DNA from: Siphonodentalium dalli
Taxonomy: Eukaryota > Mollusca > Scaphopoda > Gadilida > Siphonodentaliidae
NCBI GenBank assembly: GCA_032622095.1
Contig: CP136063.1
Span: 270,251,426-270,315,425 of the forward strand
DNA: 64,000 nt
Direction of reading: 5' to 3'
Shown: one piece after another, positions 1-64,000 of the stretch
Layout: the number at the start of each line of letters is the position of its first letter
Position numbering within the stretch: position 1 is the stretch's first letter
Position numbers and translations under genes: made by a program
The notes under the pieces: generated by a model
What the model was told of the DNA's origin: nothing
The model's database searches: none
What the model saw: the letters and a program-made list of their open reading frames with translations, nothing else

Positions 1-163
1 CATATCCCCCACATGTGCACCGGGTATATTATAACGAAACGCTGCAAGAATGTCAGAGTAGCCTAACATGCACAGGCGCGACAAGTTTTTCCCCGTTCAC
101 CCCTGTACATTTTACTCTGGCATCTCATGGGCCAGCGTAACGTTATAGTATCTGGTGTATAGT

Positions 164-355
164 CAGTGGCGGGCCAGGATTCCCATTTAGGTGGGGGCAG
201 TAGGAAAAGTTTGAATATTTTGATGCCCCATGAACGATTTCCGGGCGTTTACATGACATTGGACATGTTTTGGTAGGGGCCCATATTGTCTGAAATAGCA
301 AGTAGAGGTTTAATGGGGCCAGTGGGAATTTTGGGACCCCTTGGCTTCGCCACTG
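164..355. mobile_element. Small hAT-like non-autonomous element
   Basis: The stretch begins with CAGTGGCGGGCC and ends with the inverse, CTTCGCCACTG; the inner flanks (GGGAATTTTGGGACCCC against the left GGATTCCCA region) are also roughly inverted. CAGTGGCG ends are typical of hAT-type miniature elements. No clean 8-bp target duplication is visible; instead the inverted symmetry continues a few bases outward (GTGTATAGT / GACTGTACAC). There is no coding content. Confidence 0.5.
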
Positions 356-401
356 GACTGTACACTATTTAGTAAACGATAATACCCCGATAAAACAAAA
401 T

Positions 402-650
402 CTTCGGAGAATCGGACCTTCGGAGAATCGGACCTTCGGAGTTATGGGCCGTCGGAGAATCGGGCCTTCGGAGTTATAGATCTTCGGAGAATCGGCCCTT
501 CGGAGTTATAGGTCTTCGGAGTTATAGGTCTTCGGAGAATCGGCTCTTCGGAGTTATAGGCCGTCGGAGAATCGGGTCTTCGGAGTTGTGGGCCGTCGGA
601 GAATCGGGTCTTCGGAGTTGTGGGCCTTCGTAGTAATAGGTCTTCGGAAA
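402..650. repeat. Degenerate short tandem repeat (GGAGTTATAGG / CGGAGAATCGG)
   Basis: Alternating motifs CTTCGGAGAATCGG and CTTCGGAGTTATAGG recur about 14 times with spacing of 17-19 bp. The reverse-strand reading frames over it are repeat artefacts. The following stretch to 836 shows nothing recognisable. Confidence 0.85.
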
Positions 651-836
651 ACCGGTTTGACACCCATAGTTTGGACTCTTTCCCGAAATAGGCAGACAAT
701 CCTTCAAATATGTAGCATTGATGACGACATCGATTTTGCTGAAATTGTATTGAAGCCACAATAAATATCACTTTGGAGGGGAAAATGGGTCAGTAATTCC
801 TCTTCATGTATATCATATCACACACGACAAGGATAG

Positions 837-1345
837 TTAAAGGCACGGGTGGCGTTCGTTGCAGAAATATTCATATTTGTTCAAATCGCCATCAACAGAA
901 GTAACACCAAAATATATACAGTTCCGCTCATATGCCAAACATAATCAGCGCGTGAATATTATATTGTCGTCAAGACGTACGACGCTGTAATTAAACAGGA
1001 GCCTGCTTCTGTTTACATAACACAGCTCAATTATATTGGTTAATCACACAAACATGATATAAACGCTCTTTATTATTTCCATATCAGGAAAACAGTAACA
1101 AATAACGCTCTTTATGTTTACCATATCCGGATCTAAACAAAAGCCAGGAAACGTAACGTTTTTTTGCTTTTGTTTACATAACAAAGGGGAAAAAATTGAC
1201 AATAAACATACTGTTTATGCCATATTTCTGATTAGCATGAGAACAAAGTATGTCTATATCTTACTATTTCTTCCGTTTATGGCGGTTGTTGGCGGAGGTG
1301 AATATTTTAACAGCATACCCACCGCCAACGCCGCCGTATCTTTAA
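837..1345 (+). mobile_element. MITE family 1, copy 1 (TTAAAGGCACGGG ends)
   Basis: The element starts TTAAAGGCACGGGTGGCGTT and ends with the near inverse (GCCAACGCCGCCGTATCTTTAA). A second copy in the same orientation lies at 17237-17765, and the two align over nearly their whole length (shared internal text such as CATATGCCAAACATAATCAG and GTCGTCAAGACGTACGA). TTAA at both ends may be the target site. Small frames inside are not conserved between the copies. Confidence 0.7.
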
Positions 1346-1368
1346 CCAACGCCCGTTCACGACGAAGT

Positions 1369-1536
1369 GTAAGAAACAAGACATGTGTTTGTTCTATATT
1401 GATTAGCCCGGCCGGCAACATTGCGTAAGAAACAAGACATTTGTTTGTTCTATATTGATTAGCCCGGCCGGCAACATTGCGTAAGAAACAAGACATTTGT
1501 TTGTTCTATATTGATTAGCCCGGCCGGCAACATTGC
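1369..1536. repeat. 56-bp tandem repeat, 3 copies
   Basis: The unit starts GTAAGAAACAAGACAT and ends GGCCGGCAACATTGC; copies begin at 1369, 1425 and 1481 and are almost identical. It lies just outside the right end of the preceding MITE. Nothing else is seen between 1537 and 1719 except CATATATAGCTC-type AT repeats. Confidence 0.9.
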
Positions 1537-1719
1537 GAATATAGGTATGCTTCAGAATAGAAAGGTTTCGCAAACTCGCGGTTATAGAAGTTACGAATGC
1601 AGTTGACATAGTATCAATTTCTTCGATTTGTACTTACATGTTCATTTCAATTAGAAAAACCGGGCGGAAACAGAGACCAGATCATATATAGCTCACATAT
1701 AGCTCATATATAGATCATA

Positions 1720-2330
1720 TATGGATAATGGTAATGGTATCGAGACACTTACTAAAGGTAAACTGTGAAGATTGAATTGCCATCTCGTTCACGGCCGGCT
1801 TCATTAACCCATTAAATGACGATATGCGCCAGAAGAGCACAGGAGAGCCCACGCAAACCCGGGCAGCCCCATGGACCCGTGGACAACACAATACGAGTCC
1901 TCGTGACACCGGTATACATACTAAGTATAGGTTACGAACGTTTATTTGCTGTATCATCCACCAATTTCGATATTGGCTAAAAGAAGACGGGACTCGGGGA
2001 GAGCCCAGGCGGACCCAGAGACCGGATCACACTATATATTGATGACTAATGGTAGCAAGACACTTATAAAACGTAAACTGTGAAGATTGACTCGCTCGTA
2101 TATAGGTGGTACCCACCCACCATCCCATCCCGCCACCCATAGTATCTTATGCGCCGCAGGCGCTCGTATATAGGTAGTACCCACCCATCATCCCATCTCG
2201 CCACCCATAGTATCTTATGCGCTGCAGGCGCTCGTATATATGTAGTACCCAACACCACCCCATCTCGTTTATGGCCGGGTTCACTAACCCCGTAAATGAC
2301 GGTATAGATTAGAAGATCACGAGATAAATG
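1720..2330 (-). repeat. Dispersed ~300-bp repeat family, reverse-oriented arm
   Basis: Read on the minus strand, this stretch matches the block at 3095-3880: shared landmarks are GTCAATCTTCACAGTTTACG, GTGATCCGGTCTCTG and GGTTAATGAA. It contains about two partial units and is interrupted by a 72-bp minisatellite at 2094-2262. Together with the plus-strand arm it makes a large inverted structure around 2331-3094. Confidence 0.65.
2094..2262. repeat. 72-bp minisatellite, about 2.3 copies
   Basis: The unit CGCTCGTATATAGGTGGTACC... with CCCATAGTATCTTATGCGC is repeated. It sits between two sequences that are adjacent in the other copies of the surrounding dispersed repeat (CGAGATG and TCGAGTCAATCTTC), so it expanded inside or inserted into that repeat. 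Confidence 0.8.
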
Positions 2331-3094
2331 CGTCAGAAGTTATACATGCATAGCTATATAGCAGAACGTGTTTTGATCTATAGTAATGTCGTGTTATACA
2401 TATAGTAGAGTACACAAAATATATCCAATATATATTATTAGTGTAGTAGGCTATTGACGATCTAGCTAATAATTTACGCCATATTTGATAGAACGTCAGT
2501 GCACTCTGGAATACTTCTTGGCTCAACTGCATGCAAGCGACTATTTGCTGATTTATTAAAGACCTGGATGTCACAACAAGTCATGGAGGTTGAAGTGAGT
2601 TCCGAGTCATGACGCTGATTTTAATGAGCATTGTCAGGCTCGGTTTAATATGTTTGTTGACATCATCTGGTAATGTGAACAATGACAGTTTGTTCGCAAT
2701 GAAATAACCTGCAATTTGTTGGAGTAAATTTTCCGATAAATTGCGATTTTACATGTAGAACAATGGGTCCTATTATAAGGTTTATATCAAAATAACCAGA
2801 AAGGACTATTCTATTCATATCAAGAGACGAAAACATTGGATCGTTGGTTATATCACAAGAACAGCTGTCATGTGCGACACGCTGTTTCTGACACTGGGAG
2901 TTATATGAGCGATATCTGACTATATACCATAATCGGTATACATGTATGTATATATTCAGAGGGAAAATAGGACTACTCTCGTCGTTGTTTAATGCAGCCC
3001 TCGATGGGTCAATATCGTAAATTGGTCAACAATCTGAAACATATTTTAGAACGGGGATCGTGGACTTGAAACTCTGGATCAAATAATAAATCGA
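2331..3094. other. Unassigned spacer between inverted arms
   Basis: About 760 bases with no open frame worth calling, no tandem repeat and no recognisable element ends. It may be the interior of the element formed by the flanking inverted blocks. Confidence 0.4.
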
Positions 3095-3880
3095 GTTAAT
3101 ATAATGCTCGGGTTTTCCCGAGTTCTTTTAGCTACTTTCGGCATTAAATGGGCCAATAACACCGGCATGGCACAGCAAGTATTTTTTTCACAACATATGT
3201 ATTCTATTATACCACAAGGCATCATATATTATACTGTCCCCATGGGTCCGCCCGGTTTATACACGCTCTCGCGATTTTCTGGACCATGTCGTCATTTAAG
3301 GGGCAAATGAACCCGGCCATGAACGAGATGTCGAGTCAATCTTCACAGTTTACGTTTAGTAAGGGTCTCGCTACCATTATTCATCGATATATAGCTTGAT
3401 CCGGTCTCTGTCTGATTCTATTAGCCAATATAGGCAATTAAAGGGTTAATAAAACCGCCGGTGGATGACGCAGCAAGTAATTTTTCACAATATATGCTTA
3501 GTGTGTCCTATTACCATAAGTCATCATAGGGCCCATGGGGCTGCCCTGGCTCTTCCGTGCTCTCTTCTGGCCCATATCGTAGTTTAAGGGGTTAATGAAA
3601 ACGACCGTGAACGAGACGGTGAGTCAATCTTCACCGTTTACGTTTATAGGTGTCTGGCTACAATTAGTCATCGATATTTAGTGTGATCGGGACTTTGGGT
3701 CTGCCCGGGGTCTCCGATGTTCTTTTTGTCAATATCGGCATTTAAAGGGTTAATTAACCCGCCGGTGGATGACACATCAAGTCAATTTTCACAATATATG
3801 CTTTGTATGTATCCTACTACCATAGGATATCATATTATACTGCTCATGGGCTTATGGGGCCGCCCGGGCCTGTCCAGGCA
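3095..3880 (+). repeat. Dispersed ~300-bp repeat family, tandem plus-strand arm
   Basis: The motif pair GGGTTAAT...CCGCCGGTGGATGAC...TTTTCACAATATATGC recurs near 3148, 3442 and 3747 (about 295-305 bp apart), and GTCAATCTTCAC.GTTTACGTTTA recurs near 3330 and 3620. This is about 2.5 diverged units of one tandem or dispersed family, inverted relative to 1720-2330. Confidence 0.65.
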
Positions 3881-5079
3881 GTAAATAGTCACACCGCACA
3901 ATAGTACACCTCTGCGAAATTGCTATGGAAACAGTGGAAAGAAGTATCGTGAGTTACTCATATCGGCGTCATAGCAAGAGCTTTCACTATTTGTTAGCGC
4001 GCGCCGCGTGTATACTGTTCTCCAAATTCTAGACAGCTGTGGTCCGCTGGGCATTTTATTTATAGATAATGGGTTTTTCCGGTTTAAAAGTCGAACTGCG
4101 CGACCAGGAGGCCGAGTCCGGTAAAAGGTGTAGTTGGGAATTTCAATTTCGTTTATTGTCCTTTACAATATTATATCAATAATGTTGATTATTGGTTTGT
4201 GACAAGCTATGTCAATTACCAATACAAGAAATTTAAAAGATAATTTGTAAGTCTTATATTTCAACTTTTATAGATATTGTTCGTTCTGCAGCCCACTGAT
4301 AATTGTGGTCGGAGACGGCCGAGTCGGCCGCCGGTTCGTTAATTAGGTGCTGGTTGTTATTGTTATTTTAACGGAATTCTGAGTTGGTCATTCGCGAAAC
4401 CAATATATTTTATATTCTATAATTACAATCATGGGTATATAATATATGATCTTGAGCGCGTTACAATTTCTGACTATGGTTTTCTTGTTTATTGTTGGGT
4501 AGCGTTAAAATGGTGTGGACAGCGAAACTCTCCGGTTGCGTGATAAAATAGAAATAGTGAATAATAGCAACCACCAAGGGTGCTTATACCTAAGGCAGGT
4601 GAATGACGTCATATAATTTATTTCTATATCCATCAGTGATATTTCAAGATTGCGGGTATAGATTTTGGAGAAATTGTCACGTGACTTCCGGTTAGCAACC
4701 GTGTTGAGATTGCAAAAACAAAATGCGGAATTGGAGATGAAGCGTCGCGATAAAAATGAAAGTAACTACTTTGACACAACTTACGAAGAATTCACATGTG
4801 ATGTAAGTCTATTAATTTCATTTAGACTAATTTCGTTAGTCAGCTTAATGAAAATGAAGAAGTCATGACGATAATCCAGACAAGATTTTACAATCCACGA
4901 CACGTCTTGTCAATTTGGCATGTCGTCACCGTCGTGACCACTGCATGATGTTACATAAATTATCCTTAGCGTTATGTCGCCGAAAAAATGCAAATTTTAG
5001 GCCATCATGTGTGATTGCTCCACTACGTGTCACGTACGATTCATATTATTCCTCACAGTAGTTATTTTTTTCTAAATAT
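3881..5079. other. Unassigned; one weak exon candidate at 4662-4801
   Basis: Most of this stretch is plain. At 4662-4801 an open frame reads about 46 charged codons rich in K, E, R and Q and ends at a consensus donor (GAT|GTAAGT at 4802), following a stop/AG at 4659-4661. It could be an internal coding exon, but the acceptor tract is poor and I recognise no family, so this is weak. The text at 4436-4495 (GATCTTGAG...TTTTCTTGTTTAT) resembles 46232-46290, suggesting a dispersed repeat. Confidence 0.15.
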
Positions 5080-5430
5080 AATATATCCCAACTGACAACA
5101 CAAAACGTCATTCTTATATATTAATGCAATGTAGTGTCCGTCCCTGGTGTATAACATATATCCCAACTGACAACACAAAACGTCATTATATATTAATGCA
5201 ATGTAGTGTCCGTCCCTGGTGTATATAATATATCCCAACTGACAACACAAAACGTCATTCTTATATATTAATGCAATGTAGTGTCCGTCCCTGGTGTATA
5301 ACATATATCCCAACTGACAACACAAAACGTCATTCTTATATATTAATGCAATGTAGTGTCCGTCCTTGGTGTATATAATATATCCCAACTGACAACACAA
5401 AACGTCATTCTTATATATTAATGCAATGTA
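5080..5430. repeat. 75-bp tandem repeat, about 4.7 copies
   Basis: TCCCAACTGACAACACAAAA recurs at 5086, 5161, 5233, 5308 and 5383 (75, 72, 75, 75 bp). Because 75 is a multiple of three, the minus strand stays open as a 25-residue repeat; this is a by-product, not a gene. Confidence 0.92.
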
Positions 5431-6425
5431 GTGGCTCTCGATGGCGAATCGTTTTCGTTGCTTTATCGACGATAGTTGTGTCCCGATTCGAGAAGTAAAT
5501 ATTTACAATTGAGCATAGTTTGGACGATGTTTCCTATGAGGTGGTACGGTCGATTTGCTGGAGATTTTCGGCCATGTTAGCAGAATGCTACATTCCTCCA
5601 GTTGGCAGAGCGCCTGAATACTGGCTCATCAGTTTCACGTATCCGAACAAGTCCATAATATGTCTTTAACCATGCACTCTTACACAATTTGGCATAAAAC
5701 ATAAAACAAAATTATCATATCCCACAAATTGGGCTACTAGTATAGAAGATTATCGTGAACAGGGTGCTTCATATGGTTGATCGACCGAAGCGAAAATTTC
5801 ACTGCGCACGATTTTAGTCATGCGCTGCATGTCGAGTTGAATAATCTGCACGTGTCATCATTTTGTGAAATGAAATTTTGACCCGATATAAACTTTACGA
5901 CGACGAATATCTACAAGTATAGTCGTTACTACTAAACATGATTCTGCGAAACTTGTATATATTTTTTAGAATCTTGGTTTATGAGCCTTCGATATACACG
6001 CGGCTGTCTCGTGGAATCGATGCTGGAGTAAGAGATCGCTAGGTCGCGATAACCGACATAGAAGTAAACAATTGTGCAATTATGCTGCCTTGTGAAATGG
6101 TGACCTAGTAAATATCATTGTTGTTGTTTTGGAGAATAATCTAGAAAGTTCGGGGATTTTACATACGAGTTGCATCATGAAACACTGAACCAATCGCTGT
6201 GAAGTTCGAGGGCGAGCCCCCAAGTCACATGATTCGACTTTCATGGACCCTTAATTTCCATGCGGAATTTCTAAAATTAACATTCAGTGTCGACCAAGGA
6301 AATAAGAATCATACATAGGGAATTATATTAAAGTCGCCTCAGTCGTCATCATATTTGAGCAGAAGCCAGTCGTACCTTTATATCTTTCGTCGTAGTTGAT
6401 AACTCTTGCACAAGTTGTACTGTAT
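5431..6425. other. Non-coding stretch, nothing recognised
   Basis: About 1 kb without a supportable gene, tandem repeat or element end. Confidence 0.5.
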
Positions 6426-6500
6426 TGCACAAAACGGAAGCTTCGGTCCTAAAACAAAACCGAAACTTCGGTCCTAAATCAAAACAGAAACGTCGGTTCT
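6426..6500. repeat. 25-bp repeat, 3 copies
   Basis: AAAACGGAAGCTTCGGTCCT and two diverged copies end at 6450, 6475 and 6500. It directly abuts the 22-bp array. Confidence 0.8.
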
Positions 6501-7006
6501 AATATATGGTTATACATAGCCTAAAATATGGTTATACATAGCCTAATATATGGTTATACATAGCCTAATATATGGTTATACATAGCCTAATATATGGTTA
6601 TACATAGCCTAATATATGGTTATACATAGCCTAATATATGGTTATACATAGCCTAATATATGGTTATACATAGCCTAATATATGGTTATACATAGCCTAA
6701 TATATGGTTATACATAGCCTAATATATGGTTATACATAGCCTAATATATGGTTATACATAGCCTAATATATGGTTATACATAGCCTAATATATGGTTATA
6801 CATAGCCTAATATATGGTTATACATAGCCTAATATATGGTTATACATAGCCTAATATATGGTTATACATAGCCTAATATATGGTTATACATAGCCTAATA
6901 TATGGTTATACATAGCCTAATATATGGTTATACATAGCCTAATATATGGTTATACATAGCCTAATATATGGTTATACATAGCCTAATATATGGTTATACA
7001 TAGCCT
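6501..7006. repeat. 22-bp minisatellite, 23 copies
   Basis: The unit AATATATGGTTATACATAGC+CT runs for 506 bp, exactly 23 units, with hardly any variation. Such uniformity points to recent expansion or homogenisation. Confidence 0.97.
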
Positions 7007-7072
7007 GCCATAATTATGGATTACAACTCCTCGAATGTACATATCTAATATGTTGACTTTCTTTGATTATAG

Positions 7073-8719
7073 TTGATACTATGCATCAGACCGGTACAGG
7101 TGATACTATGCATCATACCGGTGCAGGTGATACTATGCATCAGACCGGTACAGGTGATACTATGCATCATGCCGGTACATGTGATGCTATACATCAGGCC
7201 GGTGCAGGTGATACTATGCATCAGGCTGGTACAGGTGATACTATGCATCATACCGGTACAGGTGATACTATGCATCAGACAGGTACAGGTGATACTATGC
7301 ATCAGACCGGTACAGGTGATACTATGCATCAGACCGGTACAGGTGATACTATGCATCAGACCGGTACAGGTGATATTATGCATCAGACCGGTACAGGTGA
7401 TACTATGCATCAGACCGGTACATGTGATACTATGCATTAGACCGGTACAGGTGATACTATGCATCAGACCGGTACAGGTGATATTATGCATCAGACCGGT
7501 ACATGTGATACTATGCATCATACCGGTACAGGTGATACTATGCATCAGACCGGTACAGGTGATACTATGCATCAGACCGGTACATGTGATACTATGCATC
7601 AGACCGGTACAGGTGATACTATGCATCAGACCGGTACAGGTGATACTATGCATCAGACCGGTACATGTGATACTATGCATCAGACCGGTACAGGTGATAC
7701 TATGCATCAGGTCGGTACAGGTGATACTATGCATCAGACCGGTACAGGTGATACTATGCATCAGACCGGTACAGGTGATACTATGCATCAGACCGGTACA
7801 GGTGATACTATGCATCAGACCGGTACATGTGATACTATGCATCATACCGGTACAGGTGATACTATGCATCAGGTCGGTACAGGTGATACTATGCATCAGA
7901 CCGGTACAGGTGATACTATGCATCAGACCGGTACAGGTGATACTATGCATCAGACCGGTACATGTGATACTATGCATCATACCGGTACAGGTGATACTAT
8001 GCATCAGGTCGGTACAGGTGATACTATGCATCAGACCGGTACAGGTGATACTATGCATCAGACCGGTACATGTGATACTATGCATCATACCGGTACAGGT
8101 GATATTATGCATCAGACCGGTACATGTGATACTATGCATCAGACCGGTACAGGTGATATTATGCATCAGACCGGTACATGTGATACTATGCATCATACCG
8201 GTACAGGTGATACTATGCATCAGACCGGTACAGGTGATACTATGCATCAGACCGGTACATGTGATACTATGCATCAGACCGGTACAGGTGATACTATGCA
8301 TCAGACCGGTACAGGTGATACTATGCATCAGACCGGTACATGTGATACTATGCATCAGACCGGTACAGGTGATACTATGCATCAGGTCGGTACAGGTGAT
8401 ACCTTGCATCAGACCGGTACAGGTGATACTATGCATCAGACCGGTACAGGTGATACTATGCATCAGACCGGTACAGGTGATACTATGCATCAGACCGGTA
8501 CATGTGATACTATGCATCATACCGGTACAGGTGATACTATGCATCAGGTCGGTACAGGTGATACTATGCATCAGGTCGGTACAGGTGATACTATGCATCA
8601 GACCGGTACAGGTGATACTATGCATCAGACCGGTACATGTGATACTATGCATCAGACCGGTACAGGTGATACTATGTATCAGATCGGTACAGGTGATACT
8701 ATGCATCAGGTCGGTACAG
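7073..8719. repeat. 27-bp minisatellite, 61 copies
   Basis: The unit GATACTATGCATCAGACCGG+TACAGGT is nine codons long and repeated 61 times. It carries two six-base palindromes (ATGCAT and ACCGGT). The main variants are ACAGGT/ACATGT at the unit end and CAGACC/CATACC/CAGGTC in the middle, in irregular order. Since 27 is divisible by three and the unit has no stop in several frames, long frames of 595, 465 and (reverse) 563 residues run through it; I treat these as artefacts. Confidence 0.97.
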
Positions 8720-10547
8720 GTAGCATTTTTTGCCACTTTCGGGACCAGCCTCCCAAGGTTTCTACAATTTTATATTTATTTATTGAATGTTTTCGAATAC
8801 CGACCCTTTTATTATTTTTGTTCTCATTTACCAACGCCGTCTTCGAAGAATATTAGCTAATACCTGCATACAGAATATAGTCATCCAATGTGTCACATGT
8901 TTTGCATTTATGCCAAGCCTCATAACAATCATGATTTATTATATTTCCATCAACTTTTCGTCAAAATATGATTCATATCCCCACTACCAGAAGACCGAGA
9001 TGTTATCCTACTCTCGGCACTACGTCATGTCGTAAATGTTTGCGTCATTTGATCATTTGGTCATTTGGTATCCGTGCGCGTTATTTTAACATAGATGGCT
9101 GGTGATGATGCAGCTATAAGAACGTATTAGGTCTAAACATGTGTTTCATTGTGGCCTATGTCGTAACAAACTGGTAGACAAAATATAATAAACACAACTA
9201 CGCTACTCAGAACAGTTTATAGCATATATATTACGCAGTGAACTCCGCTGAGACTCGACTCAAAAATTATGTTAGACACTGCATACAGTGGCAATGAATA
9301 GACCTTTAATGAAGTCAGTTTGTGATATATATATCTTTTAGTTTTATTTGTTATTTTTTGTCAGATAATATTCCTTTGAGATATCAGGCAGATATAACAA
9401 AAAAATGTGATATGCACTATAGACAGTGTCAACTGTGTTTTTGGTTACTCCTTATATTTTATTTATATTTTATTTCAATATATACTAGATATGGATATAT
9501 TATTAAAATTCTTCTATCAGAACTGGCATACCTTCTAGGGTCGTGGACACCAGCTTTCTGTATTTCCCTTATACACCCGGTAACATTTATGGTACCTAGT
9601 ATAACTAGGCATAACAGTAATCGCTGTATGTGGACAACCATTGTAATGTGGTGATTGTGTACATAATGTTTTGTTATAATCTGCTATATCGAGAAGTCAC
9701 TGGTGAAATTGTTGCCTGCTGTTCTATGTTTTGGGTTGTGGCAATCACAAATAGTGTGGTGGATTCTATGACTCCATTTGAAGGGTCCAAAGTTAGACTC
9801 AGAAACCACACCAATGTACTACATCACCCTATTATGCCACAGACATTAGTTTTTTTTATCAGTGAACCTGAAGCGAACCTCTTCGGGAGCTGGAAGCAAA
9901 CAAAATAAATCTAATAGCTATTGTTACTTTTTATAATCATCATACATGTAGCTCACATCACTGTTTGGTTTCTTCAAATTACTCAAGGCTTCCCGTTGGC
10001 GTTCAATTTATTTAAATTGATTTCTGATCTCAGAGAGCTTTACAATGACATGAATCGCTTGAATTAAGATGCGCGTGGGTAGTGTTGTAGGGATGTACGA
10101 CGTTTCTGTCTCCGATTCAGCGTTGTTGTGATAAATTGTTTGACATAGTCAGGGAAATTCATCTTTAATGCATATTACAACAATTTATGCTCAATAATAC
10201 TGGACGTCACATATACAGTATAATAATATGCCCCACGTGGACGCGCGGTAGCGGTATATCATTCCATTTTTACATACATGTATAATAACAAATGCCCCCA
10301 CGGAGAGTGCATCCGGTGAGGTGCGGTGTAGGATACGTGGCGGAGTGGCGGTAGTAAGCGTTCGTATCACGCGATGCCTCGCAGCCTCGGCCTGTGGGTA
10401 CGAGCTTAGCTCATGGTCCACTTCAGTTCTACATTTTTCCAAGACGGGTTGATGAGTTGACCCGGCTCAATCAGTCGGCTAGTTACGCCTCTACACGCCT
10501 CTTCAGAGATTAAATTTCTGTTATTTATTGTATCATTTTTGCAATTA
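8720..10547. other. Non-coding stretch, nothing recognised
   Basis: Short frames (for example 9322-9654 and 9630-9908) have no family signature, no convincing splice context and AT-driven composition. I see no element ends or tandem repeats here. Confidence 0.45.
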
Positions 10548-10640
10548 TCTGTCCCGTGCAGGGGGGGGGGGGGGGGGGTCGAAAAAAAATTACAGGATAC
10601 AAGGACCGGGTGGGTGTGTGTCCCCGAGCCCGGAATGCAG
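10548..10640 (+). repeat. Poly-G containing dispersed repeat, copy 1
   Basis: An 18-base G run (10561-10578) is followed by TCGAAAAAAAATTACAGGATACAAGG. A related segment in reverse orientation lies at 11930-12090, where the complement reads a G run followed by TCAGGAAAAAAC and GGATACAAGG. Confidence 0.4.
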
Positions 10641-10881
10641 ATTTTTTCTGATGTCATGCAATTTTTTTCCAAAATCATTTCTAAGACAAATAACAGCTTC
10701 AAAATGAATTGAAACAATCAGGTTTAATTTTTTGTCCACAATTTCTCCCTTTAACAGTTGAAACCATGGGGTGGGTCCGGTTTTGGTCGAGGAAAAAAAT
10801 TGCAATGAAAAAAAATCCATTCTCATCTTTTCTAATAGTTTATCATGGCTTTTAAAACTTATTATACATAGAGGATACCTG

Positions 10882-11029
10882 CGTGTTTTGAGTGAATACC
10901 GGAAGTATCTCATGAGTGGTCACAGTGAGATACTGGAATCATCACGAGTGGCCTTAAGGCCACGAGTGATGATTCCAGTATCTCACTGTGACCACGAATG
11001 AGGTAATTCCGGTATTCACTCAAAACACG
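10882..11029. repeat. Near-perfect 148-bp hairpin
   Basis: The left arm begins CGTGTTTTGAGTGAATACCG and the right arm ends with its inverse (CGGTATTCACTCAAAACACG). The arms are about 72 bp each around a GGCCTTAAGGCC centre with only a few mismatches. It is likely a MITE-type foldback; no terminal duplication is obvious. Confidence 0.85.
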
Positions 11030-11929
11030 AAGGTTTTCTTTTTATTATATGCGCTATTTACTAAAATAGATCGAGGAATTAATTCAAAATCGAACTGATT
11101 CCGATTCACATCGGCAATACAATTTCTGCACAATAAACAGAGAGACCACGTGGTTCAATAAAATACTCTCGATAACTCAGAATACACATGCTTCAAATGT
11201 GCGTAACATATCAGATAACTTTTTTTCAAATATACCAACTTACTTGCTTGTGTACTAACCGAAACCGTTGGCCTCATTTGTTTATATTAATGATATCAGT
11301 CAAGATATTAAATAAACGATAAATACAGTGACCACGTGGTCGAAGTACATGGTCGATGTCGATACATGACTACACTGACTTAAGTCACATAATAACGTGT
11401 TGTTCACTGATTGGAGCATTAAAAGGCTCCAGATTCAATCTCAGAGCATCTAATTTTCGAAATTTTCAGGGGGAAGCCCCCTGATCCCCTCCCGTACTCT
11501 CCCCCATCGGCATCTCCTGCTGGGATACTACTCACCTCGACATTTTGTAGGAGAGCTACTCGCCTAGAATGATTTTAAGGGGAGCTCATCATTGCCCAGT
11601 GATTTCCCACATGGAGAGGACTGGAACTGTGTTTATTTAATCAAATTGATGGTGTTTTTACTTTACACATGCACATATTTTAACCTATTGCTAATAAGGG
11701 ACACAACTATCCTGTTAAAGTGGGTATTTTACCTTTATAACCATAAATATTTGGGTTTTTAAAGGTTTTGTCACTGGTTTTGTTGGCATATTTTACAGCC
11801 ATGTGCTTTGTTTGTTTATTTTTTGTGGGTGTACTTGATCAGCGTTCTCTCAGTTCCGGTGCAGACACAATGAGAGACCCTTACCCTGCCAACAACACAT
11901 TATCTAGTAGAATTTACAAAATTTTCATC
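11030..11929. other. Non-coding stretch, nothing recognised
   Basis: No supportable gene, tandem repeat or element end was seen. Confidence 0.45.
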
Positions 11930-12090
11930 AATTTTGGGGGTGGTAAAAAAAAACTTACGGTCCCGGGTGGGTGTCCCAGACCTGGGTGGAAAAAACTTAC
12001 GCTCCCGGGGTGGTGGGTCCCCAAAACTGAAAAACAAAAATTTCCACCTTGTATCCGAAAGTTTTTTCCTGACCCCCCCCCCCTGTCCCG
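11930..12090 (-). repeat. Poly-G/C containing dispersed repeat, copy 2
   Basis: Contains two near copies of AAAAACTTACG.TCCCGGG and a C run at 12073-12082. On the minus strand it resembles 10548-10640 (G run, then a GGATACAAGG motif). Confidence 0.4.
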
Positions 12091-12394
12091 TGTGTTGTTT
12101 ATATCGTCTCATGCATGTTTGTTTGCATTTCGCTGCTGATTGTTGAATGTTTTAATCTCGTACTCTGCACGCTTGTCTCACTGTGTAGAAGTACCGGGGA
12201 TACTGATATATACAGTGACTAAACGTGTCACTTGTTCAGCTATGTACCAGTCTTTGGCCGACCATAATTCGAGTGTAGTCCGAGGCGGCTGCTGTGCTAG
12301 TTGTCCATTATTTGCTTTTCATATGACAAATACAAGTAAAAACCAACGCTTTGGACGTTTTAAAAATTTTGGTCGTCTGTTAAGCAACATTTTG

Positions 12395-12900
12395 TGTTTG
12401 TATTAACTCTTCCATGACTGGAGCTTGCTGTAATTTAGTGAAAACAATGTGCCAATGCAATATCTTATATATGCGAGTCGCCCATAGGGCCCCTCGCATA
12501 TATAAGGGAATGGATTGGCCTAACAAATTTTATAATATTTTTTATAATTGTTAAAAAATGTAAGAAAAAATTCTAAAAAATTGTTAATGAATGTAAGAAA
12601 TAATGATTATAAAAATTGTTAAAAAATCACATGTATATTATAGTATGAGAGTGTTGCAGTGGTGTCACACACAGTTTAACCCTTCCATGATTGAAGCTGC
12701 CTGAAATTTTGCGAAAGCCCTGTGCCAATCGCGTGCCAATCGCATCACATCGCTTATATAGGAGAATGTATTGGCCTAACAATAATGACCTTGATCTTGT
12801 AAGCCAGTCCATACATTTATATTTGCGAGACTCCCCATGGAAGACTCGTATATATAAGAGAATGAATTGGCACATGATCGTTAATGCTACACAAGCGCAG
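12395..12900. mobile_element. Two degenerate copies of the double-hairpin MITE
   Basis: Weakened versions of the hairpin arms (CTTATATATGCGAGTCGCCC, CTCGCATATATAAGGGAATG, CGTATATATAAGAGAATG) and of the end motif TTAACCCTTCCATGA appear twice, with the same AT-rich spacer of GTTAAAAAATGTAAGAAA type. The many mismatches compared with the copies at 19452 and 24309 mark this as an older insertion. Confidence 0.65.
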
Positions 12901-13373
12901 TTCCCACAATGAAATGGTTGCTGGGACAATTGAAATATGTCAAGCCAATCAGGCCATGTAACGGGATCTCTCCTGATTCTAACGCTCTTCTTCGATTAAG
13001 ATTCCATGCACAAACACCCGTGATGTTTCCTCCTCACACAACCTTGAATGGCAGTAGGGATGTGTTGGGAACTAGTGGTATATCTGATTCTTCTGAATCT
13101 GAGATATTAACTGAGCTGGATCCACAGGGAGTCACACATGGTTATAACATGTCCAAAACATTTGATGGAAACAAAATACTACTGACAGCTATGTATTGAC
13201 TTTCAATCGGTATCAAAACACACCCACGTTGAATATTGGATACATGCAACTTTTAGTGAACACATTTGGAGCATTCCATTTGTGGTGTTTTAAATGTCAA
13301 ATGTAGGGAAATGTATGGCCAAGATAATTAAAAGAACAAAGACACCATATATGCACGGTGTTCTGTCCAGACC
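12901..13373. other. Unassigned stretch with one 96-codon frame
   Basis: A frame at 12909-13199 is open for 96 codons, including an acidic serine-rich tract, but shows no recognisable domain and begins at the edge of a MITE. I do not call it a gene. Confidence 0.2.
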
Positions 13374-13893
13374 ATGAACACACGAATTACTCACAATCAC
13401 ATCAAATGTTCAAACTGTCTCGGTGCATGCACACAGAGCAATGGGCCGTTAATATCCCATTTGTGAACATGACGTTACTCGGTGAATGCACACACATCAG
13501 TGGACCGTTAAGATCCCATTTGTGAACATGACGTTACTCGGTGCATGCACACACAGCAGTGGACCGTTAATATCCCATTTGTGAACATGACGTTACTCGG
13601 TGCATGCACACACAGCAGTGGATCGTTAATATCCCATTTGTGAACATGACGTTACTCGGTGCATGCACACACAGCAGTGGAGCGTAAATATCCCATTTGT
13701 GAACATGACGTTACTCGGTGCATGCACACAGCAATGGACCGTTAATATCCCATTTGTGAACATGGCGTTACTCGGTGCATGAACACACATCAGTGGGTCG
13801 TTAATATCCCATTTGTGAACATGACGTTACTCGGTGCATGCACACACAGCAGTGGAACATTAATATCCCATTTGTGAACACGACGTTAAAGTA
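13374..13893. repeat. 59-bp tandem repeat, about 8 copies
   Basis: GACGTTACTCGGTGCATGCA and CCGTTAATATCCCATTTGTG alternate; the GTTACTCGG anchor recurs at 13474, 13533 and 13592 (59 bp). One unit is shortened. Confidence 0.93.
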
Positions 13894-13924
13894 CAGAAAA
13901 TCAAAGCTGAGAAAAAGCAAGCTT

Positions 13925-14352
13925 TTAAAGGTCCACTAAATTTTCGAATCACCAGATCACATTATATACAACATATTCCATGTTATATACCATTTGAAAG
14001 AGGAAGCTCCAAAACATTGTATTATTAACTAATCCGGTCGAATAAACTGGGAACATGTTGTTTTTGTCGATGTACCAATGTATGTCCTGTGTTTAAATTT
14101 GATCGGACTGTACTATAAAGTATATTATACTCAATGGAAGGAGAATAACTCTATCTCTTAGTTTGAATTCTGATGCATTCTGGGTTAACAAGGTGGGAAG
14201 TCGTGGAATGAATCTATATCGCTTGGTGGACAGTCCTAGGCCACAGCTGCCTCGTATTCTGGTGGAATATATATTTTTTTGGTTCCTCTTCCAAATGGTA
14301 TATAATATGGAATAATGTTATCTGGGCATTCGAAAATTAAGTGGGCCTTTAA
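13925..14352. mobile_element. MITE with ~75-bp terminal inverted repeats
   Basis: The left end TTAAAGGTCCACTAAATTTT and the right end, inverted as TTAAAGGCCCACTTAATTTT, extend through TTCGAAT..CCAGAT and ATATACCATTTG.AAGAGGAA. TTAA flanks both sides. The 428-bp element has no coding content. Confidence 0.75.
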
Positions 14353-16345
14353 TTGTACATAGTTTGTTGTTTTAGTCTCATATATTGTCTGCTTTGTATA
14401 TACAGTTGCATCTCTACGATATTTTTCACTAGCTGATTCTGTTCTTAGCCGTAGCATGGCATAGAGCCTGAGCTGACGTCATAACGTTATTGGATCGCTG
14501 GCTTTTGTTTAGAAATAAAAACAAATGATTCTGGGAACAATCAATGAATCAAACTTTGCTTCCAACTGTCCAGTTAACATATTTGATTATACATCAGAAT
14601 AAAGAGAGATGGCTGTCTGGGACGTTTGGGACGTTTGGGACGTATTCACCAGCTTGGTTTATACATAGTCCATGGGTCGTATTCACTAGCTTGGTTTATA
14701 CATGGTATATGTGTCGTATTCACCAGCTTGGTTTATACATGTACATAGTCCATGTAGTTTACACGAGCGGACGCTCAATGCGAAGCTCTCGCTGGACGTC
14801 GATGGGAAGACATCGCCGCGCGATATACCAACCAAGGTGATTGGGGGGACAATCATAGATTGACCACTGGTTACATGCATAAAACATGATGCGCATAGCA
14901 GACTAGCAGTACACGTTTGGTTCATTTCAATCATAAGTAACACAGGGACAGAATGGGTGCGAAGTACACAACCGATGAACGCAACACTTTTTGAGTATAT
15001 AGTGCATTCAATAATCAAAAGCCTTGAAAATAAAGAGACCGGAACCATCCATCCGTGCCGGAAACAATTTCTTAGAAAATGATAGGGAAATTTCCGAATA
15101 GATCATGCCTAGAATTTTCCAGCAAATATTACAGATAGGGTCAATCAAATAATCGACAGCGTGTGTCGTTAACGTTATACCCAAATACTATTCAAGTTAT
15201 CATCGTGACAACAGGTCGTTTGGTAAAGTTATTGTCTGAACATTTCCCACCAATGAATATGAATCATTCTGCTCTTGTATTGTCTGTTTATTTCTGCCTG
15301 TTATCAGCTTTTATAACCTGAACACCCCTATAAAAGTCTATACTGTTATTACTGGATGGTATAATCTAAAAAGTGTAGAAAAGGGCTAATAACACAGATA
15401 GTTCGAAAAAGTCACTTGAGACTCACACTGCCATCATAATTTGTATTGCGGAACAAGCCAGACGTATTTTGGTTCAAATATTAATTGATTATAAGTGGAT
15501 ACTCATATATGTCACAAACAACGCTAATGATTAGTCATATACATTCATACTTCTTTTAGTATAAGAAAGAGTCGATCGTTGTTTTGAAATGTACTATGTA
15601 AGTAAGAATCTACGTATTGATGAAACGACCATGTTTGGAATATGATACGACATGCAACATTTGAGCTACTTTTTTGCAAATAGCAAGTGCTTGTCTGCGT
15701 TTGGATACGACTGGTGATATTTTGGACTGACCATTTTTGAACAGTGCCACCACTTCCCCAAAGTACAGCATCGATATAATAATGTTTATTGTTCGATGGT
15801 GTATACATAAAACTAATGTCAAATACAAGTGGGGTATTTTAGTGTTTCCATAAACTGCTTATGCTTCTAAATTCAGCTCGTCAAAAATAATATCTTGATC
15901 ACCGATGCTACGTTTATAGACAGATAAACAACATGAATATTACAACATCAAAATTGGTCGATGAAATATACAATCTCAGTCACTGCGATCCATCGATATT
16001 GTCCGCACATTAACCATATCTAATTATTATACCTCATATTAAAAGCCTATATTAATTTCCCATAGGGTGTGATTTTACAATTTGCAATGTTTTCCGCCCA
16101 TGAAACATTGCCGGTCACAATTTTTTTGCAATGTTTACCGCTCCGACCGAAAGAGCCCGAACATGTTCACGGAAGCACCCGAACGAAATTGTATGACGTA
16201 TTTTGACCGTGACGTTCAAACCGGAAACCCCAAATTGTCACGATTCAGACGATTTCCGCATTCTTCAAAGTAAACATCATGGATGCCGGTGTCAAATCGA
16301 AGCGATTCGCGGATGTTTCACCCGATGGTATGACATGGTTATTCG
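14353..16345. other. Non-coding stretch with a small tandem repeat
   Basis: At 14630-14760 GGACGTTTG is repeated three times, followed by three ~40-bp copies of CGTATTCACCAGCTTGGTTT+ATACAT. The remainder shows no gene or element I can support. Confidence 0.4.
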
Positions 16346-16500
16346 GTATAATAAAAACAATGGTGACTGGATCGAGGGCAACATTGTGGATAGTCTCCCC
16401 TTGGAACCAATGTCACACTCGGCTCCGCCTCGGGAGACATTGGTTCCTCTGGGAGACAATCCGCAATGTTGCCATCGAGCCACGTCACCATTTTTATAAT
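16346..16500. repeat. Imperfect long hairpin, ~65-bp arms
   Basis: TAAAAACAATGGTGAC...GGAACCAATGTC on the left is matched by GACATTGGTTCC...GTCACCATTTTTA on the right; the loop is CACTCGGCTCCGCCTCGG-like. This is probably a foldback MITE. Confidence 0.7.
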
Positions 16501-16527
16501 ATGTTACCCCAGCTAGATATAACAAAA

Positions 16528-16725
16528 TATATACTGGAATGGTCTATTATTGATTAGGATGGATCTTCTGGAAAATTTGGCAGACAACAGACACGAAAAC
16601 ATGCTATTTGTTTTAATAAGTGGCAAATGTTCATATCGCCGTTTTTTTAAATTGCCATTATAGATATATATATATATATACTATATGGCAACTACTCGTC
16701 GATGAGTATTTAGTAAAGAGAGGGT
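16528..16725 (+). repeat. Unexpanded relative of the 26-bp array locus
   Basis: ATGGTCTATTATTGAT...GAAAATTT.GCAGAC matches the left flank of the 26-bp array (27917-27965), and CAACTACTCGTCGATGAGTA+TTTAGTAAAG (16689-16718) matches the last array unit plus its right flank (44396-44425). Here the two flanks are joined with roughly one repeat unit between, so this looks like the single-unit state of the same dispersed element. Confidence 0.6.
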
Positions 16726-17236
16726 TAAAGATTTGCCTTCCACGTAATAACTGGCAATAAATTACTTTTATGGACAAACACAAACAATTATTGAGGAGTT
16801 TCAACAAAACAAAGGGTGTGTTATCGGAAATTTTGAAAACAATCGGTGGTCGATGTCTTATCTAATGTCGAATGAATGTCATTAGTTTATTCTCGATATA
16901 ATACAGCTCTGCATTCACGCAGTTATGAGTTTTATTTTTGGTAAGATTCTTATCGATAATGCGCGGCTTTCACTATATTAACAACCATCAGAAGCTGGAC
17001 CAAATATGCAATAACCAGGTCAGGTATTCAATTTATTGGCATCCGGGTTTGACATATGATATTGTGTGTCTGAATGACACGGCACGATCCGGAAAGGACA
17101 CTAATTAATTAACGATTAGTTATATCGATATTCACCTGTCTATAATGATTAGTATTGAATGGCAATCTGGCTGAAACAAATGGGCCACGAACACAACACT
17201 TTGATCAAGTTTAGTGATAGCCAACGTTGGTAAACG
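16726..17236. other. Non-coding stretch, nothing recognised
   Basis: No gene, tandem repeat or clear element end was seen. Confidence 0.4.
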
Positions 17237-17765
17237 TAAAGGCACGGGCGGCGTTCGTTGCATAAATATTCATATCTATTCAAATCGCCATCAATAGAAG
17301 GAATATTAAAATATATATAGTTTTGTTCATATGCCAAACATAATCAGCGCGTAAATAGCATATTGTCGTCAAGACGTACGATGGTGTACGTAAACAAGAG
17401 CCTGCTCGTGTTACAGAAGTTTTGCTTCTGTTTACATAACACAGCGCATTTCTATTGGTTAATCACACACAAATGATAAAAACGCTCTTTATTATTTTCA
17501 TATCAGGAAAACAGTAACAAATAACGCTCATTATGTTTACCTTATCCGGATCTAAACAAAAGCCAGGTTCTGTAACGTTTTTTTTTATTTTGATTACATA
17601 ACAAAGGAAAAACATTTGACAATAACATACTGTTTATGCCATATTTCTGATTGGTATAAGAACAAAATCTGTCTATATTTTACTATTATTTCTGTTTATG
17701 GCGGTTTTTGCCGGAGGTGAATATTTTAACAGCATACCCACCGCCAACGCCGCCCGTATCTTTAA
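17237..17765 (+). mobile_element. MITE family 1, copy 2
   Basis: Same family and orientation as 837-1345: it starts TAAAGGCACGGGCGGCGTTC and ends CCGCCCGTATCTTTAA, with the interior aligned throughout apart from small indels. It keeps the better-conserved right end. Confidence 0.7.
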
Positions 17766-17877
17766 AGGAACCCATTTCACTCGCAGTGGGTAAAGTGAAA
17801 AAATGATAAAAGTCCGTAAAAAATCACCACAAAGAAGAACAGGAAGAAATAATAAACTTCAATATAGTATTAATTAC

Positions 17878-18545
17878 TGATAGGTCTCCAATAACGAAAA
17901 TGTGCGCGTTGAAACCAATGTTATGAACACACAACTGTTACATCGATTTGTCAACAAACATTGCTGATCGCGTTGTAAGTTAAAATATTTCAGTTTAAAT
18001 GTGATTTTCAGAATTCTTTTCCATTTTTTGACCTTTTCCAATGTTTATGGTAAACTTTTGATAAACTCTGACTTACAATTATGTTTATATCACTGTAACA
18101 GTTATGTTTATATCACTGTAACAGTTATGTTTATATCACTGTAACAGTTACGTTTATATCACTGTAACAGTTACGTTTATATCACTGTAACAGTTATGTT
18201 TATATCACTGTAACAGTTATGTTTATATCACTGTAACAGTTATGTTTATATCACTGTAACAGTTATGTTTATATCACTGTAACATTTATGTTTATATCAC
18301 TGTAACAGTTATGTTTATATCACTGTAACAGTTATGTTTATATCACTGTAACAGTTATGTTTATATCACTGTAACAGTTATGTTTATATCAATGTAACAG
18401 TTATGTTTATATAAATGTAACAGTTATGTTTATATCACTGTAACAGTTATGTTTATATCACTGTAACAGTTATGTTTATATCACTGTAACAGTTATGTTT
18501 ATATCACAATGGTTTCAATGTGCGAAATCTCGTTATTGGCGAGTT
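17878..18545. mobile_element. Inverted-repeat element enclosing a minisatellite
   Basis: CTCCAATAACGAAAATGTGC...GAAACCAATG on the left is the near inverse of CAATGGTTTCAATGTGCGAA...TCGTTATTGGCGAG on the right. Nearly all of the interior is the 23-bp array listed separately. The arms are about 45 bp. Confidence 0.6.
18077..18507. repeat. 23-bp minisatellite, about 19 copies
   Basis: The unit GTTATGTTTATATCACTGTA+ACA repeats with rare single-base changes (ACGTTT, TCAATG, ATAAATG). Confidence 0.96.
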
Positions 18546-19451
18546 ATAAATAACTACAATAAGAACGAAATATGTTTAATTTTACATGCACTTGTTGGTG
18601 GTAGTTCGTTAAACTATCACCACCAGGGTTCACGCAGTCAGAGGCGAAGTTGGCCAATGGCCATTTTTTTTAGAAAATGGCAAAAAACAATTTCATTTGG
18701 CCAAAGTTTTTTTCACCTCAAAATCTGAAATCTAATTAAAACAAACAAGTTGATTTCGCAACGAGAGCGACATGAGAATCAAATTATAGTATGACCATCT
18801 GCTAATTAATTAGGTCATATAGCTCAAGGAGTAACAAAAGGCACTCATGAAAGTGCACAATCAAACAATGTAATAAAACAGTAATGAGGATTAACACCAA
18901 TGAATCGTTTGTCTGTCATAAGACGGAATGGTAGATGGTGGATAGTCACCCGATAGTGGTATATTGTCATGTAATAGTGGTGGAATTAAAGAAATCTAGA
19001 CACGATATCTGAAGGTATGGACATAATTATATAGAATGTTGGATTTAAATAAAACATAAATATTAATTAATTGTGAGACCAGTAAATGAGGATTTAATTT
19101 GGCCAAATAATTAACTTTTTGGCGCAGCATACCCCTCATGTCACGTTTATGTTGCTTGCTCATCAATGGTAGATATATCTAATTCATGCTAAAATGATAG
19201 TTTGAGTACTATGTATTATCGGGAATGTAGTATGTGTGAACGCATGTAGGGTCCCAGAAATAATGTCCATATTGTCCGGGTACAAGCTACACGCTGTTAT
19301 TGAAATAGCACCCCCAACCGACCAGTTGCAAACATATGGCATACATATACATACATTATACAAATAGAGTAATATGAATTCAAAAGTGATCCAACTCAGT
19401 CAAAGGTTAACTTCTATTCGTGTTGATATGTTTGCGAGTGGCCTGGTCCAT
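18546..19451. other. Non-coding stretch with a dispersed repeat at 19151-19290
   Basis: The segment GCTTGCTCATCAATGGTAGA ... CCAGAAATAATGTCCATATT (19151-19290) has a diverged second copy at 21141-21280. Nothing else was recognised. Confidence 0.45.
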
Positions 19452-19819
19452 TTAACCCTTTACCCAACAAACCGGCCAAAACCGGCCAAATAAAGCTTCA
19501 ACAGCCTAAAATATCAATAGAACCATACAAATATGGATATCATTGGAACCGGCTCATTGACCACATTGTGATGGTTACAGTTATGCCCTGTGCCAATGCA
19601 TTCTCTTATATATGCGAGTCGACCATAGGTCGCCTCGCATATATAAGAGAATGCATTGGCCTAAAAAAAAAAAATATTTTTCTACATTCTTTGACAATTT
19701 TATAATTTTTAATATGTTAAGCCAATGCATTCTCATATATATGCGAGGCGACCTATGGTCGACTCTCATATATAAGAGAATGCATTGGCACAGGGCCGTT
19801 CTGTTGGGTAAAGGGTTAA
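19452..19819 (+). mobile_element. piggyBac-like double-hairpin MITE, copy A1
   Basis: Bounded by TTAA on both sides with ends CCCTTTACCCAACA and the inverse TGTTGGGTAAAGGG. TTAA targets plus CCCTTT-type ends are the hallmarks of piggyBac-mobilised elements. The left side carries ~130 bp of family-specific sequence (AAACCGGCCAAA, CCATACAAATATGGATATCA). Next comes hairpin 1 (GCATTCTCTTATATATGCGA against its inverse), an AT-rich spacer, hairpin 2, and a short 23-bp right side. No coding capacity; it would need a transposase in trans. Confidence 0.85.
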
Positions 19820-20310
19820 GTATAAACAGTAACCATATATATTTACATGGCCCGCCTGTGTTACACAAAATCCTAATTGGCGATTGGTCAACTGTTATGT
19901 ATTTAGTTCACCCGTTCCTTACCCCAATAACACACAGACCGTAACTCGAACACAACGTCACAACTTGTTGACCTAATAACAAAAAAGCGGTCAGCAGAAT
20001 AATTGGGCGTGCTTTTCAAAGTTCAGCCGAATTGCACCTGAAGCCAGTTATTTATATCGAGCACATTTGCTAAGTGCTGGGAAATCTTATACCGAGCTGA
20101 CGTGATGTGCGTCACGGGCTACTCTCAAGTTATCGGCAGATTTTGTGACAATAAATAAGTATAAACTCAACTTTTTTATGGGAATAAATCATCGAAAAGC
20201 TTCGTGGTTCACACAAAGTACCCTAACGACCACAATAACACACACACCAAATATATTAATTAACGACCACAGCGCCGTATCCCACGATAACACACACAAA
20301 CCCAATACAT
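19820..20310. other. Non-coding stretch, nothing recognised
   Basis: Contains loosely repeated CACACA-rich text but no gene or defined element. Confidence 0.4.
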
Positions 20311-21118
20311 TGGCCGCGGACACACGTATCACAGTGGCGATGGCATAGTAGGTGCGACACTTTATTATGGAGGAGTTTGGTGATAATTGGTCGTCTTAAT
20401 TAATATGCCATAGCCAGCCATGTTGCCCGCTGAGTTTCCGCACACTGAGTCGACTGGACCAATTAACCCATTGCGTTTCACCAAGGTTGATATCTACTCA
20501 TTTACGTTTTGCTAAATTGTATTCGCCACGATATATATAATTGCACGATCGATCGTCCAGAATTATGTTTGACCGTGGACTTGTGGCAATTCCTCATTGA
20601 CTCACATATCAGGCACATGGTACGTTTTTATATGATTTAAATGCATGCTTGTTTATCTACTTATATTAATTTCATGAGTATTAAGACAGTTCCCTAATTG
20701 CGTATTAAAACAGTTCCCCAATTGCGTTTTTTTATTTTGCGACGTTTAGTTCTACGCATAAGGTTTGACTCACTTACATTTGCTGATAAATTACACGGGC
20801 GATTTGTTCTTAGTAAGAACAATCATGGCTGTTGACAGAAATGGGTTATTCATTAAGTTATCAAGTGGACTTGTGTGTTAGCATGCAAAATATAACACTG
20901 AGTAAAGATCAACAGCGACAAAACATTCAGGTAGATACATCCTGGAGAGATCGACCGTCGCTAGTAGAGTTTGGTAGACTCATTGTGCGAATTTGCAGAG
21001 GGCGACATGGCTTGCTATGGCATATCAATTATGACGACCAATTGTCACCAAACTCCACCATAATAAATTGTTACACCTACTATGCCATCGCTACTGTGAT
21101 ACGTGTGTCCGCAGCCAT
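20311..21118 (+). mobile_element. MITE family 2 (long terminal inverted repeats), copy 1
   Basis: The left arm starts TGGCCGCGGACACACGTATC and the right arm ends with the inverse GATACGTGTGTCCGCAGCCA. The arms continue for about 150 bp (CGATGGCATAGTAG, TTTGGTGA.AATTGG, ATATGCCATAGC, CATG..GCCC). The interior includes the palindrome CGATCGATCG and TTTGCTGATAAATTACACGG. Other copies are at 27118-27705 and 50819-51494. There is no coding content. Confidence 0.8.
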
Positions 21119-21140
21119 TAATTTCTTAAATCACGTGTAT

Positions 21141-21280
21141 GATGCTTGCTTGTCAATGATATAGAGATCGAATTTATGCTGAAATGATATTTTGATTAGT
21201 ATGTAGTACATATGTTCGGAAAAGTAGTATATTAGTACAGGGGCTCCAGAAATAATGTCCATATTGCCCAGGTACATGCA
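21141..21280 (+). repeat. Dispersed repeat, partner of 19151-19290
   Basis: Shares GATGCTTGCTTGTCAATG..., ATGCTGAAATGATA.TTTGA and CCAGAAATAATGTCCATATT with the earlier copy. It follows directly on the right end of the family 2 MITE. Confidence 0.6.
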
Positions 21281-21571
21281 GGTCCATCTCGCCAGCACAG
21301 CACGTACCACGTTTGGGATTCCGGCGACAACAGGTTGTGCGCGACGAGATAACTTGGCGCAGTTGATCGTACAATCTAAATTGGAACTGCATACTATAGT
21401 TTGAAGAACAAGGGGCACGCGAATGTATGTATATGGCTGCAACACCTATGCATGACTCTATCATCACATTTAATATTATCGTGGTGATTTTCTCATATTT
21501 CTCAGTATTTGTTTCATACGGCCTGTCTCAGATTAAATGACATCTTTAACCCCAACTGACTATATGTGTGA

Positions 21572-21955
21572 ATTACCAAATCTGTGTCGACTGTCAATGA
21601 TAGCGACTTCGACACAAACAAACAAGGAAAAAAACAAAAAAACAAACAAACTTATAACGAAATTTGCCAAAATAACATCTCAGAAAATGGGAAATATGCT
21701 ATTCATAGACAAGCGCAGCCACTACAGTGTCATCACCCCAGTAGTATTGGTAAATACTACTCACCCCCTGATTATGAAAATACCAACTAATCTCGTTACC
21801 TAAAAAAATCGTGAAATCGGGTCTCAGCTCTCGGACAAGGAAGTGTTTACATCAAACACATCTATGACGACAACCTTGCTTTGTCAGCAATTATTCACAA
21901 TTGTTATCCCCAATTTGACCTAGATGTTATTAGAGATGCCCTTTCCTTACATTAG
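21572..21955 (+). pseudogene. Possible relic C-terminal coding exon, two in-frame stops
   Basis: One frame reads protein-like text across about 127 codons broken by two stops (TAA at 21788-21790 and TGA near 21812). The first part is K/N/Q rich and holds YYSPPDYEN; the second part (LGQGSVYIKHIYDDN and onward to a stop at 21953) has an even, non-repetitive composition. Staying in one frame across both stops is the reason for suspicion. No domain is recognised, and a chance frame in AT-rich DNA is a real alternative. Confidence 0.22.
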
Positions 21956-22806
21956 TGAATGTATTGCACACAAAATATAGAAGGAGCAATATTTTGCGCT
22001 AAATGTAATAATTTTTAGAGAAATATTAAGCGCGAGATATCGCAATATTAAGCGCGAAATATTGCAATAATGGTGAGACATTGTCCCTGAACCTTTAGAC
22101 CATGAACATACAGAAAATTGTGTAGAGAGTAATCGACAGAGGAAGCTAGTATACATATATATTTGTATGACATGTATGTTTTATATATGTATGTTATTTA
22201 ATAAACAAATAGTTTAAACAGGCACCATCACAACCAAATGTTTTGCTTCACGTGCATGCATGTGCGTCGCGATGCCAGTCTTCAATCTACAAATGGACCT
22301 TCAGGAACGATCAATATCTGAATAAACTTTGAGGGGAAATATTTGGTCAGGTTTGCATTTGCACAACATAGTACCCATATTCAAAGTTAGCGAATTCGAC
22401 ACTGAGACTGAGTGCCGTGCGAATTTAAAGGGAGAATCCACATCAATTTCAATACATTCCTAGAAAAACGATATATATATTGTATCGATAATATATTAAA
22501 AATAATTAATCTGAGTCGAAGATATCCACAATACGTATTAACAGGCGCTATCTGCAATTACTTAACGGATGTGGATTATGTTACATTTATCACACATTGT
22601 GAAAAACTATATGGCGAAACACCCGCTGACAATATAGAATACAACTAATAAATTTCTGAGACAAGTATGCATATAAGGTAATATTTTATTTGATACAATT
22701 GACTGGAAATTGTTACGAGGATATTTCGATGACGAACGTTTATTCGTTGCATTCCGGTTTTTCTGGCATCCGTAAAATAGTTTTATTCCCGTCGATTCGT
22801 ACTCAA
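21956..22806. other. Non-coding stretch upstream of the peptide gene
   Basis: Includes a short AT/GCG reiteration (ATATTAAGCGCGA twice near 22025-22055). No promoter element can be pinned down with confidence. Confidence 0.35.
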
Positions 22807-23106
22807 TCCCGCTGTACTCACGCAGTAAATCCCGCTGTACTCATGCAGTAAATCCCACTGTACTCATGCAGTAAATCCCGCTGTACTCATGCAGTAAATC
22901 CCACTGTACTCATGCAGTAAATCCCGCTCTACTCATGCAGTCACTCCCGCTGTACTCATGCAGTAAATCCCACTGTACTCATGCAGTAAATCCCGCTGTA
23001 CTCATGCAGTAAATCCCGCTGTACTCATGCAGTAAATCCAGCTGTACTCATGCATTCAATCCCGCTCTACTCATGCAGTCACTCCCGCTGTACTCATGCA
23101 GTAAAG
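22807..23106. repeat. 23-bp minisatellite upstream of the peptide gene, ~13 copies
   Basis: The unit CCCGCTGTACTCATGCAGTA+AAT varies mainly at CCCGC/CCCAC, GTACTC/CTACTC and AGTAAAT/AGTCACT. It ends about 200 bp before the predicted initiator ATG, so it lies in the promoter, the 5' leader or its intron. Confidence 0.93.
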
Positions 23107-23290
23107 TGAAAGTTTTCAGATTTTGGTCCATTAACAGGTTTTATTCCAGAGCGATATCCATTTCCATTGGTACTGACACTGGGAATTCTGGTTCATGTTC
23201 TTGTTGTTACTTCAGGCTAAACAAATTAAATACAAAACATTTGAAAACTCTCAAATCAAAACGCAACGCTGGTCCGAATAACTACGATAA

Positions 23291-23305
23291 TCATTTTTTT
23301 TCCAG
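23291..23305 (+). other. Putative 3' splice site just before the ATG
   Basis: TCATTTTTTTTCCAG is a textbook polypyrimidine tract plus CAG, and the next bases are A-ATG. This suggests an intron in the 5' leader, with the coding exon starting one base before the initiator. Confidence 0.6.
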
Positions 23306-23306
23306 A

Positions 23307-23807
23307 ATGAGTTCAACATTACTGTATATAGCTGTCTTTTTGGCAATAGCGGCTGTTGCAGCAAGCTTCGAAATTATCGGGGACCTTGAACCAGCGGATG
23401 TTGGAAGCAAATTCGTAGAGGAAGAGAAACGGTCGTATCTTTCGTCAGAATGTCGATGTTGTGTGATGACGTATGATGATGTGTGTTGTGGGCGGTGTCT
23501 ATCGCGGCCAAATTCGCCATCCATATTCTACACTGGCAAACGCAGCGGATATGGTGCCCAGTTCACGCGACAAACGAGATTCTCGACATGCAGCTGCTGT
23601 TTTGCGAGTAGGTTTGCCAACGGCTGGTGTTGCGGGATGTGCCGAAGTGCCCAAAAAAAGCGATACGGGAAAAGGTCCACTGCACAGGAGCCGGTATATT
23701 CCTACGAGGATTCAAATGATATCCGAAATGGAGAGGAAGAGAGTTGTCACTGTTGTGTTTTCACGAATTCTGAAGACTGTTGTGAGAAGTGCTACCTCTC
23801 GAAGTGA
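23307..23807 (+). CDS. Secreted precursor with three six-cysteine peptides
   Basis: A 166-residue secreted precursor, probably a neuropeptide or other signalling or Cys-rich peptide precursor; I do not recognise the family. Residues 1-20 form a signal peptide (hydrophobic LLYIAVFLAIAAVAA, small residues before the cut). Three copies of C-x-C-C-x(7-9)-C-C-x2-C follow: C49-C64, C95-C112 and C147-C162, six cysteines each, so three internal disulfides per peptide are likely. Dibasic cleavage sites separate them: KR at 41-42, GKR at 77-79 (predicting a C-terminal amide after T76), KKR at 117-119 and GKR at 121-123. Acidic spacers lie between them, as usual for prohormones. The ATG at 23307 is preferred over an upstream in-frame one (23073) because the signal peptide begins here and a splice acceptor abuts it. 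The whole coding part is in one exon, ending at TGA. A toxin-like or antimicrobial role cannot be excluded. Confidence 0.75.
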   Translation: MSSTLLYIAVFLAIAAVAASFEIIGDLEPADVGSKFVEEEKRSYLSSECRCCVMTYDDVCCGRCLSRPNSPSIFYTGKRSGYGAQFTRQTRFSTCSCCFASRFANGWCCGMCRSAQKKRYGKRSTAQEPVYSYEDSNDIRNGEEESCHCCVFTNSEDCCEKCYLSK

Positions 23808-24308
23808 CCTATCCTTCTGTTTACACGTTGGGCGTGACTTTGGGAAGCGAGGCATTTAGAATGACTTGTACATATCTCAAGGTATCTAATCTTGAAAACT
23901 TTTGTCTGGTTTATATATTATATAACTGTTGTCGGACAACGGAGAACAGATACGCGACGCGTCAAATGGAAATACAGATAAGACTCATTACAATATGTGA
24001 CAAGCATGTGTTTATACATTACTCGACTCGAAATGCACTGACATAAAATAGTTTTTACCGTTGGAGAATTCGCAAACACTAAGTAGAAACCACCAGAATA
24101 TGTCTAGATAGTACAATAACATTAATATTTCTGATGTATCGATTATTCGAACTTCGTTTTTCAGAATGATATAAAAAAGAGACAGATTTTCAGATATTTG
24201 TTTGTGACTTCCAATTTAAGATATTCCAGGGCACCGAATTCGAATTCAGAAAACGTAAACTCTTCAAAATATTATAATGTTTTAACTCGTAAACTTGTTA
24301 ATGCCATT
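23808..24308. other. Downstream region of the peptide gene
   Basis: Presumably the 3' UTR and intergenic DNA. No perfect AATAAA was seen; the closest is ACATAAAAT near 24040. No other feature was recognised. Confidence 0.35.
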
Positions 24309-24752
24309 TTAAGTTACCCACAGAACGGCCCTGTGCCAATGCATTCTCTCATATATGCGAGTCGGCCATAGGTCGCCTCGCATATATAAGAGAATGCATT
24401 GGCTTAACACATATTAAAAATGATAAAATTGTCAAAGAATGTAGCAAAATATTATAAAAATTGTTAAAAAATGTAAGGCAAAATTATAAAATTGTTAAAG
24501 AATGTAAGAAAAAATGGTAAAAAGTGTTAGGCCAATGCATTCTCTTATACATGCGAGGCGACCTATGGTCGACTCGCATATATAAGAGAATGCATTGGCA
24601 AAGGGCATAACTGTAACCATCACAATGTGGTCAATGAACCGGTTCCAATGATATCCATATGTGTATGGTTCTATTGAGACAGACGGAAGATATTTTAGGC
24701 TGTTGAAGCTTTATTTGGGCGTTTTTGGCCGTTTTGTTGGGTAAAGGGTTAA
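24309..24752 (-). mobile_element. piggyBac-like double-hairpin MITE, copy A2
   Basis: Same family as 19452-19819 but inverted: the short side is on the left and the long side (GGTTCCAATGATATCCATAT ... GTTGGGTAAAGGG) on the right, flanked by TTAA. The left end has lost the CCCTTT part (TTAA-GTTACCCACAG). Both hairpins are present with a longer AT spacer of GTTAAAAAATGTAAG type. Confidence 0.82.
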
Positions 24753-26284
24753 CTACACACTCCTTATGAAAAACTATTCAAACAGATGTACCCGTCAGTT
24801 TCATGTACATGTGAGATAATCCAAATACGCGAGCCAATTCCATACAATAAACAGTGGGTTACTACCACATTCGGGTTACTAATTCTTCTGAGTGCTAAGG
24901 CTTGGACTCCGCCTTGTGGGACAATATGTATATGTCGAATAACTTAGAGTGGCCTGAATCCACCGTGAGATAGTATAGTGAGATAGTATAATTGGATGGT
25001 TCGCAATAAAATTGCTCTGCAATTGGCGAGAATTCGCAAGTAGTGCATTTCTTGCTGTGTCTTATAATTTCGTATAATATATCTTATTAACATCAATATT
25101 ATGATCTATGAATTTAACTACATCCCCTATACCACTCACATACATACATATAGACATTCCCGTAACATATCTGGTTAACAAGTTCGGTCTAGAGATGGTT
25201 GTGAAAGCTCCTTATATCATGCACATATGAATGGACTATGCTGACGCTTGTTCAAGTTATCGCGCTAACCGCATCAAATGTTAAACAATAGACACAATAA
25301 GAGCCATTACTCCGGGTACCCACCACCCCTATTCGTGTAAAATAAAATAGTTTTTCCCCGCCCAGGTTTTGGGACCAACCGTCAAACTCGCATTTCAATT
25401 GACTTTACCAAGCTTTTGCAGACTGTTCATATACTGTCCCCTCACTCCTATTTAATCTATACCCACTATCCATTCTCATCCTGCCTAGATACAGTTATAA
25501 ATCAGCAGCAGGAAGTTCAAAGTTCAACATGACTAAAAAATAAAATCACAGCATGCACATGTCCATTATCCTACCAAATTCAGCGTGATTGAATATTAAC
25601 TTCTCTCATTTTTTGGTATGCACACATGCAGCATACACAGTACCTTTCTAATATAATCATGAATATACGAATATACCTGAATATACCAGAATATAACATA
25701 AATAAATGTGATGATGGTTTGCAGAGATGATTGTCCTAGCCAAAGATTATTGTTTTTGAATGTTGTTGTTCACCAGGTCCAGCACATCTACTGAATGGGC
25801 TGAATGTCTCAATCGTGATAAATGTGCCCGAGCGACGTAATGAAACATAAACAACCACGCATATATGCTAATAGGGAATGCTCCGACAAAAATATATTAC
25901 GGCGAAATGGGTACAATAAATAAAGTTTGTTACACAGCCAATAACCAACTTGCTGCTAATTAAAAAATAAATGACGTTGCTCACCTCTGAGTTTCCCATG
26001 CTACGAAGTCGGGGTCGATATATCGGTCTGCCGCGATCAACCGGGAATCATTAATATCATCCTGTCGCTGTAAATGTGTTCGGAAATACGTTGACGCTAA
26101 AATTGCAAAAAAATGCAAATGTTTTAACATCGTTCACTAAAACTCGACTCGAATCGACTTTAGTGGACTCGGTTAATAAATTTCGATTAGAATTGCGACC
26201 CATTAGAGATCCTTGATAACCTAAATTTCTTGATAACTTACGGCGACAGAAATGACAGCAAGATCGAGAGATATGGCCACACCT
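24753..26284. other. Non-coding stretch, nothing recognised
   Basis: About 1.5 kb without a supportable gene. A few AATATAC(C) reiterations occur at 25660-25700. Confidence 0.45.
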
Positions 26285-26470
26285 GTATACCGCACGCCTA
26301 TATACCGCACACCTATATACCGCACGCCTATATACCACACACCTCTATACCGCACACCTCTATACCGCACGCCTATATACCGCACACCTATATACCACAC
26401 ACCTCTATACCACACACCTATATACCGCACACCTCTATACCGCACACATATATACCGCACGCCTATAAAT
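26285..26470. repeat. 15-bp minisatellite, about 12 copies
   Basis: TATACCGCACACCTA repeats with G/A, T/C and C/A variants (CGCACGCCTATA, CACACACCTCTA). As 15 is a multiple of three, it yields five-residue repeat frames on both strands; these are artefacts. Confidence 0.93.
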
Positions 26471-27117
26471 ATACATGCAAAGTATTCAATATTTTCTGCG
26501 ATTTAAATGGGTATTTCGACATTGCATCATAATTCATCCGAATAGGACTGCCCTGTATACAGTATAATGCTAACCAGCGCAAATGCACCTAGATAAATCA
26601 ACAAGACTAGTGCTAACATTTCCCAAGATATTAACAACTTAATGTTATGTACAGCCTAAATATATCATGAACACGTGCTATTGCGTAGACATTGGACACT
26701 ACCCTATCAAAAACTATAAATATTGATGACGCAACTTGATCTATCGATAATTTGAAATCTGAATGACAGCGTTGTTTCAACTGTATGTGTCTTACTTCTA
26801 CTTTCTAATTATGGTGGTTGTCCTGTGAAATGACGGATTAGATTAGAAGAAATAACTCTTGTTTCGAATAATTAAAAAATCTCATCTCACACAACAATGC
26901 AATTACAAAATAGCTTATTGTATTGGGTCTATGAGAGGAGTCTCCATTTTTATCATATTGTTGAGTTAAATTATTAATTGCATAAAATAACATCATACCC
27001 CTTATATTATAATGAAGAATAAAGCAGCCACAAATATTCCAGCCCAATGAAAACAAAATGTTGATATACAGTGTCGTCCACTCAAGCAGGGGGCAAACAA
27101 CTGGAATTAGGACACAA
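26471..27117. other. Non-coding stretch, nothing recognised
   Basis: No supportable gene, tandem repeat or element end. Confidence 0.4.
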
Positions 27118-27705
27118 TGGCTGCGGACACACGTACCACAGTAGCGATGGCATAGTAGGTGTGACAATGTATTATGGTGGAGTTTGGCGACAACTGGGCG
27201 TCATAATTAATATGCCATATCCAGCCATGTTGCCCGCTGAGTTTATGCACAATGAGTCGACTGACCAATTAACCCATTTCCACCAATGTTGATCTCTACT
27301 CATTACGTTTTGCTAAATTGAATTCGCCACGATATATATAATTGCACGATCGATCGTCCAGAATTGTGTTTGACCGTGGTCTGGTGGCAATTCCTCATTC
27401 ACTCACATATAATGCATGTGGTACGTTTTGTTTATATGATCTCAATGCATGTTTATCTACTTATTTTAATTTCATGAGTATTAAGACAGTTCCCCAATTG
27501 CGTTTTTTATTTTGCGACGTTTAGTTCTACGCATAAGGTTTGACTCACTTACATTTGCTGATAAATTACACGGGCGATTTGTTCTTAGTAAGAACAATCA
27601 TGGCTGTTGACAGAAATGGGTTATTCATTAAGTTATCAAGTGGACTTGTGTGTTAGCATGCAAAATATTACACGGAGTAAAGATCAACAGCGACAAAAAC
27701 ATTAT
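27118..27705 (+). mobile_element. MITE family 2, copy 2 (right end missing)
   Basis: Begins TGGCTGCGGACACACGTACC and follows copy 1 (20311 on) closely through CGATCGATCG and TTTGCTGATAAATTACACGG to the CAACAGCGACAAAAACATT point. There it departs, and no inverted right arm follows. It is a truncated or solo-arm copy. Confidence 0.75.
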
Positions 27706-28081
27706 TTGTCATGACATAAAGGTAAAGAAAATGAGGTTATAAACTCCAACAGGTTGATGGCTCTTAACATTGTGTCACAATAATCCCTTATACCAAATAT
27801 CAAAAATAAGTTCCTAACGGATTTTGAGAAAATCTAACTTGAAAATACTAGACCAATTATAACCTTTTCTGAACTAAATCGATTCTGACACTCATTTATT
27901 GCAGTATACATTGGTATGGTCTATTATTGATCTAGAGGTATGTTCAGAAAATTTAAGCAGACGATAGACGAACGGATCATGCAAGATCAGTCGGATGCGT
28001 ATTCATTGTAGGGAAATGTTCAGAAAATAAGTTTAAACAAAACGGTCAATAACGGCTTGTGATTGATTGTTGGACTTATTT
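27706..28081. other. Left flank of the giant array
   Basis: The part 27900-28020 resembles 16528-16640 (ATGGTCTATTATTGAT, CAGAAAATTT, GCAGAC, GGGAAATGTTC), placing the array inside a dispersed element. No gene is seen. Confidence 0.45.
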
Positions 28082-29754
28082 TATGTCCCAATAGAACTAC
28101 TCATCAATATGTCCCAAGAGAACTACTCATCAATATGTCCCAATAGAACTACTCATCAATATTTCCCAAGAGAACTACTCATCAATATGTCTCACGAGGA
28201 CTACTCATCAATATGTCCCAAGAGAACTACTCATCAATATGTCCATAGAGAACTACTCATCAATATGTCACAAGAGAACTACTCATCAATATGTCACAAG
28301 AGAACTACTCATCAATATGTCCCTAGAGAACTACTCATCAATAAGTCCCAAGAGAAATAGTCATCAATGTGTCCCAAGAGAACTACTCATCAATATGTCC
28401 CAAGAGAACTACTCACCAATGTGTCCCAAGAGAACTACTCATCAATATGTCCCACGAGAACTACTCATCAATATGTCTCAAGAGGACTACTCATCAATAT
28501 GTCACAAGAGAACTACTCATCGATATGTCTCAAGAGAACTACTCACCAATGTGTCCCAAGAGAACTACTCATCAATATGTCCCACGCGAACTACTCATCA
28601 ATATGTCTCAAGAGGACTACTCATCAATGTGTCACAAGAGAACTACTCATCGATATGTCTCAAGAGAACTACTCATCAATATGTCTCAAGAGAACTACTC
28701 ATCAATATGTCACAAGAGAACTACTCATCAATATGTCACAAGAGAACTACTCATCAATATGTCACAAGAGAACTACTCATCAATATGTCACAAGAGAACT
28801 ACTCATCAATATGTCACAAGAGAACTACTCATCGATATGTATCAAGAGAACTACTCATCAATATGTCACAAGAGAACTACTCATCAATATGTCACAAGAG
28901 AACTACTCATCAATATGTCACAAGAGAACTACTCATCGATATGTCTCAAGAGAACTACTCATCAATATGTCACAAGAGAACTACTCATCAATATGTCACA
29001 AGAGAACTACTCATCAATATGTCACAAGAGAACTACTCATCAATATGTCTCAAGAGGACTACTCATCAATATGTCTCAAGAGAAATAGTCATCAATGTGT
29101 CTCAAGAGAACTACTCATCAATATGTCTCAAGAGAAATAGTCATCAATGTGTCTCAAGAGAACTACTCATCAATATGTCCCAAGAGAACTACTCATCAAT
29201 ATGTCCCTAGAGAACTACTCATCAATATGTCCCAAGAGAACTACTCATCAATGTGTCCCAAGAGAACTACTCATCAATATGTCCCAAGAGAACTAGTCAT
29301 CAATGTGTCCCAAGAGAACTACTCATCAATATGTCCCAAGAGAACTACTCATCAATGGGACCCAAGAGAACTACTCATCAATATGTCCCAAGAGAACTAC
29401 TCATCAATATGTCTCAAGAGGACTACTCATCAATATGTCACAAGAGAACTACTCATCAATATGTCACAAGAGAACTACTCATCAATATGTCCCAAGAGAA
29501 CTACTCATCAATATGTCCCTAGAGAACTACTCATCAATATATCCCAAGAGAACTACTCATCAATGTGTCCCAAGAGAACTACTCATCAATGTGTCCCAAG
29601 AGAACTACTCATCAATATGTCCCAAGAGAACTACTCATCAATGTGTCCCAAGAGAACTACTCATCAATATGTCCCAAGAGAACTACTCATCAATGTGCAC
29701 CAAGAGGACTACTCATCAATATGTCTAAAGAGAACTACTCATCAATATGTCTCA

Positions 29755-32700
29755 AGAGAACTACTCATTAATATGTCTCAAGAGAACTACTCATCAATAT
29801 GTCTAAAGAGAACTACTCATCAATATGTCCCAAGAGAACTACTCATCAATATGTCTACAGAGAACTACTCATCAATATGTCTAAAGAGAACTAGTCATCA
29901 ATATGTCACAAGAGGACTACTCATCAATATGTCTCAATAGAACTACTCATCAATATGTCCCAAGGGAACTACTCATCAATATGTCCCAAGAGAACTACTC
30001 ATCAATATGTCCCAAGAGAACTACTCATCAATATGGCACAAGAGAACTACTCATTAATATGTCTAAAGAGAACTACTCATCAATATGTCTCAAGAGAACT
30101 ACTCATTAATATGTCTCAAGAGAACTACTCATCAATATGTCCCAAGGGAACTACTCATCAATATGTCCCAAGAGAACTACTCATCAATATGTCCCAAGAG
30201 GACTACTCACCAGTATGTCACAAGAGAACTACTCATCAATATGTCCCAAGGGAACTACTCATCAATATGTCCCAAGAGGACTACTCACCAGTATGTCACA
30301 AGCGAACTACTCATCAATATGTCTCAAGAGAACTACTCATCAATATGTCCCAAGAGAACTACTCATCAATATGTCTACAGAGAACTACTCATCAATATGT
30401 CTAAAGAGAACTACTCATCAATATGTCACAAGAGGACTACTCATCAATATGTCTCAATAGAACTACTCATCAATATGTCCCAAGGGAACTACTCATCAAT
30501 ATGTCCCAAGAGAACTACTCATCAATATGTCCCAAGAGAACTACTCATCAATATGTCACAAGAGAACTACTCATTAATATGTCTAAAGAGAACTACTCAT
30601 CAATATGTCTCAAGAGAACTACTCATTAATATGTCTCAAGAGAACTACTCATCAATATGTCCCGAGGGAACTACTCATCAATATGTCCCAAGAGAACTAC
30701 TCATCAATATGTCCCAAGAGGACTACTCACCAGTATGTCACAAGAGAACTACTCATCAATATGTCCCAAGGGAACTACTCATCAATATGTCACAAGAGAA
30801 CTACTCATCAATATGTCACAAGAGAACTACTCATCAATATGTCCCAAGAGAACTACTCATCAATATGTCCCTAGAGAACTACTCATCAATATGTCCCAAG
30901 AGAACTACTCATCAATGTGTCCCAATAGAACTACTCATCAATGTGTCCCAAGAGAACTACTCATCAATATGTCCCAAGAGAACTACTCATCAATGTGTCC
31001 CAAGAGAACTACTCATCAATATGTCACAAGAGAACTACTCATCAATATGTCCCAAGAGAACTACTCATCAATGTGTCCCAAGAGAACTACTCATCAATAT
31101 GTCCCAAGAGAACTACTCATCAATATGTCCCAAGAGAACTACTCATCAATATGTCCCAAGAGAACTACTCATCAATATGTCTCAAGAGGACTACTCATCA
31201 ATATGTCCCAAGAGGACTACTCATCAATATGTCTCAAGAGGACTACTCATCAATATGTCTCAAGAGAACTACTCATTAATATGTCTAAAGAGAACTACTC
31301 ATTAATATGTCTAAAGAGAACTACTCATCAATATGTCTCAAGAGGACTACTCATCAATGTGTCTCAATAGAACTACTCATCAATATGTCCCAAGGGAACT
31401 ACTCATCAATATGTCTCAAGAGGACTACTCATCAATATGTCCCAAGAGGACTCCTCATCAATATGTCTCAAGAGGACTACTCATCAATATGTCTCAAGAG
31501 AACTACTCATCAATATGTCTCAAGAGAACTACTCATCAATATGTCTCAAGAGAACTACTCATCAATATGTCTAAAGAGGACTACTCATCAATATGTCTCA
31601 AGAGGACTACTCATTAATATGTCTAAAGAGAACTACTCATTAATATGTCTAAAGAGAACTACTCATCAATATGTCCCAAGAGAACTACTCATCAATATGT
31701 CCCAAGAGAACTACTCATCAATATGTCCCAAGAGAACTACTCATCAATATGTCTCAAGAGAACTACTCATCAATATGTCTCAAGAGGACTACTCATCAAT
31801 ATGTCACAAGAGGACTACTCATCAATATGTCTCAAGAGAACTACTCATCAATATGTCTCAAGAGAACTACTCATCAATATGTCTCAAGAGAACTACTCAT
31901 CAATATGTCTCAAGAGAACTACTCATCAATATGTCTCAAGAGAACTACTCATTAATATGTCTAAAGAGAACTACTCATTAATATGTCTAAAGAGAACTAC
32001 TCATCAATATGTCTCAAGAGGACTACTCATCAATGTGTCTCAATAGAACTACTCATCAATATGTCCCAAGGGAACTACTCATCAATATGTCCCAAGAGAA
32101 CTACTCATCAATATGTCACAAGATAACTACTCATTAATATGTCTAAAGAGAACTACTCATCAATATGTCTAAAGAGAACTACTCATCAATATGTCTAAAG
32201 AGAACTACTCATCAATATGTCTAAAGAGAACTACTCATTAATATGTCTAAAGAGAACTACTCATCAATATGTCTAAAGAGAACTACTCATCAATGTGTCC
32301 CAAGAGAACTACTCATCAATATGTCCCAAGAGAACTACTCATCAATATGTCCCAAGAGAACTACTCATCAATGTGTCCCAAGAGAACTACTCATCAATAT
32401 GTCTCAAGAGAACTACTCATCAATATGTCACAAGAGGACTACTCATCAATGTGTCCCAAGAGAACTACTCATCAATATGTCCCAAGAGGACTACTCATTA
32501 ATATGTCTCAAGAGAACTACTCATCAATATGTCTCAAGAGGACTACTCATCAATATGTCTCAAGAGGACTACTCATCAATATGTCTCAAGAGGACTACTC
32601 ATCAATATGTCTAAAGAGAACTACTCATCAATGTGTCCCAAGAGAACTACTCATCAATATGTCCCAAGAGAACTACTCATCAATATGTCCCAAGAGAACT

Positions 32701-35700
32701 ACTCATCAATATGTCTAAAGAGAACTACTCATCAATGTGTCCCAAGAGAACTACTCATCAATATGTCTAAAGAGAACTACTCATCAATGTGTCCCAAGAG
32801 AACTACTCATCAATATGTCCCAAGAGAACTACTCATCAATATGTCCCAAGAGAACTACTCATCAATATGTCTCAAGAGAACTACTCATCAATGTGTCCCA
32901 AGAGAACTACTCATCAATATGTCTAAAGAGAACTACTCATCAATGTGTCCCAAGAGAACTACTCATCAATATGTCTAAAGAGAACTACTCATCAATGTGT
33001 CCCAAGAGAACTACTCATCAATATGTCCCAAGAGAACTACTCATCAATGTGTCCCAAGAGAACTACTCATCAATATGTCTCAAGAGAACTACTCATCAAT
33101 ATGTCACAAGAGGACTACTCATCAATGTGTCCCAAGAGAACTACTCATCAATATGTCCCAAGAGGACTACTCATTAATATGTCTCAAGAGAACTACTCAT
33201 CAATATGTCTCAAGAGGACTACTCATCAGTATGTCTCAAGAGGACTACTCATCAATATGTCTCAAGAGGACTACTCATCAATATGTCCCAAGAGAACTAC
33301 TCATCAATATGTCTCAAGAGGACTACTCATCAATATGTCCCAAGAGAACTACTCATCAATATGTCCCAAGAGGACTACTCATCAATATGTCACAAGAGGA
33401 CTACTCATCAATATGTCTCAAGAGGACTACTCATCAATATGTCTCAAGAGGACTACTCATCAGTATGTCTCAAGAGGACTACTCATCAATATGTCTCAAG
33501 AGGACTACTCATCAATATGTCCCAAGAGAACTACTCATCAATATGTCTCAAGAGGACTACTCATCAATATGTCCCAAGAGAACTACTCATCAATATTTCC
33601 CAAGAGGACTACTCATTAATATGTCTAAAGAGAACTACTCATTAATATGTCTCAAGAGGACTACTCATCAATATGTCTCAAGAGAACTACTCATTAATAT
33701 GTCTCAAGAGGACTACTCATCAATATGTCTCAAGAGAACTACTCATCAATATGTCACAAGAGGACTACTCATCAATATGTCTCAAGAGGACTACTCATCA
33801 ATATGTCCCATGAGAACTACTCATCAATATGTCTCAAGAGGACTACTCATCAATATGTCCCAAGAGAACTACTCATCAATATGTCCCAAGAGGACTACTC
33901 ATCAATATGTCTCAAGAGGACTACTCATCAGTATGTCTCAAGAGGACTACTCATCAATATGTCTCAAGAGGACTACTCATCAATATGTCCCAAGAGAACT
34001 ACTCATCAATATGTCTCAAGAGGACTACTCATCAATATGTCCCAAGAGAACTAGTCATCAATATGTCCCAAGAGGACTACTCATCAATATGTCACAAGAG
34101 GACTACTCATCAATATGTCTCAAGAGGACTACTCATCAATATGTCCCAAGAGGACTCCTCATCAATATGTCTCAAGAGGACTACTCATCAATATGTCCCA
34201 AGAGGACTACTCATCAATATGTCCCAAGAGAACTACTCATCAATATGTCCCAAGAGGACTACTCATCAATATGTCCCAAGAGAACTACTCATCAATATGT
34301 CCCAAGAGGACTACTCATCAATATGTCACAAGAGGACTACTCATCAATATGTCTCAAGAGGACTACTCATCAATATGTCTCAAGAGGACTACTCATCAAT
34401 ATGTCCCAAGAGAACTACTCATCAATATGTCCCAAGAGGACTACTCATCAATATGTCACAAGAGGACTACTCATCAATATGTCTCAAGAGGACTACTCAT
34501 CAATATGTCTCAAGAGGACTACTCATCAATATGTCCCAAGAGAACTACTCATCAATATATCTCAAGAGGACTACTCATCAATATGTCTCAAGAGGACTAC
34601 TCATCAGTATGTCTCAAGAGGACTACTCATCAATATGTCTCAAGAGGACTACTCATCAATATGTCCCAAGAGAACTACTCATCAATATGTCTCAAGAGGA
34701 CTACTCATCAATATGTCCCAAGACAACTACTCATCAATATGTCCCAAGAGGACTACTCATCAATATGTCACAAGAGGACTACTCATCAATATGTCTCAAG
34801 AGGACTACTCATCAATATGTCCCAAGAGAACTACTCATCAATATGTCCCAAGAGAACTACTCATCAATATGTCCCAAGAGGACTACTCATCAATATGTCC
34901 CAAGAGGACTACTCATCAATATGTCTCAAGAGGACTACTCATCAATATGTCCCAAGAGGACTACTCATCAATATGTCTCAAGAGGACTACTCATCAATAT
35001 GTCTCAAGAGGACTACTCATCAATATGTCTCAAGAGGACTACTCATCAATATGTCTCAAGAGGACTACTCATCAATATGTCCCAAGAGGACTACTCATCA
35101 ATATGTCTCAAGAGGACTACTCATCAATATGTCCCAAGAGAACTACTCATCAATATGTCCCAAGAGAACTACTCATCAATATGTCCCAAGAGAACTACTC
35201 ATCAATATGTCCCAAGAGGACTACTCACCAATATGTCTCAAGAGGACTACTCATCAATATGTCCCAAGAGAACTACTCATCAATATGTCCCAAGAGGACT
35301 ACTCATCAATATGTCCGAAGAGAACTACTCATCAATATGTCCCAAGAGAACTACTCATTAATATGTCTCAAGAGAACTACTCATCAATATGTCTCAAGAG
35401 GACTACTCATCAATATGTCTCAAGAGGACTACTCATCAATGTGTCCCAAGAGAACTACTCATCAATATGTCTCAAGAGAACTACTCATCAATATGTCTAA
35501 AGAGAACTACTCATCAATATGTCTCAATAGAACTACTCATCAATATGTCCCAAGGGAACTACTCATCAATATGTCCCAAGAGAACTACTCATCAATATGT
35601 CACAAGAGAACTACTCATTAATATGTCTAAAGCGAACTACTCATCAATATGTCTAAAGAGAACTACTCATCAATATGTCTAAAGAGAACTACTCATCAAT

Positions 35701-36696
35701 ATGTCTAAAGAGAACTACTCATTAATATGTCTAAAGAGAACTACTCATCAATATGTCTAAAGAGAACTACTCATCAATATGTCTCAAGAGAACTACTCAT
35801 TAATATGTCTCAAGAGAACTACTCATCAATATGTCACAAGAGAACTACTCATCAATATGTCCCAAGAGAACTACTCATCAATATGTCACAAGAGAACTAC
35901 TCATCAATATGTCCCAAGAGAACTACTCATCAATATGTCCCAAGAGAACTACTCATCAATATGTCCCAAGAGAACTACTCATCAATATGTCTAAAGAGAA
36001 CTACTCATTAATATGTCTCAAGAGAACTACTCATTAATATGTCTCAAGAGAACTACTCATTAATATGTCCCAAGAGAACTACTCATCAATATGTCCCAAG
36101 AGAACTACTCATCAATATGTCCCAAGAGAACTACTCATCAATATGTCTAAAGAGAACTACTCATCAATATGTCTCAAGAGAACTACTCATTAATATGTCT
36201 CAAGAGAACTACTCATCAATATGTCTAAAGAGAACTACTCATCAATATGTTACAAGGGAACTACTCATCAATATGTCCCAAGAGAACTACTCATCAATAT
36301 GTCCCAAGAGAACTACTCATCAATATGTCTAAAGAGAACTACTTATCAATATGTCACCAGGGAACTACTCATCAATATGTCCCAAGAGAACTACTCATCA
36401 ATATGTCTCAAGAGAACTACTCATCAATATGTCTCAAGAGAACTACTCATCAATATGTCCCAAGAGAACTACTCATCAATATGTCCCAAGAGAACTACTC
36501 ATCAATATGTCCCAAGAGAACTACTCATCAATATGTCTCAAGAGAACTACTCATTAATATGTCTATAGAGAACTACTCATCAATATGTCCCTAGATAACT
36601 ACTCATCAATATGTCCCTAGATAACTACTCATCAATATGTCTCAAGAGAACTACTCATCAATATGTCACAAGAGAACTACTCATCAATATGTCCCA
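29755..36696 (+). repeat. Higher-order duplication, copy 1 (6,942 bp)
   Basis: The variant order from about 29755 to 36696 is repeated base for base at +6,942 (267 x 26 bp), with only scattered single-base differences (for example CTATAGAG against CTAAAGAG near 36564/43506). Identity is lost just upstream of 29750. A shorter internal duplication at +520 bp (20 units) links 29.9 kb and 30.4 kb. Confidence 0.9.
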
Positions 36697-39600
36697 AGAG
36701 AACTACTCATTAATATGTCTCAAGAGAACTACTCATCAATATGTCTAAAGAGAACTACTCATCAATATGTCCCAAGAGAACTACTCATCAATATGTCTAC
36801 AGAGAACTACTCATCAATATGTCTAAAGAGAACTAGTCATCAATATGTCACAAGAGGACTACTCATCAATATGTCTCAATAGAACTACTCATCAATATGT
36901 CCCAAGGGAACTACTCATCAATATGTCCCAAGAGAACTACTCATCAATATGTCCCAAGAGAACTACTCATCAATATGTCACAAGAGAACTACTCATTAAT
37001 ATGTCTAAAGAGAACTACTCATCAATATGTCTCAAGAGAACTACTCATTAATATGTCTCAAGAGAACTACTCATCAATATGTCCCAAGGGAACTACTCAT
37101 CAATATGTCCCAAGAGAACTACTCATCAATATGTCCCAAGAGGACTACTCACCAGTATGTCACAAGAGAACTACTCATCAATATGTCCCAAGGGAACTAC
37201 TCATCAATATGTCCCAAGAGGACTACTCACCAGTATGTCACAAGCGAACTACTCATCAATATGTCTCAAGAGAACTACTCATCAATATGTCCCAAGAGAA
37301 CTACTCATCAATATGTCTACAGAGAACTACTCATCAATATGTCTAAAGAGAACTAGTCATCAATATGTCACAAGAGGACTACTCATCAATATGTCTCAAT
37401 AGAACTACTCATCAATATGTCCCAAGGGAACTACTCATCAATATGTCCCAAGAGAACTACTCATCAATATGTCCCAAGAGAACTACTCATCAATATGTCA
37501 CAAGAGAACTACTCATTAATATGTCTAAAGAGAACTACTCATCAATATGTCTCAAGAGAACTACTCATTAATATGTCTCAAGAGAACTACTCATCAATAT
37601 GTCCCGAGGGAACTACTCATCAATATGTCCCAAGAGAACTACTCATCAATATGTCCCAAGAGGACTACTCACCAGTATGTCACAAGAGAACTACTCATCA
37701 ATATGTCCCAAGGGAACTACTCATCAATATGTCACAAGAGAACTACTCATCAATATGTCACAAGAGAACTACTCATCAATATGTCCCAAGAGAACTACTC
37801 ATCAATATGTCCCTAGAGAACTACTCATCAATATGTCCCAAGAGAACTACTCATCAATGTGTCCCAATAGAACTACTCATCAATGTGTCCCAAGAGAACT
37901 ACTCATCAATATGTCCCAAGAGAACTACTCATCAATGTGTCCCAAGAGAACTACTCATCAATATGTCACAAGAGAACTACTCATCAATATGTCCCAAGAG
38001 AACTACTCATCAATGTGTCCCAAGAGAACTACTCATCAATATGTCCCAAGAGAACTACTCATCAATATGTCCCAAGAGAACTACTCATCAATATGTCCCA
38101 AGAGAACTACTCATCAATATGTCTCAAGAGGACTACTCATCAATATGTCCCAAGAGGACTACTCATCAATATGTCTCAAGAGGACTACTCATCAATATGT
38201 CTCAAGAGAACTACTCATTAATATGTCTAAAGAGAACTACTCATTAATATGTCTAAAGAGAACTACTCATCAATATGTCTCAAGAGGACTACTCATCAAT
38301 GTGTCTCAATAGAACTACTCATCAATATGTCCCAAGGGAACTACTCATCAATATGTCTCAAGAGGACTACTCATCAATATGTCCCAAGAGGACTCCTCAT
38401 CAATATGTCTCAAGAGGACTACTCATCAATATGTCTCAAGAGAACTACTCATCAATATGTCTCAAGAGAACTACTCATCAATATGTCTCAAGAGAACTAC
38501 TCATCAATATGTCTAAAGAGGACTACTCATCAATATGTCTCAAGAGGACTACTCATTAATATGTCTAAAGAGAACTACTCATTGATATGTCTAAAGAGAA
38601 CTACTCATCAATATGTCCCAAGAGAACTACTCATCAATATGTCCCAAGAGAACTACTCATCAATATTTCCCAAGAGAACTACTCATCAATATGTCTCAAG
38701 AGAACTACTCATCAATATGTCTCAAGAGGACTACTCATCAATATGTCACAAGAGGACTACTCATCAATATGTCTCAAGAGAACTACTCATCAATATGTCT
38801 CAAGAGAACTACTCATCAATATGTCTCAAGAGAACTACTCATCAATATGTCTCAAGAGAACTACTCATCAATATGTCTCAAGAGAACTACTCATTAATAT
38901 GTCTAAAGAGAACTACTCATTAATATGTCTAAAGAGAACTACTCATCAATATGTCTCAAGAGGACTACTCATCAATGTGTCTCAATAGAACTACTCATCA
39001 ATATGTCCCAAGGGAACTACTCATCAATATGTCACAAGAGAACTACTCATCAATATGTCACAAGATAACTACTCATTAATATGTCTAAAGAGAACTACTC
39101 ATCAATATGTCTAAAGAGAACTACTCATCAATATGTCTAAAGAGAACTACTCATCAATATGTCTAAAGAGAACTACTCATTAATATGTCTAAAGAGAACT
39201 ACTCATCAATATGTCTAAAGAGAACTACTCATCAATGTGTCCCAAGAGAACTACTCATCAATATGTCCCAAGAGAACTACTCATCAATATGTCCCAAGAG
39301 AACTACTCATCAATGTGTCCCAAGAGAACTACTCATCAATATGTCTCAAGAGAACTACTCATCAATATGTCACAAGAGGACTACTCATCAATGTGTCCCA
39401 AGAGAACTACTCATCAATATGTCCCAAGAGGACTACTCATTAATATGTCTCAAGAGAACTACTCATCAATATGTCTCAAGAGGACTACTCATCAATATGT
39501 CTCAAGAGGACTACTCATCAATATGTCTCAAGAGGACTACTCATCAATATGTCTAAAGAGAACTACTCATCAATGTGTCCCAAGAGAACTACTCATCAAT

Positions 39601-42600
39601 ATGTCCCAAGAGAACTACTCATCAATATGTCCCAAGAGAACTACTCATCAATATGTCTAAAGAGAACTACTCATCAATGTGTCCCAAGAGAACTACTCAT
39701 CAATATGTCTAAAGAGAACTACTCATCAATGTGTCCCAAGAGAACTACTCATCAATATGTCCCAAGAGAACTACTCATCAATATGTCCCAAGAGAACTAC
39801 TCATCATTATGTCTCAAGAGAACTACTCATCAATGTGTCCCAAGAGAACTACTCATCAATATGTCTAAAGAGAACTACTCATCAATGTGTCCCAAGAGAA
39901 CTACTCATCAATATGTCTAAAGAGAACTACTCATCAATGTGTCCCAAGAGAACTACTCATCAATATGTCCCAAGAGAACTACTCATCAATGTGTCCCAAG
40001 AGAACTACTCATCAATATGTCTCAAGAGAACTACTCATCAATATGTCACAAGAGGACTACTCATCAATGTGTCCCAAGAGAACTACTCATCAATATGTCC
40101 CAAGAGGACTACTCATTAATATGTCTCAAGAGAACTACTCATCAATATGTCTCAAGAGGACTACTCATCAGTATGTCTCAAGAGGACTACTCATCAATAT
40201 GTCTCAAGAGGACTACTCATCAATATGTCCCAAGAGAACTACTCATCAATATGTCTCAAGAGGACTACTCATCAATATGTCCCAAGAGAACTACTCATCA
40301 ATATGTCCCAAGAGGACTACTCATCAATATGTCACAAGAGGACTACTCATCAATATGTCTCAAGAGGACTACTCATCAATATGTCTCAAGAGGACTACTC
40401 ATCAGTATGTCTCAAGAGGACTACTCATCAATATGTCTCAAGAGGACTACTCATCAATATGTCCCAAGAGAACTACTCATCAATATGTCTCAAGAGGACT
40501 ACTCATCAATATGTCCCAAGAGAACTACTCATCAATATTTCCCAAGAGGACTACTCATTAATATGTCTAAAGAGAACTACTCATTAATATGTCTCAAGAG
40601 GACTACTCATCAATATGTCTCAAGAGAACTACTCACTAATATGTCTCAAGAGGACTACTCATCAATATGTCTCAAGAGAACTACTCATCAATATGTCACA
40701 AGAGGACTACTCATCAATATGTCTCAAGAGGACTACTCATCAATATGTCCCATGAGAACTACTCATCAATATGTCTCAAGAGGACTACTCATCAATATGT
40801 CCCAAGAGAACTACTCATCAATATGTCCCAAGAGGACTACTCATCAATATGTCTCAAGAGGACTACTCATCAGTATGTCTCAAGAGGACTACTCATCAAT
40901 ATGTCTCAAGAGGACTACTCATCAATATGTCCCAAGAGAACTACTCATCAATATGTCTCAAGAGGACTACTCATCAATATGTCCCAAGAGAACTAGTCAT
41001 CAATATGTCCCAAGAGGACTACTCATCAATATGTCACAAGAGGACTACTCATCAATATGTCTCAAGAGGACTACTCATCAATATGTCCCAAGAGGACTCC
41101 TCATCAATATGTCTCAAGAGGACTACTCATCAATATGTCCCAAGAGGACTACTCATCAATATGTCCCAAGAGAACTACTCATCAATATGTCCCAAGAGGA
41201 CTACTCATCAATATGTCCCAAGAGAACTACTCATCAATATGTCCCAAGAGGACTACTCATCAATATGTCACAAGAGGACTACTCATCAATATGTCTCAAG
41301 AGGACTACTCATCAATATGTCTCAAGAGGACTACTCATCAATATGTCCCAAGAGAACTACTCATCAATATGTCCCAAGAGGACTACTCATCAATATGTCA
41401 CAAGAGGACTACTCATCAATATGTCTCAAGAGGACTACTCATCAATATGTCTCAAGAGGACTACTCATCAATATGTCCCAAGAGAACTACTCATCAATAT
41501 ATCTCAAGAGGACTACTCATCAATATGTCTCAAGAGGACTACTCATCAGTATGTCTCAAGAGGACTACTCATCAATATGTCTCAAGAGGACTACTCATCA
41601 ATATGTCCCAAGAGAACTACTCATCAATATGTCTCAAGAGGACTACTCATCAATATGTCCCAAGAGAACTACTCATCAATATGTCCCAAGAGGACTACTC
41701 ATCAATATGTCACAAGAGGACTACTCATCAATATGTCTCAAGAGGACTACTCATCAATATGTCCCAAGAGAACTACTCATCAATATGTCCCAAGAGAACT
41801 ACTCATCAATATGTCCCAAGAGGACTACTCATCAATATGTCCCAAGAGGACTACTCATCAATATGTCTCAAGAGGACTACTCATCAATATGTCCCAAGAG
41901 GACTACTCATCAATATGTCTCAAGAGGACTACTCATCAATATGTCTCAAGAGGACTACTCATCAATATGTCTCAAGAGGACTACTCATCAATATGTCTCA
42001 AGAGGACTACTCATCAATATGTCCCAAGAGGACTACTCATCAATATGTCTCAAGAGGACTACTCATCAATATGTCCCAAGAGAACTACTCATCAATATGT
42101 CCCAAGAGAACTACTCATCAATATGTCCCAAGAGAACTACTCATCAATATGTCCCAAGAGGACTACTCATCAATATGTCTCAAGAGGACTACTCATCAAT
42201 ATGTCCCAAGAGAACTACTCATCAATATGTCCCAAGAGGACTACTCATCAATATGTCCGAAGAGAACTACTCATCAATATGTCCCAAGAGAACTACTCAT
42301 TAATATGTCTCAAGAGAACTACTCATCAATATGTCTCAAGAGGACTACTCATCAATATGTCTCAAGAGGACTACTCATCAATGTGTCCCAAGAGAACTAC
42401 TCATCAATATGTCTCAAGAGAACTACTCATCAATATGTCTAAAGAGAACTACTCATCAATATGTCTCAATAGAACTACTCATCAATATGTCCCAAGGGAA
42501 CTACTCATCAATATGTCCCAAGAGAACTACTCATCAATATGTCACAAGAGAACTACTCATTAATATGTCTAAAGCGAACTACTCATCAATATGTCTAAAG

Positions 42601-43638
42601 AGAACTACTCATCAATATGTCTAAAGAGAACTACTCATCAATATGTCTAAAGAGAACTACTCATTAATATGTCTAAAGAGAACTACTCATCAATATGTCT
42701 AAAGAGAACTACTCATCAATATGTCTCAAGAGAACTACTCATTAATATGTCTCAAGAGAACTACTCATCAATATGTCACAAGAGAACTACTCATCAATAT
42801 GTCCCAAGAGAACTACTCATCAATATGTCACAAGAGAACTACTCATCAATATGTCCCAAGAGAACTACTCATCAATATGTCCCAAGAGAACTACTCATCA
42901 ATATGTCCCAAGAGAACTACTCATCAATATGTCTAAAGAGAACTACTCATTAATATGTCTCAAGAGAACTACTCATTAATATGTCTCAAGAGAACTACTC
43001 ATTAATATGTCCCAAGAGAACTACTCATCAATATGTCCCAAGAGAACTACTCATCAATATGTCCCAAGAGAACTACTCATCAATATGTCTAAAGAGAACT
43101 ACTCATCAATATGTCTCAAGAGAACTACTCATTAATATGTCTCAAGAGAACTACTCATCAATATGTCTAAAGAGAACTACTCATCAATATGTTACAAGGG
43201 AACTACTCATCAATATGTCCCAAGAGAACTACTCATCAATATGTCCCAAGAGAACTACTCATCAATATGTCTAAAGAGAACTACTTATCAATATGTCACC
43301 AGGGAACTACTCATCAATATGTCCCAAGAGAACTACTCATCAATATGTCTCAAGAGAACTACTCATCAATATGTCTCAAGAGAACTACTCATCAATATGT
43401 CCCAAGAGAACTACTCATCAATATGTCCCAAGAGAACTACTCATCAATATGTCCCAAGAGAACTACTCATCAATATGTCTCAAGAGAACTACTCATTAAT
43501 ATGTCTAAAGAGAACTACTCATCAATATGTCCCTAGATAACTACTCATCAATATGTCCCTAGATAACTACTCATCAATATGTCTCAAGAGAACTACTCAT
43601 CAATATGTCACAAGAGAACTACTCATCAATATGTCCCA
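36697..43638 (+). repeat. Higher-order duplication, copy 2 (6,942 bp)
   Basis: Directly follows copy 1. The corresponding frames have identical lengths (874, 510, 461, 276 and 237 residues in both) at constant offset 6,942. Identity fades after about 43640, where extra CCCTAGATAAC-type units appear. Confidence 0.9.
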
Positions 43639-44410
43639 AGAGAACTACTCATCAATATGTCCCAAGAGAACTACTCATCAATATGTCTAAAGAGAACTAC
43701 TCATCAATATGTCCCTAGATAACTACTCATCAATATGTCTCAAGAGAACTACTCATCAATATGTCACAAGAGAACTACTCATCAATATGTCCCAAGAGAA
43801 CTACTCATCAATATGTCTCAAGAGAACTACTCATTAATATGTCTAAAGAGAACTACTCATCAATATGTCCCTAGATAACTACTCATCAATATGTCTCAAG
43901 ACGACTACTCATCAATGTGTCCCTAGATAACTACTCATCAATATGTCTCAAGAGGACTACTCATCAATATGTCTCAAGAGAACTACTCATCAATATGTCA
44001 CAAGAGAACTACTCATCAATATGTCTAAAGAGAACTACTCATCAATATGTCTAAAGAGAACTACTCATCAATATGTCTCAATAGAACTACTCATCAATAT
44101 GTCTCAAGAGAACTACTCATCAATATGTCTCAAGAGAACTACTCATCAATATGTCTCAAGAGAACTACTCATCAATATGTCTAAAGAGAACTACTCATCA
44201 ATATGTCACAAGGGAACTACTCATCAATATGTCCCAAGAGAACTACTCATCAATATGTCCCAAGGGAACTACTCATCAATATGCCCCAATATAACTACTC
44301 ATCAATATGTCACAAGGGAACTACTCATCAATATGTCACAAGAGAACTACTAATCAATATGTCACAAGAGAACTACTGATCAATATGTCCGAAGAGAACT
44401 ACTCATCAAT

Positions 44411-44615
44411 GATTATTTAGTAAAGAACTGGTCCAAACCACTTGGATATGCGGATCCCCAAATTAATGATAACTTACGTGAAATTTCAGTCTTGTCCGAG
44501 GATCAAAATATAACGACAAATGCGTGAAATACGCGGAATTTATTTTTCAGAAAAATTGATTGGGAGAGAGGCCGGTGTGAGTTGTCAAACATATGGGCTC
44601 CGACCCCTCTTGCAA
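44411..44615. other. Right flank of the giant array
   Basis: GATTATTTAGTAAAGAA directly after the last unit matches 16703-16720. The rest is unassigned. Confidence 0.45.
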
Positions 44616-44619
44616 TATT

Positions 44620-44895
44620 ATATTACAACTAGCTGATTTGTCCGACTTCGTCCGGGCTTTTTAGGGATTTCTTTGTGATCGCCTCCGTCTGAGGAGAAAG
44701 AAAAAAACTATTGTTTGATCGGTCTAGAAACATGCCTATATGAGGTCAAGGTCAAGGACACGGTCTCACATGAAATTGGAACCGCCCATATTGTTCCCAG
44801 ACTCAAAGTAGGCCTACATGCCAAATTTGAGTCGGATCGGTCAAGCAGTTTTCGAGTCTATATACCAAACATACAGCCACAAAGACAGACAGAAG
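44620..44895 (+). mobile_element. Possible RTE-type LINE/SINE 3' tail
   Basis: ACTAGCTGATTTGTCCGACT near the start and CCAAATTTGAGTCGGATCGG ... AGCAGTTTTCGAG followed by ACAAAGACAGACAG at the end follow the layout of RTE-related 3' tails and their SINEs in invertebrates (a 'given a query angle, plus 1/2 side' type tail ending in CAGACAGA). The 67-codon frame at 44715-44918 is not a gene. Identification rests on remembered tail style, so it is tentative. Confidence 0.35.
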
Positions 44896-45330
44896 TTCCA
44901 AAAATATATAGGAGATAAAGTATATTTAAAGGCACTTGGCGGTTTGAATAACCAAATGAAGTGATCAAATTAAGAAAGTTCGGGTCCAGACCCCGTTCTT
45001 CGGCATGGGCCAATACAGCGCGTTCCTTGTTATTCTATTCCCGATAAGGTAGAAATAAAGAGCATTTCTTTCACTTATGTGTAATTGAAAAATACAGGAA
45101 AAATAGCTGATGCATTGGTATGTATTTTTCAGTGCATATGACGCCGGATAGCAATATTTATATATCAGCATGTATCAGCATATCTTATACCTTCTTAAAA
45201 TTACGTCGATAAAATGAATAAGTTCGTATGGGCCGCGTCTTCAGTCCGAAACAATAAAGAGCGTTTATGCTCAGCTTTATGGCGTTTGTCTCGCTTATGT
45301 GCGAAAAACGTAATTAGAACCCGACTGAAA
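44896..45330. other. Non-coding stretch, nothing recognised
   Basis: Starts with TTAAAGGCACTTGGCGG (44926), reminiscent of the family 1 MITE end, but no matching right end was found. Confidence 0.3.
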
Positions 45331-45630
45331 TGTTTAGACTGGACGATTTGGACCCAGATTATAACCTGATTGGGTTTAGACTGGGCGGTTTGGACCCAGA
45401 TTATAACCTGATTGGGTTTAGACTGGGCGGTTTGAACCCAGATTATAACCTGATTGGGTTTAGACTGGGCGGTTTGGACCCAGATTATAACCTGATTGGG
45501 TTTAGACTGGGCGGTTTGGACCCAGATTATAACCTGATTGGGTTTAGACTGGACGGTTTGGACATAGACTATAACCTGATTGGGTTTAGACTGGGCGGTT
45601 TGGAACCAGATTAGAACCCGACTGGGACGT
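45331..45630. repeat. 42-bp tandem repeat, about 7 copies
   Basis: The unit GTTTAGACTGGGCGGTTTGG+ACCCAGATTATAACCTGATTGG is 14 codons long, giving a 94-residue open frame with a 14-residue period. The last unit degenerates. I treat it as a minisatellite. Confidence 0.95.
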
Positions 45631-46663
45631 TCTCATATGTACCCGATGTCCAGTTTTCTTACCAGTCTGCCAATAATTTATTAGTATTCAATTCACCAAT
45701 CGACGACCCTCCTGACGAGTGATACCGCTCATTACGCCATATACTATGGGTTTTTACTGCTACGCTGATCTGGCCTTGCCAGTGGAACGATGAGAATATC
45801 TGACAGGACAGCACATTTCGGGTTTCACGCGATGTGAGTTATTTTAGGAAATTGTAGTAAGGCAGATCTGACCGTGTCAATGGAGCTATAGAGGATATCT
45901 CGCAGGACAGCACATTTCGGGTTTACGCGGATGTATCTTCATTGTTGCATTGTAACTTTTATCACAGTGTTAATTGCTTTCGATGTTTACATATGGACAA
46001 TGGGGCCACTCTTGAAGATTTTATTGCGGGAGCACAATGCATAACATAACAGCTAACATTGCTGATGACGTATGTCTCAGCAGTAACGTAGAATAAAGGT
46101 CGTATTGCGAAGTATCGGGCGTGTATTTAATCCCATTAGAATATTTTTGGTCCGCATTTAGAGGCTTTCTGGTGTGGTGAATGAGAAAACTGTATTAAGC
46201 AGTATTTTGTTATAATTTAAAGGATTAGTTGCCTAATAATATGATCTTGAGGGCTTACCACTTATGACTATACGGTTTTCTTGTTTATATAGACCCGTGT
46301 GCCAGTAATCTGACTGGGGAAAATGGAGTAAGCATTCGGGATTCAATTAGAGATATTTTGATGCCATAAATTAGAATAATTATGTAAAATGTATTCTCTC
46401 GTACGATAAATTTATATGACTTGCTTAGTGTTATTTAAATGATTCAGGCAACACGGTAATGGAAAGGACTTCAAGCACTTAGCGCCAATATAGAACAACC
46501 GATATACATGATGGTTTAAGTCGGGGGGAGCCTGGACTAGGGAACCATATTTGAGCTTCATCCAATCAATGGTAGAGGCTCCGACACTAATATAAATCAA
46601 TTAAATTCCATTTTGAAGTTACAAACGGAATTATGGAAAGACAGAGCGCATTTTACCACGACA
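45631..46663. other. Non-coding stretch with short direct repeats
   Basis: GGACAGCACATTTCGGGTTT occurs twice (about 45807 and 45904). The segment 46232-46290 resembles 4436-4495. No gene is supportable. Confidence 0.4.
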
Positions 46664-47087
46664 ATATGTGACCCGCCATATCAAATCCAGTCGTAAATCG
46701 GGATTTTTTTTTACCCTGTGCCAATGCATTCTCTTATATATGCGAGTCGACCATAGGTCGCCTCGCATATATAAGAGAATGCATTGGCCTAACAATTTTT
46801 TACAATTTTAATAATTTTTTCTTGTATTCTTTAACAATTTTATAATTTCACCCATACAGAGCCCCAGACAAACATGAGCAGACGACACTCTTCTATATGC
46901 TTCTATATATGCGTGGGTCTCCATGCAGGGTAATGGATGTTTTTTATTTTATGTCCTAAAAATTATAAGAAACATTTATTTAAAAAATGTTAGGCCAATG
47001 TATTCTCTTATATATGCGAGGCGACCTATTGGCACAGGGTAAAAAAATCCCGACTTACGACTGGATTTGATATGGCGGGTCACATAT
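46664..47087. mobile_element. Double-hairpin MITE with a second type of end (copy B1)
   Basis: The outer ends are ATATGTGACCCGCCATATCA+AATCCAGTCGTAA and the exact inverse, about 45 bp, quite unlike the TTAACCCTTT ends of family A. Inside, directly after TTTTTTACCC, comes the same hairpin core (TGTGCCAATGCATTCTCTTA). The interior also holds a CAGAGCCCCAGACAAACATG segment not present in family A, and hairpin 2 is partly deleted. Confidence 0.8.
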
Positions 47088-47176
47088 AGAGTCGGCTATA
47101 TAACATCGACCCGAATGAAAACATACACGTCTATATGACGTCGTTCCCGTGACAGTGTTCAGTGCGTAAAATAATG

Positions 47177-47260
47177 CAAATATACCCAAATATACCCAAA
47201 TATACCCAAATATACCCAAATATACCCAAATATACCCAAATATACCCAAATATACCCAAA
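47177..47260. repeat. 11/10-bp repeat CAAATATACCC, about 8 copies
   Basis: AAATATACCC repeats eight times with a 10-bp period, giving a minus-strand WVYLGIFGYI reading that is an artefact. Nothing else was seen from 47088 to 47514. Confidence 0.9.
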
Positions 47261-47514
47261 TATGAAAATCTGAAAGACTGACATTTGGGCTAACTTTTTT
47301 ATGCAAAAAAAAAATCATATATCATGCAGGGATTTCTTTTAAATCGCGTGCGTTTTCGATACTATGGTCAAAACCGGATTAAAAGAATACTGTAATTTTT
47401 CAGACCACAGCACATAAACTTCACTACTAAGGGATACCTTCTGTGGCAGCGGCTCTTTTGCATATGGGAATTTATAGGGACGATGTGTGGTCTATTGTTA
47501 TGTATAAGATTTTG

Positions 47515-47889
47515 TTTACCCTGTGCCAATGCATTCTCTTATATATGCGAGTCGACCATAGGTCGCCTCGTATATATAAGAGAATGCATTGGCCTAACAA
47601 TTTTTTAATAATTTGTTCTTGTATTCTTTAACAATTTTATAATTTCACTCATACAGAGCCCCAGACAAACATGAGCAGACGACACTCTTCTATATGCTTC
47701 AATATATGCATGGGGCTCCCTGCAGGGTAATGGATGTTTTTTTAATTTTATGTCCTAAAAATTGTAAGAAACATTTATTTAAAAAACATGATAAAAAATT
47801 GTTAAGCCAATGCATTCTCTTATATATGCGAGGCGACCTATGGTCGACTCGCATATATAAGAGAATGCATTGGCACAGGGTAAAAAAAT
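47515..47889. mobile_element. Double-hairpin MITE, bare core (copy C1)
   Basis: Hairpin 1, AT spacer, the CAGAGCCCCAGACAAACATG insert and hairpin 2, bounded only by TTTACCCTGTGCC and GGCACAGGGTAAA, with neither the TTAACCCTTT nor the GTGACCCGCC outer parts. This suggests the core can move by itself, with TA as a possible target site. Confidence 0.75.
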
Positions 47890-48027
47890 AATTGTGAACA
47901 CACACCAGTGTTCAAACAAGGCTCAAACTCTATTGGTTATCTCCTAGAGTTTCCTCTCGCTTCAGCGGGGGCGCTCCGAGCCCAGCCAATACGCCAAGGA
48001 TTATATAGAAACTATATGTAATCGGGT

Positions 48028-48632
48028 TATCGGGGTTCACGATTAGATGGCAAGTGACATCTAATCGCGAGCACAGGTGGCACGTGGTGTTCGATTGAAT
48101 ATCAGAATGTTGGATATCATATAATCCCATATCCCATAATATGTCAAATATAGCGAATTATGAAATACAACGAGAAAGCGAAATAGAAAAATAGAGCGAA
48201 ATAGAGCGAAATAGCGCGAAATAGGAAAATACAGCGAAATAGCGCGAAATATAGAGGGAAATATAGAAATAGGAAATTATGTTTATAAACGAAATAACGG
48301 AGATATTTGAAGAAGTGTTTTTTGACGAAATAACGGACATATTTGAAGAAGTGTTTTGACGAAATAACGGACATATTTGAAGAAGTGTTTTAAAGAGCGT
48401 AACCCAAACCTCCAAAAGCACACCCACCCAATAGAAGAATTTGACTTATATTTCACCAAAGTTGATCTATTGTGGTGTTGCAAATTGCAATTTCTAATAT
48501 ACAAATCGCCGTTATTTCATTCTTTATAGAGTTATTACCCTTCAGATTAAATATGATATTCAATCGAAGCCATGCGTGCTTCCCGTGGTCGCGATTATAT
48601 GCCAATAGCCATCTAATCTGAGCATCCCGGTA
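48028..48632. mobile_element. Inverted-repeat element enclosing minisatellites
   Basis: The left arm (GATTAGATGGCAAGTGACAT, TAATCGCGAGCAC, TTCGATTGAATATCA) is matched in inverse by the right arm (TGATATTCAATCGAAGCC, GTGGTCGCGATTATA, GCCATCTAATCTGAG). The arms are about 90 bp. The interior contains the repeats at 48160-48390. Confidence 0.65.
48160..48390. repeat. Two short tandem repeats (GAAATAGAGC and 35-bp GAAATAACGG)
   Basis: From 48165 to 48270 the motif GAAATAGAGC/GAAATAGCGC repeats irregularly. From 48285 to 48390 GAAATAACGGACATATTTGA+AGAAGTGTTTT repeats three times. Confidence 0.85.
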
Positions 48633-49056
48633 CAATGGTCCTGCGTAGTTGCCTTGATGCTGGTGGGTCCTACTAAATCATAACGATGTTTGTGTGTTAA
48701 ATTTATGCTCTTTATACAATGCACCATTATTGTTTTCTAAAGTTGTCTGTTTTCCAGGTGTTTGGCTAATCCGAACGATTTGAGAAAAAGCCAGTGTATA
48801 TACACCAGGCATTCATGAACATATATATTTAAAAATATTTTAATAGTGACTGCTCTACTGTCGCAAAATGACACGAAAAGCCATCTTAATTGCTGTATGG
48901 TCGCTTTGCAACAACCAAAAATACCGTTATTAACAATTTTACAAAATACCTGTATATGTTTTTGAATGTTCTATTCACATAATACTTCATGGGTTTCCTT
49001 GAATTCGTTAAAATTAGGCAATACCGGCGGCATCATCCTTAACAGTATCATCATCC
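48633..49056. other. Non-coding stretch, nothing recognised
   Basis: No supportable feature. Confidence 0.4.
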
Positions 49057-49444
49057 TTAACCCTTTACCCAACAGAAGGCCCTGTGCCAGTGCATTCTCT
49101 TATATATGCGAGTCGACCATAGGTCGCCTCGCATATATAAGAGAATGCATTAGCTTAACACATTAAAAATTATAAAATTGTTAAAGAATGTAAGAAAAAA
49201 TGTTAAAAAAAGATTTTTTTTAGGCCAATGCATTCTCTTATATATGCGAGGCGACCTATGGTCGACTCGCATATATAAGAGAATGCATTGGCACAGGGCA
49301 TACTGTAACTATCACAATGTGGTCAAGGAGCCGGTTCCAATGATATCCATATTTGTATGGTTTTATTGAGACAGACCGAAGATATTTTAGGCTGTTGAAG
49401 CTTTATTTGGCCGGTTTTGGCCGGTTTGTTGGGTAAAGGGTTAA
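49057..49444 (-). mobile_element. piggyBac-like double-hairpin MITE, copy A3
   Basis: TTAACCCTTTACCCAACAGA on the left and TGTTGGGTAAAGGGTTAA on the right, inverted relative to copy A1. Both hairpins are almost perfect, which makes it one of the youngest copies here. Confidence 0.87.
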
Positions 49445-50190
49445 CAGCATCATTTTGTCCCACCAGAACATTCAAAGTGCGCGAATCAAAACTAAGCGAA
49501 AAATAGTACGAGTAATATATCGAACGCCAGGATATTCAACAGACCGGGTTCGTTCAGACGGACTCTTTCCTGGTACAAATTGTATCATAGATATTACCAT
49601 GTTGTTGGTTACACACGTGTATGATGACGATGCATACATTTGTTTCGTAGATATGCTTTATCTGATTATGTGACATCACCGATTGTTTTAGATAATACGA
49701 CAACGGTAAATTGAATTTAGGAGTCCACTTGTGTAGCAAAGTAGAACGGTGGGATAAATGCATTAATGTCGTAACAGGAAAATCTGTTTACTGTCTCTTT
49801 TAATCACTAGTATTCCACATGGGTGGAATTATGCCTATTGAATTGTAAGTTCATTCGTAGTTGCGTGTGGTTTGCCTCTTATTGAAACAAATATATATGA
49901 CCTATCATAAAAGTAAACACATCATTGTTTAGTGTATATTGATAAGGGCAAGTAGGCCTATGCTAAATTTCTAACGGTATACTGCGTCAAATTCTCAGAA
50001 CCTCGGAGTCTGAGACAAAGGCGGATATTTTTAGATAACACTTGATACTTGTCTGTTGAACAATTTATCTAGAAAGTTTAATTTTCAGGAAACGGGTTAT
50101 GTCCCAAATATAAATATGGTTATTGACATCAAATAAAACTTGACCGACATTTCTACTGTAGCCCCACAAGAACACACTTGATTGAGATTT
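49445..50190. other. Non-coding stretch, nothing recognised
   Basis: No supportable gene or repeat. Confidence 0.4.
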
Positions 50191-50471
50191 GTTTCTGTGA
50201 AGGTGCCATATGCAAATCCAGTCGTAAGTCGGGATTTTGTGTTACCCTGTACCAATGCATTCTCTTATATATGCGAGTCGACCATAGGTCGCCTCGCATA
50301 TATAAGAGAATGCATTGGCCTAACAATTTTTTACAATTTTAATAATTGTTTTCTTGTATTCTTTAATAATTTTATAATTTCACCCATACAGAGCCCCAGA
50401 CAAACATGAGCAGACAACAGAGCCCCATCATCATGACAGCCACAACACGATCTGTGAAGGTGCCATATGCC
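50191..50471. mobile_element. Truncated double-hairpin MITE (copy B2)
   Basis: Left end GCCATATGCAAATCCAGTCG+TAAGTCGGGATTTT, hairpin 1, spacer and the CAGAGCCCCAGACAAACATG segment, then truncation: hairpin 2 and the right end are missing. The stretch is bracketed by a 20-bp direct repeat, TCTGTGAAGGTGCCATATGC, at about 50191 and 50451, and ATCATGACAGCCACAA occurs twice beyond the break. Confidence 0.7.
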
Positions 50472-50818
50472 TTATGTCCCTTATCATGACAGCCACAAAA
50501 CGACCTACATGCACCATAAAGCTTTATTTTCTAATTAATGCTCAGAACTTGGTAGAGACTATTGTGCGAAATGAAAACATATATTGAATATGGAATTAAT
50601 TGTTATCATAAGGCTACATAGCACATACATGCAACTGATAATCCATAGACACCGTAATATTTTCTTGATTTGAAAGGAAACACATAATTATGAACAAAGA
50701 TACATTCAAGTTGAGGGGAATTCTGACAGTGGGGAAAGCTAATTGTTCGTCGACTTTCGACATGCTTCTCCGGCTAGTATCTCAAACGGAGATATCTTAT
50801 CTGGCAGGGGTAAATTTC
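50472..50818. other. Non-coding stretch, nothing recognised
   Basis: No supportable feature. Confidence 0.35.
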
Positions 50819-51494
50819 AGCGATGTCATAGTAGATGTGACAATTATTTATGGTGGAGTTTGGTGACAATTGGTTGTCATAATTAATATGCCATAGGTAG
50901 TCATGTCGTCCGCTGCATATCCGTATAATGAGTCATCCAAAGTTCGTTATAATCAAACTTTTTCTGGTTTTTGGTTCTTGTATAGTTCGCTTTGTTTATT
51001 CCAGATACTTTATCGCAGCTGCATTTCCTCCAACAGTTCCGACACAGCTTTATTGGGCCACATGATAATATTAGCGGAATTATGCGGAGAACTAAACGTC
51101 GCAAAATAAAAAAACGCAATTGGGGAACTGTCTTAATACGCATGCAATTTATATAAGTGGATAAACATGAATTGCGATGACATCAACAAAACTTACTACA
51201 TGCATGATATGTGAGTGAATGAGGGATTGTGACGGTCAAACACAGTTCTGGACGATCGATCGTGCAATTATATATCGTAGTGAATACAATATAGAAAAAC
51301 TTAATGAGTAGAGATCAACATGGGTGAAACGCAATGTGTTAATTGGTCGAGTTCACTCATTGTGCGGAAACTCAGCGCGCAACATGGCTAGCTATGGCAC
51401 AGAAATATGATGACCAATTGTCACCAAACTGCACCATAATAGATTGTCACAGCTACTATGCCATCGCTACTGCGTTAGTTGTGTCCGCAGCCAT
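50819..51494 (-). mobile_element. MITE family 2, copy 3
   Basis: Minus-strand copy of the element at 20311-21118. The right side ends GTTGTGTCCGCAGCCATT. The left arm starts only at AGCGATGTCATAGTAG, so the outermost ~25 bp are lost. The interior shares CGATCGATCGTGCAATTATA and the TTTTGCGACG region in inverse. Confidence 0.75.
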
Positions 51495-52244
51495 TCCCCT
51501 ATCGAAAAAATAGAACTACTTTCTTCACTTTTGATTGCATTGATGTTGATAGTTTATATTCTTTAATAATTTGTAACAAATGAACATATTCTTATATGTA
51601 TATATTTTATTGGGGTTTAAAACCGCGAGGCGATGCATTCGTTTGCTTCACATTATGAATCTTGGATTTCTCAGATACTGGGTGTACGATTGCCCTAATA
51701 TATACACGAACTTACGATTATTGTCCATTATTTCGACGAACAATTGCATGGGTACGGAAGGGAATGTAATTAACAATAACCACCCAAGAGATAAGGGTTA
51801 TAAACGTGAATAATAGTTGCTGGGAATCTATAAACATACTTTGATCAGATTTGTTTTGAAGCCGCAGCTACCATTATGCGAGTGGTTTAGCTTTGGTTCG
51901 TTAACTACGCTAGCGCATATTCGTATTAGTCATATCGTCAATTCGACGGCAACATAACCTATGCAAATATAAACAATAAAATAACGTTATACCGCAGCCC
52001 TGAACAACATATGATTGTTGACTAATGGAACGCTGATATGCCCGATGTCATGATACCCAAATAACGACAATACGAGCTGATGTTCGTAATCACACAGGGA
52101 GATTAATTTCTCAGACAAAGGATATCAGAACTAATATTACATGAGTATGATGTATGACGCCATTTATCATACCCAGCGCGGCTCAAATCCCATACAGCGA
52201 CGCATCCACAACGGATATCCAGATGAATTTACGATACGATTCTG
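51495..52244. other. Non-coding stretch, nothing recognised
   Basis: No supportable gene or repeat between the two mobile elements. Confidence 0.4.
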
Positions 52245-52546
52245 TTAACCCTTTACCCAACAAACCGGCCAAAAACGGCCAAATAAAGCTGCAACAGCCT
52301 AAATTATCTTGGGTCTGTCTCAATAAAACCATACAAATATGGATATCATTGGAACCGGCTCATTGACCACATTGTGATGGTTACAGTTATGCCCTGTGCC
52401 AATGCATTCTCTTATATATGCGAGTCGACCATAGGTCGCCTCGCATATATAAGAGAATGCATTGGCCTAATCTTTTTTTAACACTTTTTACCATTTTTTC
52501 TTACATTCTTTAACAATTTTTAATGTGTTAAGGCAATGCATTCTCT

Positions 52547-52558
52547 TATATATGCGAG
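52547..52558 (+). repeat. Target-site duplication, left of the LINE
   Basis: TATATATGCGAG, repeated at 58891-58902. Confidence 0.85.
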
Positions 52559-52655
52559 CCTCCATATTCGACGAAATCATCAAATTGGCAAAATCTGGAA
52601 GATTTTTGACATTAATCTGAACTCCTCCCTCAAGCAAAGGCGAGTCAACCGAGAA

Positions 52656-53954
52656 ATGTCAGCTGACAGGGAAACAACGCTTGCGGTGAAATATTCCCAC
52701 GATATTTATCAAATGATGTTGTGCATTCTGGATGAGAAACCCGACCATATGTCAGAGTTGTTAACAGCGCCTAAAGTTATGATCAGCAACCAACATGACA
52801 TACCTGAGTATTCTGAAATCTCCAATTCACCAAAGGATATATTGGAAAATATTTCCAACTCGACTCAATTTGGACCAGTTCACAGCTTATCAGATTTATA
52901 TAAAACTGTTTCGGAAATGAAGGAGCAAAATAAAACATATTCTGCCAAACTAGCCAAAGCAATGAATACTCTCATGGACAGACTGAACAATAATGACACA
53001 CTCTTAAACCAGTTATCCGAGAGAATTGATAAAATGGAGGAACAAATTGAGGTGAATCAGCTTGACATCGAGCGTACGGCCGATGAAAGATGCTCAGGTG
53101 TTTCGAAACTGAAAAGCGATATACGAGATATTAAAATGGACAAGGAATCAATGCACGATGAAATACAGTCGCTGACAAGATCTGTTAATTCCAACACAGG
53201 GTATATAGGAACAATGAAAGGCAAAAATAAACAAAAACAACAAAAACCTCCAAAACAGAATGTGAAAACCTGTGACACAAACAAGGTAGCCACTGATTCT
53301 AAAATAAATTCTGACGAAAATTCAAATTCCTTACATGATGATGTTAACTCGCCACTCGAAGAAAGTGTTAATGCGACGGCGGAACCTGAGTCAAAACCAA
53401 CTGAAACTGATAACCGCATAGAGTCAAAGTGTATGGACAAACTGAATATAAAACTAAACAAATTCTCACGAGAGATTGCCGGTCTTTTCCAGGACTTCAC
53501 CACTCATACTATGAATGGAATTAATAATAGATTAAACCACATGTACAACCAACAGCAGATGTTTAATCAACAGTTACTAACTGCTAGTCCCAACAAAGTT
53601 GTTACCAGCTGCCCAATCAACCAGGACACTAAGTCCTATAACTCTATTCCAGTTGACGACTTCGAGGAGTCGTACATCGACCGCACATATGCTGAGGTCA
53701 CTCGAAATGTAAATACAGGACAAGGCAATAATTCGAGAGAGAGAAATAACACAAACACTAATAATCAAAAGAGACCACCAACGACTTATGAAAATGACGA
53801 CAATCTCCAACAACGTCGCCCTAACGTTCAACACCACAGGAGACACAGGTCGCCACCAAGTGATAGTCAGACGGAAAATTCAATGCGCAGCAAACACAAC
53901 ACGCCGATAAATACAATCCGAGTATACGCTATTTCGCTGTTCCGAAATGGGTGA
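52656..53954 (+). CDS. LINE ORF1 (RNA-binding gag-like), truncated by insertion
   Basis: ORF1 proteins bind the element's RNA and act as chaperones during target-primed reverse transcription. The frame is open from 52536, but that start lies in the host MITE; the first ATG inside the LINE, at 52656, gives 432 residues. A heptad-rich segment at about residues 78-178 (LYKTVSEMKE..., LLNQLSERIDKMEEQIEV) predicts a coiled coil for multimerisation. A Lys/Gln-rich basic patch (about 187-205), an acidic/Asn-rich linker, a second helical stretch near 268-300, and an Asn/Arg-rich region full of charge follow. The frame then runs into the inserted SINE and stops after a few foreign codons at TGA 53952-53954. 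The C-terminal domain survives downstream at 54231-54485, so this copy cannot make intact ORF1. Confidence 0.82.
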   Translation: MSADRETTLAVKYSHDIYQMMLCILDEKPDHMSELLTAPKVMISNQHDIPEYSEISNSPKDILENISNSTQFGPVHSLSDLYKTVSEMKEQNKTYSAKLAKAMNTLMDRLNNNDTLLNQLSERIDKMEEQIEVNQLDIERTADERCSGVSKLKSDIRDIKMDKESMHDEIQSLTRSVNSNTGYIGTMKGKNKQKQQKPPKQNVKTCDTNKVATDSKINSDENSNSLHDDVNSPLEESVNATAEPESKPTETDNRIESKCMDKLNIKLNKFSREIAGLFQDFTTHTMNGINNRLNHMYNQQQMFNQQLLTASPNKVVTSCPINQDTKSYNSIPVDDFEESYIDRTYAEVTRNVNTGQGNNSRERNNTNTNNQKRPPTTYENDDNLQQRRPNVQHHRRHRSPPSDSQTENSMRSKHNTPINTIRVYAISLFRNG

Positions 53955-54230
53955 TCATTCGATCGCTTCTCGGCCTTTTGGCTCGAGCCCGTGCTGTGAG
54001 ATACGTCCCCGACGATGGCTGGCCATCGGACGGGACTTCCACGGTGTGGGTTCGCAGCCTGAGGAGGACGAGTGGTCGTGACTGACTGACGGACTTCCGC
54101 TTTAGCGGGGACTGACCCGACCGGCAATTTGACCATCTCGTAAGGGTGGGTCGCCTCTTTCGGGGTGCTCCAGCCGATATGAGTGGTCCGCAATAGCCCC
54201 GGGCTAAAAAAAAAAAAAAAAAAAAAAAAA
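53942..54230 (+). mobile_element. SINE with U2 snRNA-derived head and poly(A) tail
   Basis: Positions 53962-53983 match the first 22 nt of U2 snRNA exactly (TTCTCGGCCTTTTGGCT is its signature), and GAGATACGTCC at 53998-54008 resembles the U2 segment around its CTGATACGTCC. The intervening U2 region is missing. The rest is a GC-rich body with small stems (CGATGGCTGGCCATCG; CCGCTTTAGCGG) and a GGTTCGCAGCC motif resembling a pol III B box. It ends GGGCT plus 25 A (54206-54230). The first 20 bases (53942-53961) are neither LINE nor U2. This agrees with the SINEU concept (snRNA-headed SINEs), though I cannot say it belongs to a named family. Confidence 0.75.
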
Positions 54231-54485
54231 TTTGTCGGTAACTTGCTCGACAGTGTTACTCCAGAAGCAATTCAGGACTATCTCACCGACGCCGGCGTTC
54301 GCTTCTCAATTGTTCGCATGATGCATAGTAGAAAAGAACATACTGTTTCTGCCAGAATAAATATACACGAAGATGACATGACAAAAGTAATCAATAAGAA
54401 CTTCTGGCCGCGTCAAGTATTCTGTCGACTCTGGCTGTCTCAAAATGATTTCGATAGACGACAAACCCAGTATAATGGGAATTGA
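54231..54485 (+). pseudogene. LINE ORF1 C-terminal domain, cut off by the SINE
   Basis: Directly after the poly(A), the frame resumes with FVGNLLDSVTPEAIQDYL and continues 84 codons to TGA at 54485. The pattern (L-F-V-x-N-L ... T-x-E-x-I-x-D-Y-L ... FWPRQVFCRLW) is what I associate with the C-terminal domain of ORF1 in invertebrate LINEs. Joined to 52656-53941 it would complete the protein. In this copy it has no start of its own. Confidence 0.75.
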
Positions 54486-54579
54486 ACATATAATTATGTC
54501 ATATGTGTTATGCTACTCTGGCTTCTTTTTCTTGTTATACCTCATTGTACTCATGTTGTATATCTTACTGTAATTGACA

Positions 54580-57500
54580 ATGTCACATGCACAGATAGCT
54601 ATAGCCACTTGGAATTGTACTGGTCTTTCGGCATCAGCTGATTCCATATCCGGTGCCTACTTAAATGACATGATTCACGAGAGGAACATAGATATATGTG
54701 GTATCAGTGAACATTGGCTGCACGAACACAACTCTCATATACTCGAACCTATGCTAGTCAACTACAAATATCACATTGTGTGTGATTTCTCTCAAATGCT
54801 ACCCCATCAGCGGGGGAGACATAAAGGTGGCGTGGCCCTTATATGGAAAGAAGTTCTAGACCCCTATGTATCAACCATACAAATTGATGACGATAGAATT
54901 TGTGGTATCCAAGTTGAATTACCTGATGCAGATTACCTATACATATTCCAAGTGTATCTACCGTCAACCAACTATACAGACGAATTTCATTTACAATATA
55001 CACAAGCACTCGGTGATATCATAGATACTTACTTTTCTCTTGGTCATGTTATTATCATGGGCGATTTCAACTGTACTCTTTCAAGATCACGTCCGCGAGA
55101 CAACTCTCTCCGCAGAGTACTCGAACCAAAACAGTTTGTACCAGTAAATGAAAGTAACCTTTGCGCTGGCAGAAAATCAACTTTTGTTCCTGCCACTGGT
55201 GGTGAGGGCACGTCTATTGATTATGTGTTGTATTCACAGAGAGACATTTATATGACTCTCGTGCATGCTGAAATTATTGATGATGACGTTACTGATATTT
55301 CTAACCATAGACCAATTGTATGTTTATTCAGATGTGACATTCAAGCCGACAGTTCCAAACGGGGATCTAACTCTACCCCCTTGTATAACTGGAAGAAATT
55401 TAGATCCTCACCAAACTTAATGAGTCAGTATAAATATACTCTAGCATCGCTTCTTCCACAAAGCTATAACATAAATAGCAGAGGCGATGTAGACGCTCTT
55501 TATAATAATATTATTTCAGCTATTCAGCGAGCGTCGTGTGAAATAATACCACAAAAAACATTCAAAAGCCACCTCAAACCGTTTTGGAACAGTCACTTGA
55601 AGGACTTGCACGCTCATATGACAACAAGCAGACGGAATTGGATCACTGCTGGTAGACCTCGGGAAGTTGATAATGCTTTATATGTAGAATATAAGTCTAG
55701 AAAATGCGCCTTCAGACGGGAGTTTAGGCAATGCTGCAATCAACATTTGAGTGATCGTAGCAATGAGCTAGACACCGCTGCTGAAGTAGATCAAGGGTCA
55801 TTCTTTAAAATAATAAATTCTAGGCGAAATTATGAGAATAGACCAAACAAGATTTTTGAATACAACGGGGCAACTTTAAGAAATTCCTCAGAAATATCAG
55901 ATGGGTGGGCCGACTACTTTGAGTCACTATACAAACCCTTGGTACACGATAGCTTTGACGAGAACCACCTTCAAATTGTGAACGACACCGTCGCAGACCT
56001 CGCCAATGGTCAATACTGTAAAACGGGGAGTAACTCTAAATATGTCACTGAACCTGTACTTGAAGATGAAGTCGAGAACACGCTCAAAACACTCAACTTG
56101 AACAAAGCTTCGGGGTGGGATAATGTTTATAATGAACACTTGGTCCTTGGTGGTACAGCATTGATCAAATGCCTAACTGCACTATTGACGGGTATCATGA
56201 TGTTTTCTCATATACCAGAACCGGCTAAGATTGGGATAATCGTTCCTCTGTACAAAGGAGGCAACAAACCCCGAAAGTTATTTGACAGCTATCGGGCGAT
56301 AACCCTGCTCCCTGCCATTTACAAATTGCTCGAAAAAATAATTTTATTAAGACTAGAGTATCGTGTTCCTGATATGATCAAAGTACACGCATTGCAACAC
56401 GGCTTCCAGAAGGGCATCAACTGTCTCATGGACTCGTTTCTTATATACGAATCTAAAGAATTTGCATCAGAAAACGACAGTAAGTTGTTCACATGTTTCC
56501 TTGATGTCCAGAAGGCATTTGATACCGTATGGATAAATGGTCTTCTCTATAAACTTCATCTCCTCGGTTTTGATGAGAAAATATGGCTACTGTTTCATCA
56601 AATGCTTACAGGTACTTCTTGTCATGTAAAATATGGGAATTGTCAGTCCAGAAAATTTCAGATAGAGCAGGGAACAAAACAAGGGGGCGTCATTTCACCT
56701 CTGTTCTACATGCTCTTCGTTGATCAGCTCTTAACAGAGCTTGCAAATTCGGGAGCAGGACTAAATATGTTCTCTATAAATTGTTCATGCCCGACACAAG
56801 CCGATGATATGACATTGATCTCTGTTTCGGAAAATGGCCTACAGCATTTAATGAATATATGCACAAACTACAGTCGCAAATGGAGATATAAATATAATGA
56901 ACAAAAGACAGTAGTTATTGTCTTCAATGAAAGCAAGAACGAGCACACTAAGGCTAGTTGTAATAGGGCATGGACTCTTTGTGGAAAACAACTGTCTGAG
57001 GTAGAGAGTTTGGTTCACTTAGGCGTCCCTATACACAAGTTCAATCACAAAGGTAACGCCATAGACGTAATAAAAACAAAACTCAGATCTAGCTATTTCT
57101 CACTGTCGAACATAGGTATGTATGCAGGTGGTATAACCCCAACAAGCAGTAGGAAATTATACACATCCATCGTTTTACCAAGGGGCCTCTTCGGATGCGA
57201 ACTTCTGTGTGGTATGACTGATTCAGATATTTTGTCTCTGGAAAGAACGCACCGATTTTGTCTTAAAAAGATTCAAGGTCTTCATTATCAAACACGTACC
57301 AACATCGCAGAAGGGTTAATGGGTATCGGAAACGCTCAAAGTTTTATTGACAAAAAGAAGCTCCTATTTTTCAGCAGTTTGTGTACTCTCAGTACAGAGA
57401 AGGCAGCCAAATCTGTATTCTTGCTAAGGCTGCACTCTTTCTTCATAACTGGTGTTTCTAAGTATTCATTCATTGCCGACATTGTAGATATCATTGAGAG

Positions 57501-58095
57501 CCACCAGTTGATGCCATACCTTACCAATTATGTATCTCATAGTGATTTCCCAACAAAGCAGATTTGGAAAGGTATAGTGCGCAAGGCAATTTCCGATTAT
57601 ACAGAATCCGAATGGGAAAGCGCGGCGAGCGACAAATCACTCCATCGCTTTCATAACATACACCCAAAGTTAACTGTCTCTCACCTGTGGCGCTGCTGTC
57701 GAAAATTCCCAAGACACAAAATAGCATACCTGACTGTGGCTGGAATCATAGCTTGTACTGGGTCCGTATCACTAACTTGTAGCAAGTGTGGTGGGGATTA
57801 CGATGATCTCCCCTTACATGTTATTATGAACTGCCCAGCGATTGCGAAATACCGTAATGATATATGGTATGAACTGATGAATAAATTCGATATTCCATGT
57901 ATTCTAAAACTTGATAGCCTCAGTCCAGATATCCAATTAAATGTTTTCCTCACTGCACGGCCAAGAGAATTGTTCGATATCGTTCGTGAAGCTGACAAGT
58001 TCACAGACTTCATGGTCTGTAGCACATATTGCCTGTGGCATGCTTATCACACAATTCAGACAAGTCTAATCGACAACGCGGACGTTAAGTTATAA
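54580..58095 (+). CDS. LINE ORF2: endonuclease-reverse transcriptase
   Basis: A 1,171-residue polyprotein that nicks the target and reverse-transcribes the element's RNA onto it. The N-terminal apurinic-type endonuclease spans about residues 8-250: W11-N12, E44-H-W-L, G-D162-F-N164, S-I-D214-Y and S241-N-H243-R-P-I. The reverse transcriptase covers about 510-830: PLYKGG, YRAITLLPA, F-L-D642-V-QKAFD, KQGGVISPLF and Q-A-D742-D743-M, where the usual aromatic residue before ADD is Gln. A C-terminal knuckle C1067-x2-C1070-x9-H1080-x4-C1085 follows. The frame is uninterrupted, so this enzyme may still be functional. The start at 54580 is the first ATG after a stop, 94 bp past the ORF1 end. No RNase H domain is visible. 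Confidence 0.93.
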   Translation: MSHAQIAIATWNCTGLSASADSISGAYLNDMIHERNIDICGISEHWLHEHNSHILEPMLVNYKYHIVCDFSQMLPHQRGRHKGGVALIWKEVLDPYVSTIQIDDDRICGIQVELPDADYLYIFQVYLPSTNYTDEFHLQYTQALGDIIDTYFSLGHVIIMGDFNCTLSRSRPRDNSLRRVLEPKQFVPVNESNLCAGRKSTFVPATGGEGTSIDYVLYSQRDIYMTLVHAEIIDDDVTDISNHRPIVCLFRCDIQADSSKRGSNSTPLYNWKKFRSSPNLMSQYKYTLASLLPQSYNINSRGDVDALYNNIISAIQRASCEIIPQKTFKSHLKPFWNSHLKDLHAHMTTSRRNWITAGRPREVDNALYVEYKSRKCAFRREFRQCCNQHLSDRSNELDTAAEVDQGSFFKIINSRRNYENRPNKIFEYNGATLRNSSEISDGWADYFESLYKPLVHDSFDENHLQIVNDTVADLANGQYCKTGSNSKYVTEPVLEDEVENTLKTLNLNKASGWDNVYNEHLVLGGTALIKCLTALLTGIMMFSHIPEPAKIGIIVPLYKGGNKPRKLFDSYRAITLLPAIYKLLEKIILLRLEYRVPDMIKVHALQHGFQKGINCLMDSFLIYESKEFASENDSKLFTCFLDVQKAFDTVWINGLLYKLHLLGFDEKIWLLFHQMLTGTSCHVKYGNCQSRKFQIEQGTKQGGVISPLFYMLFVDQLLTELANSGAGLNMFSINCSCPTQADDMTLISVSENGLQHLMNICTNYSRKWRYKYNEQKTVVIVFNESKNEHTKASCNRAWTLCGKQLSEVESLVHLGVPIHKFNHKGNAIDVIKTKLRSSYFSLSNIGMYAGGITPTSSRKLYTSIVLPRGLFGCELLCGMTDSDILSLERTHRFCLKKIQGLHYQTRTNIAEGLMGIGNAQSFIDKKKLLFFSSLCTLSTEKAAKSVFLLRLHSFFITGVSKYSFIADIVDIIESHQLMPYLTNYVSHSDFPTKQIWKGIVRKAISDYTESEWESAASDKSLHRFHNIHPKLTVSHLWRCCRKFPRHKIAYLTVAGIIACTGSVSLTCSKCGGDYDDLPLHVIMNCPAIAKYRNDIWYELMNKFDIPCILKLDSLSPDIQLNVFLTARPRELFDIVREADKFTDFMVCSTYCLWHAYHTIQTSLIDNADVKL

Positions 58096-58229
58096 GAACA
58101 ACAGCTAAGAAACTCAACATAACCTTGATTGCATAGTACAAAATCTAATACATGTGTCTAAATACTATTTCATGTTCATGAACCATACATTGAATATGCA
58201 TATATGCATCTGTATACATACAGTCAATT

Positions 58230-58500
58230 AGTATAACTGTATACCTGTATGTGTGTCAGTAGACTCCAGTATTCAAGCTGTGTATATGTGCTTGTGTTTA
58301 TACGCTTATAGCCTGCGGGTGGTCTGCTGTGTGTATGTGTGTGTGGCGATGGGCCATGCGTCTGTGCGATGTATGTTTGTCTGCGCGCTGTGTGTGTGTA
58401 TACTTATATGTATAAATATATATATGTGTGTATGTATGTGTGTATGTATGTGTATATGTATGTATATATATATGTATGTATGTGCATGTATATGTGTGTA

Positions 58501-58535
<35 letters not shown>

Positions 58536-58770
58536 ATATATAGCACCGTGGCATGTGAGCACATGTTTATGTATTACTTGTATGTTTTATGCATGTGTGA
58601 ATATCTGTCTGTGTGAGTATGGATATGTATGTGTGCATGCGTGCACATTGAATGTATTAGTGTGGGATTTGCATGTATGGGGGCGTGCGATTATGTACGA
58701 TGGGTGTCTGTAAGTATCAATATATACATGGGTGTATGTATGTGTGCGTATGCTTGCTGAGCTCTTATCG
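58230..58770 (+). repeat. TG/TA-rich microsatellite in the LINE 3' UTR
   Basis: TATGTGTGTATGTATGTGTA-type reiterations with a TATGTA stretch at 58500-58535. Frames over it encode only V/Y/M/C reiterations and are not genes. Confidence 0.85.
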
Positions 58771-58890
58771 ACTATTCTTTGTTGTTATGTCCACTGTATA
58801 TATGTTTACTGTTCTTGTATTATTTGAATTTCCTTTTGTCAATTTATATTATTCATAACTCTCCGTGAATGGAGGAAATAAAGATATATA

Positions 58891-58902
58891 TATATATGCG
58901 AG
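58891..58902 (+). repeat. Target-site duplication, right of the LINE
   Basis: TATATATGCGAG, identical to 52547-52558. The preceding ATATATA of the LINE tail makes the exact edge ambiguous by a few bases. Confidence 0.85.
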
Positions 58903-59225
58903 TAGACCTATGGTCGACTAGCATATATAAGAGAATGCATTGGCACAGGGCCGTTCTGTTGGGTAAAGGGTTAATGTTATAGCATGAATGGACTGTGGTT
59001 GCAAGTTCGGTGTGGTATACATCGGACACAAAACGTCCGAACTGTTTGGCCCAAACTACAGGCTTGGTTTATATCCCTTGATGATTCGATAAGACCGCTA
59101 CCACCGGCGACATTTTGTCCACATTTTGGTTGACATCAACTATATTAATATATATACTAATCGAACAAAACCACATGTCGACCTTACACTGCAAAATATT
59201 TTGGTTTCTAGTGGTCCCATATTGT

Positions 59226-59370
59226 ATCAAATTTTTTCATATTGGTTCAGGATAGGACCAAGCACATATTTTGGTACCGTTTCGTTTCAATATGGCTATT
59301 CAATAGCCATATTGAAACCAAACGGTACCAAAATATGTGCTTGGTCCCTACTGAACCAAAATGAAAAATT
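59226..59370. repeat. Long foldback inside the CACTA-like element
   Basis: TTGGTTCAGGATAGGACCAA+GCACATATTTTGGTACCG on the left pairs with its inverse on the right across TATTCAATA; the arms are about 68 bp with few mismatches. Confidence 0.85.
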
Positions 59371-60539
59371 TAGTCAAAATGACAATGAAAACAAAAATAA
59401 GTATAAGTAGATATATATAGCTATGCCCACATATAACAATATAATTCAATCATTGCGATTAATCGCAAACGTTTGTGATAAATCGCCAAGTATGGTAGTT
59501 GGCGATTTATCAGAAATATGTTTTCGATTTATCGCAAAGTTGTTTTAACTTTGAATGTTCTTAGTGAATAATATTATATTATGATGTTGTCTTGATCGGA
59601 ACTAATTTTGTTTTGTTTTTGAAGTATACGTTGATCGATAATAATAGAACCGTTTAGAGTTACTCCCCTTATCCCAGATACATGATACAAGGTACATGCT
59701 GGCTGTGAAAGAATGATTGGTCTATTTTAACCTCATCGGCTATTGTGATAAATCTCAAACATCTTTGCGATAAACGTATAATCACCAAGTAGTTAATTGA
59801 GAGTTATTGTAAAGATGTTTGAGATTTATCGCAAAGGTTTGGCAATTTATCGCAAAGTTGTTTTAATTTTGAATATTCTCAGTAAAAAATCTCCAAAAGA
59901 GATCAGAATTAATTTTTGTTTCAAGTATTGGTTTGCTTCTTTTGTATGCTGGCTGTGAAAGACCGATCATTCTATGTTAGCCCGACCATGCTATCATAGA
60001 TCGATTTGTAGTTCATCCAAACCTGTTTAAGATGTCTGATTTATTATTTTTATACCGTTCAAGCCCATTAGTGCCAACATGAACACATAGCAAAGGTCTG
60101 CGAGATATTGCAAAGGTGTTTGTGAATTTTCACAAAGTCGTTTTGTGATTTATCACAAAGATTTGCTCCCCTCATCACACATGCATTCTGGCTGTAAATG
60201 ACCAAACGGTCGGTCTATCTTAGCCTGACCATGCTATTATAGAGCGATTGGAGTTCACCCAGACCTGTATGATTTATTATTATACAGTTAAAGCAAATTG
60301 ATTTTATTAATAGCAAACATTTGTTATGAATCGAAAACCTTTGCACTAAATCGCATACATGTACTAGTATATTTATTGTATAGAAGTTTGCGATTTATCG
60401 CGAATTAGTTTTTTTATATTACACACAAATTAAGAATTACGGCCCATTATTTTAGACATTCAGACACATTTTACTCCATGTGAAGGGAACAGGCCATGTC
60501 GGTTTGCTTCCCGTGCATTTTTTGGTTTGGTTATGATAT

Positions 60540-60945
60540 GGGACCAAATTTGGTTTCTAATTTGGTTCAACTATTGTACCAAAAATAGGACCACTTTAAA
60601 TTGGTTCTAAATTTGGTCCCTATTTTGGTACTCCCACAGCGACAAGGGTCCGGACCAATTTTGGTACCATATGGGACCAATTTTGGTTTCTAATTTGGTT
60701 CACTATTGTACCAAAAATAGGACCACTTTAAATTGGTTCTAAATTTGGTCCCTATTTTGGTACTCCCACAGCGACAAGGGCCCGGACCAATTTTGGTACC
60801 ATATGGGACCAATTTTGGTTTCTAATTTGGTTCACTATTGTACCAAAAATAGGATAACTTTTAATTGGTTCTAAATTTGGTCCCTATTTTGGTACTCCCA
60901 CAACGACAAGGTTCAGGACCAATATTGGTTCCATATGGTACCAAA
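60540..60945. repeat. 132-bp tandem repeat, 3 copies
   Basis: GGGACCAATTTTGGTTTCTA recurs at 60540, 60673 and 60805. Units carry several GGTACC/TTGGTACC and GGACCAAT motifs, echoing the terminal repeat of the host element. Confidence 0.93.
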
Positions 60946-60958
60946 ACGTTTTGCAGTG

Positions 60959-61285
60959 TACCAAGTACACAACATATAGAAAACAGTTTGTGCAAGTTCG
61001 TAAATTAAGTTTGAAAGTCACACTCTAACCAACTATATCTATTTGGTTTTCCTATTATTTTATCAACACAAAAGTCTAAATGAATCACTGAACCAACTGG
61101 TTTCTTATATAGTTTCAGCCAATTTTACAGAATTGAATCCTGCATTATGTGACATAACTACACTTGCCCCATTATATTCCCATAACTTCATTCAAGGACA
61201 TATATACGCCAAACTCGAATATCCGTGGTCGGTTCCTTAAGGAAAGAAACCTCACACGTCTTACTCCCTAACAAGACCTACATAC
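60959..61285. other. Non-coding stretch, nothing recognised
   Basis: No supportable feature between the two transposons. Confidence 0.4.
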
Positions 61286-61799
61286 CAGGGTTGGGGTAAT
61301 CGATTACTTTAAAAAGTACCTGTAATCATGATTACATTTTGATTACTTTTTGATTACTTTTATTAAAATATCTATGAATGGATACCCATAGTCCCATAGT
61401 ATAGTATTGTGTAGTATGCACAAATACAAGCCAACATAAGAGAGTTAACACAATTTCACCATGTGTTATATTAGTGGTGCATTGTGAAGTGATATGCCTT
61501 GATGTAACACAAAGGCTCTTATTGATAATTGTTTGTTTTACTGGAATAACAAGTCTATGTTGAATAGCAGTTATGTGTTGAAGTTTGTTCACTTTGAACT
61601 CATTGTTATGCAAACAGTGTTTTCATTGAGTGTGAAGCCAGCTCAGTGAGCTCACACTGTGAAACCATCTCACTGTGAATATACAGGTGTGACCATGTTT
61701 AGATAAACAAAACACAAGTCACATATATAAATCCCACACATTTGCTTCAAACCATATCATCAGTGTTCAGAACTGCAATCATGTCTTGAATTTCGCGTT

Positions 61800-62475
61800 T
61801 TGAATCACTTCCACGTGCCAGCCACTCCATCTGGTACTACTATGAAAGTACAGTGTAAACATTGTCCAAGCTATATTTCCGGGGCAAGCAAAAGCACTTC
61901 CAACTTTGTGACACATATCAAGGTATGTATTGATTTGTATGTTAATTTATCAACTTTTATTCCAGTAGGTTACTCTAAATAGTTTTACCAGTGGCTATAA
62001 ATGCAGTTATAATGTGCATGCATTCTACATAATTTCCTAGTATACACCCACTGGGGGATATCAGTAAAAAGACTAAATTATGCCTATTGTATTGTAAAGC
62101 AAACTAATTAATCCCTATTGTGTTTTACCCAGCCATTGCTAGCCTTAATGCACTGAGGGCTGATATCAGTGAAAAGATTAAATTATGCATATTGTATTGT
62201 AAATCAAGCTAATGAATCCCTATTGTGTTTTACCCAGCCATTGGTAGCCTTACTGCCTGGTCACTGATTAATCTTTGGGTGTCAAACATGTGTTAAGTTG
62301 TTTCCCACCATGACCATAAATATGCACCATTAGCATGTATATATATTATATGTTGTTACCTCAGTACTTTATTGGATTTTGTTTATTATTACAGCGAAAG
62401 CATAGAGATTTCTATTTGACAATTCTGTCAAAGCCAACAGCAAAAACCAGCACACCTGATTCAAGCCAACACTAG
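61800..62475 (+). pseudogene. BED zinc-finger exons of a hAT transposase
   Basis: Exon 1 (open before 61800, to 61922) encodes NHFHVPATPSGTTMKVQCKH and onward with CKHC and STSNFVTHIK; a GTATGT donor follows. Exon 2 starts at 62395 after TTATTATTACAG and continues in the same phase with RKHRDFYL to a TAG at 62473. Spliced, the finger is C-x2-C ... H-x4-H, the BED fold that hAT transposases use to bind transposon ends. No ATG in frame with exon 1 is obvious (the ATG at 61781 is in another frame), and everything between the finger and the last ~33 codons is gone, so this is a remnant or a finger-only product. Confidence 0.65.
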
Positions 62476-62573
62476 ATAGTAACCTTCGCCAAGTCATCAG
62501 ACCAGACAGATTCCGACTCAAGGATACCACCTTGGAAGACTTCATGATGGTCAAGTGCAATGGCAGAGTTTAA
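62472..62573 (+). pseudogene. hAT transposase C-terminal fragment
   Basis: Reading LDSNLRQVIRPDRFRLKDTT...EDFMMVKCNG to a TAA at 62571-62573. The pattern R-P-x-R-x-R-L-x-D ... x-E-x-x-M-x-x-K-C-N is the usual tail of the hAT C-terminal dimerisation region. It overlaps the end of the BED frame by four bases in another phase, marking the internal deletion junction close to 62472. Confidence 0.6.
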
Positions 62574-62901
62574 GACCATTTCAACTTGCTGAATGTATTT
62601 ATTGCTTGCTTGTTTTATCCGTTGCTTGTTATATGTTATATAGTGATGTTTTTATTCAATAAAATTTGATATTTTAATTTAATTCATTTCATTATTTATT
62701 ACTGTGGGATCGAAATGTTTGGAAACTAGCAATTGTAATCAAATGTAATCAAAAAGTAATCGATTACATTTACTAAAGTAATTGTAATCGTAATCGATTA
62801 CATTGAAAAAAATGTAATCAGTAATCGTAATCGTAATCATGTAAATAAAAAGTAATTGTAATCGTAATCGATTATATTGGCATGTAATCGCCCCAACTCT
62901 G

Positions 62902-64000
62902 ATTCACCCAAATGGTATATACGTAAATACAATTCCCCAAGATATCATGCTTTTCCTATTCCACTTCCGAGCCTCTAATACGTAGAGGCTCGACTATTCT
63001 AACACTAGGATCATCGATTGCCACATTTTTATACACTGCTTGTATCTTATTCAGACGTAATAAAGACTTGTACCTATATATATCTATGTGTCCATTACCT
63101 CACAATTACACTCCAGTGATGTTTACCCAGCTAGATTGACACCAAATGATCCAGAAATGCAAGAAAAAACATAAGGCATGTGTTTACTTTTAAAAATAAA
63201 TCCTCAAGTGAACGACAGGGCTATATCGCAGCAAAATGTTACCGGTAAAAACCCAGAAGTACCGCAGCTAGTTAAATAAATTTCATACTCACAAAAATCC
63301 ATTCCCCCCATAAATCCAGCCAAAAATGGAAATATATTTTCAACAAAGAATTCCTCTGGATCTATCGGGCGAATTTTTTTTAAATTTCACATTTCTGCAC
63401 TGAATATAGAATCTGAGAAATTATTAAGAGACGACAAAAAACAATGGATTTTAATACATTTGAGAGGTTGAACTAAACAGTATTTTCATTTTTGTCCTTT
63501 TAGTCTAGTCGATAAAAGGTTTGACCTAGAAAAAATTTGGACTAAGTTGGTTTGTATACCATTTTGAAGAGGAGTATATCCTCTATAACATATCCAAACT
63601 CCGCTATTTTGTGTGATCGGAAGGGGTGTGGACACAAAGAACAGCATATTTCATTGCTCAAATGGTCAGTTAACATGTTAAATACAAAATAAAGTCAAAA
63701 TTCTCAACCAGTTCCAAACCACAGAAACTTATCTTAAAGGTATTTGTAAAAAACGTAAAAATATCCACTTCCGGTCGCCATTTTGGCGGCCATCTTGGAC
63801 GGGGAGTTCCAATTTTGACACATAAAGGTGACGTTATGTCTTAGCTTTACAAAATGTATACATGTGTATACATATGACAAGATATTCTCACTATAATTGC
63901 ATCATGCTGACTTATAGGAAAATGGCAGCCATCTTGGACGCCATCTTGAATTACAGAAAATGCTCAAAAACGGATTTTAGCGGATTTTGGATATGCTATA
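62902..64000. other. Right edge, no gene recognised
   Basis: A short perfect stem GAGCCTCTAATACGTAGAGG+CTC sits near 62968. GCCATCTTGGACG occurs near 63790 and 63933 with a second GCCATCTTG close by, a hint of a dispersed repeat entering the window edge. Confidence 0.35.

What the first reader, a model, noticed from the sequence alone, without database searches (positions are those of the whole stretch)
23307..23807. Unrecognised secreted precursor with three CxCC...CCxxC peptides
Seen directly: signal peptide, three repeats of a compact six-cysteine frame (C-x-C-C-x7-9-C-C-x2-C), dibasic sites between them, and a GKR that would give an amidated C-terminus. Known: this organisation is standard for neuropeptide and peptide-hormone precursors. 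Inference: a small peptide family with an unusual double CC framework, possibly undescribed.
Basis: partly seen in the sequence, partly recalled or inferred. Interest (0 to 1): 0.8.

Follow-up and report, generated by a model that had tools for sequence, protein, structure and literature searches.

The report
Secreted precursor of three cysteine-rich peptides
A small animal gene appears to encode a secreted protein that is cut into three short peptides sharing one six-cysteine pattern; the layout is that of a hormone or neuropeptide precursor, but no relative was found and its function is untested.

Summary
Window 23307-23807 (+) encodes 166 aa: a signal-like start, KR sites between segments, and three units C-x-CC-x(7/9/7)-CC-x2-C that hold all 18 cysteines. 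The pattern occurs nowhere else in six frames of 64 kb and is far beyond chance. There are two GKR signals, not one; the second follows KKRY and is ambiguous. DNA similarity between units is mostly lost while the cysteines persist, suggesting selection on the protein. An acceptor-like sequence ends one base before the ATG; no 5' exon was found. No homologue turned up, but these searches are weak for short, fast-evolving animal peptides. The frame differs from the two six-cysteine neuropeptides I could compare. Best reading: a prohormone releasing three disulfide-rich ligands with net charges 0, +7 and -7; antimicrobial or toxin-like roles are not excluded. The precursor type is known; this peptide family is unrecognised here. 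Expression, species and relatives stay untested; the own-genome search did not complete (11 tries).

The parts
23300..23305 (+). acceptor-like ttccag closing a T-rich tract (8 T, CCAG), one base before the ATG: possible 5'-UTR intron or trans-splice acceptor
   Evidence: 13 of 18 preceding bases are pyrimidines and the previous AG is 90 bp upstream; but 87 of 3,466 AGs in the window score as well, so weak on its own
23307..23807 (+). ORF of 166 aa plus stop TGA: the precursor
23307..23366 (+). signal-like segment MSSTLLYIAVFLAIAAVAAS (cut near residue 19/20 or 20/21, inferred)
   Evidence: hydrophobic core up to KD 3.0; 1 of 54 ATG-ORFs; helix 3-21 at pLDDT about 75 in an otherwise low-confidence model
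23367..23432 (+). acidic spacer FEIIGDLEPADVGSKFVEEE (net -6) followed by KR (residues 41-42)
23433..23534 (+). peptide 1, 34 aa, net charge 0, would be amidated (next residues GKR)
23451..23498 (+). cysteine unit 1 CRCCVMTYDDVCCGRC
23535..23543 (+). GKR amidation and cleavage site 1
23544..23666 (+). peptide 2, 41 aa, net +7 (37 aa, net +4, if cut at the internal KKR)
23589..23642 (+). cysteine unit 2 CSCCFASRFANGWCCGMC
23667..23675 (+). GKR site 2 (preceded by KKRY)
23676..23804 (+). peptide 3, 43 aa, net -7, no amidation signal, ends YLSK
23745..23792 (+). cysteine unit 3 CHCCVFTNSEDCCEKC

Best explanation
A prohormone-type gene. The protein enters the secretory pathway by its signal peptide (sequence shown, cleavage inferred). 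Convertases cut after KR and GKR and basic residues are trimmed; the glycine after peptide 1, and perhaps peptide 2, is turned into a C-terminal amide (sites shown, processing inferred). Each peptide folds around disulfides of one shared C-CC-CC-C frame (frame shown, pairing unknown) and is released as an extracellular signal, most likely acting on cell-surface receptors (inferred). The same scaffold with different loops and charges (0, +7, -7) suggests three related but non-identical ligands, not three copies of one.
For: Signal-like start; three units with all 18 cysteines in register; shuffle controls; KR/GKR sites between the units, each peptide beginning with S after KR; acidic spacer; cysteine codons differ synonymously (13 TGT, 5 TGC) while DNA similarity of unit 2 to units 1 and 3 is at shuffle level (116 and 164 of 300 shuffles as good; units 1 and 3: 0 of 300), so the frame outlived the DNA. 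Six-cysteine precursors with amide or acidic spacer are described as neuropeptides, several only as predictions (PMC4772807 and PMC6586643, passages).
Against: No homologue anywhere searched, hence no conservation between species shown. No transcript data. No 5' exon located: none of the donor strings tried occurs in 18001-23300. The nearest AATAAA is at 24846, over 1 kb downstream, with weaker variants before it. Structure predictions are low confidence and disagree: hairpins in the full precursor at mean pLDDT 42, a helix in peptide 1 at mean 60. Strong charge differences are unusual for copies of one ligand. Amidation of peptide 2 is ambiguous.
Confidence: 0.5

Rival explanations
1. Antimicrobial peptide precursor: the cationic, cysteine-braced, possibly amidated peptide 2 is the effector, and acidic segments neutralise it during storage.
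For: Peptide 2 is +7 and flanked by a precursor with a -6 spacer and a -7 peptide 3. Tachyplesin precursors also carry signal peptide, mature peptide and Gly-Lys-Arg (PMC7011531, passages).
Against: Peptides 1 and 3 keep the same six-cysteine frame yet are neutral and strongly acidic, odd if they are only neutralisers. No Pfam family matched.
Confidence: 0.2
2. Venom, mucus or other gland toxin-like precursor yielding several disulfide-rich peptides.
For: CC-CC-containing frames occur in conopeptides (framework XI, passages of PMC4278219); C-terminal amides in conopeptides are recalled, not from a call. Varied loops on a fixed scaffold fit.
Against: Three peptides per precursor with KR between them is uncommon in the conopeptides I know (recalled). 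A complete C-CC-CC-C frame was not seen in the passages of 3 conotoxin papers opened of 18 listed; there the string was part of longer frames.
Confidence: 0.15
3. Secreted cysteine-rich protein that stays uncut, for example a structural or matrix protein; the KR sites are incidental.
For: No processing data; cysteine-rich repeats also occur in matrix proteins (general knowledge).
Against: KR/GKR fall between the units and none falls inside any of the three cysteine cores.
Confidence: 0.08
4. Not a working gene: relic or chance ORF in repeat-rich DNA.
For: Neighbourhood is dense in dispersed and tandem repeats; no 5' exon found, no homologue; ORF length alone not remarkable.
Against: Chance excluded for the pattern; frame intact; cysteines kept despite synonymous change; the ORF overlaps none of the repeats listed (matches of >=60 bp).
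Confidence: 0.07

Closest known systems
Trissin (arthropod six-cysteine neuropeptide)
   Same: Secreted short peptide with six cysteines
   Different: Cysteine gaps 2,3,3,7,0 in the Portunus sequence (PMC8449533, passages) against 1,0,7-9,0,2 here; that precursor is described with one mature peptide
Ambulacrarian orexin-type peptides
   Same: Six cysteines and C-terminal amide in a signal-peptide precursor
   Different: AjOX1 gaps 0,5,5,1,6 (PMC6586643, passages); one such peptide per precursor as described
Echinoderm NP11- and NP15-type precursors
   Same: Spacer (acidic in several), KR, then a six-cysteine peptide (PMC4772807, PMC6586643, passages)
   Different: One peptide of 45-57 aa; sequences not visible to me, so the frames were not compared
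Molluscan insulin-like A chain
   Same: Begins C-x-C-C
   Different: Continues x3-C-x8-C (PMC5996578, passages) and goes with a B chain; no CC-x2-C
Oyster CCCGS and GSWN precursors; Platynereis CCAa, PCNa, QDNa
   Same: Cysteine-containing candidate prohormones, some amidated (PMC8398477, PMC3890597, passages)
   Different: CCCGS has 8 cysteines in 42 aa; the other sequences are in figures or supplements that I could not see, so a match cannot be excluded
Tachyplesin-type antimicrobial precursors
   Same: Signal peptide, cationic peptide, GKR (PMC7011531, passages)
   Different: 17-18 aa, one mature peptide per precursor; different cysteine frame (four cysteines, recalled)

Membership tests
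Neuropeptide/peptide-hormone precursor (as a kind) | N-terminal signal peptide | tested here: met
   (heuristic, no SignalP)
Neuropeptide/peptide-hormone precursor (as a kind) | Dibasic sites bounding repeated peptides | tested here: met
Neuropeptide/peptide-hormone precursor (as a kind) | Amidation signal | tested here: met
   GKR twice, second ambiguous
Neuropeptide/peptide-hormone precursor (as a kind) | Expression in neurons or endocrine cells; a receptor | not testable with these tools
   no transcript or assay data
Trissin | Cysteine spacing | tested here: not met
   one published sequence
Ambulacrarian orexin | Cysteine spacing | tested here: not met
   one published sequence
Insulin-like | A chain CxCCx3Cx8C or CCx3Cx8C, plus B chain | tested here: not met
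   sequence held against the patterns quoted; no Pfam match
Granulin (considered from memory) | Match to a Pfam profile | tested here: not met
   no Pfam family listed with the limit set at E<=10 (the filter drops most matches above about 0.1)
Conotoxins | Known cysteine framework | tested here: inconclusive
   not among the frameworks in passages of three papers; 15 of 18 listed papers not opened
Conotoxins | Gene-superfamily signal sequence | not tested
   no library at hand
Tachyplesin-type AMP | Mature cationic peptide of 17-18 aa followed by GKR | tested here: not met
   peptide 2 is cationic and precedes GKR, but has 37-41 aa and six cysteines, and its two sister peptides are not cationic

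The most novel reading that the evidence does not exclude
An undescribed family of disulfide-rich signalling peptides with a C-CC-CC-C frame, in which one precursor delivers three ligands of opposite charge on one scaffold, possibly for different receptors or for pairing with each other.
Probability: 0.3. Interest if true: 0.6.

Novelty: new member of a known kind. Interest (0 to 1): 0.4.

Why it matters
Cysteine-framed hormones are easily missed because little but the cysteines stays conserved. A six-cysteine scaffold with free loops would add a ligand family to match with orphan receptors. If it is instead one more lineage-specific peptide, it is a useful but ordinary annotation.

Tried and rejected
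Own-genome search for paralogues: 11 identical requests, none answered.

Protein database: 63 candidates, 0 at E<=1; residues 43-166, no candidate sharing three words. with residues 1-900 of the nearby LINE ORF2 listed 97 proteins at E<=1e-10; the named ones include Mytilus edulis, M. coruscus, Plutella xylostella and Oratosquilla oratoria, so the collection does hold animal proteins, but there was no near-identical copy (38% at most among matches covering nearly all of the query, 41% on partial ones). The host species is therefore probably not in it, and the nulls are weak.

Viral-contig scan: 22 stretches matched a pattern, none confirmed.

PDB profile search: one hit, TIM13 at E 0.22, aligned only over the C-terminal CCxxC part; taken as chance.

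AlphaFold: low confidence and mutually inconsistent, so no fold search was run and no disulfide pairing is claimed.

A TATA-like plus exon-like stretch near 20530-20620, which I first took for a 5' exon, lies inside a dispersed element with inverted ends (20307-21119), so it was dropped.

Upstream in-frame SCSCCYF at 23196: no DNA similarity to the units (scores reached by 127 to 162 of 300 shuffles); left unexplained, not counted as a fourth unit.

A longer reading from ATG 23073 was rejected: its start lies in a 23-bp tandem array and it would bury the signal peptide.

Full report
What is there. The 501-bp ORF at 23307-23807 (+) encodes MSSTLLYIAVFLAIAAVAAS followed by an acidic spacer, KR, and three peptides separated by GKR sites. 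Each peptide holds one unit C-x-C-C-x(7,9,7)-C-C-x2-C; the three units are the only matches in six frames of 64 kb, and the protein's 18 cysteines are all in them. CxCC alone occurs 7 times in the window, 4 of them in this frame, one of these (23196) upstream of the ATG.

Chance. With residue composition kept, 0 of 200,000 shuffles gave three units, 1 gave two and 169 gave one; 20,000 dinucleotide shuffles gave no unit in any frame. The length of the ORF is not itself remarkable (187 open segments as long, over six frames of the same 20,000 shuffles). A simple signal-peptide rule of mine picks this ATG alone among 54 ATG-ORFs of at least 100 aa outside the two largest tandem arrays.

Selection. 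Over 15 core codons that include the six cysteines by construction, unit pairs 1-2, 1-3 and 2-3 share 8, 8 and 6 residues; within these positions units 2 and 3 share only the cysteines. Third codon positions agree in 7, 8 and 8 of 15; 5 of 18 cysteine codons are TGC and 13 TGT. At DNA level units 1 and 3 align better than 300 of 300 base shuffles; the other two pairs do not stand out (116 and 164 of 300 shuffles as good). I read this as old duplications in which the cysteine frame was held by selection; that is inference from one sequence.

Processing. KR at residues 41-42 and GKR at 77-79 and 121-123 lie between the units; a further KKR (117-119) lies in the tail of peptide 2. Peptide 1 would end ...SIFYT-amide. 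Peptide 2 ends ...SAQKKRYGKR, so convertases may cut at KKR and lose the amide. Peptide 3 ends ...YLSK. Net side-chain charges are 0, +7 (or +4) and -7, with a -6 spacer.

Gene structure. The ATG follows an acceptor-like ttttttttccag by one base, with the previous AG 90 bp upstream; comparable tracts occur at 87 of 3,466 AGs in the window, and 6 of the 77 YAG sites among them are likewise followed by an ATG, so this is suggestive only. None of the donor strings tried was found in 18001-23300. The 5' end remains unknown.

Surroundings. The gene stands between two oppositely oriented copies of a palindromic MITE-like element (19452-19823 and 24314-24753), which has further copies in the window; upstream are a 23-bp tandem array (22805-23105) and an element with inverted ends (20307-21119). 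The ORF overlaps none of the repeat matches listed. A LINE with open ORF2 lies at 54574-58095; its named relatives include Mytilus proteins at 26 and 30% identity and, lower in the list, two arthropod proteins at 26 and 27% over part of the query. This is compatible with a mollusc-like or other spiralian host but does not show it.

Relatives. None found: protein collection; Pfam; PDB; one chance-level hit; viral contigs. The protein search needs shared 5-residue words, which peptides that keep little but cysteines would not share, and the own-genome search did not complete. So absence of relatives here says little about spiralians at large.

Literature. Ten searches and passages, not whole texts, of 13 papers (in some only 12 of the places found were shown). 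No passage that I saw described a CxCC..CCxxC peptide; many sequences are in figures or supplements that I could not see. The two six-cysteine neuropeptides whose sequences were printed in those passages, a trissin and an orexin-type peptide, have other spacings. The string C-CC-CC-C is held by 18 papers; in the passages of the three opened it is part of longer conotoxin frames.

Judgement. That this is a real secreted precursor with processed repeats: about 0.85 (inference, the sum of the hormone, antimicrobial and toxin-like readings). That it is a hormone or neuropeptide: 0.5. An antimicrobial role is the main rival because peptide 2 is a cationic, cysteine-rich, possibly amidated peptide. 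The kind of gene is well known, and candidate cysteine-rich prohormones special to one lineage are reported for oyster and Platynereis. The exact frame is unrecognised here, which is worth a transcriptome search but does not yet make a new family.

Noticed in passing
window 28082-44410: 16.3-kb satellite, 26-bp unit TATGTCTCAAGAGAACTACTCATCAA in about 628 copies, strongly strand-skewed (GC skew about -0.3), with a long internal duplication: several ORFs recur 6,942 bp further on.
   Followed up: no
window 52536-58095: LINE-like retrotransposon: ORF1-like 472 aa and open ORF2 of 1,173 codons with endonuclease and reverse transcriptase domains; 38% at most to relatives that cover nearly all of the query.
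   Followed up: partly
window 12448-12627, 19452-19823, 24314-24753, 46714, 47519, 49053-49444, 50245, 52245-52558: Family of palindromic MITE-like elements with the motif CCAATGCATTCTCTTATATATGCGAG; two inverted copies flank the peptide gene.
   Followed up: partly
window 20307-21119, 27114-27703, 51080-51493: Dispersed element; the first copy has about 144-bp inverted ends.
   Followed up: no
window 23196-23207: In-frame CSCC (SCSCCYF) about 110 bp upstream of the ATG in a frame open for 98 codons before it; no DNA similarity to the units. Could be a relic unit or chance.
   Followed up: partly
window 7074-8721: 27-bp tandem array open in several frames for hundreds of codons, as expected of a unit length divisible by three.
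   Followed up: no
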